From positions 1 to 54,655 of the forward strand of contig PAKZ01000022.1 in the NCBI GenBank assembly GCA_002706335.1: a stretch of 54,655 bases of DNA. Reading direction: 5' to 3'. This DNA comes from Ahrensia sp. (GTDB lineage: Bacteria; Pseudomonadota; Alphaproteobacteria; Rhizobiales; Rhizobiaceae). A program made the position numbers and the translations under genes. The notes beneath the pieces are model-generated. The model was not told where the DNA came from. It worked only from the letters and a program-made list of their open reading frames with translations, and did not search any database. Each line of letters begins with the position of its first letter. The first letter of the stretch is position 1. This document shows positions 1-54,655 of this stretch, one piece after another.

Positions 1-21
1 ATGGCGAGGGCCAACGCGCCG

Positions 22-435
22 CTACGCCGGATACGTTTGTGCACGACCGAACAAAGCCTGATGCAACCGACTTGCCAACGGGACGGGCCATACGTTTTTG
101 TATGTGAAGCCCCGGCCTCGCAGCCAATTGTTCAGGGCACTTCGGCCGATCTGGACATGCCGCTCCTCGGCAAGCCGAACCACCATCTCGTCGAGCGTGA
201 TGTCTTTCTGCGCATCGATCAGCCCGACGATAAAGTCTTCATGCGCATCGAGCCGCGAACCGCGCCGCCGGCCAGTCGGTCGCGCTTCCGTCTCGCCGAT
301 CTTCGCCCGGGCAATCCACCGGATCGCCGTCGAAACGCCAACCTCAAACCGGGACGCCGCCTTATGCGCCGACATCCCTTCGCTTGACGCCTTTAAAACA
401 CAAACCCGCAGATCCTGGCTTAATGCTCGTCCCAT
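22..435 (-). mobile_element. IS630-family transposase, N-terminal remnant
   Basis: The first ~113 residues are a typical IS630 N-terminal helix-turn-helix region (start MGRALSQDLR, then a second HTH ending GFTYK near position 97). A good ribosome site (AAGGAGG) precedes the ATG at 435. In IS630 elements the catalytic DDE half follows directly, often through a frameshift at an A-rich site right after FTYK. Here none of the three frames after the A-run continues into a DDE domain, and the ORF ends in unrelated residues, so the element is truncated near position 95. The catalytic half is absent from this end of the window. Confidence 0.8.
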
Positions 436-523
436 CGCAGACCTCCTTACTGGAGATCTTGAATCAGACGAAAATCAAAACGTCACTTCACAATCGATTC
501 ATCGATCAATGGACGTGCTCTAA

Positions 524-690
524 TTCATCGAGGAGATCTACAACAAACGCAGGCTTCATTCGGCGCTCGGCTATCTGGGCCTGCAGAAGTTTGAGGATCA
601 ACACATCCGGCAGACTGGCAAAACAGCAGCCCGATCAGTGTCCACCCTCATGGCGCACTCCAATCCCAGGTCAATTCCCGGCGGAAATCA
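524..690 (+). mobile_element. IS3-family transposase OrfB, C-terminal remnant
   Basis: The frame beginning at 524 reads [19 protein letters not shown] and continues to KTAAR. This is the hallmark C-terminus of IS3-family OrfB integrase-type transposases (rve_3 region, [Y/F]N..R.HS.LGY). A stop lies immediately upstream at 521-523, so only the tail is left. The frame stays open without further recognisable similarity. The fragment probably carries the old right end of the element, but no inverted repeat could be assigned. It separates the IS630 remnant from the GST operon. Confidence 0.7.
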
Positions 691-694
691 ACAG

Positions 695-1330
695 TCAGAG
701 TCCCAAGAGCGCGTTCAGCGGGACCATCGCCTTATGCCAGCTGTCCCTCGCCTCCAGCCGTTCGATCCAGGCGGCAACGGCGGGCCGGGTCTCCAGCGAG
801 ATTGCGGCCTGCTTGCGATACATGAAGGTCGTGGCCAGATAGAAATCCGCAAGGCTGAGATCGCCGGTGATCCAGTCCAGCCGGGCCAGACCCTCTTCCA
901 GCACGTCGAGAAAGTGGTCGGTGGCCTTGCGCTCGGCTTCGACCGCCGCATGGTCGGCATCGCCCATGCCGAGTTTCTCCTTCAGGAACAGCTCGAAGGA
1001 CAGTCTCTGCATGGCCGGGCCCAGATGGATGGCCTGCCACCAGGCCCACTGGTCCATCAGCGCCCGCTTCCTCGGCGCAGACGGTACCAGACCCGCATCG
1101 GGGGTCTGGCTGACCAGATAGCCACAGATCGCCCGCGACTCCCATAGAAAGAAATCGCCGTCCTCAAGGACAGGCACCTTGGCGTTGGGATTGCGCCGGA
1201 GGAATTCTCCGGCGCGGTTGTCGCCCTTACGAAGATCGACCTCGACGATCTCGATGTCGATGCCCAGTTCGAAGGCCACAGCGCGCACGCGCAGGGCGTT
1301 GGGCGAGAAGTTGGCGTTGTAAAGCCGCAT
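695..1330 (-). CDS. Glutathione S-transferase family protein
   Basis: This 211-residue protein has the two-domain cytosolic GST layout. An N-terminal thioredoxin-like half starts [10 protein letters not shown] and contains [12 protein letters not shown] (the cis-Pro/VPVL element) and ESRAI, the usual glutathione gamma-Glu binding site. A helical C-terminal half carries [11 protein letters not shown], the GST N-capping region. The enzyme would conjugate glutathione to electrophiles or use it in isomerisation or reduction. It is the last gene of the leftward operon that starts with the DoxX-like gene, 10 bp after the NmrA-type gene. Context with an HxlR regulator suggests a response to reactive electrophiles or quinones; the substrate is unknown. 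Confidence 0.9.
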
Positions 1331-1340
1331 GGTCCTGTCT

Positions 1341-2240
1341 TCAGCGCTGCGGCGGCGTCAATAGTGCCGCGCGGTTTGCTATCAGGAAGTCGCGCACCGA
1401 TTGGCCAGGCTGGCCGGTCAGCGTCTTCAGGTCGTCGCTGGCCACGTCGAGGAAACCCTGCGCCATTGCCTCGTCGAAGGAAACAAAGCCCCGCGCCATG
1501 AATTCCGGCAAGCCGTTTCCAATCATCGCCTGCGCCAGATCCTCGGCTGGCAGCGCGATGTACGGGATCTCCTTGCCCGCAACGTCGGACAGGATCGCTG
1601 CGACCTCAGCCTGGCTGACCGTCTGCGGCCCGGTGATATCGAGGGTCTGTTTTCCCGTCGCGGTCATTAGCGCCGCAGCCGCGGCACGGGCGCAATCCGC
1701 CCGCGTCACATATCCGGTCTTGCCCTCTGCCGCGGCAGCTGAGTGCTTGCCCATGGCGACGCTCTGCGAGCCGCCCATCAGCAGAAAGTCGGTGTACATG
1801 TTGTTGCGCAAGATCGTGTAATCCGCCCCACTTTCCGCGATCAGCTGCTCGGTCCCTTCGTGGTCGTGGGCGAATCCGATCGGACTTTCGGGGACCGGGC
1901 CCGCGAACGAGGTATAGACGATATGGCCAATGCCCACCGCCTTAGCCGCCGCAACCGCGTTGGAATGGGCGGCGAGCCGCTTGCCCGGTTGGAGATCGTC
2001 GGTCGAAATGATGAGGAGGCGCTTGCCATCAGCAAAGGCAGCCCCAAGCGACGCTGGATCGTTGAAATCGCCCTGACGGGTCTCGACACCCTTGTCGGCG
2101 AGGTCGGCCAGCTTTTCGGTATTGCGCGATACGGCGATGATCGGACCGGCGCCGGCCTGCAGCAGCAAATCGACCACCTGCCGGCCAAGCTGGCCGGAGG
2201 CGCCGGTGACTATGAAGGGGCCGTTCTGAATGTCGGACAT
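1341..2240 (-). CDS. NmrA/QorB-type NAD(P)-binding oxidoreductase
   Basis: This 299-residue atypical SDR begins MSDIQNGPFIVTGASGQLGR, with a GxxGxxG NAD(P)-binding motif at about residues 13-19. It resembles the NmrA / NAD(P)H:quinone oxidoreductase type 2 (QorB) family, including a substrate-proximal YTILRNNMY segment in mid-protein where such proteins lack the classical YxxxK. The likely role is NADPH-dependent reduction of quinones or redox sensing. It lies 40 bp downstream of the DUF5519-like gene and 10 bp upstream of the GST gene. HxlR regulators often control such quinone- or electrophile-responsive oxidoreductases, which fits the divergent hxlR gene. Confidence 0.85.
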   Translation of the reverse strand: MSDIQNGPFIVTGASGQLGRQVVDLLLQAGAGPIIAVSRNTEKLADLADKGVETRQGDFNDPASLGAAFADGKRLLIISTDDLQPGKRLAAHSNAVAAAKAVGIGHIVYTSFAGPVPESPIGFAHDHEGTEQLIAESGADYTILRNNMYTDFLLMGGSQSVAMGKHSAAAAEGKTGYVTRADCARAAAAALMTATGKQTLDITGPQTVSQAEVAAILSDVAGKEIPYIALPAEDLAQAMIGNGLPEFMARGFVSFDEAMAQGFLDVASDDLKTLTGQPGQSVRDFLIANRAALLTPPQR

Positions 2241-2280
2241 GGTTGGTCTCCTGTTCTGATTGCTGAGGAGGCTTTTGTTC

Positions 2281-2778
2281 TCAGCCGTGGATATGGACGG
2301 GGGCGGGGTTCACCAGCTTGCCGCGAGCGAAGTCCCAGCTCGTGGCCAGCAGGCGCAGCATGACATCGACCTCGTTCTCGTCACGCGGGGCGAAAGCCAT
2401 GACCGCCGTGGCCGGGATGTAGCCCAGCCGCGCCATGGGATGCGGTTCGCCCCAACCTTTCGCGATCAGTTCCTCTATCACGGACGGGGGCAGCATCAGG
2501 TGCGACGAGCCATCGTGGGCGGGGTGCACATGGGCAAACTCGCGCCCGATCATGAAGGCCTCGCGTGGTCCGCAGGCGTGGGCTACCGGAAGCACCAGGG
2601 CCTCGGCGCCGGGGACCGAAATGCCCGACCAGCAGCGCTCGACGAAGGGCAGGGCGAACGCCTTTTCCTTGAATAACGCGTGAATCTTGGCCGACGAGTT
2701 CTGGGACACCTGCTCATGCGGTGCGCAATCGGTGGTTTCGGGGCGCGGTCCATGCCGTGGGGGAAGTTCGAAGCTCAT
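2281..2778 (-). CDS. DUF5519/luciferase-domain-like protein
   Basis: The reading frame is open further upstream, but the ATG at 2778 (MSFELPPRHG) gives 165 aa, just past the stop of the preceding dioxygenase gene. The core contains FAHVHP, a DGSSHLMLPP segment, GWGEPHPMA and a C-terminal helix with DVMLRLLATSWDFARG. This pattern is typical of the small 'luciferase domain' DUF5519 family of unknown function. Conserved His residues in HVHP and EPHP may bind a metal or ligand. It is the third gene of the operon. A second, broken copy of the same family lies at 12302-12590. Confidence 0.7.
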   Translation of the reverse strand: MSFELPPRHGPRPETTDCAPHEQVSQNSSAKIHALFKEKAFALPFVERCWSGISVPGAEALVLPVAHACGPREAFMIGREFAHVHPAHDGSSHLMLPPSVIEELIAKGWGEPHPMARLGYIPATAVMAFAPRDENEVDVMLRLLATSWDFARGKLVNPAPVHIHG

Positions 2779-2786
2779 GGTTGCAC

Positions 2787-3602
2787 CTATCCAAATCTGA
2801 AGGCGCTTTCGACCGCGCCCAATACGTGATCCTCGAGGGTCTTGCCTCCCCGATCCGCAAGGGCGGCCCCGGCCGCGACGTGCAACGGGATCAGATGTTC
2901 CTCGCGCGGATTGGCGTCGCGTGCGCCGGGCGCCTGATCCCACGCGGCCAGCATGGCGTGCCGCACCTCGGGGTCTTCATGGGTCACAGCACTCGTGAGC
3001 CATCGGTCGAAATCGAGGCCGCGCACGTTGCCCTCCGCCCCGCCGCGCATGGCGCGCATCATGACGGCCATATTGTGATAGGTGTTGCCGGACCCGATGA
3101 TCAGCACCCCTTCGTCGCGCAAGGGCGCCAGCGCGCGACCGGCGGCGAGATGCGCCGCGGGGTCGAGATCGGCGCGCAGGCTCAACTGGACGGTGGGGAT
3201 GTCGGCCTCTGGAAAAGCCACCTTTAGCGGAACGAACACCCCATGATCGAAGCCGCGCGCTGAGTCGGCCCCGGTTTGGAACCCTGCGCCTTCCAGAAGC
3301 CCGCTCGCCCTGGCCGCCAGCTCGGGATCGCCCGGCGCGGGCCAAGTCAGCTGATACGTGTGCAGCGGAAATCCCTGATAGTCGAACAGCAGCGGCGGCG
3401 CGGGGTTGGTCTGCACGGTAAACACCCGCTCCTCCCAATGACCCGAGATCACGAGGAGCGCCTTGGGCTTTGCCGACAGGCTCGCAGGTAAATTCTCGAG
3501 GAATCGGCGTTGCCTATCCCAGGTGTCAGGCGGGTTCCAAGCCATGAAGAAACACGGGCCGCCGCCATGGGGAACAAACATTGTCGGCTGCCTGTCCGTC
3601 AT
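2787..3602 (-). CDS. DODA-type extradiol ring-opening dioxygenase (YgiD-like)
   Basis: This 271-residue LigB-superfamily protein matches the 4,5-DOPA dioxygenase extradiol (YgiD) family, which is usually 260-275 aa. Visible family motifs are VPHGGGP near the N-terminus, ISGHWEE at about 51-57, FDHGVFVPLK in mid-protein and GSGNTYHNM. The conserved His residues in HGGGP, GHW, DHG and the C-terminal half form the Fe/Zn centre. It would cleave or protect against catecholic compounds. It follows the DoxX-like gene and is followed after 8 bp by the DUF5519 gene. DODA genes next to DoxX/pirin/GST genes usually belong to stress operons and not growth pathways, which is the inference here. Confidence 0.88.
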   Translation of the reverse strand: MTDRQPTMFVPHGGGPCFFMAWNPPDTWDRQRRFLENLPASLSAKPKALLVISGHWEERVFTVQTNPAPPLLFDYQGFPLHTYQLTWPAPGDPELAARASGLLEGAGFQTGADSARGFDHGVFVPLKVAFPEADIPTVQLSLRADLDPAAHLAAGRALAPLRDEGVLIIGSGNTYHNMAVMMRAMRGGAEGNVRGLDFDRWLTSAVTHEDPEVRHAMLAAWDQAPGARDANPREEHLIPLHVAAGAALADRGGKTLEDHVLGAVESAFRFG

Positions 3603-3668
3603 GTCGCCGTCCTTTCGAACCCCAAAGCCGAGTGTGGATGGGCAGCGCCGTGGCAGCTCGGCATCGGA

Positions 3669-4076
3669 TCAGTTCGCCGCTGCCGGAAACGCGGGCGCAT
3701 AGGCCGACTTGACCGCACGCACGCGATTGGCGGTCAGCCACGAGGCGATCAGAAGCACCCAGGTCGCCAGAGCCGGCGGCCAGCCCGGATCGCCCGCGCC
3801 CACATGCGCCCCGATGGCTAGCACCAGATGCCAGAACATCGCCGCATAGGCCCAATCTACCAGCATCGCCGAAGGGCGCCAGAGGATCACCACCGCGCCG
3901 ACGATCTTCAGAATCGCGAGTGGCCAGATGATGTAGGTGGGATAGCCCAGCACCTCGCGATACATGCCCGCGACCATGTCGTGGGACGAGATGTAGAAGG
4001 CCGCCGCACCCAGATAGACCAGCGCCACAAGGCCGGTCGCAATCCAATAGACATACTTTGCCACTTTGTCGCTCAT
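3669..4076 (-). CDS. DoxX-like family membrane protein
   Basis: This is a 135-residue integral membrane protein with four predicted hydrophobic helices (about residues 8-28, 44-66, 72-92, 100-118). The pattern, including YIIWPLAILKIVGAVVIL and WAYAAMFWHLV, is typical of the DoxX-like family. The ATG at 4076 is preceded by GGGAGAG and is preferred over an in-frame ATG at 4097 without a ribosome site. It is the first gene of the five-gene leftward operon and is divergent from the HxlR regulator, a very common arrangement. The biochemical role of this family is poorly known; links to membrane redox homeostasis have been proposed. Confidence 0.88.
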   Translation of the reverse strand: MSDKVAKYVYWIATGLVALVYLGAAAFYISSHDMVAGMYREVLGYPTYIIWPLAILKIVGAVVILWRPSAMLVDWAYAAMFWHLVLAIGAHVGAGDPGWPPALATWVLLIASWLTANRVRAVKSAYAPAFPAAAN

Positions 4077-4209
4077 TGCCGCTCTCCCTGTTTGCAACGG
4101 CTTGTTCAGCCCCCGTTTTCGCTTTAATTATCTTTAGATGCCTTGCTTCATTGGAGAAAGTAGGCACGTAAAAGTAACTAACTTCCTTTGACTGCGAGGA
4201 CTATCCACG
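4077..4209. promoter_or_regulatory. Divergent promoter region of the doxX operon and hxlR
   Basis: The 133-bp spacer between the divergent DoxX-like and HxlR genes is locally AT-rich. It contains a short inverted repeat AAGT-N5-ACTT at 4172-4184 close to the hxlR start. HxlR proteins commonly bind short GTAAGT/ACTTAC-like half-sites in such spacers, so this is the candidate operator. The repeat is short and could be chance. Confidence 0.4.
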
Positions 4210-4563
4210 ATGAAGAGCGTCCTGCCCCCTTCCTGCCCGATGGAGGCGCTGCTGCGTGTCATCACAGGCCCTTGGACGATCTACATCCTCTGGGTTCTGT
4301 CCGAGCAGGGACCGCAGCGTTTCGGCGCGATCAAGCGTCTGGTGCCCGGAATTTCCACCCGCGTCCTGACCGAGCGGTTGCGGATGCTGGAACATGCCGG
4401 TGTGGTCTGGCGCGAGCAGGCCATGACCATCCCACCGGCTGTAACATACGGGTTGACTGAGCGCGGCGCGGAGCTGCGTGGCGTGCTGGACACGCTTGGC
4501 TCCATCGCGCGCCGCTGGGAGGTCGAGGGTGCCTTCGACGGAACCGCAAGCGCGGCAGAATGA
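4210..4563 (+). CDS. HxlR-family winged-helix transcriptional regulator
   Basis: This 117-residue regulator shows the HxlR signature in order: CPMEALLRVITGPWTIYILW at the start (Cys10 is the position of the redox-active Cys in many HxlR proteins), RFGAIKRLVPGISTRVLTERLRMLE as the recognition helix region, and YGLTERGAEL as the wing. Such proteins are usually repressors relieved by electrophiles, quinones or hypochlorite via the N-terminal Cys. It is transcribed away from the DoxX/DODA/GST operon, whose products fit such a signal. It is probably autoregulated from the shared spacer. Confidence 0.92.
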   Translation: MKSVLPPSCPMEALLRVITGPWTIYILWVLSEQGPQRFGAIKRLVPGISTRVLTERLRMLEHAGVVWREQAMTIPPAVTYGLTERGAELRGVLDTLGSIARRWEVEGAFDGTASAAE

Positions 4564-4608
4564 CGCCGCCCTTCCTGTTCGCGGGATAATCCCGCGCCCG
4601 AGAACAAC

Positions 4609-5496
4609 TCAAGCGAACCTCGACCCGAAGCTCATGACTAACTGAAAACGGCGCTCGATAGAGCCGTTAAGCGGCGTTTCATCGCGCAGGAGTTCACCGC
4701 GAGGCTGACGGTTATGAGTGGTCGGTTCGATACAGAAAAGACCACCGCCAGCCGCCGTACGTCGATGAAACTGTAGCCAAGGCAGGGCCTGCTGGTCGAA
4801 CGACAACCGGAAGCACCGTCGCGGATCCCTTCCACCATCCGACACCTGGATAAGTTGCCCATTGGCTGGTGCGGGTTCGCAGAAGGTGAAGTCCTCGGTG
4901 CCGGGCAGGTCCGGACGCATGCGAGTTGCGACCTCGACTAGAGTATCCGGGCTAATCTGCGGGGCGCTGAGATTGATGTGATAGAGTGCCATGATGGGCG
5001 TGATCTCCCCTCGCCCGCGAGCTTCAACCCGGTCTTCAATACTGATTTCGGCACGGTCGGGAGGCAGTGTCACGCGTCGGTGGAGCCGCCAGCACTGACC
5101 TGAAAGGGTTCCGTGGGCGACCGTTGCACAGACCTCGGCGGAACCGTCCTCCAGCACTTGCGTAGTTGTCACGATAGCGCGCCTCAGCGACATGGAGCCA
5201 TGCAGCGGGAGGTGCCGGAGGCCGTCGTTCGCCGGTTGGCGGATGTGATCAAATCCGCAAGTGCAGAGCAGACCGCCAAGGGCCTGATCCATCTCTCCAG
5301 GTCGGGCCGGGGCCAGCCCGTTTTCGCCGATCCATCCGAAAGGCACGCCGCGATAGCGCACAATCCCGACATCAAGGCACCGATCGGGAAGTAGATCGAT
5401 TGAGAGCCCGGCCGCGTTTTCGACCTCGATCAGCCGAGCGCCGTCCTCGGTGCCGCCATCGAAGCGCAGGGTCCGCAGCCTGCATGTCTCAGCCAT
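4609..5496 (-). CDS. DUF4432 family (aldose-epimerase-like) protein
   Basis: The open frame extends upstream into the ATPase gene, but the natural start is the ATG at 5496 (MAETCRLRTL), which overlaps the ATPase stop by 8 bp and signals translational coupling. The 295-residue product resembles DUF4432 proteins, which have the galactose-mutarotase beta-sandwich fold: DLLPDRCLDVG near the N-terminus, GFDHIRQPANDGLRHLPLHG (likely active-site His) and MALYHINLS. It is the last gene of the sulfatase/ABC transporter operon. The likely role is interconversion of anomers or isomers of the imported sugar-like compound. The exact substrate is unknown. Confidence 0.75.
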   Translation of the reverse strand: MAETCRLRTLRFDGGTEDGARLIEVENAAGLSIDLLPDRCLDVGIVRYRGVPFGWIGENGLAPARPGEMDQALGGLLCTCGFDHIRQPANDGLRHLPLHGSMSLRRAIVTTTQVLEDGSAEVCATVAHGTLSGQCWRLHRRVTLPPDRAEISIEDRVEARGRGEITPIMALYHINLSAPQISPDTLVEVATRMRPDLPGTEDFTFCEPAPANGQLIQVSDGGRDPRRCFRLSFDQQALPWLQFHRRTAAGGGLFCIEPTTHNRQPRGELLRDETPLNGSIERRFQLVMSFGSRFA

Positions 5497-6577
5497 TCGT
5501 GATCCTAACGCCAGTGTCAGGATTGAAAAGCAATATATGTCGCTCCTGCAACTGCACATGAAGCTGCTGACCAGCGACAACGCTATCGGCCAAACCACGG
5601 TCATTGTCCGGGTCGATACGGAGCGTAACCCGGCCTGCCGGGGTTTTGCCGACGAGGAACGCGTCGTGCCCGGTAAACTCCACCGCGTCCACTTCGAAGG
5701 GCCAGCGATCCGGTGCTGCGTCTGGCCAGACCCTGATGTGCTCGGGACGAATGCCGAGATCGACCTCGCGACCCGCAGCGGCCTGCAATGACTCGGACAG
5801 CGGTAGCCCCTCGAAGGTGAGGCGGCCGGCCGCGGATGCCAGCATGCCGCGTAGCATATTGATCTCCGGCGAGCCGATGAAACTCGCGACAAAGCGGTTC
5901 TGCGGTTCGCGATAGATCTCTCGCGGCGTTCCAATCTGCTGGATACGACCGCCGTCGAGCAAGACGATGCGGTCAGCCATGGTCATAGCTTCGATCTGGT
6001 CGTGAGTGACGAAGACGGAAGTGGCCCCCAGTTGATCGTGCAACGCCCGCAATTCCAGTCTTGTCGCCGCGCGCAGCTTGGCGTCGAGATTGGATAGAGG
6101 TTCGTCGAAAAGAAAGACCTGCGGCTGCCGAACGATCGCCCGACCCATGGCCACGCGTTGCCTTTGCCCGCCGGAGAGCTGACCGGGTCGGCGGTTAGCG
6201 TATTCCGACATGCCAAGCATTTTTAGCGCCGCTTCGAGACGGCGGGCGATCTCGGTGGGATCCGTCCCGCGCATCCTGAGGGCAAAGACCATGTTCTCGG
6301 CGACCGTCATGTGCGGATAGAGCGCGTAGGACTGGAAGACCATCGCCATGTCCCGATCACTCGGTTCGGTTTGCGTGACATCCTTGCCGTCCACAAAAAT
6401 CCGACCCGCGTCGATCTCTTCCAGACCCGCAATGATCCGCAACAACGTGGACTTACCGCTGCCCGAAGGACCGACGAGGGCGATAAATTCGCCGCTCGGA
6501 ACCTCCAGATCGATCGGCGGAATAACCTCTACCCGACCGTATTTCTTTCGTACCCCCTTAAGGGTGACGGTTGCCAT
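5489..6577 (-). CDS. Sugar-type ABC transporter ATP-binding protein (MalK/UgpC type)
   Basis: The 362-residue ATPase has Walker A GPSGSGKST at about 36-44, Q-loop in MVFQSYALYPHMTV, signature LSGGQRQR at about 133-140, Walker B VFLFDEPLSNLDAKLR and switch His in VTHDQIEAM. A C-terminal TOBE-type regulatory domain follows (about 235-362), as in MalK/UgpC. It energises the two permeases encoded just upstream. Gene order is solute-binding protein, two permeases, ATPase, all in one leftward operon with a sulfatase. The class is the carbohydrate CUT1 importers, which points to a sugar or polyol-like cargo. Confidence 0.95.
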   Translation of the reverse strand: MATVTLKGVRKKYGRVEVIPPIDLEVPSGEFIALVGPSGSGKSTLLRIIAGLEEIDAGRIFVDGKDVTQTEPSDRDMAMVFQSYALYPHMTVAENMVFALRMRGTDPTEIARRLEAALKMLGMSEYANRRPGQLSGGQRQRVAMGRAIVRQPQVFLFDEPLSNLDAKLRAATRLELRALHDQLGATSVFVTHDQIEAMTMADRIVLLDGGRIQQIGTPREIYREPQNRFVASFIGSPEINMLRGMLASAAGRLTFEGLPLSESLQAAAGREVDLGIRPEHIRVWPDAAPDRWPFEVDAVEFTGHDAFLVGKTPAGRVTLRIDPDNDRGLADSVVAGQQLHVQLQERHILLFNPDTGVRITNG

Positions 6578-6598
6578 GAGATTCCCTTCTCTCCGTGT

Positions 6599-7429
6599 CT
6601 ACTTGACTGCGCCTGCCAGAAGCCCGCGGACGATAAATCGCTGGCCGACGAGGATCAGGATCAGCGCCGGGACGATTGACAAGAGAGTCCCGGCGGCCAT
6701 CTCGCCATAGCGGATGTCGTATTCCTGCGCGAAGGTTGCGATGGCGACCGGAGCCGTCATCGTCGCCGGCGAGGTCAGCGTCAAAGCGATGGCGAAGTCG
6801 CTCCAGGAAAAGATGAAGATCAGCGCCGTCGCCGCGATCATTCCACCCCGCACCAGCGGGAAGGCCACCCGCCAGAACATCTGGCTGTTCGAGCATCCGT
6901 CCATGCGCGCAGCTTGAAAGATCTCGTGCGGCAATGCGGACATGAAGCTCAGCATCAGGAACAGGCCCATCGGCAGATTATGCACGACATGGGTCAGGAT
7001 GACCGAGATATAGGTTCCGTGCAGTCCGATCGCCGACCACATGACATACCAGGAACCCACGAAGGTGAGCGTGGGAAGCATTTGGAACAACAGTGCCCAG
7101 CCCAGGATCGGCCAGCGAACCCACCCGGGTACTCTCAAGCGGCCGAGTGTAAAGGCGGCCATCGTGGCAATAACGATGACGATCGCGGTTGAACTGACCG
7201 CGACAAAGGCACTGTTGAGCAGGTTCCACAGGAATTGGGACTGGCGCGAAAACAGAAGCTGCTCGAAATTGCTCCAGGTGACCGGGCTGAGCGTCGCGCC
7301 CGTTATGATATCGATCTTGTATTTGAAGGCATTGGATAACACCCAAAGTGTCGGCAGCAGAATCATTGCCGCATAGCCCCAGACCAAAACATTTGCCGCA
7401 ACGCGACCCGAGGTTCGGCGCAGGGTCAT
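6599..7429 (-). CDS. ABC transporter permease (MalG-type, CUT1)
   Basis: The 276-residue membrane protein has six predicted helices and a cytoplasmic EAA loop (EIFQAARMDGCSNSQMFWRVAFPL, about residues 166-189) that contacts the ATPase. The short N-terminus before helix 1 is typical of MalG-like subunits. It overlaps the preceding permease gene by 4 bp (ATGA type coupling). It forms the inner-membrane channel with the MalF-type partner. Confidence 0.94.
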   Translation of the reverse strand: MTLRRTSGRVAANVLVWGYAAMILLPTLWVLSNAFKYKIDIITGATLSPVTWSNFEQLLFSRQSQFLWNLLNSAFVAVSSTAIVIVIATMAAFTLGRLRVPGWVRWPILGWALLFQMLPTLTFVGSWYVMWSAIGLHGTYISVILTHVVHNLPMGLFLMLSFMSALPHEIFQAARMDGCSNSQMFWRVAFPLVRGGMIAATALIFIFSWSDFAIALTLTSPATMTAPVAIATFAQEYDIRYGEMAAGTLLSIVPALILILVGQRFIVRGLLAGAVK

Positions 7430-8346
7430 TCTGCCTCCTCCGCGTTCCTGCGGCGGGCCAGCACTCCGCGCGCGAGGATGATCGTGAGCGCTATGGCAAA
7501 CAATGTGACCACCGACATCGCCGAACCGTACCCGACCTGATCCTGCCGGAAGAAGGTACGGTAAATCGAAAAGTTAACGACCTCCGTGGCCGTGCCTGGC
7601 CCGCCTGATGTCAGCAGATAGACCTCGTCGAAGACCTTGAACGACAGGATGACCCGAAAAATCACCGTGATGAGGATCGTAGGCAGCATCAGCGGCAGCA
7701 CGATATGGCGCACCTCCTGCCAGAAGCCGGTCACATCCAATCGGGCCGCGTCCAGAACTTCCTCGTCAAGCGACTCCAGACCGGCGAGCATGAGAAGAAA
7801 GACGAAAGGCGTCCAGTGCCAGATGTCCACGAACATCACCGATGCGAGCGCGATGTCAGGGTTTCCGAGCCAATCGACCTCGTTCAGACCGAACCAACGA
7901 AGCAGCGTGTTCGCCAGCCCGAACTCGCGCCCCATGACCAGACGCCACATCGTGCCAATGACGATTGGGGGGATCACGATCGGCAGGAGGAAGATGCCGG
8001 TCAGGATCGTTCGCCCGACCGACCCCGCCCGCTTCACGGCCAGCGCCATCGAAAACCCGAGGACCATCTGGCAGGTCACGACGGTCACCGCAAAGACGAG
8101 CGTGTTGCGCACCCCCGCCCAGTATATCGTTTCCTCCAGGAAGAGCCGGTGGTAGTTCTCCAGACCGATATAGTTGAACTCGGCCGCGCCTTCACGCCAT
8201 TCCACATCGAAGAAGCTCAGACCCAGAAGGTTCAGCACTGGAAACCCGGACAGAACCAGGAAGAACACCGCGACGGGCGCAAGTGACAGCACCAGCCATC
8301 GCTTGTTCCGACGGATTACGACGCCCGGTTTGATCATGGTGTTCAT
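7426..8346 (-). CDS. ABC transporter permease (MalF/UgpA-type, CUT1)
   Basis: The 306-residue polytopic protein has a first hydrophobic helix at about 16-36, a periplasmic loop, and a BPD_transp_1 domain with the EAA loop EEVLDAARLDVTGFWQEVRHIVLPL at about 195-219. It pairs with the MalG-type permease encoded by the next gene and lies 32 bp downstream of the solute-binding protein gene. Start choice: an ATG four codons downstream (MIKPGV) is also possible. Confidence 0.94.
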   Translation of the reverse strand: MNTMIKPGVVIRRNKRWLVLSLAPVAVFFLVLSGFPVLNLLGLSFFDVEWREGAAEFNYIGLENYHRLFLEETIYWAGVRNTLVFAVTVVTCQMVLGFSMALAVKRAGSVGRTILTGIFLLPIVIPPIVIGTMWRLVMGREFGLANTLLRWFGLNEVDWLGNPDIALASVMFVDIWHWTPFVFLLMLAGLESLDEEVLDAARLDVTGFWQEVRHIVLPLMLPTILITVIFRVILSFKVFDEVYLLTSGGPGTATEVVNFSIYRTFFRQDQVGYGSAMSVVTLFAIALTIILARGVLARRRNAEEAE

Positions 8347-8378
8347 CTGGTTCCGTCCAGAGGCGCTAGCGAAGTGGC

Positions 8379-9695
8379 TCAGAGGTCTGGCTGGCGGGTG
8401 ACGGTAAAGCCGTTCCGCTCAAGTATGCCCGCCAGGACCTCGGCCGCCGCATTGAGCGCCACCTCGGGGCTTTCCTCCCCGATGACGGCCCGGTTGAAGT
8501 GCAGGGCCATCGCGTCGGATGCTTCGGCGGCGGCCGCGAAAGGCAGACCCATCACCGCATTTGCCGCATTTGCCGAATAGGCCCCAAGGAAACGGTAAGA
8601 GTTGTTCGCCCCCAGACCGGTTTCCGCCAGATCGCCACGCACGGGTACGCCTCCGGCTTCGACATACTTCACTTGTAGCGCCTGGGACTGGAACCAGTCC
8701 AAAAAGGCCAGCGCCGCGCGCTGGCGCTCCGCCGACACGTTCTTGGGGATACCCGCGACCCAGTGACCGGCGCTCGACGCGTGTGTTCCGCCCGGACCAG
8801 CGGGGATCAACGATGCCGACATCTGGCCGACAACCCGGGACTCGTTGGGGTTTTCCAGCGCGCCCCAAGCGGCGATCACAGCGATCGCCTGCGCGGCTTT
8901 GCCGGTGGATAGAAGCTGGATAAGCTCACCCTGCGCGATGGCACCGGGATTCGGCGGAGCAACATCTTCCCCTGATATTTTCAGATAGGTTTTCAGCGCC
9001 GCAAGCCCCTCGGTCGTATTCAGCCCGATCGCGGCCTGTCCCGGGCCCGTCACCCGGAAAAACGCGGCATCGTGGCTGAAGATGTAGGGGGTGATATTGT
9101 AGACGATCGAATCGCGAGCCGCGCGCGGAACGAAGCCGTAAATGCCCTTGGCCTCTTCGATTTTTTTAGCGTTCGCATAAAGGTCGTCCCATGTGTCGGG
9201 AATCGACAGGCCGAGTTCGTCATAGATCGCCTGGTTGTAATAGAGGACCTGGACGTTACCGTTGACCGGCACACCCATCAGCGCGCCGTCCGGCGAGAAT
9301 GACCCGACCGCCGCATCCCAATTCGTGGTCGCGCCGTAGCTCAGGACGCCATCCTGAAGCGTGTAGCCTTCCTGCACCTCGCCAAGCGGGGCGAGGAAGC
9401 CGCCGGAATAGATCTCGGACAGCCAGAGCGAGTTGATGTTGACAAGATCGTAGGTGCCTTCGGAGCCACGCACCGAGTTCCGGATCTTTTCCAGCAGTCC
9501 CCCGAACGGATTGACGTCAAGATTGACGACGTTCCCGGTTTCCTCCTCGTAGAGATCGACCATGGCGACGAAGGAATTCAGCCAGGGAGACTGGTTAATC
9601 GCCATGGTGATGTCCGGCTGATCTTTGGCGTGCGCCGGCATGACGACTGCCAGCGCCAGAAGACCGGTTGCAATGCTGAATGCTGTTCTCTTCAC
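8379..9695 (-). CDS. ABC transporter extracellular solute-binding protein
   Basis: This 438-residue family-1 (MalE-like) binding protein has an N-terminal signal peptide (MKRTAFSIATGLLALAVVMPAHA, cleavage after AHA). The mature protein contains the hinge-region signature AIYDELGLSIPDTWDDLYANAKKIEEA typical of sugar-binding proteins of this class. It would capture the ligand in the periplasm for the downstream permeases. It sits between the sulfatase gene (27 bp) and the permease genes. The pairing with a cytoplasmic sulfatase suggests that the ligand carries a sulfate ester; this is inferred from context. Confidence 0.94.
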   Translation of the reverse strand: MKRTAFSIATGLLALAVVMPAHAKDQPDITMAINQSPWLNSFVAMVDLYEEETGNVVNLDVNPFGGLLEKIRNSVRGSEGTYDLVNINSLWLSEIYSGGFLAPLGEVQEGYTLQDGVLSYGATTNWDAAVGSFSPDGALMGVPVNGNVQVLYYNQAIYDELGLSIPDTWDDLYANAKKIEEAKGIYGFVPRAARDSIVYNITPYIFSHDAAFFRVTGPGQAAIGLNTTEGLAALKTYLKISGEDVAPPNPGAIAQGELIQLLSTGKAAQAIAVIAAWGALENPNESRVVGQMSASLIPAGPGGTHASSAGHWVAGIPKNVSAERQRAALAFLDWFQSQALQVKYVEAGGVPVRGDLAETGLGANNSYRFLGAYSANAANAVMGLPFAAAAEASDAMALHFNRAVIGEESPEVALNAAAEVLAGILERNGFTVTRQPDL

Positions 9696-9722
9696 TTTTC
9701 GGTTCCTCCCGTTATTCGTCTT

Positions 9723-11252
9723 TCAGTTCACGTCCGCGCCCTCAGCGAGGCCGATCCAGTTGAAGTATTCGGGTGGCGCATCGTGCGCCTTCAGGAGCCT
9801 CACGATCTCCGTGTTCAGTCGCGCCTCGATCGCGGCGTCGGATATTGGACGAAGCTGATTGGGGTCCGACGCATTGTGATAGATGGTGGATTCGAAAGCT
9901 CCGAACTTGGTTCCGTCAAGCCCCGGAGGCCGTCGCGCGGAGTTGAGCGCATCATAGCGCAGAAGCCTTTGCCCCTTTGAGAAATCGAAGGGGCCGACCA
10001 TCTGCCCGGTCGCGAGCTCGTCCGGCCCGAAGAACCCTGTCATGTGCGTGGGCATCAGGGTGTATTCGCCAAGCTGCTCGTCGAACAGGTTCGCCGGATA
10101 GCGGAAGAAACTGTATTCGCCATCGGTCACGCCAACCGGACCGCCGAACATCCCGAAGATCAGCGCCTCGGGGCCGGGTTTTCCGTCGATCAGCGACAGG
10201 ACCGACCTGCCGGTGACTTCCTTCGGCACGGAATGCCCGAAGACCTCGAGGAACGTCGCCATGAGGTCGGTGGTCTGGCTCAGCGTCGCAATCCGTGTCC
10301 CCGCCTTTGCGGCATAGTCCGGATGGTGGACGATCAGCGGAATATGCGAGATCTCCTCGTAATATGGCGTCAGGTTCTTTCCCCACCAGTCATGCTCGCT
10401 CAGCAGGAAACCGTGATCGGTCGTAAGCACGAGGCAGGTATCGGACCAGAGATCGTGCTCGTCGAAATAGTCCAGAAGCTTGCCGAAATAGGCGTCGCAC
10501 ATGGCCACGAGAGCGGCGTAGTTCGCCCGGATCTCCGCGATCTCGTCCGGGCTTTCCTTGACCGGCGCGTATTTCGGCCAGTCGAGGATCGAGCCATTGT
10601 AGCCCGTCGTGTACTCCTGACGGTATTTCTCGGGCGCGAAGAACGGCTCGTGCGGATCGAAGCATTCGAGCTGCAGAAACCAGTTGTCCGCCATGCGGTT
10701 GTCGTCGAGGAAGGCAAAGGCGCGCGCGAAGCACGCCGGGCCGGGAAAATCCTCCTCCATTCGTATCTTTTCGCGATTGACTTGATGCTGCCGCCGCTTC
10801 GGTTCCGTCGGCACGTTGTAGTGCTTGTCGGAATACATTTCCTTGAAGCGCTCCAAAGGCGGTTGCACCATCGCGATCCACGGGTCGTATTCCTGTCCGC
10901 GAATGAACTCCCAGGTCTTGTAGCGGCTGTGATACGTCGCGCCGCCGTCCTCGTAGTAGTGGAAGTGGTCGCTGATGAGATGTGTGTGCACGCCGGCCTG
11001 CTTCAAGATATCGGGCATCGAATTGTCGAAAGGTTCGAGCGGACCCCAGGAGCGGTGCATGAAGTTCAGCCTACCCGTATGCATGTCGCGCCGGGCCGGC
11101 ATGCAGGGCAGCGAGCCGACATAATGATTGTCGAAGGTCACGGCCCGCTGGGCGAAGCGATCGAAGTTGGGGGTCGCAATCGCCGCTCCGCCATAGCAAC
11201 CAAGCGCGAGACGGTTGAGTGAATCGAACAAAACAAAAACGGCGCGCATCAA
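9723..11252 (-). CDS. Type I sulfatase (formylglycine-dependent), cytoplasmic
   Basis: The 509-residue protein belongs to the alkaline-phosphatase-superfamily sulfatases. Cys50 lies in CMPARRDMHTGR, the C-x-P-x-R motif converted to formylglycine by a maturase. The metal site includes the Asp of LFDS at the N-terminus and TTDHG at about 277-281 followed by SEHDWWGKN. There is no signal peptide, so it works in the cytoplasm on an imported sulfate ester. It is the first gene of the operon with the ABC importer and the DUF4432 gene, and is divergent from lysR. No glycoside hydrolase is present, so a small sulfated molecule is more likely than a polysaccharide. The maturase is not encoded here. 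Confidence 0.93.
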   Translation of the reverse strand: MMRAVFVLFDSLNRLALGCYGGAAIATPNFDRFAQRAVTFDNHYVGSLPCMPARRDMHTGRLNFMHRSWGPLEPFDNSMPDILKQAGVHTHLISDHFHYYEDGGATYHSRYKTWEFIRGQEYDPWIAMVQPPLERFKEMYSDKHYNVPTEPKRRQHQVNREKIRMEEDFPGPACFARAFAFLDDNRMADNWFLQLECFDPHEPFFAPEKYRQEYTTGYNGSILDWPKYAPVKESPDEIAEIRANYAALVAMCDAYFGKLLDYFDEHDLWSDTCLVLTTDHGFLLSEHDWWGKNLTPYYEEISHIPLIVHHPDYAAKAGTRIATLSQTTDLMATFLEVFGHSVPKEVTGRSVLSLIDGKPGPEALIFGMFGGPVGVTDGEYSFFRYPANLFDEQLGEYTLMPTHMTGFFGPDELATGQMVGPFDFSKGQRLLRYDALNSARRPPGLDGTKFGAFESTIYHNASDPNQLRPISDAAIEARLNTEIVRLLKAHDAPPEYFNWIGLAEGADVN

Positions 11253-11345
11253 GAACCCACTTTCTTACGGACGATGTGAGTCTAGACGGCTTGTCCTCGC
11301 AGGGCTAATATTTTTGTATATAGACGATATAACCAGGAGTTATAT
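11253..11345. promoter_or_regulatory. Divergent sulfatase/lysR promoter with inverted repeat
   Basis: The 93-bp spacer contains an AT-rich inverted repeat TATAT-N5-ATATA at 11317-11331, just upstream of an AGGAG ribosome site and the lysR ATG. LysR regulators usually bind T-N11-A type dyads in exactly this position and control both themselves and the divergent operon. The repeat is the best operator candidate, but AT-rich dyads also occur by chance. Confidence 0.45.
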
Positions 11346-12266
11346 ATGGATCACATCTGGCGCCTGAAACACTTCCTCGCCACCGCCGAACTGGGCAGCG
11401 TTCAGGCAGCGGCGCGGCACCTGAACATCAGCCAGCCGGCCCTCTCCAAGTCGCTGCGCGAGCTTGAACTCCATCTCGGCGCGGCGCTTTTCGAACGCTC
11501 ATCGCGTGGCGTCACCCTGACCCAGGCCGGACAGGCGTTCTATACCCGGGCGCGCGAGATCGAGATGCAATGGGACAGCGCGCTCCTCGATCTCACGGCT
11601 ACCCGCAACGGGGCACGAGGCGCCTTGCGGATCGGCGTCGGCCCGACCTATGAGGCCGCGTTCATGGCTCATGTGCTTGCGCGGCTTTCCAACGAGTTTC
11701 CGAACCTGCAGATATCCGTGCGGACCGGCGTTGGGGCGATCATGTTACCGGCGCTCAACACAGGTGAGATTGGCGCCTATTTCGGCGGCCTGCGCAGCGG
11801 AGCGGAAACGCTGTCGGCCGGGGTTCAGGAGATCCCGCTCTACAATCAGTCGAACAGGATCGTCGCAGCGGCAGACGATCCGCTCGCTGCCGCGACGGAT
11901 GTTCGCGAAACGAACTTGTCGCAGCGCGCCTGGGTTCAGCTAAGCTATGACTCACTGGCTCTGGGGAGAATCGAGGCTCTGTTCAAGAAGGCGGACGTGC
12001 CGTCGCCACGTACGATCGTGTCGACGCACTCGCTGGCGTTGGCGCTCGATCTCGTGCGGAACAACGGATTCCTGACCAGCTTACCGGAACCGCTGCTACA
12101 TCCCCGCCTCGGATCCGGCCTCGCGGCGCTGCCAGTGCCGAGCTACGACTGGCGGATCGCCACCGGCATTAGCTATCGCAACTCTATCGCCCGGACCGCG
12201 CCTTTCAACCGCATGATCGGGATTATCAAGGACGAGGTGCGGGCATTCGGCCTTGCTCCGAATTAG
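11346..12266 (+). CDS. LysR-family transcriptional regulator
   Basis: The 306-residue protein has an N-terminal winged helix (about residues 5-64) with the classic LysR pattern LGSVQAAARHLNISQPALSKSL and ERSSRGVTLTQAGQAF. A periplasmic-binding-protein-like effector domain follows from about residue 92. It is divergent from the sulfatase/ABC operon and most probably activates it in response to the imported substrate or a desulfated product. The start is supported by AGGAG six bases upstream. Confidence 0.95.
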   Translation: MDHIWRLKHFLATAELGSVQAAARHLNISQPALSKSLRELELHLGAALFERSSRGVTLTQAGQAFYTRAREIEMQWDSALLDLTATRNGARGALRIGVGPTYEAAFMAHVLARLSNEFPNLQISVRTGVGAIMLPALNTGEIGAYFGGLRSGAETLSAGVQEIPLYNQSNRIVAAADDPLAAATDVRETNLSQRAWVQLSYDSLALGRIEALFKKADVPSPRTIVSTHSLALALDLVRNNGFLTSLPEPLLHPRLGSGLAALPVPSYDWRIATGISYRNSIARTAPFNRMIGIIKDEVRAFGLAPN

Positions 12267-12301
12267 GTGCGGGAAGGATCCTTGCTTGGTTTAAGTCTAA
12301 A

Positions 12302-12590
12302 AACGACATTGGAGACCCGCGGGAAATCGCCACGCGAGAAATCGTACGCCAGCTGCAGGAGAACGAGGACCGAGTTGATCTCCGCGTTGTCTCTGGGCGC
12401 GTTGACCAAGGCTACGATTTAGGGGATCATGCCGGCAGCCACCGTCGGATGGAGCTCTGCCCAACCCAGATCGATAACCTTCGATACCGCATCCTCCGGC
12501 AGCATCGTGTGCAGGTCGCCGTCCTTTGCCGGATGCACGTGGGGGAACTCGTTGCTTATCATAAAAGCCTCGCATCCAGCCTTTGCGCAT
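12302..12590 (-). pseudogene. Decayed DUF5519/luciferase-domain-like paralogue
   Basis: Reading leftward from 12590, one frame gives EAFMISNEFPHVHPAKDG, then LHTMLPEDA, GWAELHPTV and AAGMIP. An in-frame TAA follows, and then INSVLVLLQLAYDFSRGDFP. This matches the intact protein at 2281-2778 segment by segment (EAFMIGREFAHVHPAHDG, LMLPPSV, GWGEPHPMA, VMLRLLATSWDFARG). The copy is interrupted by the stop near 12420 and lacks the N-terminal third. It occupies the whole space between the LysR and XRE genes. Confidence 0.75.
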
Positions 12591-12595
12591 TTGCG

Positions 12596-12868
12596 TTAAT
12601 GATCTACTATCATGACACCAATTCCTGCCGAATTGGATAAGAAACGTGCGCCGCGCGCCTCCAACACCATCATAAGTCCCAATATCGTCTCCACCGGACA
12701 AGTGACATCGCCGTTCTCGAACCGCGTGACCGTAAGACCGGAAACCTCAGCCAGACGCGCCAACTCGCGCACCGACATTTGCACACCAGCCCTCGCCATA
12801 CGGCATTGCGCTGGCGTGATCGGAAGTTCGTTTTCCTTGTCGTCTGGGTCGACATCAGTCATTTCCAT
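12596..12868 (-). CDS. Small XRE-type helix-turn-helix regulator
   Basis: The 90-residue protein contains a Cro/C1-type HTH: PAQCRMARAGVQMSVRELARLAEVSGLTVTRFENGD, then VETILGLMMVLEARG. A ParS/DUF2384 or enzyme domain is absent. Such small proteins are common next to efflux or mobile genes. It starts about 110 bp downstream of the emrB stop and points in the same direction. Its targets are unknown. It may once have controlled the adjacent DUF5519-like gene, now broken. Confidence 0.8.
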   Translation of the reverse strand: MEMTDVDPDDKENELPITPAQCRMARAGVQMSVRELARLAEVSGLTVTRFENGDVTCPVETILGLMMVLEARGARFLSNSAGIGVMIVDH

Positions 12869-12979
12869 GTCTCCCTTGGTGATACCCGAGCCGGCGCTAT
12901 TGCGCTTTCGGCTTGTTCGCTTGCTAGCGAAGGGTTTCTGTCACGGAATTTTAGGTACATCATAGTGGAGATATCCCCG

Positions 12980-14530
12980 CTATGCGGTCGAAGACGCCGC
13001 GCGCCACATCAGCCAAGTCGGAATCAGAGCGAGGAGGAAAATCCCGCAGACGACAAGGAAGCCGTCCTGAAACGCCGCGTTCGACGCCTGGATCACCACG
13101 GTCTGGCCAAGGAAGGTGGCCGCGGCAGGCAGCAACTGCGTGTCGGGCAGACCCGATGTATGCATCAGGTTGGCGACCTCGCGCAGAAGCTCCATCGTCG
13201 TCGCGTTGTCGCTGGTCTGCGTCGCGGCAAAGGCGTCCGCGTGCATGACGGTCCGACGCTCGATGAACACCGTCAGCAGGTTCACTCCGAACGCGCCGCC
13301 AAGCTGACGGATGAAGTTCGAGGCGCCGGAGCCCTGACCGAGCAGATGCCGCGGCAGAACCTTCAGCGCGCCTGACGAGATCGCCGGGAAGACGAGGCCG
13401 AGGCCCACGCGCGAGAGGACCGTCCACAAGGCAAGCGTCCAGAAGGCCGTGTTCACGTTCGAAGCGGTCATCAGCCATGAGGACCAGGCGAAGACCGCCA
13501 TGCCGATGCCGATCATGACGGGTGCCGCCACCTTGTCCGACAACCGCCCTGCGATCGGAAAGACGAAAAGCATCGCGAAGCCCGACGGCATCAGCAGCAA
13601 GCCCGCCTGGGTAGGGGTCATGCCCTGGATCTGCTGGACGAAGACCGGCAGCAGGTAGGTGGAGCCGAACAGCCCCGCTCCCATGATGAACGCGATGACC
13701 GAGGCCGAAGAGAAGGCGAAGTTGCCGAAGAGCCGCATGTCGAGCATCGGCCTGTCGGTATGCATCTCCCAAGCGATGAAGGCGACGGCAGTGGCAATGG
13801 AAACGACAAAGCCCAGAAGGATCGTGTTGGAATCCCACCCGAGACGCTGCGCATTCGACAATGTGCTGAGCAAGACTGCAAGAAAGACCGAAAGGATCGC
13901 CACGCCAAGGAAGTCGAAAGACGGGATCGGCCCGCTTTGCCCACGGCCAGGCAGGAAGATGTTCGACAGCAGGATGGAAAGGCCAGCGAAAGGAAGACCC
14001 AGGTAGAAGACGAAACGCCAGTCGTAGGCGTCCATCAGGATTCCGCCGACCCACGGCCCCAGTGCAGGAGCAAGCACCACGCCCACGCCGTAGATCCCCA
14101 TCGCCGCGCCGCGCTTGTCCGGCGGAAAGACCTTGAACAGCATGATCATTGCAAGCGGCTGAACAATTCCCGCTGCGGCGCCCTGAACGACCCGCGCCAA
14201 AGTCAGGACGGTTTCATTCGGGGCGAGACCGCCAACGACAGAACCCACAAGAAAGACGCCCATTGCGGTATTCATGGTCAGCCGCATGCCGAAGGCGCGG
14301 TCAGACCAGTCCGCCAAGAGCATCGTGGCGGTCATGGCTGCGAGAAAGCCGGTGGAAATCCATTGCACCTGCACCGCGCTGATGCCGAAGGCACCCATTA
14401 CCGCCGGGATGGCGACGTTCACAATGGTGGTCGAGAGGACCACCGAGATGGTCGCCACCATGATCGTCCCGGTCGCGAACCACTTGTAGGCGGGACCGTA
14501 CTGCTCGAAATAGCAATCAATCTGCGACAT
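12980..14530 (-). CDS. emrB: MFS multidrug transporter, DHA2 family (EmrB/QacA type)
   Basis: The 516-residue protein has 14 predicted transmembrane helices and the DHA2 signatures: STTIVNVAIPAVMGAF in helix 1 (motif D1-like), LADWSDRAFGMR (motif A), and GVVLAPALGPWVGGILMDAYDWRFVFYLGLP (motif C and the following loop). It exports hydrophobic compounds by proton antiport, working with an EmrA-type adaptor. The start overlaps the end of the adaptor gene by 14 bp, so the two are co-translated. The gene belongs to the marR-emrA-emrB operon. Confidence 0.95.
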   Translation of the reverse strand: MSQIDCYFEQYGPAYKWFATGTIMVATISVVLSTTIVNVAIPAVMGAFGISAVQVQWISTGFLAAMTATMLLADWSDRAFGMRLTMNTAMGVFLVGSVVGGLAPNETVLTLARVVQGAAAGIVQPLAMIMLFKVFPPDKRGAAMGIYGVGVVLAPALGPWVGGILMDAYDWRFVFYLGLPFAGLSILLSNIFLPGRGQSGPIPSFDFLGVAILSVFLAVLLSTLSNAQRLGWDSNTILLGFVVSIATAVAFIAWEMHTDRPMLDMRLFGNFAFSSASVIAFIMGAGLFGSTYLLPVFVQQIQGMTPTQAGLLLMPSGFAMLFVFPIAGRLSDKVAAPVMIGIGMAVFAWSSWLMTASNVNTAFWTLALWTVLSRVGLGLVFPAISSGALKVLPRHLLGQGSGASNFIRQLGGAFGVNLLTVFIERRTVMHADAFAATQTSDNATTMELLREVANLMHTSGLPDTQLLPAAATFLGQTVVIQASNAAFQDGFLVVCGIFLLALIPTWLMWRAASSTA

Positions 14531-15683
14531 CGACGTAGATCTCGACCATCATTCCCGGCCTCAGCTCGACACCGTCAGCATCGATCGAGACGCGGATGGG
14601 CAGCCGCTGAGTGACTTTGGTGAAATTGCCCGATGGGTTCGGGCTGGGCAGCAGGGCAAGCTGACTGGTTGCAGCACCCCCCATGCCGATCACCTCACCC
14701 TCGAAGGTCTGGCCGGGGAAAGCGTCGACCGTGATACTGGCCTTGGTTCCCAAATGGATTTTCGAAAACTCGGTTTCCTTGACGTTGGCATCAATCCAGA
14801 CGTTCTCGAGAGCGTGATACATCACCAGCCTGGTGCCTGGGGTGACATATTCGCCCACATCGACGAACCTCGCATCGATGATACCGTCGAAGCTTGCCGC
14901 AATCCTACGGTGCTCCAGGTCGATTTCCTTGAGACTGCGTTCCGCCTCGGTCCCGACGCGCCCCGCCCTCACAGAGTCGATCTGCGAGTCCAGCACCGCG
15001 ATCTGGGCCGCGTCCGCTTCGACAATGGCCAGATTTGCACGGGCGGATTCGGTTGCCGCAAAGGCTGCACGCTCCTGTTGCGTCGCCGTGTCGAGGGCGG
15101 CGTTCACCTCGTCGAGCGCCTGTTGCGACGACACATTCTGCTCCGCAAGCTTGGCCACCCGGTCGTGTCGGGTCTGTGTGTTTCGCAATACAGCTTTTGC
15201 TGCTTCATGATTTGCTTCAGCGGCGGCAATGCCGGCCAAAGCTGCCTCCCGCCGCGCTGCAAGCTGCTCTTGAAGCATCACCTTGCGGTTTTCGAGTTCG
15301 GCAATCTGAGCGTCGGTTGCGGTCAGCTTGGCAACGGCAGCCTCAAGTTGCGGCTGTGACGACTCGGTGTCAATAGACGCAAGAACGCCGCCTGCGGCAA
15401 CAGAATCCCCTACGAGCACCGGAAGTTCAGTAACGCGGCCAGCGACTTCGCTCGATACCGTCACAACGGTGGCCGCGATGCGGGCATCGTTGATGTGAAC
15501 TAGCGTGAACCGCGCGATGATCCATGGTGTTCCCAGCCAGGCGACGACGCCGATAGCCACTGCCGCGAGCGCCAGTCTTGTCCATTTCACCCGGCCGCGC
15601 CGTGCAGGAGGCTTTGGCAGGGTCGGTGCATCGGTCTCGCCAGTTTCCATGGCGGAGGGTTCTGCCGGTCTGATCTCATCCAT
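14517..15683 (-). CDS. emrA: HlyD/EmrA-family membrane fusion protein
   Basis: The ATG at 15683 (MDEIRPAEPS) overlaps the marR stop; the 388-residue product has a cytoplasmic proline-rich N-terminus, one membrane helix at about 37-57 and then the adaptor region: biotinyl/lipoyl halves (VAGRVTELPVLVGDSV), a long alpha-helical hairpin (about 110-230, heptad-like Ala/Glu/Gln-rich), and a C-terminal beta-barrel (FDGIIDARFVDVGEYVTPGT). It links the DHA2 pump to an outer-membrane channel. It lies between marR and emrB with overlaps on both sides. Confidence 0.94.
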   Translation of the reverse strand: MDEIRPAEPSAMETGETDAPTLPKPPARRGRVKWTRLALAAVAIGVVAWLGTPWIIARFTLVHINDARIAATVVTVSSEVAGRVTELPVLVGDSVAAGGVLASIDTESSQPQLEAAVAKLTATDAQIAELENRKVMLQEQLAARREAALAGIAAAEANHEAAKAVLRNTQTRHDRVAKLAEQNVSSQQALDEVNAALDTATQQERAAFAATESARANLAIVEADAAQIAVLDSQIDSVRAGRVGTEAERSLKEIDLEHRRIAASFDGIIDARFVDVGEYVTPGTRLVMYHALENVWIDANVKETEFSKIHLGTKASITVDAFPGQTFEGEVIGMGGAATSQLALLPSPNPSGNFTKVTQRLPIRVSIDADGVELRPGMMVEIYVDVAD

Positions 15684-16122
15684 TCTCCATCGTCTCCAAC
15701 CGGGATGCAATCAGACCAAGAACCCGGACTGCGGTGCGAAGATCGTCAGCCGGGACATCCTCAAGTATTTCCGTGCGATTTCTCGCGGCGATCGTCTTCA
15801 TCTTCTCCAAAAGCATCTTCGCAGGTTCGGTCAGGGCTAGTTTCTTGGCTCGCCGGTCCTCGGGACTTGGATGGCGCTCGACGAGCCCGATCGCTTCAAG
15901 ACCGTCCAGCAGACGCACGAGCGTTGCCCCTTCGATGCCTAGGACGCGCGCCAGTTCGATCTGGGTCGCATCCTCATGCCGGGACAGTTCCAAAATCACG
16001 CCCCAGCGCGCCTGAGACAGACCCAAGTGACGAAACTGCGCGTCGAGTCTGCGCTTCCACTGGCGCGACACGCTTGCCAGGGTGCGCGTGAAGGTCTCGG
16101 CCAAGTCTGGTGCAACAGTCAT
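15676..16122 (-). CDS. MarR-family transcriptional regulator
   Basis: The 148-residue protein has the MarR winged helix: LSQARWGVILELSRHEDATQIELARVLGIEGATLVRLLDGLEAIGLVERHPSPEDRRAKKLALT, with the wing motif D.R.KKL.LT. The ATG at 16122 (MTVAPDLAE) is preferred, although an upstream in-frame ATG at 16149 exists. It is the first gene of the emrAB operon and probably its autorepressor, relieved by toxic phenolics or other ligands. The divergent gene encodes a universal stress protein. Confidence 0.93.
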   Translation of the reverse strand: MTVAPDLAETFTRTLASVSRQWKRRLDAQFRHLGLSQARWGVILELSRHEDATQIELARVLGIEGATLVRLLDGLEAIGLVERHPSPEDRRAKKLALTEPAKMLLEKMKTIAARNRTEILEDVPADDLRTAVRVLGLIASRLETMENG

Positions 16123-16219
16123 TGACCCGCGTCTCTGCTTGTATTGCAAATTACTGCCTAGCTAATTAATATGCATGCAATCATCTGGCAAGTCCCATTC
16201 CGAAACCGGAGAACGATCT
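16123..16219. promoter_or_regulatory. Divergent marR-emrAB / usp promoter region
   Basis: The spacer contains AT-rich DNA with ATTGCA at 16143-16148 and its inverse TGCAAT at 16176-16181, plus a TAGCTAATTAAT stretch between them. MarR proteins bind dyads of this general kind near the start of their own gene. The 27-bp separation of the arms is long, so the internal AT-rich segment may be the true site. Confidence 0.35.
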
Positions 16220-16678
16220 GTGTACGCCAAAATCCTGCTCTGCTATGACGGCTCTCGCGAGGGGCGACTGGCCCTGCGAGAAGGGGCGCGCCTTGCGCAG
16301 ATCACGGGCGCGAAGGTGACCCTCCTGGCCGTGGTCGAGACTGGCTCGGGCAACGCCTTCGCGATTGGGGCGGATGCCATCGCACTTGGCCAACTGCAAA
16401 GCGATCTGGCGGAGATCCTTGAAGAGGGCCGCCAGAGGCTGACGGGTATGGGGCTTTCTCCGCAAGCCCAGATTGCATTCGGCGACCCGGTCGCAACCAT
16501 CACCAGAGTATCCGTCGAGACCGAGGCGGATCTCGTTGTCGTCGGACACCACCAACACGGGTTCTGGACACGCTGGCTAAGCCGCTCGATCGCGGCCGAA
16601 CTGGGTGACAGCCTCGCGTGCAGTCTGTTGCTGGCTCAGAAGATTGTCGAGGATTCGGAACTCTTCGGGAAGGCGTGA
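16220..16678 (+). CDS. Universal stress protein (UspA family)
   Basis: The 152-residue product starting at GTG 16220 (preceded by GGAG) begins VYAKILLCYDGSREGRLALREGARLA, the Usp first strand with the conserved Asp. It ends with the ATP-binding pattern ADLVVVGHHQHGFWTRWLSRSIAAELGDSLACSLLL, a variant of G-2x-G-9x-G(S/T). An in-frame ATG at 16175 lies upstream but has no ribosome site. Usp proteins bind nucleotides and help cells survive stress. Divergent placement next to marR-emrAB suggests shared control. Confidence 0.88.
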   Translation: MYAKILLCYDGSREGRLALREGARLAQITGAKVTLLAVVETGSGNAFAIGADAIALGQLQSDLAEILEEGRQRLTGMGLSPQAQIAFGDPVATITRVSVETEADLVVVGHHQHGFWTRWLSRSIAAELGDSLACSLLLAQKIVEDSELFGKA

Positions 16679-16965
16679 CAGGATTGTCCCGCCTGCGTTG
16701 CCGGCTACTTCAGCCGCAGCCAGAGGCATGCGGCGAAGACAAGGATAGATCCGACCATGGCCGCCCCAGCATACCGCAATGGGCAACCGCGCAATTCTCG
16801 ACCATCGGCTCTGGCATAAGCCGGATGATAGTCGGGGGTCACAGGGGTGTCACCGACCTGTCCTGGGGGCTATAGGGGATGCGCGAGTCGGCACAGCAGG
16901 CACTTAGCGCCGCAGACCGGAGCAGAGCCAACGTCGCCCGTCGTGTCAGCATGTCCTGCCGACCT
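16679..16965. other. Intergenic spacer without a supportable gene
   Basis: About 290 bp lie between the convergent usp gene and the YhhJ-like permease gene. On the minus strand a short frame around 16730-16780 reads AAMVGSILVFAACLWLRLK, which looks like the last transmembrane helix of an otherwise missing small membrane protein. No complete gene, RNA or clear terminator hairpin was recognised. Confidence 0.4.
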
Positions 16966-18081
16966 TCAGTCATCTAGGAACCTGCGGAACCGCCGCAGCG
17001 CAATGGAAAACATCCCCGCGCCGATCAGCGCCAGCGCCAGAAGTTGCGGCCAGACCACCGAAAGCCCCGCGCCGCGGAACAGGACCGACTGCGACAGGGC
17101 GATGAAATGGGTATTAGGCGCAGCAAGCATCACATACCGCACGGCCTCTGGCATGGATTCGCGCGGGGTCATGCCGCCCGACAGGATTTCCAGAGGCAGC
17201 AGCACCAGCAAGAGCAGCATGGCGAATTGCGGCATCGAGCCCGAGATGGTGGCCAGAAGGATGCCCATCGAGGTCATGGCGAAAAGGTGCAACGCCGCGC
17301 CGAAAAGGAACAGCGTCACCGATCCGGCCACCGGCACGCCCAGCACCCCCTGAACCATAAAACCGAGCGAAAGGCCCGATGCTATCAGCACCACGCCGCC
17401 CATGCTGAGCACCTTGCTGGTCATGATTTCTGCCGCCGTCACCGGCATCACCAGAAGATGCTCGACGGTGCCATGCTCGCGCTCGCGGATCAGCGCGGCG
17501 CCCGAGAGGATGATGGACAGCATGGTTACCGAACTGATGATCGAGGTCAGCGCCCCGAACCAACCCGGGTCGAGCGCCGGATTGAACCGGGCGCGGACCT
17601 CCAGATCGACCGGCATCTCCGCCTGGCGCGCGCCCCGCCCAAGCCAGGAGCCGATTTCCTGATTGACGATGGCCTGGATGTAACCGGCACCGGTAAACGC
17701 CTGGCTCACCCGCGTGGCGTCGACGTTGAGTTGCACCTCCGGCCGGCCGCCCGCCAGAAGGTCGCGCTGGAATTCGGGCGGGATCACAAGCGAGAACGTG
17801 TCGATCCCCGCATCCATCCGCGCATCCATCTCTGCCATGTCGATCTGGGTGGGAGGCACGAAATAGGGCGGCAGGAAGGCATCGGCGACGCGCCGCGAAA
17901 CCGGTGATGCGTCTTCGTCCACGATGGCGATCGCAGCGCGGTTCAGCGTCTCGGGAATCGCGGTCGCGGTGGTGTAGATGTCCAGCGTGAAGGCATAGGC
18001 GACCAGCACCATCAGAAGCGGATCGCGCAAGAGCCCGCGCAGTTCTTTCATCGCCAGGTGGAGAACGTGCTTCGGTCGCAT
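16966..18081 (-). CDS. ABC-2 type transporter permease (YhhJ-like)
   Basis: The 371-residue permease (E. coli YhhJ is about 375) has one N-terminal helix (about 22-42), a large periplasmic domain (about 50-175) and five to six C-terminal helices with the ABC-2 signature EREHGTVEHLLVMPVTAAEIMTSK. It is the last gene of a leftward three-gene operon (HlyD adaptor, RbbA-like ATPase-permease fusion, this permease) and starts 3 bp after the fusion gene. With the fusion's permease half it forms an export channel. Confidence 0.93.
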   Translation of the reverse strand: MRPKHVLHLAMKELRGLLRDPLLMVLVAYAFTLDIYTTATAIPETLNRAAIAIVDEDASPVSRRVADAFLPPYFVPPTQIDMAEMDARMDAGIDTFSLVIPPEFQRDLLAGGRPEVQLNVDATRVSQAFTGAGYIQAIVNQEIGSWLGRGARQAEMPVDLEVRARFNPALDPGWFGALTSIISSVTMLSIILSGAALIREREHGTVEHLLVMPVTAAEIMTSKVLSMGGVVLIASGLSLGFMVQGVLGVPVAGSVTLFLFGAALHLFAMTSMGILLATISGSMPQFAMLLLLVLLPLEILSGGMTPRESMPEAVRYVMLAAPNTHFIALSQSVLFRGAGLSVVWPQLLALALIGAGMFSIALRRFRRFLDD

Positions 18082-18084
18082 CCG

Positions 18085-20826
18085 CTATTTCTCCTGCTTG
18101 CGAACGAAAGCTGCGCCAACCATGACAATGACCGGCACAAGCGCCAGCATCGGCAGGAAGGACCCGTTCAGATCGCCGAACTCCAGCGCCTTTGCGAAGG
18201 TACCGCGAGAGATCGTCACGAAATGGCTGGTAGGAAAGACTTCGCCGATCACCCGGCCCGCGCCTTCGAGCGCGGAGACCGGATCGATGATCCCGCCGTA
18301 TTGCACGGCCGGGATCAATGTGGCCAGCGCAGTGAAGAACAGGGCCGTCACCTGGCTGCGCGTGAAGGCCGAAATCAAGAGCCCAAGCCCGGTGGAGAGC
18401 GTGACATAGATCACCGCACCGGCCGTGAGCGCAAAGAGACTTCCCTTCAGCGAAACGCCGAAAACAAGGAGAGCCAGCCCGAGGAGCAGGAAAAAGTTGA
18501 GAGATCCTAGCACAATGTAGGGCAGTTGCTTTCCCAGAAGAAATTCCAGCCTGCGTGCAGGTGTGACGTAGAGGTTGACGATCGAGCCGGATTCCTTCTC
18601 TCGCGCGACGGAAAGCACGGCCAACATGGCGGGGATCAGCATTAGCAACAGCGGGATCATCGCCGGCACGATGGCATCCAGGCTTTCGACATCCGGGTTG
18701 TAGCGATAGCGTACCTCGAGCCTGAAGTTTCCCGCCACTGCCTCGTCGCCGAACTCCTGGCGCAACTGCTCGGTCAACCAGTGCAGATGCATCCCCTGGA
18801 CATAGCCAAGCACCGTATTGGCGCGCATCGGCATGGTGCCGTCGAACCACGCGCCGATGGAGACCAAGCGGCCGCGTTCCAGATCGGCGGCAAAGCCCGG
18901 CGGGATTTCCAGCGCCAGACTGATTTCTCCCGCCCGCATCCGCTGGTCGAGGTCGGTATGGCTGATGAGCGGCCGCTGTTCGTCGAAATAGCGCGACCCG
19001 GCAAGGTCGTTGACATAGGATCGGCTAGAAATTGTCTGATCGAGGTCAAGCACCGCAAATTTGAGATCCTCGACGTCCATCGAGATGCCATAGCCCAGCA
19101 CGATCATCAGGATCACGCTGCCCACGCTGGCAAGCGTCAGGCGGATCGGATCTCGGCGCAACTCCAGCGCCTCGCGCCAGGAGAAGCTCAGCAGCCGGGC
19201 CAGGCTGAACAGCCCGCGCCGTCGCTGTGGCGCGGCGGTCGTATCGGCTTCCAGATGCCCGTGGGGCGCGGGCGCGGATGTTCCGCTTTCGCGCTCCGCG
19301 CCTTCCAGGTGATGCACGAAGGCATCGTCCAGCGACGCCGCGCCGACGCCTTCCCGGATCGCCTCGGGCGTGTCGCTGATCAGCACACGGCCATCGTGCA
19401 TCAATGAAATCCGGTCGCAGCGCGTGGCCTCGGACATGTAGTGGGTGGAGATGAAGATCGTCACGCCGTCGTTTCGGGACAGGTCGACAAGTGCCTGCCA
19501 GAAGTTGTCGCGCGCCACCGGGTCGACGCCCGAGGTCGGCTCGTCGAGGATGAGGACCTCGGGGCGGTGGATCAGGGCCACGGCCAGCGACAGCCGCTGA
19601 CGGATTCCAAGCGGCAGGCGCAGGGGCAGACTGTCAAGAACGCCTTCGAGATCAAATCTGCGCGCGAGTTCATCGATCCGAGGTCCGATCTCGGCGCGAG
19701 CCATGTCGAACAGCCGCGCGTGAAGATCCAGGTTCTGTCGCACCGTCAATTCGGAATAGAGCGAGAACGATTGCGTCATGTAGCCGATGCGCTTACGCGT
19801 GGCCATGTCGCGTGCGTCGACCTCGCGGCCGTAAATACGGGTGGTCCCTTCGGCGGGTTCCAGAAGCCCGGTCAGCGCCTTCATCGTCGTGGTCTTGCCG
19901 CACCCGTTGGACCCCAGAAAGCCGAAGATCTCGCCCTTCCTGATGCGGAAACTCACGTCCTTGACCGCCGTGAAATCCCCGAACCGAACTGTGAGGTTTT
20001 CGGCCTCGACGACATAGGTTTTCCGCGCCTCGGGATCGCTCGGCGGGATAGTCACGGGCTTGTGCCGGGCGCGTTTCTCTTCGGGCAGAAGCGCGATGAA
20101 GGCGGCGTCGAGGTCGGCAGCGCCGGTGCGGTCCAGAATCTCGGCGGGGCTGCCGGTGGCAAGCACCTTGCCATCGTCCATTGCCACCAAATGGTCGAAC
20201 CCCGCCGCTTCTTCCATATAGGCGCTGGCGACGATCAGGCTCATGCCCGGGCGCGCGGCGCGGATACGTTCGATTAGGGCCCAGAACTCGCGCCGCGAGA
20301 GCGGGTCGACGCCGGTTGTCGGCTCGTCCAGGATCAACAGATCGGGATCGTGGATCAGTGCGCAGCAAAGGCCGAGCTTCTGCTTCATCCCGCCCGAGAG
20401 CTTGGCAGCCGGACGGTCGGCAAAGAGCGTGAGATCGGTCGCTTCCAGCAGCTCGGCGATGCGCCGGTCGCGCTCTGCGCGGTTCTCGCCAAAGAGCCGG
20501 CCGAAGAAGTCCACGTTTTCCCGCACCGAGAGTGTGGGATAGAGGTTCCGCCCCAGCCCCTGCGGCATGTAGGCGATACGCGGGCAGATCCTTGCACGAT
20601 GACCCGTACGGCGTATGTTGCCGCCCAAAACTTCAAGCTGCCCCGCCTGCATCCGTCTCACCCCGGCAATGAGCGCCAGAAGGCTTGACTTGCCCACGCC
20701 ATCGGGCCCGATCAGCCCGACGATGCAGCCGGCTGGCAGGTCGATCGAAACGTCGTACAGCGCCCGGACCTTGCCGTAAAGGAGCGCGAGCCCCTCCGCC
20801 CGCGCCACAGGTCCGGCAGCTGTCAT
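18085..20826 (-). CDS. rbbA: RbbA/YhiH-like ABC exporter: two ATPase domains fused to a permease
   Basis: The ATG at 20826 overlaps the adaptor stop (ATGA), giving 913 aa, the size of E. coli RbbA. Domain order: ATPase 1 (Walker A GPDGVGKS at 40-47, signature LSGGMKQK, Walker [18 protein letters not shown]); ATPase 2 from about 270 (Walker A GSNGCGKT, degenerate signature LPLGIRQR, Walker [18 protein letters not shown]); ABC-2 permease from about 555 with [24 protein letters not shown]. It forms a tripartite exporter with the HlyD-like adaptor and YhhJ-like permease. RbbA in E. coli has also been linked to ribosomes; export of a toxic compound is the simpler reading here. Confidence 0.93.
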
Positions 20827-21890
20827 TCCACCACACTGCCTTCGGCGGCTTCCGGCCATGGCAGAGCAGGATCCAGCCGCACCCAGGCGACGCCAGGTAG
20901 CCCGGTCTTGATCTGATCGAGATATTTCGCCAGCAGGTCCGGCGCGATCCGTGCGCGGACCCGGAACATCAGCTTTTCGCGCTCGACCTGGGTTTCGACC
21001 GTCTTGGGCGTGAATTGCGCCACGTCCGACACGAAAGACACCTCAGCGGGAACGACGATGCCCGGTGCGGCATCCAGGATCAGGCGAACTTCCGTTCCGA
21101 GTCCGGTGCGCCCCGCTGCGGCGGTCTGCAAGAAGAACGTCATGTAGACTTCATTGAGGTCGATCATGTTGACGACGCGACCGCCCGCCCCCACGACTTC
21201 ACCCTCATGCGCAACGATATATTGAATCCGCCCCGTCCGGGGGGCCTTCAATATACTGTCCTCGATCTGCACGTCGATCGCCTCGATAGCCGCTTTCACC
21301 GCCGCCACTGCTGCTTCGGCCCCGACTACAGAGGCTTCGGCCACGGTCACCCCGACCCGCGCGGCCGCAACCGCTGCCTCGGCAGAAGCAACCGCCGCCT
21401 CGGCACCAAGCGCATTCGACCTGTCGATCTCAAGTTGCCGCTCGGATGCGACGTTGCTTTCTGTCAGCGCCTCGGACCGCGTGAACTGGCGCTGTGCGAC
21501 TTCATGGGCTGATCGTCGCTGCGCCAGAACGGCCTCAGCGGCGCGCACTTCGGCCTTGCGCTGATCGACCATCAATCGGGCGTTTTCGACCGCGATCTCG
21601 GCACGGTGCAGTTCGGCTTCCGCTTGATGGCGATTGGCCTCCAGCTGACGTGTGTCAAGCTCGACCAGCGGCTGCCCTGCATCGACCAGCACGCCCTCCC
21701 GCACGAGGATCGCTTCGATCCGTCCTGGAAGTTTGGAGGCTACGTCGATCTCGACAGCTTCAACGCGTCCGTTGCCTCGGGCAAATCCTTCGGGCACCAC
21801 ATCGTTCCCGTTGCCCTGCCAGAAAAAGAAGCCGATCAACGCAGCGGTTAATGCAATTGCGGATATGAGGAGTCGTCTGGCGTTTGGCAT
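20823..21890 (-). CDS. HlyD-family periplasmic adaptor (YhiI-like)
   Basis: The 355-residue adaptor has an uncleaved N-terminal membrane anchor ([18 protein letters not shown]). It then has a lipoyl-like half ([26 protein letters not shown]), a long alanine-rich coiled-coil hairpin (about 85-205, with VAAAEAAVA-type heptads) and a C-terminal barrel ([24 protein letters not shown]). Gene order and lengths match yhiI-rbbA-yhhJ. It begins the operon and is separated from the divergent tetR by a decayed gene. Confidence 0.94.
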
Positions 21891-21936
21891 TTGACGCTCT
21901 ATTTTGATGAATTGTTCGGGTTACGGCGGGATGATT

Positions 21937-22449
21937 TCAAAGGATTGCTATCTTGGGATAGTATCCTTTCGCAGTGCGCAATCCGCATTGATCGAGATCA
22001 GTCGCCTTGAGGTTCACAGTTCCGATCCCGTGAACACCCAGGCGCCTGCGCCCGGTGACACCAATCTGGAAACACCAACGCAGGGCATTGAGATAGCCGA
22101 GATGATAACGATCGAATGCCATATGCTCGGAGCGCTTGGCCTTCTCGACGCGGAGTAACGGAAAGCATACCGCTTACTAGATACTGACGAATGCATCAAG
22201 CAGCATCAGGGGAACGATCAGTGAATGTGTGACAGGTGCGACCACCATTATGTTCGGTCTTGTGCGGGAGATGAATTCCCAGAACCCAACGCGCCTTCCC
22301 CTGTGGCACTGGCGGATCTCGGATTCGAAAACCACCTTTCCCTTTTCCAGGCGGACGTGGAGCTCCGTCCGGCGTTTCGAAAACTCTGGATCAAGCTTGC
22401 CCTGCAGCTCGTCGATCATTTCCAAAAGGTCAGAAATTTGTGATTTCAT
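21937..22449 (-). pseudogene. Broken conserved alphaproteobacterial gene
   Basis: From the ATG at 22449 the frame encodes MKSQISDLLEMIDELQGKLD, then FESEIRQCHRGRRVGFWEF, and a membrane segment VVAPVTHSLIVPLMLLDAFVSI. It then hits TAG TAA at 22177 and resumes in the same frame with AVCFPLLRVEKAKRSEHMAFDRYHLGYLNAL. This is the layout of a conserved small protein family seen in Rhizobiales and related groups (coiled coil, membrane segment, YQAVCFP, DR.HL.YLNALE). The double stop replaces the expected Tyr-Gln pair, and the Cys-rich C-terminus (CPI.HA) is lost. The function of the family is not established. Confidence 0.65.
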
Positions 22450-22593
22450 GTGGCCTCCAATCTCAAGTTGAGATTTCGCGTCTGTTCGCAAAATCCAGAA
22501 ACTTACGGCTTTCAACCCGACGATCCTCCTCTTCGAAAAATCAAATTGACTAAGACTATTGCGGCTTGCTCCTACGGCAAACTCAATCTAGCG

Positions 22594-22609
22594 TACCGAC
22601 TAGACGGTA
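22594..22609. promoter_or_regulatory. TetR operator candidate
   Basis: TACCG-ACTAGA-CGGTA is a perfect 5-bp inverted repeat with a 6-bp spacer, about 50 bp upstream of the tetR start. The spacing and dyad fit TetR-family operators. It could control tetR and the leftward export operon, though the latter starts 700 bp away beyond a pseudogene. Confidence 0.55.
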
Positions 22610-22657
22610 TAGTTAAGTCTGAAATCTCACGATCCTGCGCAGGACAGGGAGAACGAG

Positions 22658-23263
22658 ATGCGCGAGAGGAAAATGGCCGACGTCATGTTTGGCGCGCGCG
22701 AGGTCTTCTTCCGACGCGGCTATGAAGGCGCCAGTGTCGATGCCATCGCCGCCGAAGGAAAAGTGTCGAAGGCAACCATGTATTCGTATTACCCAAGCAA
22801 GGAGCAGCTGTTCCTGGGCGTGGTGGAATCCGAGTGCGGTCGGCTTGCGGAAGAGATCCTCCGGCCTTTGTCGAGGGCATCGGAGCCGCGCGCACTATTA
22901 GAAGAACTCGCCCAGCGCATTGTCGACCTCGTCTTGGACGACACCTACATTCGTCTCCTGCGAACGTGCATTGGCGCCTCCGAGGCGCTGCCCGAAGTGG
23001 GTGAGGTTTATTTTCGCGCAGGCCCGAAACCGGCCCGCGAACTCGTCGGGCAGGTTCTGGAGCGCCTGACCCGCGAAGGCGCGCTTGATGTCGATGACGC
23101 CCGGCGCGCGTCCGATCACTTCATACATCTTTGCGTTTCGGGGCTACTTATGCCGCGCCTTCTCGCAGTGAAACGAGCAGTCAAACCCGAGAAACATGCA
23201 GGCGAAGCGGTCGCTGCATTACTGCGGCTCTACGGAAGCAATCACAGAGACAAGGTTCCTTAA
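22658..23263 (+). CDS. TetR-family transcriptional regulator
   Basis: The 201-residue protein has the TetR HTH at about 1-50: FGAREVFFRRGYEGASVDAIAAEGKVSKATMYSYYPSKEQLF, followed by an alpha-helical ligand-binding domain of the AcrR/TetR_C type. A ribosome site (GGGAG) precedes the ATG. It is divergent from the HlyD-RbbA-YhhJ operon and likely represses it until an inducer binds. Confidence 0.93.
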   Translation: MRERKMADVMFGAREVFFRRGYEGASVDAIAAEGKVSKATMYSYYPSKEQLFLGVVESECGRLAEEILRPLSRASEPRALLEELAQRIVDLVLDDTYIRLLRTCIGASEALPEVGEVYFRAGPKPARELVGQVLERLTREGALDVDDARRASDHFIHLCVSGLLMPRLLAVKRAVKPEKHAGEAVAALLRLYGSNHRDKVP

Positions 23264-23779
23264 TGACCTCGCTTGGCAATCACGGGACAGCACACCAACT
23301 CGCTCGATGACTTTATCGACCGGACGATACAGAATGACTTCACAACCGTAAAAGCAGCCGAAGAACGCATCGAAAAAATTTTCGGCGCCGCTCGGGCGAA
23401 TGCGCTGCGGGACGACGCTGAACCCGGACAACGCTTTCCGGAAGACTCTGACGACGTACAATAAACCTCCCCCTGGATCGCGCCCGCCATACACCTGACA
23501 GTCCTCGTAATAAAGCGCACTCTTAGGCACTCAGTCGCGATTCATCGCAACATGTTTTCGCCACTCGGATTTCTGCGCGACGCGAAGCTAATAACGATCC
23601 GCGTTATATGATTATGCACACACGTTATGCCTCGCAACTTGGGCTGGCAAATGTTTTGTCCGATCGATCCGCCCTCGATCCCGATCGTTACTCCTATGAA
23701 GTTCTTGAAGCACAATACGAAATTCAACAATCTTTCTTTTGCCGGATGGTGCCGCCGTCACGACCCGCCCGGGACCAGT
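23264..23779. other. Intergenic region between convergent tetR and ribB
   Basis: About 516 bp without a recognised gene. One short plus-strand frame (23273-23464, TTG start) encodes 63 residues rich in Asp/Glu (…DDFIDRTIQNDFTTVKAAEERIEKIF…) with protein-like composition but no ribosome site and no family match that I recognise. The right half is AT-richer than its surroundings. No strong terminator hairpin was found. Confidence 0.4.
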
Positions 23780-24442
23780 TTACCAATCGTTCGCTTCGCG
23801 CCAAGCGATGAGATCTTCGATCGAGATCAGCTTCAGCATGTGGATGCGGGCGAAGGCGACTAGGTCAGGCAGCCGCGCCATCTCGCCGTTGGGTAGTGCA
23901 ATCTCGCACAAAACGCCGCCGGGAAAGCGTCCGGCCAGGCGTGCCAAATCCAGCGCCGCCTCGGTATGGCCCGGGCGTCCTAACACCCCTTCGGGGTGCG
24001 CTCGCAGCGGAAAGACGTGGCCGGGACGGCTGAAATCGGCAGGTATCCGTCCTTCGTCGGCAAGCGCACGGATCGTCCGAGCGCGGTCAGAGACCGAAAT
24101 CCCCGTCGTCGTGCCGTCGCGTAAGTCGCAGGTGACGGTGAAGCCGGTGCTGAGATACTCAGTGTTGTTAGGCACCATCTGCGGCAAGTCTAACTGCTGG
24201 AGCCGTTCGGCCGAGAGCGAAACGCAGATCAATCCGCGACCCTCGGTCGCCATGAAGTTGATGTCGGCAGCGGTGACTGCGTCAGCAGCCATGATCAGGT
24301 CGCCCTCATTCTCACGATCAGCGTCATCCACCACGATCACCATCTCGCCATGCGCGATGGCTATGATCGCGTCCTCAACCCGATCCAGGACGATATCGCC
24401 ACCTAGTAGGTCCAATGCGGGCAGCTTCAGCATGGAATTCAT
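23780..24442 (-). CDS. ribB: 3,4-dihydroxy-2-butanone 4-phosphate synthase
   Basis: This makes the four-carbon precursor of riboflavin from ribulose 5-phosphate. The RibB motifs are all present: VDDADRENEGDLIMAADAV (catalytic acidic loop), FMATEGRGLICVSL, and GHVFPLRAHPEGVLGRPGHTEAA (catalytic His and substrate-binding Thr). The 220-residue length fits a monofunctional RibB without the GTP cyclohydrolase II half; an upstream ATG would add about 20 residues and looks unnatural. It is the last gene of the long catabolic operon, 60 bp after an SDR gene, and not near other rib genes. Its location suggests it boosts FMN/FAD supply for the flavin enzymes upstream. Confidence 0.95.
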   Translation of the reverse strand: MNSMLKLPALDLLGGDIVLDRVEDAIIAIAHGEMVIVVDDADRENEGDLIMAADAVTAADINFMATEGRGLICVSLSAERLQQLDLPQMVPNNTEYLSTGFTVTCDLRDGTTTGISVSDRARTIRALADEGRIPADFSRPGHVFPLRAHPEGVLGRPGHTEAALDLARLAGRFPGGVLCEIALPNGEMARLPDLVAFARIHMLKLISIEDLIAWREANDW

Positions 24443-24502
24443 CGGGTTACCTAGGCTGTTCTCGCGCCGCTGAAATATACATGCGTCAGTCTGTCCTTCC
24501 AA

Positions 24503-25228
24503 TCAGATTGCCCGCACCAGACCACCATCCACCAAAAGGCCCTGGCCGGCGATGTATCCCGCCTCGTCCGACAACAGGAAGGCTATGGTGGCGCCCAGTT
24601 CATCCTCGACCGCCGCGAAGCGGCCCATCGGGATCTTGGCCAGTGCCTCAGGCGTTGCAGGATAATTGTCGACGAAGCCCGGAAGCACCGCGTTGATCCG
24701 CCAGCCCTCGCCACCATGGCGGGCGACGCAGAGCTTGAGGAACCCCGACAGCGCCGCGCGAAACACGGCCGACAAAGGATAGGTCAGTTCCGGTTCGCGC
24801 GCCGCATAGGTCGATACCGACACGGCCGCTCCCGATTTTTGCCACGCGAAAACCGGCGCAATATGCCGCATCGCCCGAACCGTGGGCATCAACACGATCT
24901 CCATCGCCTTGTGCCAGTCCTCGTCGGGGATTTGCAGGATCTCGCCCTTGGGTGGGTGGCCGGTATTGATTACTGCGCCGTCGATCCGGCCGTAGCGCTC
25001 AAGCGCCGTCGCGACCAGCCGCACCATGTCGTCTTCATTCGTCACGTCTCCCCGCAATGCCGTCGCGCCCAATTCCGCTGCCGCAGCCTCGATCTTTTCT
25101 GAACGAGACATGAGCACGAGAGACCAGCCGCGCGTGGCCAACGCCCGGGCGGCTCCCAGCCCAATGCCCGAGCTTGCAGCCGTCACCACGGCCACCTTGC
25201 CCCGCAGCTTTTCCCCGTCTTTGGTCAT
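24503..25228 (-). CDS. SDR-family oxidoreductase with altered catalytic motif
   Basis: The 241-residue Rossmann protein begins with KVAVVTAASSGIGLGAARALA (TGxxxGxG variant with A-S-S-G-I-G). It retains an NTGHP in place of NNAG and ends with a typical C-terminal GQGLLVDGG. At the active-site region the sequence is STYAAREPELTYPLSAVFRAALSGF, so the canonical YxxxK is not present: Lys is replaced by Arg and Tyr is displaced. Such divergent SDRs exist as a subgroup; the reaction may still be dehydrogenation of a catabolic alcohol or CoA-ester. It lies between the MBL hydrolase and ribB genes. Confidence 0.85.
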   Translation of the reverse strand: MTKDGEKLRGKVAVVTAASSGIGLGAARALATRGWSLVLMSRSEKIEAAAAELGATALRGDVTNEDDMVRLVATALERYGRIDGAVINTGHPPKGEILQIPDEDWHKAMEIVLMPTVRAMRHIAPVFAWQKSGAAVSVSTYAAREPELTYPLSAVFRAALSGFLKLCVARHGGEGWRINAVLPGFVDNYPATPEALAKIPMGRFAAVEDELGATIAFLLSDEAGYIAGQGLLVDGGLVRAI

Positions 25229-25291
25229 ATCGTCCTAGATTGCCATCTCTTTTTTACGCGGCAACACCTGCCGCGCCCGTCACATGTTTGC

Positions 25292-26170
25292 TCAGATGTC
25301 AGGCATCCACAAATCGGGCACATATTCATACCCTGATCCATTGCGCACCACGTGGCCAAAGCCCGGAAACTCCAGGTGCATTCCCCCGATGGCCAAGCGG
25401 TCCGCAGAAATACGTTTAAGTATACGATGCCGCGTTTCGCGGGCGAGGTCGACGTCCACGTCAAAGGCCAGGCCAACGTCGGGGTTGGCGATCTGAACCA
25501 CTGGCACGTGGGTAATGTCGCCCCATATCAACAACTCTTCGTTGCCACTGGACAGGTGATACCCGCTGTGGCCGGGGGTATGGCCCGGCAACGCTTCGCG
25601 GCGCAAACCGGGGATTACCTCTTCCTCTCCGATTGCATGCCACCGGTCACCATAGGCCTTGCGTAACTGCGGCGCATAGGAATTGACCTGTTCCGAAACG
25701 CCCACCTCGTCGGTTGGCGGCTCACCCCCCAGCCAGTGGTTTTCTTCGTCAATCGACAGGAACACCTCTGCCTTTGGAAAGACCGCGTTCCCGTCGTCGT
25801 CCAGCATCCCGCCAGCGTGGTCGGCGTGGATATGCGTCAGCGCGATCCGGTCGATCTGGTCGGGGGTCACGCCAACCGCTGCAAGATTGTCAACCACCTT
25901 GCCCAGCGTCGGCCCCATCAGATTGCGCGCGCCGGTATCCACCAACGTGCGCGAACCGCCATGCTCTATCAGATATGCGCCGATGGTCACATGCGGATCG
26001 CCCGGGCGAAAACGGCTTTCCAAGGTTTTCTTGACCTCGTCGGGCGCCATGCCCACCATTACTCCGGGCGGCACCGGAACGATACCGTCGTTTATCGCCG
26101 TGACCACGAAGTCGCCCACGCGCTTGCGGTAAATGCCCGGCACCTGCCGGATCGTCGGGTCGTCAGTCAT
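25292..26170 (-). CDS. Metallo-beta-lactamase-fold hydrolase
   Basis: The 292-residue protein has the MBL zinc motif HIHADHAGG (HxHxDH) at about residues 112-120, preceded by LVDTGARNLMGP. The further metal ligands are in GHTPGHSGYH and WGDITHVP. Overall it resembles the methyl-parathion-hydrolase / AHL-lactonase-like branch. The first His in the zinc motif is followed by Ile-His-Ala-Asp-His as in active enzymes. In this operon, after an LLM monooxygenase, a lactonase or esterase role is the attractive guess. It is separated by 201 bp from the LLM gene, which leaves room for an internal promoter. Confidence 0.88.
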   Translation of the reverse strand: MTDDPTIRQVPGIYRKRVGDFVVTAINDGIVPVPPGVMVGMAPDEVKKTLESRFRPGDPHVTIGAYLIEHGGSRTLVDTGARNLMGPTLGKVVDNLAAVGVTPDQIDRIALTHIHADHAGGMLDDDGNAVFPKAEVFLSIDEENHWLGGEPPTDEVGVSEQVNSYAPQLRKAYGDRWHAIGEEEVIPGLRREALPGHTPGHSGYHLSSGNEELLIWGDITHVPVVQIANPDVGLAFDVDVDLARETRHRILKRISADRLAIGGMHLEFPGFGHVVRNGSGYEYVPDLWMPDI

Positions 26171-26371
26171 TTGCGTCTCCTCCGCGTTGTGTCCTTGGAT
26201 CGGTGCGACGACACAGAGTCCCCGCGACCGCGAGATTTGAAAGAACCAATCCGCCTGACCTGGGCGGTCGCACCGGAACGATGTATTCGTTGTCGTTCGG
26301 CCAATCTCTCCGTGCCGCCCGCGCCACCATTTGGACAGCGGCGCGGCGCGTTCATATTAGGGTGACCCGTT

Positions 26372-27643
26372 TCAGAACGGCCGGTCGCGCCAAGTGGGCT
26401 CGCTCAGTTCCTTGCGGAAGGTCGGCTTTCGCTGTTCGAGCTTGATCCCGATCTTCGGCAACACCTTCTCCACCAGCAGCTCATTGGAACGCAGCAGCTT
26501 GTCTACCGGGCCCGGACCGACGCCGATCCAGGGCACGATCATCTCCATGCCGTAGGTCTCGATCATCTTTTCCATTTTGCTGGCCACGGTATCCACGGAC
26601 CCGGCGATCGCAAAACCGCGGTTCACCATCGATTCATAAGTGTTGGGGATCGGTCCTTCTTCGCCTGGGCGCCGCAGTGCTTCGTTGAAACCAAAGTGAT
26701 CATGCCAGCCGGTCCAGATATAGCCCAACGCATCCTTGCCGATGTTAAAGGCCTCTTGGTCGGTATCCGCCACAACGATGTCGCGGAAATGGCCAACGTT
26801 CTGACCCCACTTGATGTTCGGATCGCGTTGCTGCGCCTCGGCGTGGTAGGCGTCGAGGCACATCCGCAGCGTCTCGTCGATGGGCGTGAAGACAATCGGC
26901 CACCCCCCCTCCTGCGCAGCCCATTTCATCGTGTTGGGACTGAGAGTGAAGGGTACCATCAATTCGATGGTCGAAGGATCCTGAAGGGTGTTCGGCGCGA
27001 TGCCGATCTTTTTCAGGATATCGCCCTCGACCATGTCCGGTGCCATTTTCTTGGTCTTCGGGTGATCCCAGACAACATTGTCTGGTGGCACTTGCCAATG
27101 CTTGCCCTTGAACGAGAAGGTCCTGTTGTTCAGAAGCCCCTTGATCACGTCATAGGATTCCTGGAAAAGTTCCCGATTGCGCGCGTCGTTGGTGGCGTAG
27201 TCGGGGTCGGTCGCAAAGGTTGCCACGGCGCCGTTCTTCTGGCCGATCGTGGTAACGTGCCTCGCCTGATAGCCGCGCGCGAAGCCGGTGAACATGCGTC
27301 CTTCTGAGAACTGGTCCAGCATCGCCAGATCCTCGGCGACGAGGATCGGATTGCGCGCGGGAAGTACGGTAGCCATCTGGCCGATGCGAATGCGATTGGT
27401 GAAGCCGGCTGCCCAGGCGCCCAGCAGGATAGGGTTATTGGAAATCTCCAGCCCTTCCAGATGAAAGTGGTGCTCTGAAAAAGCCACGAAGTCGAACCCG
27501 AGGTCCTCCAGTTGCTTGATCACACGCGCATGTTCGTTCAGCGAACGCTGGTAGTAGGTTGGATTGGCTCCCGGATATTGCTCGGACTTCAACTCGTCGT
27601 GTTTGGCGGCCGAAGCCGGCAGCAGAAATGCTCCAAATCGCAT
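26372..27643 (-). CDS. LLM-class flavin-dependent monooxygenase
   Basis: The ATG at 27643 (MRFGAFLLPA) gives 423 aa; an upstream in-frame ATG would add an unnatural leader. The protein shows the bacterial-luciferase-like TIM-barrel pattern: DLGFDFVAFSEHHFHLEGLEISNNPILLGAWAAGFTNRIRIGQMATVLP and LDQFSEGRMFTGFARGYQARH. Such enzymes use reduced FMN delivered by a separate reductase, and an NADPH:FMN reductase gene lies just upstream. Members carry out Baeyer-Villiger oxidation of cyclic ketones, limonene or alkane oxidation and similar steps. The substrate cannot be deduced. Confidence 0.92.
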   Translation of the reverse strand: MRFGAFLLPASAAKHDELKSEQYPGANPTYYQRSLNEHARVIKQLEDLGFDFVAFSEHHFHLEGLEISNNPILLGAWAAGFTNRIRIGQMATVLPARNPILVAEDLAMLDQFSEGRMFTGFARGYQARHVTTIGQKNGAVATFATDPDYATNDARNRELFQESYDVIKGLLNNRTFSFKGKHWQVPPDNVVWDHPKTKKMAPDMVEGDILKKIGIAPNTLQDPSTIELMVPFTLSPNTMKWAAQEGGWPIVFTPIDETLRMCLDAYHAEAQQRDPNIKWGQNVGHFRDIVVADTDQEAFNIGKDALGYIWTGWHDHFGFNEALRRPGEEGPIPNTYESMVNRGFAIAGSVDTVASKMEKMIETYGMEMIVPWIGVGPGPVDKLLRSNELLVEKVLPKIGIKLEQRKPTFRKELSEPTWRDRPF

Positions 27644-27732
27644 AGTGTCTTCTCCTCTAGTGATTCGCTTACCAGCGCCTGGACGCTGTCCTCCCGACGT
27701 CCCCGTCCGCCAAAGCGGAGCGGGCAGGTCCT

Positions 27733-28305
27733 TCAACTCTTGTGCATTGCAAACTCCGTTACCTGATCGGCGATCGTGTCGAGTTGGAAGCGCACTGCGG
27801 CATCCACACAGACACCCGCGTCATTGAAGACATTCTGGGTTGAATTGATCATTCCGCCCATCGGCGTCGGCCATCCGCGCAGCGCATGGACAATCGCCCG
27901 AAGCGCGGTCAGCGTCTGGCCAGTAGCCTGCCAGCCGGCGCCGCAGGCGACACAGCCCACCGGCAGCCCGTCGAAATACACCCGCGGATCGCTGTTCATG
28001 TCCTCGGTGTAGTCGAGAGCGTTCTTTACCAACCCCGAGACTGAGCCGTGGTAGGCGGGCGAGCACAGAACGAGCCCATCGCATTCCCGCATCAGCGCGA
28101 TCATCCTTTGCGCGGCCTCGCTGCGCTCGGGAAACTCAGGCGAATAAAGCGGCAGGTCCAGCGCTTCTCCAGTGATCAGCGCGGTCCGTGCTCCGCGGTC
28201 CTCGGCGCGTGCTAGCACGTGTCCCAATGCCCTCTGCCCGGTCGATTTATGACGCAAAGTTCCACCGACCCCCAGAATCAGGGGGCGGGCCGTTCGGGTC
28301 TTCAT
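27733..28305 (-). CDS. NADPH-dependent FMN reductase family protein
   Basis: The 190-residue flavodoxin-like protein starts with ILGVGGTLRHKSTGQRAL (the FMN phosphate-binding loop, G-x-R-x-x-S/T). It contains LCSPAYHGSVSGLVKNALDY, the family signature (P.Y.GS.pG.lKnalD), and ends with a typical alpha-helix. It supplies FMNH2. The location directly before the LLM monooxygenase (89 bp) indicates that the two act as a two-component system. Confidence 0.92.
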   Translation of the reverse strand: MKTRTARPLILGVGGTLRHKSTGQRALGHVLARAEDRGARTALITGEALDLPLYSPEFPERSEAAQRMIALMRECDGLVLCSPAYHGSVSGLVKNALDYTEDMNSDPRVYFDGLPVGCVACGAGWQATGQTLTALRAIVHALRGWPTPMGGMINSTQNVFNDAGVCVDAAVRFQLDTIADQVTEFAMHKS

Positions 28306-28443
28306 TGAAGACGTCCTCCCTAAAGCCTCGATCCTGCCGCCGCCTCATTTCCCCAGGCGATTTGAAACATCGACATGAATGACGCTATTACTCCATGCGA
28401 CATCGTCGCATAACTAACTGCCGCCTGTTCACTCAGCGAACGA

Positions 28444-29478
28444 TTATTTGGCGCCTCGTCCTGTTCGTTGCAGATCCAGCGCAACGTCCACGATCATGTC
28501 CTCCTGCCCGCCGACCATTTTGCGACGTCCCAACTCGACCAGGATTTCGCGTGAATCGAGTCCGTAGGCGTTTGCGGCGGTTTCGGCGTGACGCAAAAAG
28601 CTGGAATAGACGCCGGTGTATCCCAGCGCGATTGTCTCGCGGTCCACCTGCACCGGCCTGTCCTGGATCGGGCGCACTAGACGGTCGGCCGCGTCCATGA
28701 GCGCGAAAAGATCGCAGCCGTGGTCCCAACCCGAACGCTCGGCGACGGCCACGAAGGCTTCGATCGGCGTGTTGCCGGCCCCTGCGCCCATGCCGGCCAA
28801 AGAGGCGTCCACCCGGAACGCGCCCTGTTCGACCGCAACAACCGAATTGGCCACCGCAAGCGACAGGTTCTGATGCGCATGAATGCCCACCTGGGTTTCC
28901 GGCTTCAGCACTTCGCGATAGGCGTGGATACGGTCCCGCGCGCCATCCATCAGCAGCGCACCGGCCGAGTCGGTGACATAGACGCAATGGGCACCATAGC
29001 TTTCCATCAACAACGCCTGTTCGGCCAATTCCTTGGGCCCCAACATGTGCGCCATCATCAAAAAACCCGACACATCCATGCCGATCTTGCAGGCATAGGC
29101 GATATGCTGGGCAGCGACATCGGCTTCGGTGCAGTGAGTGGCCACCCGGACCGAGCGGACCCCGGCGTCATAGGCGGCCTGAAGGTCGTGAATCGTGCCG
29201 ATTCCGGGTACAAGAAGGGCTGTCAGTTTGGCGGTTTCAAGTTTGTCGGCGACTGCGGCGATCCATTCCAGATCAGTGTGCCGACCAAAACCGTAGGCAA
29301 AGCTCGACCCGGCCAGGCCGTCGCCGTGGCTGAGTTCGATCGCGGCCACGCCGGCGCGGTCAAGCGCCGTGGCGATGTCGATGCATTGATCCAAAGTGTA
29401 CCGGTGGCGGATCGCATGCATCCCGTCGCGCAGGGTTACGTCCTGCACATAGAGCTTGGTCTTGTCCGAATCGGTCAT
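28444..29478 (-). CDS. mhpE: 4-hydroxy-2-oxovalerate aldolase
   Basis: The 344-residue class II pyruvate aldolase splits 4-hydroxy-2-oxovalerate into pyruvate and acetaldehyde. Features are [12 protein letters not shown] at the N-terminus (catalytic Arg, metal-binding Asp and His20-type residues), ELSHGDGL, and the metal ligand motif [11 protein letters not shown], plus [20 protein letters not shown]. DmpG/MhpE enzymes channel acetaldehyde to the partner dehydrogenase encoded immediately upstream. A ribosome site GGGAG precedes the ATG at 29478, which lies inside the 3' end of the dehydrogenase frame. Confidence 0.96.
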
Positions 29479-30421
29479 CTCCCGCGGCCTCCGTTAGTGT
29501 CCGCCGCGCCAGCCGTTCGGCGGTTTTCAGCGCAGCAGAGGTCATGATGTCCAGATTGCCGGCATATTTCGGAAGGTAATGACCCGCGCCTTCGACCTCG
29601 AGAAACACGCTGACCTTCAGCCCGGTGGCGTGATCGTCCACGCCGGGGATGCGCACCGCGGCGTTGTTGCCGATTGTCTCGAACTGGATTTCCTGTTTCA
29701 GCCGATAACCGGGCACGTAGTCCTGCACCTCGGCGATCATCGCCTCGACCGAGCGGCGCACCGCCTCACGATCAGTCGTTTTTGCCAAACAATAAACCGT
29801 GTCCCGCATGATCAGGGGCGGCTCGGCGGGGTTGAGAATAATCACCGCCTTGCCCTTGGAGGCGCCGCCGACCTCGCAGATCGCCCGCGATGTGGTCTCG
29901 GTGAATTCGTCGATATTGGCGCGGGTGCCCGGCCCGGCCGAGCGTGACGAGATCGAGGCGACGATCTCCGCATAGCTCACTTCGGCGACTCGCGACACTG
30001 CTGCCACGATCGGGATCGTAGCCTGGCCGCCACAAGTTACCATATTGATATTGGTCTGTTCCAGGTGATTGTCCATGTTCACCACGGGAACAACGTAAGG
30101 GCCAATGGCTGCCGGAGTCAGGTCGATCATGATCTTGCTCGCGTCCCGGACAATCTGGTCATTGCGCTTGTGTGCGCCTGCGGAGGTCGCATCGAACACA
30201 ATGCCAATCTCGGGCCACACGGGCAGCCGGGTCAGCCCCTCGATGCCTTCGTGAGTAGACGCGACGCCAAGCCGGGTGGCACGGGACAGACCATCGCTGT
30301 CCGGGTCGATCCCGACCATGGCGCCCATCTTCAGAACATCCGAAGTCCTCATGATCTTGATCATCAGATCGGTCCCGATATTGCCCGAACCGATGATTGC
30401 AACCTTGATCTTACCGGTCAT
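29360..30421 (-). CDS. mhpF: Acetaldehyde dehydrogenase (acylating)
   Basis: This converts acetaldehyde and CoA to acetyl-CoA with NAD+. The ATG at 30421 ([18 protein letters not shown], Rossmann GxGxxG) overlaps the hydratase stop. The catalytic Cys130 sits in [12 protein letters not shown]. Family members are about 300-320 aa and end near ALKTAERLA. Here the frame runs on for some 40 residues over the first 119 bp of the aldolase gene, ending without family similarity. A 1-nt shift near 29480 would bring a TGA overlapping the aldolase ATG into frame, so this is either a real extension or a small frameshift or sequencing error. Confidence 0.93.
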
Positions 30422-31215
30422 GCCCCTGCCCTTCCGTCGTCGAAATTCACCTGGATTGGCGAGAACCCGGAAATTTCGGCCAGATACACCTCGCCCGGTC
30501 CCACCGGGACCATCGGCCCGAAGGCCCCCGACATCACGATGTCGCCTTCTGCCAGTGGTTGGCCCAGTTCCGCCATGCGGCGTGCCAGCCACAATGTCGC
30601 GTTGAGCGGGCTTCCCATGCAATCTACGCCCAGCCCGCGCGAAACGACGCGGCCATTGCACGACAGGATGCCGCCGCAGAGCCGCAGGTCGAGATCGGTC
30701 AGCCGACGCGCGCCCAGGCCCAGAAGAAACCCCCCGCCCGACGCGTTGTCGGCCACGGTGTCGACCAGCTTGATGTCCCAGTCGCGTATCGCGGTGTCCA
30801 CCACTTCAAGCGCCGGCACCGCATAGGCGACGCGGCGGATCAGCTCGGCCATCGGCGCCTGGGGATCGTCGAAGTCGCGGTCCATCACGAAGGCCACTTC
30901 CAATTCGGCCTTTGGCTGCATGAAGCGGCCGGTGTCGACCACCTCGCCCTCGGTGAAGAAATAGTCGGCCCAAAGCATCCCGTAATCGGGTTGGTCGATG
31001 CCCATCTGGGCCTGAACCGCTGGCGAGGTCAGCCCGATCTTGCAACCCACAAACCGTCGTCCCTGGCCCAGCCAAATCTTGTTCGCGGCGTCCTGCACCG
31101 CATAGGCGTCCTCAACCGTGTCCAGCCCATGACTTTCACGCAGAGGGGGGATCTGTTTCAGCTCAGTCCGGGCGCCCACCAGCGCAACGGCCATGTCGTC
31201 GATGCGCCCGCTCAT
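30418..31215 (-). CDS. mhpD: 2-hydroxypentadienoate (2-oxopent-4-enoate) hydratase
   Basis: This adds water to 2-hydroxypenta-2,4-dienoate to give 4-hydroxy-2-oxovalerate. The 265-residue protein matches MhpD through [60 protein letters not shown] and [15 protein letters not shown]. The [13 protein letters not shown] version separates it from the decarboxylase branch (compare the paralogue at 39406). The true start is ATG 31215, overlapping the flavin reductase stop by 4 bp; it overlaps mhpF by 4 bp as well. Confidence 0.94.
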
Positions 31216-31763
31216 GCGGTGCCCCGGGGCTGGCGGGTTTCTTCGTCTATCGGCAGATAGTCGCCCCGCCAGAGCAGAAGCGGCGGCTCGGGAAAGGTGC
31301 GGGCGCGCAACACGCGCCCCACCAGAATCGTGTGGTCGCCGCCGGGCAAGGTAGTTTCGAGGCAGCATTCGATCCAGGCCGCAGCACCTTTGATCAAGGG
31401 CATCTCGGCCAGCCCCTCCTCAAGATCGAGATCGGCGAAGCGGTCGACATCGGCGGTCGCGAAACGGCGCGACACCTCTTCCTGATCGGCCGCCAGAATA
31501 TTCACCGCAAAGCGTTGCGCACTCAGGAAGATCGGCAACGAATAGGCTTCGTTGCGCAAACTCCATTGAACCAGCGGCGGGTCGAGCGACAATGAGGAGA
31601 ACGACGTGGCCGTGACACCATATTGCCCCTCCTCGTCATCATGCGTCGTCATCACCGTGATGCCGGTGGCGAAGCGTCCCAGCGCCTCGCGGAACGCTGT
31701 CGGCGCCAGGGGTGGCGTCGTTTTGGCACTGACAAAGCGGGTTGCCTGAGTGTGCATCGTCAT
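31212..31763 (-). CDS. Flavin reductase (HpaC-like) of a two-component monooxygenase
   Basis: The 183-residue split-barrel protein has the flavin reductase signature [41 protein letters not shown], followed by [18 protein letters not shown] and the NAD-contact region in the C-terminal half (ending LLLWRGDYL). It delivers FADH2 to the HpaB-like oxygenase encoded two genes upstream, from which it is separated by the C-C hydrolase gene. Start at ATG 31763; an alternative two residues later is equivalent. Confidence 0.93.
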   Translation of the reverse strand: [183 protein letters not shown]

Positions 31764-31831
31764 GACTTTGCTCTCTATGTCTTAGGGTCGGTTGGGCCGA
31801 AGAGACCGCGGATTTCCGTTCCTGGCCGCGT

Positions 31832-32704
31832 TTAGCGGCCCAGAAGGAAGTCGATGTGAATCCGGTTGAACGTTTCGGGATCTTCGAACTGAGGCCAGTG
31901 GCCGCATTCGTTCATCACCTCGAAACGCGCATTGGGAATCGCATCCGCGATCTTGCGACCCTCCTCGGGCGCAGCGGTGGGATCGTGCGACGTCCACAGA
32001 ACCAAGGTCGGCGTATTGATCTTGGCACTGTCCTCGGAGCTGAACATGTTCCGCTGACGGATGTCCATTTCCTGCAGGCACAGTATGCGTTCCATGATGT
32101 CGGCATTGCCGGGCTGTGAATAGATTGCGCGGCGCACCTCGACGAGGTCGTCATTTACCTTGGAATGGTCGTGCATCAGAAATTCTAGCCGTGTACGAAT
32201 CCGTTCTGGAGACGGATCGTTCACCGCTTCCATGGTCAGTCGTTTGATGCGCTCCATGACCTCCGGATAGGCTGTCCATCCGCCGGCGGTGTTCAGCACC
32301 AGGCGGTCCACCCACTCGGGATGGTGGACACCCACCCAACCGGCCACCCAGCCGCCCAGGGATTCGCCGGAGATATGTGCCTTTTCATATCCAAGCGCCT
32401 TGATCACATCGATCACGTGCTTGGCATAGTCGGCGATTTCGTAGTCCAGCTTCGGCTTGTCGCTCCAACCGTGGCCGACCAGGTCGATTGCATAGGTGCG
32501 AAAATGCTCGGCATGGGCGGCCAGATTGCGGCTGAAGGCCTCGGCGTGGCCGCCGGTGCCGTGGATCAGGATCAGCAGCGGCTTGTCTTCGTCGCCGGCC
32601 GCCAGATAGCGGGTGCGGACTCCGCCCGCATCCAGATAGCCTTGGGTGAAAGGCACCCGTGTCAGGTCGGTCCAGATGGACTGATGTTGGGACGTCGTTG
32701 TCAT
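31832..32704 (-). CDS. meta-Cleavage-product alpha/beta hydrolase (MhpC-like)
   Basis: The ATG at 32704 has a GGAG ribosome site; the 290-residue protein has the oxyanion HGTGGHAEAF, nucleophile Ser in ISGESLGGWVAG, acid Asp in WTSHDPT and catalytic His in NECGHWPQFE. This is the triad of C-C bond hydrolases such as MhpC and BphD, which split the ring-opened dienoic acid into 2-hydroxypentadienoate and a short acid. It sits between the HpaB-like oxygenase and the flavin reductase genes, as part of one pathway. Confidence 0.93.
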   Translation of the reverse strand: MTTTSQHQSIWTDLTRVPFTQGYLDAGGVRTRYLAAGDEDKPLLILIHGTGGHAEAFSRNLAAHAEHFRTYAIDLVGHGWSDKPKLDYEIADYAKHVIDVIKALGYEKAHISGESLGGWVAGWVGVHHPEWVDRLVLNTAGGWTAYPEVMERIKRLTMEAVNDPSPERIRTRLEFLMHDHSKVNDDLVEVRRAIYSQPGNADIMERILCLQEMDIRQRNMFSSEDSAKINTPTLVLWTSHDPTAAPEEGRKIADAIPNARFEVMNECGHWPQFEDPETFNRIHIDFLLGR

Positions 32705-32721
32705 CTTATTCTCCGCGTTTT

Positions 32722-34215
32722 TCACTCTGCTGCATCGCGCTGCAGGCTGCGCGCGGGCTCGGGATCACCAGCCAGCGCCAGCGCATCGTTTACGAGGCGC
32801 ATCATCTCGTCGTCCTGCACCTGAAGGTAATTCGAGGCGGTGGTCCGGATCGGATCGCCCGCATAGTAACGCTCGTATTGCAGCAGCCGCGAGCCAAACG
32901 CCTCGCCGGAAAGATCCCAGGCAAGCTTGAAAAGCCGCGCCCGATCAACCGACGACATTCCGCCTGCGCCCTGATAATACAGGTCAGTGTCTTCAGACAG
33001 TTCGGGCACGGTGAATTCGGCGCCCGAGGGCATCATCATGAACCCGCCGGCGGCAATGGTCTGAATGGTTTCTACCAGCTTCGGATAAGCCGTGGGCAGA
33101 AACGTGCGCAGCGCCTGCAAGGGGGCCAGAGCCGGACGTACCGTATCATAGCCGGTTTGCTCGCATTCCACTTCGGAGCGCACAAGACCACTCTTGAGAA
33201 ACTCGATCCCGTTCAGGGCCTCGCCCAGCATCCGCTGCACGTGCAGGAATTGGTCCGCACCGATCGACCGCGCCACCGCGATCGCCACGCCCACGCCGAA
33301 CTGCATCTTCACCAGCGCACGGGTGTTGGTCTGATGCGCGGTATAGTTGCGCAAAGCCGTTTCGGTATACAGCGCATTGTTCAGCGCGACGTCGCGATAC
33401 ATGAACACCCTTTCCCACGGAACGAAGACATTGTTGAAGATCAGAAGCGAATCGTTCTCTTCGAAATTGTTCGACAGCGGATGGTCGAAATCGGACCGCG
33501 CGCCTTCGAGCGTATAAGGCTCACGGCAGATCTGGCGCACGCCCGGGTCCGAAACCTTTACCGCGAAGGACAGCGCGTGATCGGCGTCGCTCTCCGGTAT
33601 GCCGGGCAGGCAATACATTAGCATCTCGTCCGCAACCGCGCCCAGCGTAGCCACCATCCGCGCACCCTGCACATAGATGCCCTCGTCAGTTTCCTTCACC
33701 ACCCGCATGTGCAGGTTTTCCTGTTCGGAGGACGATTTGGTCCGGTCGTTTTGCGGCGAAATTAGCGCATGGCTGAGGAACAGGTCGTTGTCCCTGATGT
33801 ACTTGTAATAGTTGAGGATGTTCTCGGCATACCGGTTTCCGCCGCGGCCGAAGACCTCGCGCGCTTCTGCAAAGGCAAGCAGGCTGGCATTGAGAAAATC
33901 CGGGGAGCGGCCCATCAAGCCGAAGTTCATGGAGGCCCAGAGATAATAGGCCTCGCGGCGCCGGCGGAGGTCATCGGCGGTTTTGGCGGGCATGAAGGCC
34001 AATCCGGCGCGCTGACCGGTTTCAGGAACTTCATAGGTCAGTATATCGCGGGTAGCCGGATCCACCTGCGCTTCATAGAGACGTGCCAACTGGCGCACGA
34101 TCCGCGAAAAGGCGGGATGCGTGGTGACATCCTCGACTCGCTCGCCGTTTATCCAAACGTCGCGAGAGTTGGCTTTCAACCCGTCTATAAATTGCTGTCC
34201 GTTGCGGACTCCCAT
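32722..34215 (-). CDS. HpaB-type FADH2-dependent aromatic monooxygenase
   Basis: The ATG at 34215 (MGVRNGQQFIDGLKANSRDVWINGERVEDVTTHPAF) follows an AGGAG site; 497 aa, similar to the 4-hydroxyphenylacetate 3-monooxygenase large subunit (usually 480-520 aa). The FAD-stabilising region EQENLHMRVV, the SHALISPQNDR loop and VFVPWERVFMYRDV are typical. It hydroxylates phenols ortho to the hydroxyl. In E. coli-type mhp operons this step is done by MhpA, a single-component FAD enzyme; here a two-component system fills the position. The substrate need not be 3-hydroxyphenylpropionate. Confidence 0.93.
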   Translation of the reverse strand: MGVRNGQQFIDGLKANSRDVWINGERVEDVTTHPAFSRIVRQLARLYEAQVDPATRDILTYEVPETGQRAGLAFMPAKTADDLRRRREAYYLWASMNFGLMGRSPDFLNASLLAFAEAREVFGRGGNRYAENILNYYKYIRDNDLFLSHALISPQNDRTKSSSEQENLHMRVVKETDEGIYVQGARMVATLGAVADEMLMYCLPGIPESDADHALSFAVKVSDPGVRQICREPYTLEGARSDFDHPLSNNFEENDSLLIFNNVFVPWERVFMYRDVALNNALYTETALRNYTAHQTNTRALVKMQFGVGVAIAVARSIGADQFLHVQRMLGEALNGIEFLKSGLVRSEVECEQTGYDTVRPALAPLQALRTFLPTAYPKLVETIQTIAAGGFMMMPSGAEFTVPELSEDTDLYYQGAGGMSSVDRARLFKLAWDLSGEAFGSRLLQYERYYAGDPIRTTASNYLQVQDDEMMRLVNDALALAGDPEPARSLQRDAAE

Positions 34216-34297
34216 GTCCCACTCCTGCTTTTTGCGTCGGCTCAGGCCCTGCCCGGACTTTGCCAGGTGCGCCCACCGTCTGGTTGAATTCGTGGCG

Positions 34298-35230
34298 TCA
34301 GTTCGGCCTGGCCGACATGATGCCCATGCCCGTAAGCCATTCTGGAATGGGTTCGTAAAACAGCATCTCGGAGCTGTAGCCCTGCCCCAATGCCGCCAGG
34401 GCGGCGATCCAGCAGCGGACCTCATGTCCGCCTCTGCCGCCGGTCCGTGAAATCGTCTCGTCATCGATGAGGTCGAGCGGCGAAAGGTCACCGGACGTGA
34501 ATGCATCAAGCAGCATCTTGTCCCAATCCGTATCAAGCGGCAGCAGCTTCGACTGCCCGGAGGCATAGCGCGGCCCTTCTCCGATCACGTTAATCTGTCG
34601 CGCCGTCCGTGCCGAATGGGGCAACGGGCCGCCTTCAATCAAGCGCTGGCGCACTTCGGGCGTGGCCGTCTCCAGCGAAGGGATCGGCGGATCATGCGAC
34701 AAGCCGCCGGACCCGATAATCAGCACCTTTTCCGGACATGCCGCCGCCCAGCGTCCCACCGCCTCGCCGAGCGCGCGGACCCGCGCCATCGTCGGGCGAG
34801 GCGCCAGCGCGCAGTTAACGAAAATAGGGATCATGCGCGTCAGCGGTACCTTGGACGACAGCAGTTCGATCGGCTGCGCCCCACCGTGATCCACCTCTAT
34901 GCGGTACGAGATCGCGACATCCACGCCCTCTTTCAGCGTGTGCTCTGCGCAGGACCAAGCCCGGCTCTCGGGAATGTCGAGCTTGCCCGCTACAGTGCCG
35001 AAATCACCCACCGAGACGCCCTCAATACCGATGCAAAACGACGGCAGGAGCTTGTAGAAGAAGCCATTCACATGATCGGGGTGGAATACAACCACCAGAT
35101 CTGGATCAGCCTCAGCCACGTAGTCGGCCGCCTTCTCGATCGCCTTCCAGAACCTCTTCTCGGCGTCCGGCGCCGCGCGATTGCGATCCATGATTGGGCT
35201 GTGCGACATGCAGACACTTCCGACGATCAT
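34298..35230 (-). CDS. mhpB: 2,3-dihydroxyphenylpropionate 1,2-dioxygenase-like extradiol dioxygenase
   Basis: The 310-residue LigB-type (class III) extradiol enzyme is about the size of MhpB (314). Motifs are MSHSPIMDRN near the N-terminus (first Fe ligand His), VVFHPDHVNGFFYKLLPSFCIG, CAEHTLKEGVDVAISYRIEVDHGG, and IGSGGLSHDPPIPS. It opens the catechol ring next to the hydroxyls. It is the first gene of the long leftward operon and is divergent from the IclR-type regulator. Confidence 0.94.
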   Translation of the reverse strand: MIVGSVCMSHSPIMDRNRAAPDAEKRFWKAIEKAADYVAEADPDLVVVFHPDHVNGFFYKLLPSFCIGIEGVSVGDFGTVAGKLDIPESRAWSCAEHTLKEGVDVAISYRIEVDHGGAQPIELLSSKVPLTRMIPIFVNCALAPRPTMARVRALGEAVGRWAAACPEKVLIIGSGGLSHDPPIPSLETATPEVRQRLIEGGPLPHSARTARQINVIGEGPRYASGQSKLLPLDTDWDKMLLDAFTSGDLSPLDLIDDETISRTGGRGGHEVRCWIAALAALGQGYSSEMLFYEPIPEWLTGMGIMSARPN

Positions 35231-35402
35231 TCTCGACTCCTCCCGTCCACTCGGCGTCCGCGCCCACCCCGTGCCCGAGTAGGCGACTCCGCCATTAATC
35301 GGACAAGGCTTTCTCGCCGTCCGACACCAAAGGAATGACGTCGGCCTTGATTTTCCGCAACGAACAGATCCATATTGTTCACAGATCGAACAAGGAAATC
35401 CG
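35231..35402. promoter_or_regulatory. Divergent mhpB/iclR promoter with GAACA dyad
   Basis: The 172-bp spacer contains GAACA at 35362-35366 and TGTTC at 35376-35380 (perfect inverted repeat, 9-bp gap), plus another GAACA about 10 bp further downstream. The site lies 20-40 bp upstream of the regulator start. IclR-type activators often bind such dyads between divergent genes. Confidence 0.45.
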
Positions 35403-36206
35403 ATGGCCTCACATCCTACGAACGAGATTGGCTCGCCCTACAAGGAGATCCGTGCGGTGACGCGAGCGTTCGACCTACTCGAGGCAGCGGGAGACTTGGG
35501 GTGGGCGAAAGTGGGTGAACTCGCCACCTATACCGGAATAGACCGGGGAACGCTCTACCGGTTGATCCACACGCTTGAGATGAAAGGCTACTTGGTGCGG
35601 CGCGCCGAGGACGGCGCAGTTTCGCTCACTGAGCGCATCCTTCAGCTCGGCGACGGCGTGCGCCACGAGGACGTCGCCACCCAAGTGATGTCGCAAGCGC
35701 TGCGCGGACTTACCGAACAATTGATGTGGCCCAGCGATTTCGCCACGCTAGTGGCCGGTCGCATGGTGATTCAGGCCTCCAGTCACAAGTTCAGCCCGGT
35801 GTCCGTCCACCGCAGGCTGGTAGGCAAAACGCGGCCGGTTCTGCGTTCGGCGTTGGGGCTTGCCTATCTGGGCTCGCTAAGCCGCGGTGACCTGTCTCGC
35901 ACCCTCGACGTGATGCGCCGGATCGGCACGGTCAGTAGGGAGGACCTAGCTATCCTGCCCAATATCGAGCGACGACTCGAAGAGATGCACCAACGCGGCT
36001 ATGCCTTCTCAGTGGGGCTGGTCGAGAATAATATCAGTGCCATCGCCCTGCCTGTGAGACTCGGGCGAAGGCCAATCGGCGCCGTAAATATCGCCTTTTT
36101 CCGCAGCGCCATGTCGCCTGCCGAAGCCGCTTCAACATGCCTGAAGCCACTACGCGAGTGCATTGTTCGAGCCGAGGCGGCCATGCTAGCGCAAACGCAG
36201 CTCTGA
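35403..36206 (+). CDS. IclR-family regulator, MhpR-like
   Basis: The 267-residue protein has an N-terminal winged helix (about 15-75: EIRAVTRAFDLLEAAGDLGWAKVGELATYTGIDRGTLYRLIHTLEMKGYLVR) and an IclR effector domain (about 90-260). The motif TRPVLRSALGLAYLG is typical of MhpR/PcaR-like aromatic regulators. It is divergent from the mhp-type operon and precedes a TRAP transporter, so it probably activates both when the aromatic acid or an intermediate is present. Confidence 0.92.
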   Translation: MASHPTNEIGSPYKEIRAVTRAFDLLEAAGDLGWAKVGELATYTGIDRGTLYRLIHTLEMKGYLVRRAEDGAVSLTERILQLGDGVRHEDVATQVMSQALRGLTEQLMWPSDFATLVAGRMVIQASSHKFSPVSVHRRLVGKTRPVLRSALGLAYLGSLSRGDLSRTLDVMRRIGTVSREDLAILPNIERRLEEMHQRGYAFSVGLVENNISAIALPVRLGRRPIGAVNIAFFRSAMSPAEAASTCLKPLRECIVRAEAAMLAQTQL

Positions 36207-36394
36207 ATTCGGTATTCCGCAAGTGTTCACTAGGTGAATGCTTTCCATATTCGCTTTGGAAAGCGGATCAGGAACCTCTAGGCTTTCAAGGATGCACGAC
36301 CATATGTCGCGCTGGGAAGCTTACTGTCGTCCGCGCGGCGGCCGTCATTGCGAGACAGGCGCTCTGCGCTACAGCAAGGTTAGGGAGAATCTTC

Positions 36395-37420
36395 ATGTTT
36401 GTTGCTTCGATTGTCCGCCGATTCATGGCGGCAATTCTTTACGTAGCCCTGTCGGCCACGGCCGTTTCCCCGACCCTCGCGCAGGAGATCACGCTGCGCT
36501 TCGCCAGCTTTCCCGGCCCCACAAACTTTCTGAACACCAGCCTCTTCGCCCCCTGGTTTGAGAAGATCGAGGACGCGTCGGGCGGCAAGCTCAAGGTGGA
36601 ATTCCTCACCGGCGGTTCGGTCGCTACGCCGAACGAAGTCTTCGACTCGGTAGAGGCTGGTCTCATCGATATCGGCTGGAGTATCACCTCATACAATCCG
36701 GGCCGCTTCCTCGCCGCCGGCGTCACCGAGCTTCCGCTCTTGGCTACCAGCTCCGCCGAGGCCTCTGCGGCTATCGCAGCGCTCTATGAAGATGGCCTCA
36801 TCGAGGGGTTTGAGTCCGTGAAGGTGATCGGCATCGGCACCGCCGATATCGCGCGTTTGCATCACTCCGGCGAGATCACCGGATTGGACGACTTCAAGGG
36901 CGCCAAGGTGCGCGCGGCGGGCAGCGTCCTCTCGGCCATGATCACTGCCATTGGCGCCACGCCGGTTGGGCTGCCTGCTCCGGCCATTGCCGAGGCACTC
37001 TCCAAAAACGTGGTCGATGCGGCCGCCGCCGACTGGTTTGCCGTCGAAGGGTTTTCGCTGCTTGACGTCACCCTCGGCCATGTCGACATTCCGCTCGGTA
37101 CAACGCCGATGTATATCGTCATGAATCAGACTACATACGATCGCCTGCCGCCGGATATCCAGAAGGTTTTCGACGACAATCCGCCGTCCGCCTTCGCCGC
37201 CTTTTGGGGTACGGGTCTTGAAACCGAGAGCAATCGTGTCCGCGCCGTGGTGGAATCGACGCCAGGCCATCACATCATCGTGCCCAGCGAAGCGGAACTG
37301 GCCACATGGTCGGCGGCGGCCGAGAAGGTGATCGCCGCGTGGGTCGAAGACACACCCAACGGAGCCGCCGTGCTGGACGCATATCGGGCGGAAATCGAAG
37401 CCTGGCGCAATAGTCAGTAA
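36395..37420 (+). CDS. TRAP transporter solute-binding protein (DctP-like)
   Basis: The ATG at 36395 has an AGGGAG site; 341 aa with a signal peptide (MFVASIVRRFMAAILYVALSATAVSPTLAQ). The mature part follows the DctP pattern: SGGKLKVEFLTGGSV, VEAGLIDIGWSITSYNPGRF, LDDFKGAKVRAAGSV and VDAAAADWFAVEGF. The conserved Arg in KVRAAG binds the carboxylate of the ligand. It supplies ligand to the DctQM fusion encoded 14 bp downstream. The ligand is an organic acid, probably the aromatic or alicyclic acid degraded by this locus. Confidence 0.93.
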   Translation: MFVASIVRRFMAAILYVALSATAVSPTLAQEITLRFASFPGPTNFLNTSLFAPWFEKIEDASGGKLKVEFLTGGSVATPNEVFDSVEAGLIDIGWSITSYNPGRFLAAGVTELPLLATSSAEASAAIAALYEDGLIEGFESVKVIGIGTADIARLHHSGEITGLDDFKGAKVRAAGSVLSAMITAIGATPVGLPAPAIAEALSKNVVDAAAADWFAVEGFSLLDVTLGHVDIPLGTTPMYIVMNQTTYDRLPPDIQKVFDDNPPSAFAAFWGTGLETESNRVRAVVESTPGHHIIVPSEAELATWSAAAEKVIAAWVEDTPNGAAVLDAYRAEIEAWRNSQ

Positions 37421-37434
37421 CTCAGGGGGAGCGA

Positions 37435-39339
37435 ATGTCTACCGCCACAGCCAACGTTATCGAGGTGGCTGGCGGTGGGCTGCGCGGTTACGCGGCCCGC
37501 CTGCTGGCCAACGCGGCGGGCCTCATGCTGCTCGGATTGTCGATCGCTTTCACCCTGGACGTGCTGCTACGCTGGAGCGTCTCGGCACCGATCCTGGGCC
37601 TGTACGAGGTTGCGGAACTTTGCTTCGCAGCGGTCATGGCGCTGTCGCTGGTCTGGACCAACACGCGGCAATCGCACGTCGCGATGGGCATACTGAGCCA
37701 GATCACCGGTCGTGAGGCCGCGCCGCGCCTGGTCGCGGCGGGCCTCGGTCTTGTCGTGTCCTGCCTTTTTGCATGGTTTCTTGTCCGATATGCCATCGGG
37801 AAAGCGGCGCATGGCGAAACGACGTTGGTTCTGGGACTGCCCAAGGCCCCTTTCTGGGGCGCAGCCGCCGTGGCGATCGGGCTGGCCGCGCTGGCGCAAC
37901 TTGCGATCTTCGTATCGGAACTCACCTCTTATCTTGGGAACCCGGGCAAAAGGCTGCGCGATATGGTGCCGCCCACACTCATGGTGGCCGCCGCGTTCAC
38001 GGTCATGCTGGGCACTGCGTATTTCACACCCACTCTTGGGGCGGGGCCAAAGATCCTGGCCTCCTTCGTTATTCTTTACCTTCTGGCACTGGCGCATGTC
38101 CCGATTGGCTTGGCGTTGGTGATAGCCGGCCTTGGTGCTGTATTGCTTCAGATGGGGTTTCGTCCGGCCCTGCTCATCGGCACGAACAACCTGACCGGCA
38201 GCCTGTCCAGCGTGGATCTGGCGGCGGTGCCACTGTTTCTGATGATGGGAAATCTCGCGGTGGCGGCAGGGTTCGCTGACGACATGTTCGCCGCGGCAAC
38301 CGCGATCTTCGGCCGTCTGCGCGGCGGCCATGCACTGGCTGCTGTCATGGGCTGCGCCGGGTTCGGCGCCATCAGCGGTTCCTCCGTGGCCACCACGGCC
38401 ACGCTTGGAGGTGTTGCATTTCGCGAAATGCAGTCGCGCGGCTATGCACCGGGGCTCTCGACCGGCAGTATCGCAGCCGGCGGCACCCTAGGCGCTCTGA
38501 TCCCGCCTTCGGTGGTTCTGATCATCTACTGCGTCATTTCCGAGATTTCGATCGCCAAGGCATTCATGGCCGCTATTGTTCCGGGGATGCTGGCCCTGGC
38601 GCTCTACGTCGTGTCGGTCCTTGTCCAGGTGCGGCTGCGTCCCGATCTGGCGCCAGCGCCCGACGGTTCGGAACCTTTCGCGCCAATCCGGGCGCTGCGC
38701 ATTGCCTGGCGGCCGATCGCTCTGTTCCTGGCTGTGCTGGGGGGGCTTTATGGCGGCGTCTTCACAGTGCAGGAGGCCGCAGCGGTCGGCGCCGGCTTCT
38801 CTTTCGTGGCTTGGCTCATGTCGGGCCGCGCCTCCGTCGGCGGCCTGTTCGAGGCCCTGCGCGACGCCGCGGGCACCAGCGCCGGGCTTTACCTTCTGAT
38901 CATCGGCGCCAATATCTTCGGCAGCCATCTCAACTTTACGGGTATGGCCCAGGCTCTGGAAGCGGTGATCAACCCCGATACCCTGCCCGCCTGGGTGGTT
39001 CTGACCTTGCTGGCCATCATGTATCTGGTGCTGGGAAGTATCTTCGACACGGTGGCCGCTGTGGTCATAACCGTGCCTTTTGTGCTGCCCGTTATCCTGT
39101 CAATGGGATTCGATCCGATCTGGTGGGGTATCGTCACCCTCACGCTGGTCGAGATCGGTATGATAACCCCGCCAATCGGAATGAACGTGTTCGTAATGAA
39201 GGCCGTCGTCGGCAATCGCGTCAAGCTTTCCACCATCTTTGGCGGGGTTTTGCCGTTTCTGGCCGCCGACTTGTTCCGCATGGTGTTGCTTATTGCCTTT
39301 CCGGCAATCTCGCTTTGGCTTGGCGGGGGGTTGAGTTGA
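37435..39339 (+). CDS. TRAP transporter fused small/large permease (DctQM)
   Basis: The 634-residue protein fuses a DctQ domain (about 1-170, four helices, with WSVSAPILGLYEVAELCFAAVMALSLVWTNTRQSHVAMG) to a DctM domain (about 205-634) with the usual twelve or so helices. DctM signatures are NLTGSLSSVDLAAVPLFLMMGNLAVAAGFAD, GFGAISGSSVATTATLGGVAFREMQSRGYAPGLSTGSIAAGGTLGALIPPS and EIGMITPPIGMNVFVMKAVVG. It moves organic acids with sodium or proton symport. The other TRAP locus in this window encodes Q and M separately. Confidence 0.94.
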   Translation: MSTATANVIEVAGGGLRGYAARLLANAAGLMLLGLSIAFTLDVLLRWSVSAPILGLYEVAELCFAAVMALSLVWTNTRQSHVAMGILSQITGREAAPRLVAAGLGLVVSCLFAWFLVRYAIGKAAHGETTLVLGLPKAPFWGAAAVAIGLAALAQLAIFVSELTSYLGNPGKRLRDMVPPTLMVAAAFTVMLGTAYFTPTLGAGPKILASFVILYLLALAHVPIGLALVIAGLGAVLLQMGFRPALLIGTNNLTGSLSSVDLAAVPLFLMMGNLAVAAGFADDMFAAATAIFGRLRGGHALAAVMGCAGFGAISGSSVATTATLGGVAFREMQSRGYAPGLSTGSIAAGGTLGALIPPSVVLIIYCVISEISIAKAFMAAIVPGMLALALYVVSVLVQVRLRPDLAPAPDGSEPFAPIRALRIAWRPIALFLAVLGGLYGGVFTVQEAAAVGAGFSFVAWLMSGRASVGGLFEALRDAAGTSAGLYLLIIGANIFGSHLNFTGMAQALEAVINPDTLPAWVVLTLLAIMYLVLGSIFDTVAAVVITVPFVLPVILSMGFDPIWWGIVTLTLVEIGMITPPIGMNVFVMKAVVGNRVKLSTIFGGVLPFLAADLFRMVLLIAFPAISLWLGGGLS

Positions 39340-39405
39340 TCGTCCCGACCGCCTTCTTTGGCTGGAATTTCCAGTCACATCAGTCAATCGAACGGAGCCC
39401 ACCCC

Positions 39406-40191
39406 ATGACCAGCCTTCAGGACCGCGCGGCCCTTCTGGATGATGCCGCCTTCGCCGCGCGGCCCGTGCCGCAGCTCCCGCCGGACCAGGCCCTGTCCAT
39501 CGAGGATGCCTATGCCATACAGGCGCTTGTGGTAGCGCAACGACTGGCGCGGGGCGAACGGCTGGTCGGGTTGAAACTCGGCCTCACCAGCAAAGCGAAG
39601 ATGAAGCAGGTTGGCGTGAACGAGGTCATTCTCGGTCAACTCACCGATGCAATGCACCGTGACGAGGGTGACAGTTTGGACCTCGGCCCGTTCATCCATC
39701 CCCGGGTCGAACCCGAGATCGCGTTTGTGCTGCGCGGCCCACTGCCGCCGGACCCGACACCGGAGGAGGCGCTGACCTGCGTCGAGGCTGTGGCCCCGGC
39801 GCTGGAAATCATAGATTCCCGCTACGACGGTTTCCGGTTCGACCTCGGCGATGTGATCGCCGATAACGCCTCCTCTGCAGGCTACGTACTCGGCCGCGAA
39901 TTCCCGCCTGAAACCGACATTGGCGATATCGCCATCTCGATAGCGATGTCCGACGGACCGGAAGAGACCGGCTCCAGTGCCGCCATTCTCGGGCATCCGC
40001 TCAACGCGCTGGCAGCGGCTGGGCGCCTCTCCGCTGCGCGTGGCATCACAACATCGGCGGGCGACGTTGTACTGGCCGGGGCTGCCACCGCCGCCATTCC
40101 GCTGTCCGCGGGTGCTGTTATCGGCGCGGATTTCGGCCCGCTCGGCCGGATTGACCTCCGCCTGAGCCCGCCGCCTCCCCCTGAAACCTGA
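39406..40191 (+). CDS. 2-oxo-3-hexenedioate decarboxylase-like enzyme (hydratase/decarboxylase family)
   Basis: The 261-residue member of the MhpD/XylI/XylJ family contains LVGLKLGLTSKAKMKQVGV and EIIDSRYDGFRFDLGDVIADNASSAGYVLG. The SRYxxFxFDL segment and AKMxQxGV are features of the decarboxylase XylI/DmpH and not of hydratases, so decarboxylation of 2-oxo-3-hexenedioate is the preferred reading. It lies directly upstream of a tautomerase gene, the normal partner in the oxalocrotonate branch. A hydratase role remains possible. Confidence 0.82.
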   Translation: MTSLQDRAALLDDAAFAARPVPQLPPDQALSIEDAYAIQALVVAQRLARGERLVGLKLGLTSKAKMKQVGVNEVILGQLTDAMHRDEGDSLDLGPFIHPRVEPEIAFVLRGPLPPDPTPEEALTCVEAVAPALEIIDSRYDGFRFDLGDVIADNASSAGYVLGREFPPETDIGDIAISIAMSDGPEETGSSAAILGHPLNALAAAGRLSAARGITTSAGDVVLAGAATAAIPLSAGAVIGADFGPLGRIDLRLSPPPPPET

Positions 40192-40214
40192 GCCTAACGT
40201 GAAGGAGAAGACCG

Positions 40215-40430
40215 ATGCCCATAGCAGAAATCCTGATCTTTGAGGGCCGTACCGACGATCAGAAGCGCGAGATCATGCGCGAGGTCACAGATGCTCTTGC
40301 GCGATCCATGGACGCTGAACCCGAACGCATCCGCGTGATCCTGAAAGAGATACCGACGAATCATTTTTCAGTCGCTGGGGTGTCCATCGCAGACAGCCGC
40401 GCGGCTGGACAAACCCCAGGAAGGAAGTGA
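40215..40430 (+). CDS. 4-Oxalocrotonate tautomerase-family enzyme
   Basis: The 71-residue protein begins MPIAEILIFEGRTDDQKREIMREVTDALARSM; removal of Met exposes the catalytic Pro1. The spacing of IRVILKEIPTNHFSVAGVS fits 4-OT (Arg39-type and the C-terminal beta-strand). The hexameric enzyme tautomerises 2-hydroxymuconate-type products. It is placed between the XylI-like decarboxylase and an alpha/beta hydrolase, 23 bp and 7 bp away. No hydroxymuconic semialdehyde dehydrogenase gene is present nearby. Confidence 0.93.
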   Translation: MPIAEILIFEGRTDDQKREIMREVTDALARSMDAEPERIRVILKEIPTNHFSVAGVSIADSRAAGQTPGRK

Positions 40431-40437
40431 GCGTACA

Positions 40438-41271
40438 TTGCCCCATTTCATCGCATCGGACGGTGCCCGCCTGTTTTATCGCGACGGCGGCGAAGGACCG
40501 ATCCTGATCTGCCTGCACGGCCTGACCCGGAACGGCTGCGATTTCGACCTGTTGCGACCGCTTCTGCCGGACCACCGAATAATCGCCCCGGACGCGCGCG
40601 GGCGCGGCCTGTCCGAACAGACAAGCGCGGACACGTACACCGTACCCCGCGAAGCCGAGGATGTCCTGAACCTGCTCGATCACCTTGGGGTTGCGGCCGC
40701 GCCATTTCTCGGCACATCGCGCGGCGGCATGGTTACCATGGCGCTGGCGGCGCGCGTGCCTGAGCGCGTTCTGGGACTGTGTCTCAACGATATTGGCCCC
40801 GAAATGGAGCCGGACGGGCGGATGCGGATCACCACCTATGTCGGTCTCCAGCCTAGGGAAAACAATATTGACGAGCGCATCGCTGCTATGTCTGACCACC
40901 TTCCAGGGTTTTCCGGCGTGCCCGCAAGACGATGGCGAGAAGAGGTGCAGCACCATTTCGCCGAAACGCCGGACGGGTTGCGTATTACCTACGACCCTGC
41001 CCTGCGCGACGCTTTCATGGCCACGCTCGACCGGGTACCAGACATGTGGCACGGATTTGACGCGCTTGCCGGACGCCCGGTGGCGGTGATCCGTGGGGCA
41101 AATTCGGACATCCTGTCCACGCGCATAGTCGAAAAGATGGCGCGCCGCCGGCCGGACCTGATTAGGGCCGAAGTGCCCGGCAGGGCGCACATGCCTTTTC
41201 TCGACGAGCCCGAAAGCCTCGCAGCGCTGCGCGGCTTTCTTGCCGCCGTGGAGGCGACTTATGAGAATTGA
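40438..41271 (+). CDS. Alpha/beta hydrolase
   Basis: The frame starts at TTG 40438 (AGGAAG ribosome site upstream), 277 aa. Oxyanion/strand motif CLHGLTRNGCDF, nucleophile Ser in GTSRGGMVTM, Asp in GANSDILS and His in GRAHMPFLDEPE form the triad. It belongs to the epoxide-hydrolase/haloperoxidase-like branch and may act on a lactone or enol-lactone or a C-C bond in the same pathway. It is the second alpha/beta hydrolase of the locus. Confidence 0.88.
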   Translation: MPHFIASDGARLFYRDGGEGPILICLHGLTRNGCDFDLLRPLLPDHRIIAPDARGRGLSEQTSADTYTVPREAEDVLNLLDHLGVAAAPFLGTSRGGMVTMALAARVPERVLGLCLNDIGPEMEPDGRMRITTYVGLQPRENNIDERIAAMSDHLPGFSGVPARRWREEVQHHFAETPDGLRITYDPALRDAFMATLDRVPDMWHGFDALAGRPVAVIRGANSDILSTRIVEKMARRRPDLIRAEVPGRAHMPFLDEPESLAALRGFLAAVEATYEN

Positions 41272-41334
41272 GGCAGAAGGAGAACAGCCTACATACCAGC
41301 AACCGAAAGTGTCGCGATCATCGCCCGCGACTGC

Positions 41335-41556
41335 TTGCGAATCGTTCTTGGCAGCGGCGAACCTGAAGCGGCCGCGCAGGCGCTGGCCGACGAGAACGGC
41401 GCCGAGGTCCGCGGCGTTGCAGCTAGTCTTGCCCGGCCCGACACCACGGCCCGGCTGATCGGGGCTGCACTCAGCCTCGTCCGGCTCGATGCGGCGCTTC
41501 TCGATCACGGTCACCCACTGGTGCGTCTGTTACTCGGCATTGCCGCGGAAGATTGA
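41335..41556 (+). CDS. Small uncharacterised ORF after the hydrolase
   Basis: The 73-residue frame (TTG start, MRIVLGSGEPEAAAQALADENGAEVRGVAASLARPDTTARLIGAAL…) has a typical high-GC coding look and the same frame is open back to 41272 (…YIPATESVAIIARDCL…) with an AGGAG-like ribosome site at 41278, but no ATG/GTG start follows it. I do not recognise a family. It may be a short gene whose start codon is mutated, or the end of a decayed gene. Confidence 0.4.
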   Translation: MRIVLGSGEPEAAAQALADENGAEVRGVAASLARPDTTARLIGAALSLVRLDAALLDHGHPLVRLLLGIAAED

Positions 41557-42084
41557 CGCAGTATTCGACATCAAAATATATGGTTGCGTCGGAGGATGTG
41601 AGCTGCGGTGTCGATGTTCCGTGAGGCCGATGGCTGGTCGACGCCGTCGAAGAGCTGTCTGGCAAATGGTCACTTCTTCGTTGGATTTGGCTTCGATCGT
41701 TATTGCAACAAGGATGCACTCGATGTCCTGGTGGTTGGCTATGACAGCGCATTCGGATCGGGAGACGGTTATGTCCACGCCCACGGTACGGATAGAGGGC
41801 GGCGCCCGGTCGGATCCCGATCCTGTCGGCGTGCTCAAGAACGCGGAGCTTGCGCTGTATCTCGCGTTGATCCCGGGTCATTGGAAACATACTCCCTCTC
41901 ACATTCGGAGATTATCGGATGTGTTCCGCGAGGTCGTACATATCTACTGAAGATCGGAGTCTTCTGCATCGTTTCTCCGCGGTTGTCCGATTCGTTTGGG
42001 CTCAAGGTCAGTGACCCGGATGGTTTGTGGTATCAGCAGAGGCTATCGAGAAAGTTATTCGCCGGGCCCGCCAGGCCGTTCCGC
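41557..42084. other. Non-coding or decayed DNA between the two TRAP loci
   Basis: About 528 bp between the rightward and leftward blocks. No intact gene is seen. In one plus-strand frame (around 41730-41880) there is AMTAHSDRETVM and, further on, DPVGVLKNAELALYLA, which resembles the C-terminal part of GGDEF domains (…DP..LLKNADLALYRAK…), suggesting a decayed signalling gene. The similarity is by eye only. No terminator was identified. Confidence 0.3.
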
Positions 42085-43374
42085 TTATCGCACCATGACT
42101 AGCGCTATCTGCGGGAAGACGGCCATCAGGGTTATGAATGCCAGCATGCCCGCGACGAAGGGCAGGCAGCCAAGGAAGATCTTGGTAAGAGGCACATCGG
42201 GCGCAACGGTCTTTATGACATAGACGTTGACGCCAAGAGGCGGCGTAACCAAGCCGATTTCGGCGACGATGATGATGTAGATGCCGAACCAGACAGGATC
42301 GATGCCAAGCGACGTCGCGATCGGAAACAGGATCGGCACGGTCAGGATCAGCATCCCGAACAGGTCCAGCACGCAGCCGAGAATCAGGTACAGGATCGTA
42401 ACGGCGATGATGAACGGGGCATAGCCGAGGTTCATCGACAGCATCCAGCCGGTGAGCGCGCCGATGAACCCGGTCTGCACCAGGAACCGTGTGAACAGCG
42501 TGCCGCCCACGATGATCATGAACAGCATCGTCGTCAGAAAGGCCGCGTCCGCGAGGGCGTGGCGGATCGCCGCCAGACTCAGACGTCGCTGCAACGCGCC
42601 CATCACGAGAACGGCGAAAACACCGACGACGGCGCCTTCGGTCGGAGTGAACACACCCATGTAAAGACCGCCGAGCAGGAATCCGAACAGGCCCAGCACC
42701 GGCAATATATGCGCAAGTGCGCGCAGTCGCTCGGACAGGGGCGGCATGTCGATGGTATGCCCGCCCTGGGCAGGATCGAGCCGGACGATCACGACCACGA
42801 TTGCCGAAAACAGGATCGCGATCAGGATGCCGGGGATGACCCCGGCCACGAACAGCTGGCCGATCGAGGTTTCGGTCATCAGCCCGTAGAAGATCATGAT
42901 GATGCTGGGCGGGATGAGAATGCCCAGCGTGCCCGAAGACGACATGACCCCTGTCGCGAGCGGCAAGCCGAAGCCGTAGCGGCGCATCTCGGGAATGATG
43001 ATGGCGCCCATCGTGCGGGCGGTCGCGGTGCTCGATCCGCTGACGGCGCCGAAGCCCGCACAGGCAAATACCGCCGCGATCGCCAGGCCGCCCGGAAGCC
43101 AGCCAAGCCAGTAGGATGCCGCCCGGAACAGGTTCTTAGCTATCCCCGTATGATAAATCAGGTTTCCCATGAGGATGTAGAAGGGGATTGCGATGAGGAC
43201 GAACTTTGTCCCTTCCGACCACAAGGCAAGGGTCGTCTGCGTCATCGCTGTGGACAGGGAGCCGACCATCGCCAACCCGCCGATGCCAACCGCCACAAGA
43301 CTGAGGCCGATCGGCACGCCGATGATGATGAGGAGAATCAGAAGGACGAAAGCGGCTGCCCCGAGCGTGATCAC
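42085..43374 (-). CDS. TRAP transporter large permease (DctM)
   Basis: The open frame continues upstream into dctQ, but the natural start is GTG 43374 (VITLGAAAFVLLIL), overlapping the dctQ TGA by 4 bp; 429 aa. DctM features are AIPFYILMGNLIYHTGIAKNL, CAGFGAVSGSSTATARTMGAIIIPEMRRYGF, SGTLGILIPPSIIMIFYG and EIGLVTPPLGVNVYVIKTV. It forms the transmembrane pump with the DctQ subunit encoded just before it. It is the last gene of the leftward operon at 43-47 kb. Confidence 0.94.
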   Translation of the reverse strand: MITLGAAAFVLLILLIIIGVPIGLSLVAVGIGGLAMVGSLSTAMTQTTLALWSEGTKFVLIAIPFYILMGNLIYHTGIAKNLFRAASYWLGWLPGGLAIAAVFACAGFGAVSGSSTATARTMGAIIIPEMRRYGFGLPLATGVMSSSGTLGILIPPSIIMIFYGLMTETSIGQLFVAGVIPGILIAILFSAIVVVIVRLDPAQGGHTIDMPPLSERLRALAHILPVLGLFGFLLGGLYMGVFTPTEGAVVGVFAVLVMGALQRRLSLAAIRHALADAAFLTTMLFMIIVGGTLFTRFLVQTGFIGALTGWMLSMNLGYAPFIIAVTILYLILGCVLDLFGMLILTVPILFPIATSLGIDPVWFGIYIIIVAEIGLVTPPLGVNVYVIKTVAPDVPLTKIFLGCLPFVAGMLAFITLMAVFPQIALVMVR

Positions 43375-43862
43375 GACAACTCTCCGTGTGTCTGCTCTGC
43401 CGGCTCGCGCGAAACGAGCTTCCAAAGCGACAGGAGGCCGGAGACGACAGCGACGACACCAAGGACGGCACGGAACCAGCTGAGCGGCAGGTCCAGATCG
43501 GTCGATCGCTCGTTGAACAGCGTCATCAGGTCGATGTCGCGCCAGCACTGGATTGCGATCAGGATGGAAACGCCCAGCAGCATGAGCCAGATCGCCCTCG
43601 CCAGCAGGTCGTTCAATCCACGGCTCATGATCGCCGTAAGGAAATCGGCCTTGATATGCACGTTCCTGCGCCAGCTTTCGGGAAGGGCGAAAACAATGGC
43701 CAAGAAAAGGGTCAGCGTCGCGGCTTCCTGCGCCCAGATCAGGGGGGCATGAAAGAAGTAGCGCCGCACGACGTCGATGCCGACCAGGACCAGGATCGCC
43801 GGCAGGCAGACATAGGCCGAGAGTGCGAACAGGCCCCGCGAGACGAATGTGAGAATGCGCAT
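43371..43862 (-). CDS. TRAP transporter small permease (DctQ)
   Basis: The 163-residue protein has four predicted helices and the DctQ pattern: YVCLPAILVLVGIDVVRRYFFHAPLIWAQEAATLTLFLAIVFALPESWRRNVHIKADF. It bridges DctP and DctM. It is positioned between dctP and dctM, as usual. Confidence 0.92.
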   Translation of the reverse strand: MRILTFVSRGLFALSAYVCLPAILVLVGIDVVRRYFFHAPLIWAQEAATLTLFLAIVFALPESWRRNVHIKADFLTAIMSRGLNDLLARAIWLMLLGVSILIAIQCWRDIDLMTLFNERSTDLDLPLSWFRAVLGVVAVVSGLLSLWKLVSREPAEQTHGELS

Positions 43863-43938
43863 GAATGCCCTTTTGGGTTGGAAGGCCCGGCCCCGCCGAA
43901 ACGGGGCCGGCGCCAGGGCGTTACTTGAACGGTCTCGT

Positions 43939-45003
43939 TCAGCGCAGACCTTCTACCGGCGGGAGCGCGAGGATCTCCTCGTCGCTCATGCCTTCATATT
44001 TGTCCCGCAGCGCGCGCATGTCGGCGACGAACTGCGCCCCAGCCGAGCCTTCGCCGCCGTTCTTGGCGACGAAATCATCCCACATCGGCGCCAGGAGTTC
44101 GGAGATCTTCTGCTTGTCTTCCTCGCTCGGACGAACGATGGTGACGCCTGCTTCACCCATTTTGGTCAGCGCGGCTTGAGTCAGGCCCATGTACATCCGG
44201 GCGTAATCGTATCCGGCCTCGTTGCCGGCCTCCGCAAACACCGCCTTCAGATCGTCTGACAGGCCGTCGTAGAATTGCGTACTGATCGCGTGCGGGATGG
44301 CGATACGCGCCACACCGATCTGGTAGTAATGCTTGCCGACTTCGATCATCCGGTAGGCGACCATGTCGGCGCTGGAAAGGATGATCCCGTCGACCACGCC
44401 CTGCTGGAAGGCGGTGTAGGCGTCGGTGATCGACATCGTCACCGGGATCGCCCCCAGCCGCTCGACGATCTCTGTCGCGGTCGCGCCGCCGGCGCGAATG
44501 CTCAGGCCCTTCAGGTCTTCAAGCGAATTGATCGGCTTCGAGGCCAAGATGTCGTAGCTGGGAGTGGAAGCGTCGAAGGCCAGCTTCACCCGCAGGTTTT
44601 CGTATTCGCCGCGTAGATACTTTGCGTAGAGCTCGTCCATCACGCGCACGGTGGCGATGTCGCTCGTCGGCATCGCGCCAGGCAAGCCCAGGCCGTGGAA
44701 CAGGCTGAAGCTGCTGGCCTGGTAAAGCGGCCAGGCCGAGGTCACATCGGTGACGCCGGTCGCCGCAGCGCGAAAGCCGTCCGCCACCGGATGCAGCACC
44801 TCGCCGGGATAACGCTGGACTTTCAGCTTGCCGCCGCTGAGGCTCTCCAGCCGGTCCGCATAAGGGGCGATGACCTGCTGCCAGGCAGCGGATGTCTCGG
44901 GCTGGTTGTAGGACAGCCGTACCTGCGTCTCCGCCAGCGCCGCCGAGCCGGTGAGCGCGACTACAAGCGCGATCCCCACCGTCTTGAATGTCGAGATTTT
45001 CAT
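43939..45003 (-). CDS. TRAP transporter solute-binding protein (DctP-like)
   Basis: The ATG at 45003 gives 354 aa with a signal peptide (MKISTFKTVGIALVVALTGSAALA). The pattern SGGKLKVQRYPGEVLHPVADGFRAAATGVTDVTSAWP, LEDLKGLSIRAGGATATEIVERLGAIPVTM and VDGIILSSADMV fits DctP family receptors (carboxylate-binding Arg in SIRAGG). The ligand differs from that of the first DctP (36395), since the sequences are only distantly alike. It follows an FAD-dependent dehydrogenase gene in the same operon. Confidence 0.93.
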   Translation of the reverse strand: MKISTFKTVGIALVVALTGSAALAETQVRLSYNQPETSAAWQQVIAPYADRLESLSGGKLKVQRYPGEVLHPVADGFRAAATGVTDVTSAWPLYQASSFSLFHGLGLPGAMPTSDIATVRVMDELYAKYLRGEYENLRVKLAFDASTPSYDILASKPINSLEDLKGLSIRAGGATATEIVERLGAIPVTMSITDAYTAFQQGVVDGIILSSADMVAYRMIEVGKHYYQIGVARIAIPHAISTQFYDGLSDDLKAVFAEAGNEAGYDYARMYMGLTQAALTKMGEAGVTIVRPSEEDKQKISELLAPMWDDFVAKNGGEGSAGAQFVADMRALRDKYEGMSDEEILALPPVEGLR

Positions 45004-45091
45004 GATGTCCGTTCCTCCCTTGGTTTTCTGGCATTGCTTGTGCCAGAGGACAGATGCAGCAAGCGCCCCGCTCCTTCCGCGAGGCGTGCCG

Positions 45092-46813
45092 TCAGGTGCG
45101 CGCACCCGACGCATGCAGGCCGGCGATGAAGCCGAAGGTCATGCCCGGGCCCAGCGTGATGCCGCCGCCCGAGTAGTTCCCGCCCAGCACGCTCGCCATG
45201 TCGTTGCCGACGGCATAGAGGCCGGGAACGACCTCGCCGGCATCGTCCAGGACGCGCGTGTGATGATCGGTGCGAATGCCGGCGAAAGTGCCGATGCTGC
45301 CCGGGATCACCCGGATCGCGTAGAAGGGCCCGGTCGCTATCGGAGCGAGGCAGGGGTTCGGCTTCACCTCGGGATCTCCGTGGAAGCGGTTATAGGCCGT
45401 GCTGCCGCGCCCGAACTCCGTGTCGACGCCGGTCGGTACATCCTGATTGAGTCGTGCCACGGTCGCTTCGAAGGCCGAAGGATCGATTCCGGCGTTGCAC
45501 GCAAGGTCGGACAGCGTGTCGCCCCTGATCAGGTATCCCGATCTGATCGACGGCCCCAGCGGCATCGGTGCGGGTTTCACATGGCCCAAGCCGTAGGACC
45601 GGATCGTGCGATGATCGCAAATCAGAAAAGCCTCGGCGGGCTCGCCCGCAGGTGTGGCCGATTCCAGGCCTTGTATGAAATCGTGATAGCTGTTGGATTC
45701 GTTGACAAACCGCCGGCCGTTTCGGCGCACAGCGATGACGCCCGGTTTGCCGCGGTCGATGAAATGCGGGAACGGCCCCTTCGTGCCGTCGAGGCGCGGA
45801 ACCAGGCTTGTCGGCGCCCAAGCGGCCGCGTTGGGGTAATCCATCAGAGTCGCCGCGCCGATGGCCTCCGCCATCCGCAGCCCGTCGCCGGTGTTGCCGG
45901 GGCTTGCCGCCGAGACATGTTCGCCCTCGGCCGATGGGTGCTTGTAAAGGGTTTGACGCCGCGAGACATCCTGCGGAAAGCCGCCGCAGGCGAGCACCAC
46001 TCCCTTGCGGGCGACCACCTGCCGCAGGCCCTGCTGCGTGAGCACGACCGCCCCCGTCACCGCGCCCGAACTGTCGCGGACCAGCGACTTGACCGGGCTC
46101 TCCAGCATCACCTCGACGCCGAGGTCCCGGGCGGAACGATGGAGCCGCGCGGCCAGGGCGTTGCCGTTGGTCAGCAATTGCGAGCGCCCCGTGAACGCCC
46201 GGTCCAGCCCGAATTTCGTCAGCCGCCGCGATACGTAGAGGAAGGACTCCGGCCGTTTGAACGCACGATAGAAATGCCAAAGCTCCTTGCCCGAGCCGAT
46301 GGCCAGTCCGAACAATGTCAGCTCCTTACGGGGCGGTCGCAACTTCGCGATGTCGTCGCCCAGGATCGATACCTTGGCGGGCTTGACCAGGATAGAGCGC
46401 CCGCCCGGCGTGCCGCCGGGAGCATCCGGGTGATAGTCGGAGAAGGCCGGCGACGCCTCGAACTGCACATGCGTGTTCTTTTCCATGAAGTCGATCATCG
46501 CCGGACCTGCATCGAGAAACGCCTCGGCCCGGGCGGAATCGAACTGGTTTCCGGCCTCATGCCGGATATAGGCCAGAGCGGCATCCTTGCTGTCGTCGAC
46601 GCCGACCGCGCGGCTGACCGGGTTGTTGGGAACCCAGAGATAACCGCCGGAAAGCGCTGTCGTGCCTCCGAACACGGGCTCTTTCTCGGCGACAACCACT
46701 TTGAGCCCATTCCTCGCGGCGACGATCGCCGCCGTCATCCCGCTGGCGCCGGACCCGGCCACCAGAAGATCGCAGCTGATCGCGGGCAAGGTACGTTCGG
46801 TAGTATCGGTCAT
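45092..46813 (-). CDS. FAD-dependent dehydrogenase, 3-ketosteroid-delta1-dehydrogenase/fumarate-reductase-like
   Basis: The 573-residue flavoprotein starts with CDLLVAGSGASGMTAAIVAARNGLKVVVAEKEPVFGGTTALSGGYLWVPNN (FAD dinucleotide motif GxGxxG plus substrate loop). It ends with PGLYAVGNDMASVLGGNYSGGGITLGPGMTFGFIAG, the second FAD-binding segment. The NYSGGG Tyr corresponds in pattern to the catalytic TyrAla/Gly motif of KstD enzymes. It probably removes hydrogens alpha-beta to a carbonyl in a cyclic or acid substrate. It is grouped with an SDR upstream and a TRAP importer downstream. The exact substrate is unknown. Confidence 0.88.
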   Translation of the reverse strand: MTDTTERTLPAISCDLLVAGSGASGMTAAIVAARNGLKVVVAEKEPVFGGTTALSGGYLWVPNNPVSRAVGVDDSKDAALAYIRHEAGNQFDSARAEAFLDAGPAMIDFMEKNTHVQFEASPAFSDYHPDAPGGTPGGRSILVKPAKVSILGDDIAKLRPPRKELTLFGLAIGSGKELWHFYRAFKRPESFLYVSRRLTKFGLDRAFTGRSQLLTNGNALAARLHRSARDLGVEVMLESPVKSLVRDSSGAVTGAVVLTQQGLRQVVARKGVVLACGGFPQDVSRRQTLYKHPSAEGEHVSAASPGNTGDGLRMAEAIGAATLMDYPNAAAWAPTSLVPRLDGTKGPFPHFIDRGKPGVIAVRRNGRRFVNESNSYHDFIQGLESATPAGEPAEAFLICDHRTIRSYGLGHVKPAPMPLGPSIRSGYLIRGDTLSDLACNAGIDPSAFEATVARLNQDVPTGVDTEFGRGSTAYNRFHGDPEVKPNPCLAPIATGPFYAIRVIPGSIGTFAGIRTDHHTRVLDDAGEVVPGLYAVGNDMASVLGGNYSGGGITLGPGMTFGFIAGLHASGART

Positions 46814-46844
46814 GGTTGGTCTTTCATGCCCATCGTGAAGGAGG

Positions 46845-47612
46845 TCAGTTGGCCAGGTAGCCGCCGTCGACTGGCAGCATGGTGCCGGTGACGTAGCTCG
46901 ACAGATTCGAAGCCAGGAACAACACCGGGCCTACCAGTTCCTCGGGTTTGCCCACGCGGCCCATCGGGGTGTGCCCCATGAAGCGCGCCATGGCATCGGG
47001 GTTGGCGCGAGTGCCCTCGGTCATCGGGGTGACGATTACGCCAGGCGCGATTCCGTTGACGCGCACGCCATCTGCCGCAAGGTCGCAGGCGAGCGCCTTC
47101 GTCAGTTGCAGCACGCCGCCTTTCGAAGCGGCGTAGCTGGCGGAATTCCGGTAACCGACAAAGGAGGCGATCGAACCCAGATTGACGATACGTCCACGGG
47201 TTGCCTTCAGCTGGCCGAGAAAGGCCACGACCATGTTCGCCATGCCCTGCAGATTGACGTCGAGCTGGGCGTCGAGATGGGATAGAAAGTCGGGCTCATG
47301 CGGAGCTGTGCGGCGAGTGATGCCCGCATTGTTCACAAGAATCGAGACCTTGCCGAACGCGGCCTCTGCCTCGCGCGCAATCTCTGTGCACGCAAGACGG
47401 TCGGTTACGTCAAGGGCAAAGCCACGTGCCTGGCCGCCTGCCGCCCCGATCCGCTCGGCTTGTTCGCGGACGCCATCGTCGTTCACGTCGCATAAAATAA
47501 CTGAGGCACCCGAGGCCGCCAGGCCCAAAGCAATTGCCGCGCCATTTCCCTGCGCGGCGCCAGTGATCACCGCAACGTCGCCGGCCAAAAGCCCGGACAG
47601 TGCTTCGGACAT
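46845..47612 (-). CDS. SDR-family oxidoreductase
   Basis: The ATG at 47612 follows AGGAAA; 255 aa. Classic SDR features are all present: VAVITGAAQGNGAAIALGLA (TGxxxGxG), ILVNNAGITRR (NNAG), catalytic Ser in LGSIASFVGY, YAASK (YxxxK) and PGVIVTPM. It likely oxidises a secondary alcohol or reduces a ketone in the same pathway as the adjacent FAD dehydrogenase. It is the first gene of the leftward operon and is divergent from the IclR regulator. Confidence 0.94.
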   Translation of the reverse strand: MSEALSGLLAGDVAVITGAAQGNGAAIALGLAASGASVILCDVNDDGVREQAERIGAAGGQARGFALDVTDRLACTEIAREAEAAFGKVSILVNNAGITRRTAPHEPDFLSHLDAQLDVNLQGMANMVVAFLGQLKATRGRIVNLGSIASFVGYRNSASYAASKGGVLQLTKALACDLAADGVRVNGIAPGVIVTPMTEGTRANPDAMARFMGHTPMGRVGKPEELVGPVLFLASNLSSYVTGTMLPVDGGYLAN

Positions 47613-47684
47613 ATTTTCCTCCCAGTCGGTCTCGTTCGCTGCTACTCCACCTAAAGGAAGCGGTTTTCGCATTACGAACTAGAG

Positions 47685-47701
47685 ATTATGTATTACATAA
47701 T
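47685..47701. promoter_or_regulatory. Perfect 17-bp palindrome, IclR operator candidate
   Basis: ATTATGTA-T-TACATAAT is a perfect inverted repeat with 8-bp arms and a one-base centre, in the 128-bp AT-rich spacer between the SDR gene and the iclR gene. It is about 40 bp from the iclR start and 73 bp from the SDR start, the right place to control both directions. Confidence 0.65.
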
Positions 47702-47740
47702 ATATGACACTTAGCGTAATATTGCTTACGATATAAAATC

Positions 47741-48610
47741 ATGTCAAGTGTCATTCTGAGGCGCATCGAACGCCCGATAACGGAGAACGGGACTGTGCTC
47801 GATAGAAATGCGACCGTGGCCGAAGTCGGGGGCAAGCCGGACCAAATTGGCGTCCAGTCGGTTGAAGTCGCGGGGAAAATCCTCGAAGCCCTGATTCAGG
47901 CCGACGGCCCCCTTAAACTGGCGGAGATCGCCAGCGAAGTCGGCATGCCCTCGGCAAAGGTGCATCGCTACCTCGTCAGTCTTATCAGGACCGGCTTGGC
48001 CATGCAGTCCAGGGACACGTCGAAATACGATCTTGGACCGACGGCCTTCCAGTTGGGAGTCAAGGGGTTCGCGAGATTCGAGCCCTTGAAGGCCGCGGAA
48101 GCAATGTTGCGTGACTTGGTCGAAATGGTCGGCGAAACCGCCGCCCTGGCCGTCTGGGCCGAAAAGGGGCCGACCATGATCCGCGTCATCGAAGCGCGGC
48201 ACGATTTCGCCACAACGATCGCGCCGACCCACCACTGCCCCCTGACCTTTTCAGCGACCGGCATCCTTTTCGCCAGTTTCGAAGACGCCGCGCGTACGAA
48301 TGTCGCGATCGAGCGCGAGCTGGAGCAGAATCGGAACTCCGGCCGCCCGAATGCCCCGCGTGATCGTGTCTCGCTGGCCGAGATGATCGCCGAGACTCGC
48401 AACCGCGGCTTCTCGGTGATGAACAATGGCGGCGGCGATGGTTTCGGGGCTGTCAGCGCTCCGGTGTTCGATGTGACTGGACGCCTCCGCATGGCCTTGA
48501 CCGTGTTCGGCCGCACCGGAAGGGTTGACACCGGCCCGGACGGAACCTTGGCGCGCATCGTCGCGCGGACAGCGCGCTCCGTCTCGGCAGCGTTCGGTTA
48601 CAAGGGTTGA
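47741..48610 (+). CDS. IclR-family transcriptional regulator
   Basis: The 289-residue frame has an N-terminal winged helix (about 35-100: VGVQSVEVAGKILEALIQADGPLKLAEIASEVGMPSAKVHRYLVSLIRTGLAMQ) and an IclR effector domain (about 110-285). The first 18 residues precede an in-frame GTG at 47795, which could be the true start. It lacks a visible Shine-Dalgarno at the ATG. It is divergent from the SDR/FAD-dehydrogenase/TRAP operon and probably controls it. Confidence 0.92.
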   Translation: MSSVILRRIERPITENGTVLDRNATVAEVGGKPDQIGVQSVEVAGKILEALIQADGPLKLAEIASEVGMPSAKVHRYLVSLIRTGLAMQSRDTSKYDLGPTAFQLGVKGFARFEPLKAAEAMLRDLVEMVGETAALAVWAEKGPTMIRVIEARHDFATTIAPTHHCPLTFSATGILFASFEDAARTNVAIERELEQNRNSGRPNAPRDRVSLAEMIAETRNRGFSVMNNGGGDGFGAVSAPVFDVTGRLRMALTVFGRTGRVDTGPDGTLARIVARTARSVSAAFGYKG

Positions 48611-48684
48611 CGCTCTCAATAGCTTGCCCGGTCTTCGTGAACTGATGGCGCTGTCTAATCGTAGCTTGGGTATCAAGCATCTAT

Positions 48685-48936
48685 CTGTCCAGCCACAAGG
48701 GACCGCGGACCCGCCAGATGATTGAGGCGGCCGGAGCCTCGCTGCTGTTTCTTCCGCCCTACAGCCCGCACTTCAATCCGATCGAGAACGCCTTCTCGAA
48801 GCTGAAGGCCATGCTCAGGAAGGCAGCCGAGCGCACCATCGACGGCCTGTGGGACAGGATCGGAAACCTCATCCTAACCTTCACCGCAGAGCATTGCGCC
48901 AACTACTTCACCGCTGCCGGATACGATGCAGCATGA
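48685..48936 (+). mobile_element. IS630-family transposase, C-terminal remnant
   Basis: The frame reads LSSHKGPRTRQMIEAAGASLLFLPPYSPHFNPIENAFSKLKAMLRKAAERTIDGLWDRIGN and ends with ECANYFTAAGYDAA-like residues. This is the last part of the DDE domain with the third acidic residue (Glu in NPIENAFSKLK). Upstream of 48685 the frame does not continue, so the N-terminal two-thirds are missing. It could be derived from an element of the same group as the N-terminal remnant at 22-435, but the two are in opposite orientation. Confidence 0.85.
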
Positions 48937-49778
48937 ACGGATTCCGCTCTGACGTGCTTGGCGGCCTATATTGCGATCGGACGAGCGCGTGGCTGGGCCG
49001 GCTGGAGAGAAATTCCCGTCGATCAGCGTGATGACATCAGTGAACGGCTAGAACCATCGAAGTACGTCTTGTTCTTTGCGTCATCTGCCGCTGCAAAGCG
49101 CGAAGGACCGGGCACACCTCTTCAGGATAACGATCGATCCGAGATATGAACGCGATCGCGCCCCCTCCTCCTTGGCCCGGCCATTCGCGGGAAACGAACG
49201 TGCAGCCCGAGCATGATCGCATTCGCCGGCCAAAGGGTGGCGAGAAAATCGACGGGTCGCGTGAATATCCCGAAAAGGCAGGCGAAAAACACGATGAAGG
49301 AAAGAAAGATCGGCGCGCCCAACTCCGACCGGAAGAGCCGATCGATACCATTCGAAGCGTGGAGCGGAATTCGGGTGTCGGAAACGACCGCTCCCCCGAT
49401 TCAATTCCAAGATCTTGCTGGCCGTGCGGCTGGCGGCGTATCGCTTATTCAGTGGCGCATCACAATGGTCGCCCCGCATATGACTGGCAGGGACCTTTTA
49501 TCGATCGTTGATTATCGGCAGACGGTGCGGATGTGACCATCGGACTGTCGGCCCTGGGATTGGTGTCCCTGATAGAAAAAGCATCTGCCGCTCCGGCAAC
49601 GCCGCGCGATCATCGGGTTCAAATCAGGCGCCTGGCCTGTGTATTTCGACATGCCCCTTTCTCCGCGACTTCCCCTTTTTCCGGATACACAGAATCTTCA
49701 CGAAGAACGAGGCATTGGCCGTTCCATCCCCGTCGTATTGTTAATCTGCAGGCACCGCCGCATCCAAAGCGCATGTTG
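48937..49778. other. Decayed DNA between the IS630 remnant and metH
   Basis: About 840 bp without an intact gene. On the minus strand at about 49150-49380 one frame gives FRSELGAPIFLSFIVFFACLFGIFTRPVDFLATLWPANAIMLGLHVRFPRMAG. This resembles the N-terminal membrane region (MASE1-like, with WPANA) of membrane-bound GGDEF/PAS signalling proteins. The frame diverges and stops on both sides, so only a relic remains. No RNA gene was recognised. Confidence 0.4.
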
Positions 49779-49798
49779 ACATAAACATATCTTTATGT
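49779..49798. promoter_or_regulatory. Palindrome upstream of metH (ArsR-type methionine-cycle operator candidate)
   Basis: ACATAAA-CATATC-TTTATGT is an inverted repeat with perfect 7-bp arms, 34 bp before the metH start, next to a TTGACA-like hexamer at 49776-49781. ArsR-family regulators that sense S-adenosylhomocysteine or SAM bind similar palindromes in front of metH, metF and related genes in alphaproteobacteria. The assignment to such a regulator is inference. Confidence 0.6.
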
Positions 49799-49831
49799 GA
49801 CGAAAACACCGTCAACATGAGGTGTAAACTG

Positions 49832-52800
49832 GTGAAGTCATATTCGCACGCCCCCATAGACGCGCTGTTCGGCCCGTTGGAAACATCGAAAAGACCGGAC
49901 TCGCGCTATGAGCTCCAGAAAGCCGCGCGAGAGCGAATTCTCGTCCTCGACGGCGCCATGGGCACCCAGATCCAGGGGCTTGGTTTCGGCGAGGATCATT
50001 TCCGCGGCGAGCGCTTCGGCGGTTGTTCCTGCCATCAGCAGGGCAACAACGACCTCCTTATCCTGACTCAGCCGGCCGCGATCGAAGAGATCCACTATCA
50101 ATACGCGATGGCCGGCGCGGACATCCTCGAAACCAACACCTTCTCCTCGACGCGCATCGCGCAAGCCGACTACGGCATGGAGGGGATGGTCTATGAGCTG
50201 AACCGCGACGGCGCCCGGCTCGCCCGCCGCGCCGCGCTTCGCGCCGAGAAGCAGGACGGCAAGACGCGCTTCGTAGCCGGCGCGCTCGGGCCGACCAACC
50301 GCACGGCATCCATCTCGCCCGACGTCAACAATCCGGGATACCGGGCGGTCACCTTCGACGATCTGCGCCATGCCTATGGCGAACAACTGCGCGGCCTCAT
50401 CGACGGCGGCTCGGATCTGATCCTGATCGAGACCATCTTCGATACACTCAACGCCAAGGCGGCGATCTTCGCCTGCTTCGAGATCTTCGAGGAAAAGGGC
50501 GTCGAGCTGCCGATCATGATCTCCGGCACGATTACCGACCTCTCGGGCCGGACACTGTCGGGCCAGACACCGACCGCCTTCTGGCATTCGGTACGTCATG
50601 CGAGGCCACTGACGATCGGGCTCAACTGCGCGCTCGGCGCCAACGCCATGCGGCCGCACCTCACGGAGTTGGCCGCCGTCGCCGACACGCTGGTCTGCGC
50701 CTATCCCAACGCCGGCCTGCCCAACGAGATGGGTGAATATGACGAAAGTCCCGAGGCGATGGCGGCCCAGATCGAGGGCTTCGCGCGCGAAGGGCTGGTC
50801 AACGTCGTCGGCGGCTGCTGCGGCTCGACGCCCGAACACATCACCGCGATCGCCGCGGCCGTCGCCAAATATCCGCCGCGCGTGGTTCCCGAGGTGGAGC
50901 CCCTGATGCGGCTTTCGGGTCTCGAGCCCTTAACGCTCACGGACGAAATCCCCTTCGTCAATGTCGGCGAGCGCACCAACGTCACCGGCTCGGCGAAGTT
51001 CCGCAAGCTGATCACCGCCGGCGACTTCGCGACCGCGCTCGACGTCGCCCGCGACCAGGTCGAGAACGGCGCCCAGATCATCGACGTCAACATGGACGAG
51101 GGGCTGATCGATTCGCAAAAGGCGATGGTCGAATTCCTCAACCTCGTCGCCGCCGAACCCGACATCGCGCGTGTGCCGGTCATGATCGATTCCTCAAAAT
51201 GGGAGATTATCGAGGCCGGCCTGAAATGCGTGCAGGGCAAACCGGTCGTCAACTCGATCTCCATGAAGGAGGGCGAAGAAGCGTTCCTGATACAAGCGAA
51301 ATTGTGCCGGGCCTATGGCGCCGCCGTCGTCGTCATGGCCTTCGACGAGAAGGGCCAGGCCGATACGAAGAAACGCAAGGTCGAGATCTCCCACCGCGCC
51401 TACGAGCTCCTGACGGAAAAAGCCGGCATGGCGCCGGAGGATATCATCTTCGACCCCAACATCTTCGCAGTCGCCACCGGCATCGAGGAGCATGATGATT
51501 ACGGCCACGCTTTCATCGAAGCGGCGCGCGAAATCACCGCAACCATGCCCGGCGTCCACGTCTCGGGCGGCGTATCGAACCTGTCGTTCTCCTTCCGCGG
51601 CAACGAACCCGTCCGCGAGGCCATGCATGCCGTGTTCCTCTACCACGCGATCCAAGCGGGCATGGACATGGGCATCGTCAATGCCGGTCAGCTCGCCGTC
51701 TACGAGACGATCGACGAGGAACTGCGGGAAGCCTGCGAGGACGTGGTGCTCAACCGCGAGCCGAAGGGCGACGGTACTGCGACCGAGCGCCTTCTCGACC
51801 TCGCAGAGCGCTATAGGGGGACGGGCGGGCGCGAGGCACGCGAAAAGGACTTGGCCTGGCGCGAATGGCCCGTCGAGAAGCGCCTCTCGCACGCCCTGGT
51901 CAACGGCATCACCGATTATATCGATGCCGATGTCGAGGAGGCCCGGCTGGCCGCCGCCAAGCCACTCGAGGTTATCGAGGGACCGCTGATGGCCGGCATG
52001 AACGTGGTCGGCGACCTGTTCGGATCGGGCAAGATGTTCCTGCCGCAGGTCGTGAAATCCGCCCGCGTGATGAAGCAGGCCGTCGCCCACCTGCTCCCCT
52101 ACATGGAAGAGGAGAAGCGCCTCAACGGTGGCGGCGACAGGAGCAGCGCCGGCAAGATCCTGATGGCGACCGTCAAGGGCGACGTTCATGACATCGGCAA
52201 GAACATCGTCGGCGTCGTGCTCGCCTGCAACAACTACGAGATCATCGATCTCGGTGTAATGGTGCCCTGCGAGAAGATCCTCAAGGTCGCGCGCGAGGAG
52301 AAGGTCGACATTATCGGCCTATCGGGGCTGATCACGCCGTCTCTCGACGAGATGGTGCATGTCGCCTCCGAACTGGAACGCGAGGGCTTTGACATCCCGC
52401 TGCTGATCGGTGGCGCGACCACCAGCCGGGTGCACACGGCGGTGAAGGTCCATCCGCGCTACGAGCGCGGCCAGGCCGTCCACGTCAACGATGCCAGCCG
52501 CGCCGTCGGCGTCGTCTCCAGCCTTTTGTCGCCGCAAGTGAGGCCCGGCTACATCCAGACCGTGCGCGCCGAATACCGCAAGGTGGCGGACGCCCATGCC
52601 CGCTCCGAGGCGGAGAAGCAGCGGCTGCCGCTGGCACGGGCCCGCGAAAACGCCTTCGCACCCGATTGGTCAGCCTACGAACCGCCGCGCCCGTCATTCC
52701 TCGGCACAAGAACCTTCGAGACGTGGGACCTTGGCGAACTCGCCCGCTACATCGACTGGACGCCCTTCTTCCAGACCTGGGAACTCAAGGGGCGCTATCC

Positions 52801-53626
52801 GAAGATCCTCGAGGACGAAAAACAGGGACAAGCGGCGCGCTCCCTGTTCGACGACGCGCGGGCGATGCTGAAGAAGATCATCGATGAGAAATGGTTCGCG
52901 CCGAAGGCGGTGATCGGCTTCTGGCCGGCCAATGCGGTCGGCGATGATATCCGGCTTTATACCGATGACGAGCGAAAGGACGATCTGGCGACCTTCTTCA
53001 CCCTGCGCCAACAGCTTTCGAAGCGCGCCGGCCGACCGAATATGGCACTAGCCGATTTCGTCGCGCCGGCCGACAGCGGCAAGTCGGACTATCTCGGCGG
53101 TTTCGTCGTTACGGCCGGCATCGAGGAGGCTGCGATCGCGGAACGCTTCGAGCGCGCAAATGACGACTATTCCTCGATCATGGTCAAGGCATTGGCCGAC
53201 CGCTTCGCCGAGGCCTTCGCCGAACGCATGCACGAGCGCGTCCGCACCGAGTACTGGGGCTACGCCAAGGACGAGGCATTGTCGCCAGGGGAACTGATCA
53301 CGGAAAGCTATCGCGGGATCCGTCCCGCGCCCGGCTATCCAGCCCAGCCCGATCACACCGAGAAGACGACGCTGTTTCGCCTGCTCGACGCCGAGGAAAA
53401 GATTGGCGTGCAACTCACCGAGAGTTTCGCCATGTGGCCGGGCTCGTCGGTGTCGGGATTATATTTCGCGCATCCGGAGAGCCATTATTTTGGGGTCGCA
53501 AAGGTCGAGCGAGACCAGGTCGAGGATTATGCCGCGCGAAAGGACATGCCTGTGCAGGAAGTCGAGCGCTGGTTGGGGTCGGTTCTGAACTACATTCCGG
53601 CACCTGTGGCAGAAGCTGCTGAATAG
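49832..53626 (+). CDS. metH: Cobalamin-dependent methionine synthase
   Basis: This transfers the methyl of 5-methyltetrahydrofolate to homocysteine. The 1264-residue single chain has all four modules: homocysteine-binding barrel with zinc Cys ligands (…[12 protein letters not shown] at about 320), folate-binding barrel ([28 protein letters not shown]-like), cobalamin domain ([31 protein letters not shown], with the axial His in DVHDIG) and the C-terminal activation domain (…[29 protein letters not shown]). The GTG at 49832 is preferred since GAGGTG lies 7 bp upstream; the ATG at 49817 would add five residues and lacks such a site. Confidence 0.96.
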
Positions 53627-53640
53627 GCAAGTCGACCCTC

Positions 53641-53769
53641 GTGCGCGCGAAGATCAACTTTGCCGCCGATGCCGGCGGTCAGCGTTTCGCCGAGCGACTG
53701 GAGGCCAAGAAGGCGCGGATCTACCCGACACCTGTCCATGCTTTCTTGCCTGACTTGTGGACCCGATAA
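53641..53769 (+). CDS. Short ORF, possible C-terminal remnant of an oxidoreductase
   Basis: A 42-codon frame (GTG start) reads …GGQRFAERLEAKKARIYPTPVHAFLPDLW…, ending with TAA at 53767. The ARIYPTPVHAF stretch is reminiscent of the C-terminal tails of some SDR proteins, so this might be a relic. The rest of the stretch to 53877 shows no coding signal. Evidence is weak. Confidence 0.2.
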   Translation: MRAKINFAADAGGQRFAERLEAKKARIYPTPVHAFLPDLWTR

Positions 53770-53877
53770 GGAGACTGCTACCCATAGACACGCCCTCGGC
53801 TTCAAGCAAGTCGATATACTGGCGGCCACCGTCCACGCCTCACCGTCACGCCGATAGATTGAAGCGTGGAAGCCAAA

Positions 53878-54325
53878 TCAGCGTGGCGGTGAGGCGTAGA
53901 GCAGACCGTCAATATCGAACGAACGATATAGCTCTTCGCTCAACTTCTTGATTTCGCAGTGTGCCTTGGCCCGAGCAGCATCGGTACTTACGCCAAGTTT
54001 CGGGAGACCGGCAGTTCTCAAATCAAGAACAAACAGCGGATCGGGGGCGCAGACCTCTGCCATTGCCCAGTCTGCGATTTCGCTCTCGTCCAGCACGCTC
54101 GGCCGCACCCTCAAACCGGTCTCGAACGATGGTTTCAGCGATGGAAATTGCTACGTCCTTCGCAATGTAGGCGAGCTGGAAGGCGTTACTCGGACTGGAA
54201 AAGCCGGTTTGGCCGAAGCCCATCCCAAGCGGTGTTGCCTTTTGCGCGAGCGGCATGACGCTAAGGTAGGATTTCGGTCGAAAGGCAATTGCGAGCTCGT
54301 TTACCGTTCTTGGATCGAGCTTCAC
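53878..54325 (-). pseudogene. RES-domain toxin, frameshifted and truncated
   Basis: From GTG 54325 the frame encodes MKLDPRTVNELAIAF, PLGMGFGQTGFSSPSNAFQLAYIAKDVAISIAETIVRDRFEG. The RES sequence then continues in another frame from about 54114: SVLDESEIADWAMAEV, LFVLDLRTAGLPKLGVSTDAARAKAHCEI, YRSFDIDGLLYAS. It stops at 53878, short of the usual C-terminal part. RES toxins degrade NAD+ and are neutralised by Xre antitoxins; here both a frameshift near 54110 and a missing end make an active toxin unlikely. It starts 3 bp after the antitoxin stop. Confidence 0.85.
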
Positions 54326-54328
54326 TTT

Positions 54329-54571
54329 TTACCCGAAATCCCACTCAGCCGCGTTCACGACCATTTCCAGATGCCGCTTCTTGAGTTCATCAAGAGGCGT
54401 GCCACCGATGCTCGGCTTCAGTTGTATCAACCATTGCCAGGCAGATCGCGGATTCCGAATGATCTTCGTGATCTCCGCCGTCCCTTGGACTAGACGGCCG
54501 TCAACGAACTGAGCGAGCAGAAGTACGTGTTTCCGCTCTCCTTTCAGAAGTCCGATTGTCGCTTGGCACAT
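54329..54571 (-). pseudogene. Xre/MbcA-type antitoxin, C-terminal part
   Basis: The 80-residue frame contains NPRSAWQWLIQLKPSIGGTPLDELKKRHLEMVVNAAEWDFG, the toxin-binding domain of Xre/MbcA/ParS antitoxins (WL…P….GGTPLD). Typical members are 110-160 aa with an N-terminal HTH that is not seen here. The upstream edge coincides with the first of a set of repeats (54571 on), so the gene seems cut by another element. It lies directly upstream of the broken RES toxin gene. Confidence 0.7.
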
Positions 54572-54655
54572 AATTATGAGAATCCGATGCCAATGATTTC
54601 AATTACATGCACCGGCACTTAATTTGAGAATGAGCAGTTAATTTGATAATCCTGC
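54571..54655. repeat. AT-rich direct repeats at the window edge
   Basis: Three related copies occur in the same orientation: TAATTATGAGAATCCGATGC (54571-54590), TTAATTTGAGAAT (54619-54631) and TTAATTTGATAATCCTGC (54638-54655); the last two start 19 bp apart. Several short repeats in one orientation next to a truncated gene are typical of the ends of transposons such as the Tn7/Tn5053-like or IS21-like types. The element itself would be outside the window. Confidence 0.5.

Follow-up and report, generated by a model that had tools for sequence, protein, structure and literature searches.

The question raised by this locus is whether five genes that trail a ring-cleavage operon belong to the same catabolic pathway and, if they do, what kind of compound that pathway would open. 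The window, by which we mean the whole stretch of 54,655 nucleotides that was analysed (Ahrensia sp. contig PAKZ01000022.1), carries genes for RibB, an SDR, an MBL-fold hydrolase, an LLM monooxygenase and an FMN reductase, all on the minus strand within positions 23780-28305 (Table 1). Ahead of them on that strand lie genes for LigB, HpaB, an alpha/beta hydrolase, a flavin reductase, a hydratase, an acetaldehyde dehydrogenase and DmpG. We consider it probable (roughly 0.6) that the five genes form the upper part, and the HpaB-LigB operon the lower part, of one pathway opening an aryl ketone.

Table 1. Genes of the five-gene set, the ring-cleavage operon and their flank in the window
Feature	Coordinates	Strand	Remarks
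RibB, 3,4-dihydroxy-2-butanone-4-phosphate synthase	23780..24442	-	Pfam DHBP_synthase E 9.2e-80; ORF from TTG 24502, start probably ATG 24442
SDR family oxidoreductase	24503..25228	-	adh_short_C2 2.9e-44; proposed alcohol-to-ketone step; not conserved
MBL-fold hydrolase, methyl parathion hydrolase / dihydrocoumarin hydrolase family	25292..26170	-	Lactamase_B 2.1e-18; HxHxDH residues 113-118
LLM class monooxygenase, proposed type II Baeyer-Villiger-like	26372..27643	-	Bac_luciferase 3.2e-36; ORF from TTG 27736, start probably ATG 27643 instead
NADPH-dependent FMN reductase family, proposed LLM partner	27733..28305	-	FMN_red 1.3e-24
4-hydroxy-2-oxovalerate aldolase (DmpG/MhpE)	28444..29478	-	69% identity to E. 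coli MhpE
Acetaldehyde dehydrogenase (acetylating)	29477..30418	-	66% identity to E. coli MhpF; limits approximate
2-hydroxypenta-2,4-dienoate hydratase type	30418..31215	-	44% identity to MhpD; limits approximate
Flavin reductase, HpaC/HsaB type, proposed HpaB partner	31212..31763	-	
Alpha/beta hydrolase, meta-cleavage product C-C hydrolase type	31832..32725	-	28% identity to E. coli MhpC
HpaB-type flavin-dependent phenol hydroxylase	32722..34566	-	ORF limits; conserved part from near 34200
LigB-type extradiol dioxygenase, 3-carboxyethylcatechol 2,3-dioxygenase family	34298..35230	-	
IclR-type regulator, divergent	35403..36206	+	
TRAP solute-binding protein	36137..37420	+	ORF limits; true start later
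TRAP permease, fused DctQ-DctM	37435..39339	+	
FAH/DmpH-like protein	39358..40191	+	ORF limits; homologue on L017 typed; tie to module uncertain
4-oxalocrotonate tautomerase-like protein	40215..40430	+	homologue on L017 typed
Alpha/beta hydrolase, PcaD-like	40438..41271	+	homologue on L017 typed

Neighbours within the five-gene set are separated by 60-201 nt, and GGAGG/GAGGAG-like sites precede the ATG of the FMN reductase, LLM and MBL genes. A promoter/terminator scan of the sequence is uninformative, returning fewer elements than shuffled sequence (2 versus a shuffled mean of 3.6, and 6 versus 10.3). The earlier note had seen here an mhp operon continuing into the five genes; families, strand and order hold, but the name mhp is loose, given the HpaB-type hydroxylase and a C-C hydrolase only 28% identical to MhpC. 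Judged by its gene families, the ring-cleavage operon is mhp-like but not mhp, combining an HpaB-type hydroxylase with a LigB/MhpB-type dioxygenase. An orthodox mhp operon is ruled out by the presence of this hydroxylase in the place of MhpA, and E. coli MhpA has no match in the window at E 1e-8.

The HpaB protein itself scores below the cut-off of TIGR02309 (4-hydroxyphenylacetate 3-monooxygenase HpaB-1; 446.5 versus 480.2 bits). LigB, the sole such gene in the genome, passes NF009910 (356.8 versus 291 bits) and falls under NF009908 (317.4 versus 467) and NF009907 (274.9 versus 549). NF009910 is not a plain test for MhpB, since its cut-off was exceeded in 0 of 14 control genomes, E. coli among them, though K-12 MG1655 carries mhpB. 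The best solved match of LigB is a 2,3-dihydroxyphenylpropionate dioxygenase, and in an alignment with MhpB the conserved histidines of VDHG and GGLSH line up. For the C-C hydrolase, the best solved match is 2-hydroxy-6-oxo-7-methylocta-2,4-dienoate hydrolase. Ring_hydroxyl_A genes occur in all eight genomes searched, an uninformative result, and the Ahrensia sp. genome encodes three members of the old yellow enzyme family (Oxidored_FMN).

Pfam and structure-level searches identify the LLM protein as a luciferase-like TIM-barrel oxygenase. Its 17 NCBIfam matches at E 1e-5 include no model for nitrilotriacetate/EDTA (NTA/EDTA) or alkanesulfonate monooxygenases; these assignments, and a DszA-type one, were rejected for want of a family match at this threshold. 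Of the 10 solved chains that an LLM family profile matched at E 1e-10, only the diketocamphane monooxygenase (DKCMO) 3,6-DKCMO has a best stretch covering almost the entire profile (positions 41-398 of 420), although a homodimeric luciferase has the higher total score. A Foldseek search with a model of the LLM protein ranks 2i7g, RslO1 and luciferase above DKCMO and is thus non-discriminating; riboflavin lyase RcaE, SfnG and SsuD also match, at lower rank. A kinship with type II Baeyer-Villiger enzymes is in line with the absence of those family matches and with the length of the DKCMO match, but neither total score nor fold ranking separates it from luciferase. Active-site residues are reported to be little conserved in the type II family (PMC4631483, in the text available), and Baeyer-Villiger oxidation of progesterone has been shown for an expressed LLM protein (PMC12239570, likewise). 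The FMN_red gene directly upstream is a candidate for the separate flavin reductase component. A gene 55% identical to it adjoins another LLM gene in genome G040 (locus L029). The best reading of the pair is a putative two-component, FMN-dependent, type II Baeyer-Villiger-like monooxygenase, for which conversion of a ketone to a lactone would be the expected reaction.

The MBL protein keeps the metal motif of its fold and matches reconstructed lactonase/dihydrocoumarin hydrolase ancestors (5hif/6c2c, E 3.8e-56) and, better still, the organophosphorus hydrolase 4le6 (E 1.5e-62); it lies under the NCBIfam equivalog cut-off for the quorum-quenching lactonase AidB (205.2 versus 360 bits). The suggested comparison with lactonases thus bore out, placing the protein in the lactonase/dihydrocoumarin-hydrolase family as a predicted aryl lactone/ester hydrolase. 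RibB passes TIGR00506 (225.5 bits, cut-off 177.45) and is one of two RibB matches in the genome. The SDR is the weakest member of the set, having no match in three Mesorhizobium copies.

The five-gene set, which the earlier note proposed to look for in other genomes, is found again there in the same order, namely in a few Rhodobacterales and Rhizobiales, with one copy on a plasmid, and for this reason the arrangement is not a product of chance. Copies of 21 kb in two genera (L033 and the plasmid locus L017) are 99.8% identical. The company kept by the LLM gene was compared across the best 80 of 411 relatives, comprising 39 loci of a clade A (L033-L071) and 41 others; L017 and the window stand outside the 39. 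Clade A proteins (identity 53% and above) are set apart by a 100/100 branch in a tree of 56 rows, in which 37 of the 39 clade A loci, L017 and the window were set against 17 chosen rows (15 of the 41 others, L018 and L029), the duplicate L033 and the frameshifted L065 being omitted. The hosts of these 39 loci are Alpha- and Gammaproteobacteria, Actinomycetota and one deltaproteobacterial MAG. Locus counts within clade A are not independent, because the loci share ancestry; near-copies among the 80 include L033/L017, the three Mesorhizobium copies and, close in the tree, L054/L055, L052/L070 and L056/L057. L049, whose contig agrees with that of L020 in size and in the position of the LLM gene, is taken as the same locus.

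A phenol hydroxylase together with a ring-cleavage or C-C hydrolase gene is present at 33 of the 39 clade A loci, the other six being cut by a contig end. HpaB is found at 31, LigB at 30 and the C-C hydrolase at 31. Eight loci give no HpaB match. In five of them (L037, L038, L039, L068, L071) the contig breaks off, the last HpaB codons still being visible in L038; L061 and L066 instead encode a hydroxylase of MhpA-like type along with VOC/glyoxalase-fold and FAH proteins; and L064 has FAH before its contig ends. The latter three represent non-homologous replacement of the hydroxylation/cleavage steps. Mantel correlations of LLM with HpaB (0.96, n=30), LigB (0.92, n=29) and the hydrolase (0.86, n=30; each at 0 of 2000 permutations, after removal of sequences shorter than 75% of the median) are uninformative, since shared ancestry alone yields high values. 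We likewise do not rely on chance estimates for RibB: they presuppose a density of 2 copies in 5 Mb and loci independent of one another, and the lineage version uses a guess of 7 of ~30.

MBL genes occur at only 12 of the 39 loci, eight in the Alphaproteobacterial set (seven at 67-93% identity and the broken L065 copy at 41%) and four as weak matches (26-34%), so the majority of clade A members carry no putative lactonase gene within the stretch analysed. MhpD/E/F genes are confined to the Alphaproteobacterial loci, and the other clade A loci may therefore use other substrates. In a related LLM group, a Peribacillus plasmid carries LLM, a lactonase-like MBL, RibB, flavokinase and flavin reductase genes, near a semialdehyde dehydrogenase above its cut-off (798 versus 770 bits) and near an acyl-CoA dehydrogenase that comes closest to PimC but scores far below cut-off (159 versus 624). 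Five Amycolatopsis/Prauserella loci combine LLM, acyl-CoA dehydrogenases, RibB, flavin reductase and MBL, and the LLM loci of all three genera adjoin beta-oxidation genes. The kit of LLM, MBL, RibB and flavin reductase thus recurs in a second, unrelated setting, although in the group outside clade A no MBL was found at 30 of the 41 loci and no RibB at 33.

From gene families, order and recurring company we infer the following course for the five-gene part. The SDR may oxidize an alcohol to a ketone. With reduced FMN supplied by the FMN reductase, the LLM protein would insert one oxygen beside an aryl ketone carbonyl, giving an aryl lactone or ester; the MBL hydrolase would open this and so yield a phenol bearing an acid side chain, while the extra RibB would enlarge flavin supply. 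The phenol would then join the catechol pathway at its upper end: HpaB, served by a flavin reductase of its own, would add an ortho hydroxyl, LigB would cleave the 3-substituted catechol, the alpha/beta hydrolase would release 2-hydroxypentadienoate and the side-chain acid, and hydratase, aldolase and acetylating aldehyde dehydrogenase would complete the pathway. The order alcohol, ketone, lactone, hydroxy acid put forward previously is retained, with its SDR step the least secure, as that gene has no match in the Mesorhizobium copies. On the clade A neighbourhoods we reject the idea that the pathway reaches out to alicyclic or terpenoid side chains: the constant partners of the LLM gene are aryl-pathway genes, suggesting that the opened group sits on the ring later cleaved.

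The most economical substrate type would be a benzo-fused ketone such as 1-indanone, and the family of the MBL protein makes 1-indanone/dihydrocoumarin the neatest specific route. 1-Indanone would be converted via 3,4-dihydrocoumarin and 3-(2-hydroxyphenyl)propionate to 3-carboxyethylcatechol, with release of succinate. In fluorene degraders, 1-indanone is described as passing via 2-chromanone to 3-(2-hydroxyphenyl)propionate; the excerpted review assigns no gene to the step from 1-indanone to dihydrocoumarin and draws the branch on to salicylate, not 3-carboxyethylcatechol (PMC2672333). That 1-indanone itself is the substrate is doubtful. Against the preferred reading, the C-C hydrolase is no MhpC orthologue, which favours another side chain, the TRAP transporter suggests that an acid, and not a neutral ketone, is taken up, and 2,5-DKCMO, a characterised type II enzyme, failed to convert 1-indanone in the excerpted report (PMC3222318). 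9-Fluorenone, for which a phthalate route would be required and of which no sign was noticed in the window, 1-tetralone, open-chain aryl ketones and coumarin may also be candidates. More speculative, and less likely than not, is the wider picture of a mobile set for the 1-indanol/1-indanone Baeyer-Villiger branch, known so far from its metabolites, continued to 3-carboxyethylcatechol and built on a new LLM clade tied to phenol hydroxylase/extradiol genes in Alphaproteobacteria, Gammaproteobacteria and Actinomycetota, beside a related LLM group that would use the same kit of LLM, lactonase and RibB to open alicyclic ketones ahead of beta-oxidation.

Degradation of coumarin, dihydrocoumarin or melilotate, in which the MBL hydrolase would open dihydrocoumarin formed by an ene-reductase encoded elsewhere, HpaB and LigB would continue and the LLM protein would do something else, agrees with the MBL and LigB families, with the three old yellow enzyme genes and with a hydroxycoumarin cluster in which, in the available text, hydroxylase and extradiol enzyme are paired with an FMN reductase gene (PMC7913881). 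We nevertheless regard it as improbable: the gene in constant company with HpaB, LigB and the hydrolase is LLM rather than MBL, coumarin breakdown has no need of an LLM-type oxygenase, and the related LLM group pairs with MBL genes where HpaB and LigB are not found. The LLM protein might instead convert an open-chain aryl ketone or aldehyde to an aryl ester, with MBL as aryl esterase, an idea that overlaps with the aryl ketone pathway preferred here (their probabilities are not additive). Inclusion of methyl parathion hydrolase in the MBL family speaks for it, as do the majority of clade A members, which show no close MBL and may use another esterase or form a labile ester; yet LigB belongs to a family named for a 3-carboxyethyl side chain, which a side-chain-removing ester cleavage would not leave, and we hold this variant to be unlikely while giving it some weight.

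It is also improbable that the LLM protein is a different two-component oxygenase, cleaving C-S, C-N or ether bonds or acting like riboflavin lyase, even though the lower-ranking RcaE, SfnG and SsuD matches allow it and the RibB and flavokinase genes next to the LLM of Peribacillus point to flavin metabolism. No such family is among the NCBIfam matches at E 1e-5, DKCMO gives the longest continuous match, and the ring-cleavage and beta-oxidation partners would be left unexplained. The 138-nt gap between DmpG and the FMN reductase gene, and a RibB gene near thiamine, pantothenate and NAD genes on an S. alexandrii plasmid, could suggest that the genes stand together by chance or form a flavin cassette with no tie to ring cleavage, but recurrence in two orders of Alphaproteobacteria and the tie of LLM to HpaB/LigB in two phyla make this very improbable.

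Few type II Baeyer-Villiger enzymes have been characterised so far, according to the excerpted texts of PMC9836352 and PMC12239570. A movable operon that joins a candidate type II enzyme with its presumed reductase, a putative lactonase and a pathway for ring cleavage offers an immediately testable candidate and a set of homologues of use for degradation of oxy-aromatic pollutants and for biocatalysis.

Like the diketocamphane monooxygenases of the CAM plasmid, the window encodes an LLM TIM-barrel oxygenase and a separate reductase, but its LLM is ~20% identical to them and aromatic ring cleavage, not camphor breakdown, lies downstream. In the Sphingobium AntQ-1 anthraquinone cluster, an LLM proposed to form an aryl lactone and an adjoining hydrolase are induced on anthraquinone, together with catechol pathways; that hydrolase has an alpha/beta rather than an MBL fold, and the excerpted account names neither RibB nor an HpaB-LigB operon (PMC9836352). 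The hcd 7-hydroxycoumarin cluster of Pseudomonas mandelii 7HK4 shares a hydroxyphenylpropionate-type intermediate, an extradiol enzyme and an FMN reductase gene, whereas its acid arises by coumarin reduction with no Baeyer-Villiger step, and neither LLM nor MBL is named in the available texts (PMC7913881; PMC6222606). With the dihydrocoumarin hydrolase / methyl parathion hydrolase family the window shares MBL fold and metal motif, a likeness at the level of sequence. Relative to the E. coli mhp operon for 3-(3-hydroxyphenyl)propionate, the window has HpaB for MhpA, a TRAP transporter for MhpT, a divergent hydrolase (28%) and five extra genes, while LigB/MhpB (40% identity), hydratase (44%), acetaldehyde dehydrogenase (66%) and aldolase (69%) are held in common.

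All five module genes are encoded on the minus strand. FMN reductase comes first, followed by LLM monooxygenase, MBL hydrolase, SDR and RibB, and the gaps between them measure 60-201 nt. Gene order and strand confirm that they continue the ring-cleavage operon in the same direction, as the earlier note had held. Upstream on this strand are found LigB, HpaB, an alpha/beta hydrolase, a flavin reductase, a hydratase, an acetaldehyde dehydrogenase and DmpG, the last 138 nt from the module, and at the head of the operon stand an IclR regulator, divergently oriented, and a TRAP transporter. The source genome contains two RibB matches: the module copy and one on contig 18.

Coordinates of the module, its neighbours and the Sulfitobacter alexandrii plasmid locus
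Feature	Sequence	Positions	Strand	Remarks
Five-gene module	window	23780-28305	-	
HpaB-LigB operon	window	28444-35230	-	
DmpH-like, tautomerase and PcaD-like hydrolase genes	window	39358-41271	+	past TRAP genes; synteny with S. alexandrii plasmid; hint of a second branch
ORF, 409 aa	window	40285-41514	-	looks spurious
Second IclR-TRAP cluster with FAD_binding_2 dehydrogenase-like gene and SDR	window	42085-48610		possibly another catabolic set
Additional LigB-family gene	window	2787-3602	-	close to NmrA-like gene
TniQ/TniB/Mu-type transposase genes; thiamine, pantothenate and NAD biosynthesis genes	S. alexandrii plasmid (L017)	2715-6070 and 24035-39103		module lies between

We propose that the reductase and the LLM protein would form an aryl lactone or ester, that the MBL protein would open it, and that the resulting phenol would enter the HpaB-LigB pathway (probability about 0.6). 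The earlier scheme, leading from an alcohol via ketone and lactone to a hydroxy acid with RibB for flavin, is supported in part: lactone formation and opening are kept, while the product is redirected into phenol degradation.

To survey the genomic company of related LLM genes, a profile built from five LLM sequences was run against genome contigs, and the best 80 of 411 relatives were taken. Among these 80, the 39 loci with at least 53% LLM identity (clade A) form a branch with support 100/100 against 17 chosen other sequences in a midpoint-rooted tree, and contain HpaB in 31/39, LigB in 30/39 and a C-C hydrolase in 31/39. L061 and L066 have, in place of HpaB, LigB and the hydrolase, a hydroxylase resembling MhpA together with VOC-fold and FAH proteins, and L050 and L067 have HpaB and LigB with no close hydrolase. 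A phenol hydroxylase together with a ring-cleavage or C-C hydrolase gene is thus present in 33 of the 39 (from the best 80 of 411). The remaining six (L037, L038, L039, L064, L068 and L071) are truncated where their contigs end; the uncut 5.4-kb side of L071 holds none of these genes. Among the same best 80 of 411, MBL occurs in 12 and RibB in 10 of the 39, and only the alphaproteobacterial group of clade A has the FMN reductase, close-kin MBL and mhpDEF-type genes. Several Pseudonocardia loci (among L040-L048, L068 and L069) carry an additional LLM-like gene (~27% matches), and L042, L043, L046 and L047 share a gene cluster whose L042 member was assigned to the isochorismatase family. The LLM genes of L055 and L062, from MAGs titled Klebsiella pneumoniae, group with gammaproteobacterial MAGs; these titles look wrong.

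The closest kin of the window LLM are from Rhodobacterales. At E 1e-5 it matched 17 NCBIfam LLM models, none over its own cut-off; NTA, SsuD and DszA types were absent from these matches. A 39-sequence LLM profile aligned with 3,6-diketocamphane monooxygenase in a single piece (positions 41-398 of 420, E 8.9e-24), whereas the homodimeric luciferase 8cbb gave a better total (E 5.1e-26) split in two. A search with the AlphaFold model (pLDDT 86, pTM 0.88) returned 2i7g, RslO1, luciferase and diketocamphane monooxygenase (DKCMO) at similar scores. For the MBL protein, which scored under the AidB cut-off, the best solved matches are the organophosphorus hydrolase 4le6 (E 1.5e-62), 4o98 and the MBL hydrolase 7y7u, followed by the reconstructed ancestors 5hif/6c2c (lactonase ancestor, dihydrocoumarin hydrolase; E 3.8e-56), a family history outlined in part of PMC8222346. 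One other relative was found in the source genome at E 1e-15 (30% identical).

As to the substrate, 1-indanone fits best, because Baeyer-Villiger oxidation would give dihydrocoumarin, hydrolysis 3-(2-hydroxyphenyl)propionate, and ortho-hydroxylation the compound from which the LigB family takes its name; it nevertheless seems unlikely to be the actual one. Fluorene is degraded via indanone in Arthrobacter F101 (cited in a passage of PMC9836352), and passages of a fluorene-degradation review (PMC2672333) describe metabolites as far as 3-(2-hydroxyphenyl)propionate. The same passages, however, continue the 1-indanone branch to salicylate, which counts against this route and lowers our rating of it slightly. 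Moreover, 2,5-DKCMO is described in a source excerpt as inactive on 1-indanone, the window C-C hydrolase does not resemble MhpC, and the presence of a TRAP transporter points to an acid.

The same five genes, in the same order and 81-94% identical, are found on a plasmid of S. alexandrii, 21,269 bases of which are 99.8% identical to a stretch of Chachezhania antarctica; this plasmid region is a vitamin and catabolism island. Versions also occur in Aquicoccus, a Roseovarius MAG, Ciceribacter (RibB 50%, placed beyond the TRAP genes), a Rhodobacteraceae MAG (truncated inside the SDR) and Mesorhizobium, whose copies yielded nothing matching the SDR in the MBL-RibB interval. Culturable carriers of the LLM gene include Ciceribacter naphthalenivorans, Aquicoccus porphyridii and Pseudonocardia species. 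In four loci (L034-L037), LLM and MBL are separated by a PF13557 gene, which the window lacks. Among 60 relatives and the own genome, the LLM matched one other genome at E 1e-30 (best 37%); among 385 genomes of the class, seven matched at E 1e-70, counting the source genome itself; of the other six, one matched at 62% and the remainder at 36-38%. Given so few matching genomes, and copies in diverse genera including on a plasmid, the module is rare and moves. Mesorhizobium sediminum has three module loci (L038, L039 and L065), where matches that fall into pieces point to disrupted reading frames in some of the genes.

In the 41 loci of the best 80 of 411 outside clade A, MBL (11/41), RibB (8/41), flavin reductase (8/41) and acyl-CoA dehydrogenase (12/41) represent, by these counts, a repeated but not general association. 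In a Peribacillus plasmid locus, outside the 41, and in five Amycolatopsis/Prauserella loci, the LLM gene is accompanied by MBL, RibB and flavin reductase genes and also by acyl-CoA dehydrogenases, an enoyl-CoA hydratase and an aldehyde dehydrogenase, a set that would fit conversion of a cyclic ketone to a lactone, hydrolysis, a diacid and beta-oxidation. The Peribacillus MBL is closest to AttM/AiiA lactonases (161 bits, below the 390 cut-off), on a different branch from the window MBL.

Open-licence literature on type II Baeyer-Villiger monooxygenases, LLM, indanone and dihydrocoumarin gave, among the matches listed, neither a title nor an abstract in which this locus is described, and no papers on the module's gene names in combination. 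Known kin of the LLM, from partial texts, are the CAM plasmid enzymes, the LLM-hydrolase pair of the Sphingobium anthraquinone strain AntQ-1 and a progesterone LLM (PMC12239570); many SAR202 LLMs are predicted as type II enzymes in a portion of PMC5395668. The ring-cleavage operon itself is not quite mhp. Its hydroxylase is HpaB-type (trimmed query against the solved 4-hydroxyphenylacetate hydroxylase 2yyg, E 4e-111). LigB exceeds the NF009910 cut-off (356.8 vs 291 bits) and falls under those of NF009908 and NF009907; no further gene of the source genome passes NF009910, and since it is over cut-off in 0/14 control genomes, the match is family-level evidence. Compared with E. coli, LigB is 40% identical to MhpB and the C-C hydrolase 28% to MhpC, while the hydratase, acetaldehyde dehydrogenase and aldolase share 44, 66 and 69% identity, respectively, with their mhp counterparts.
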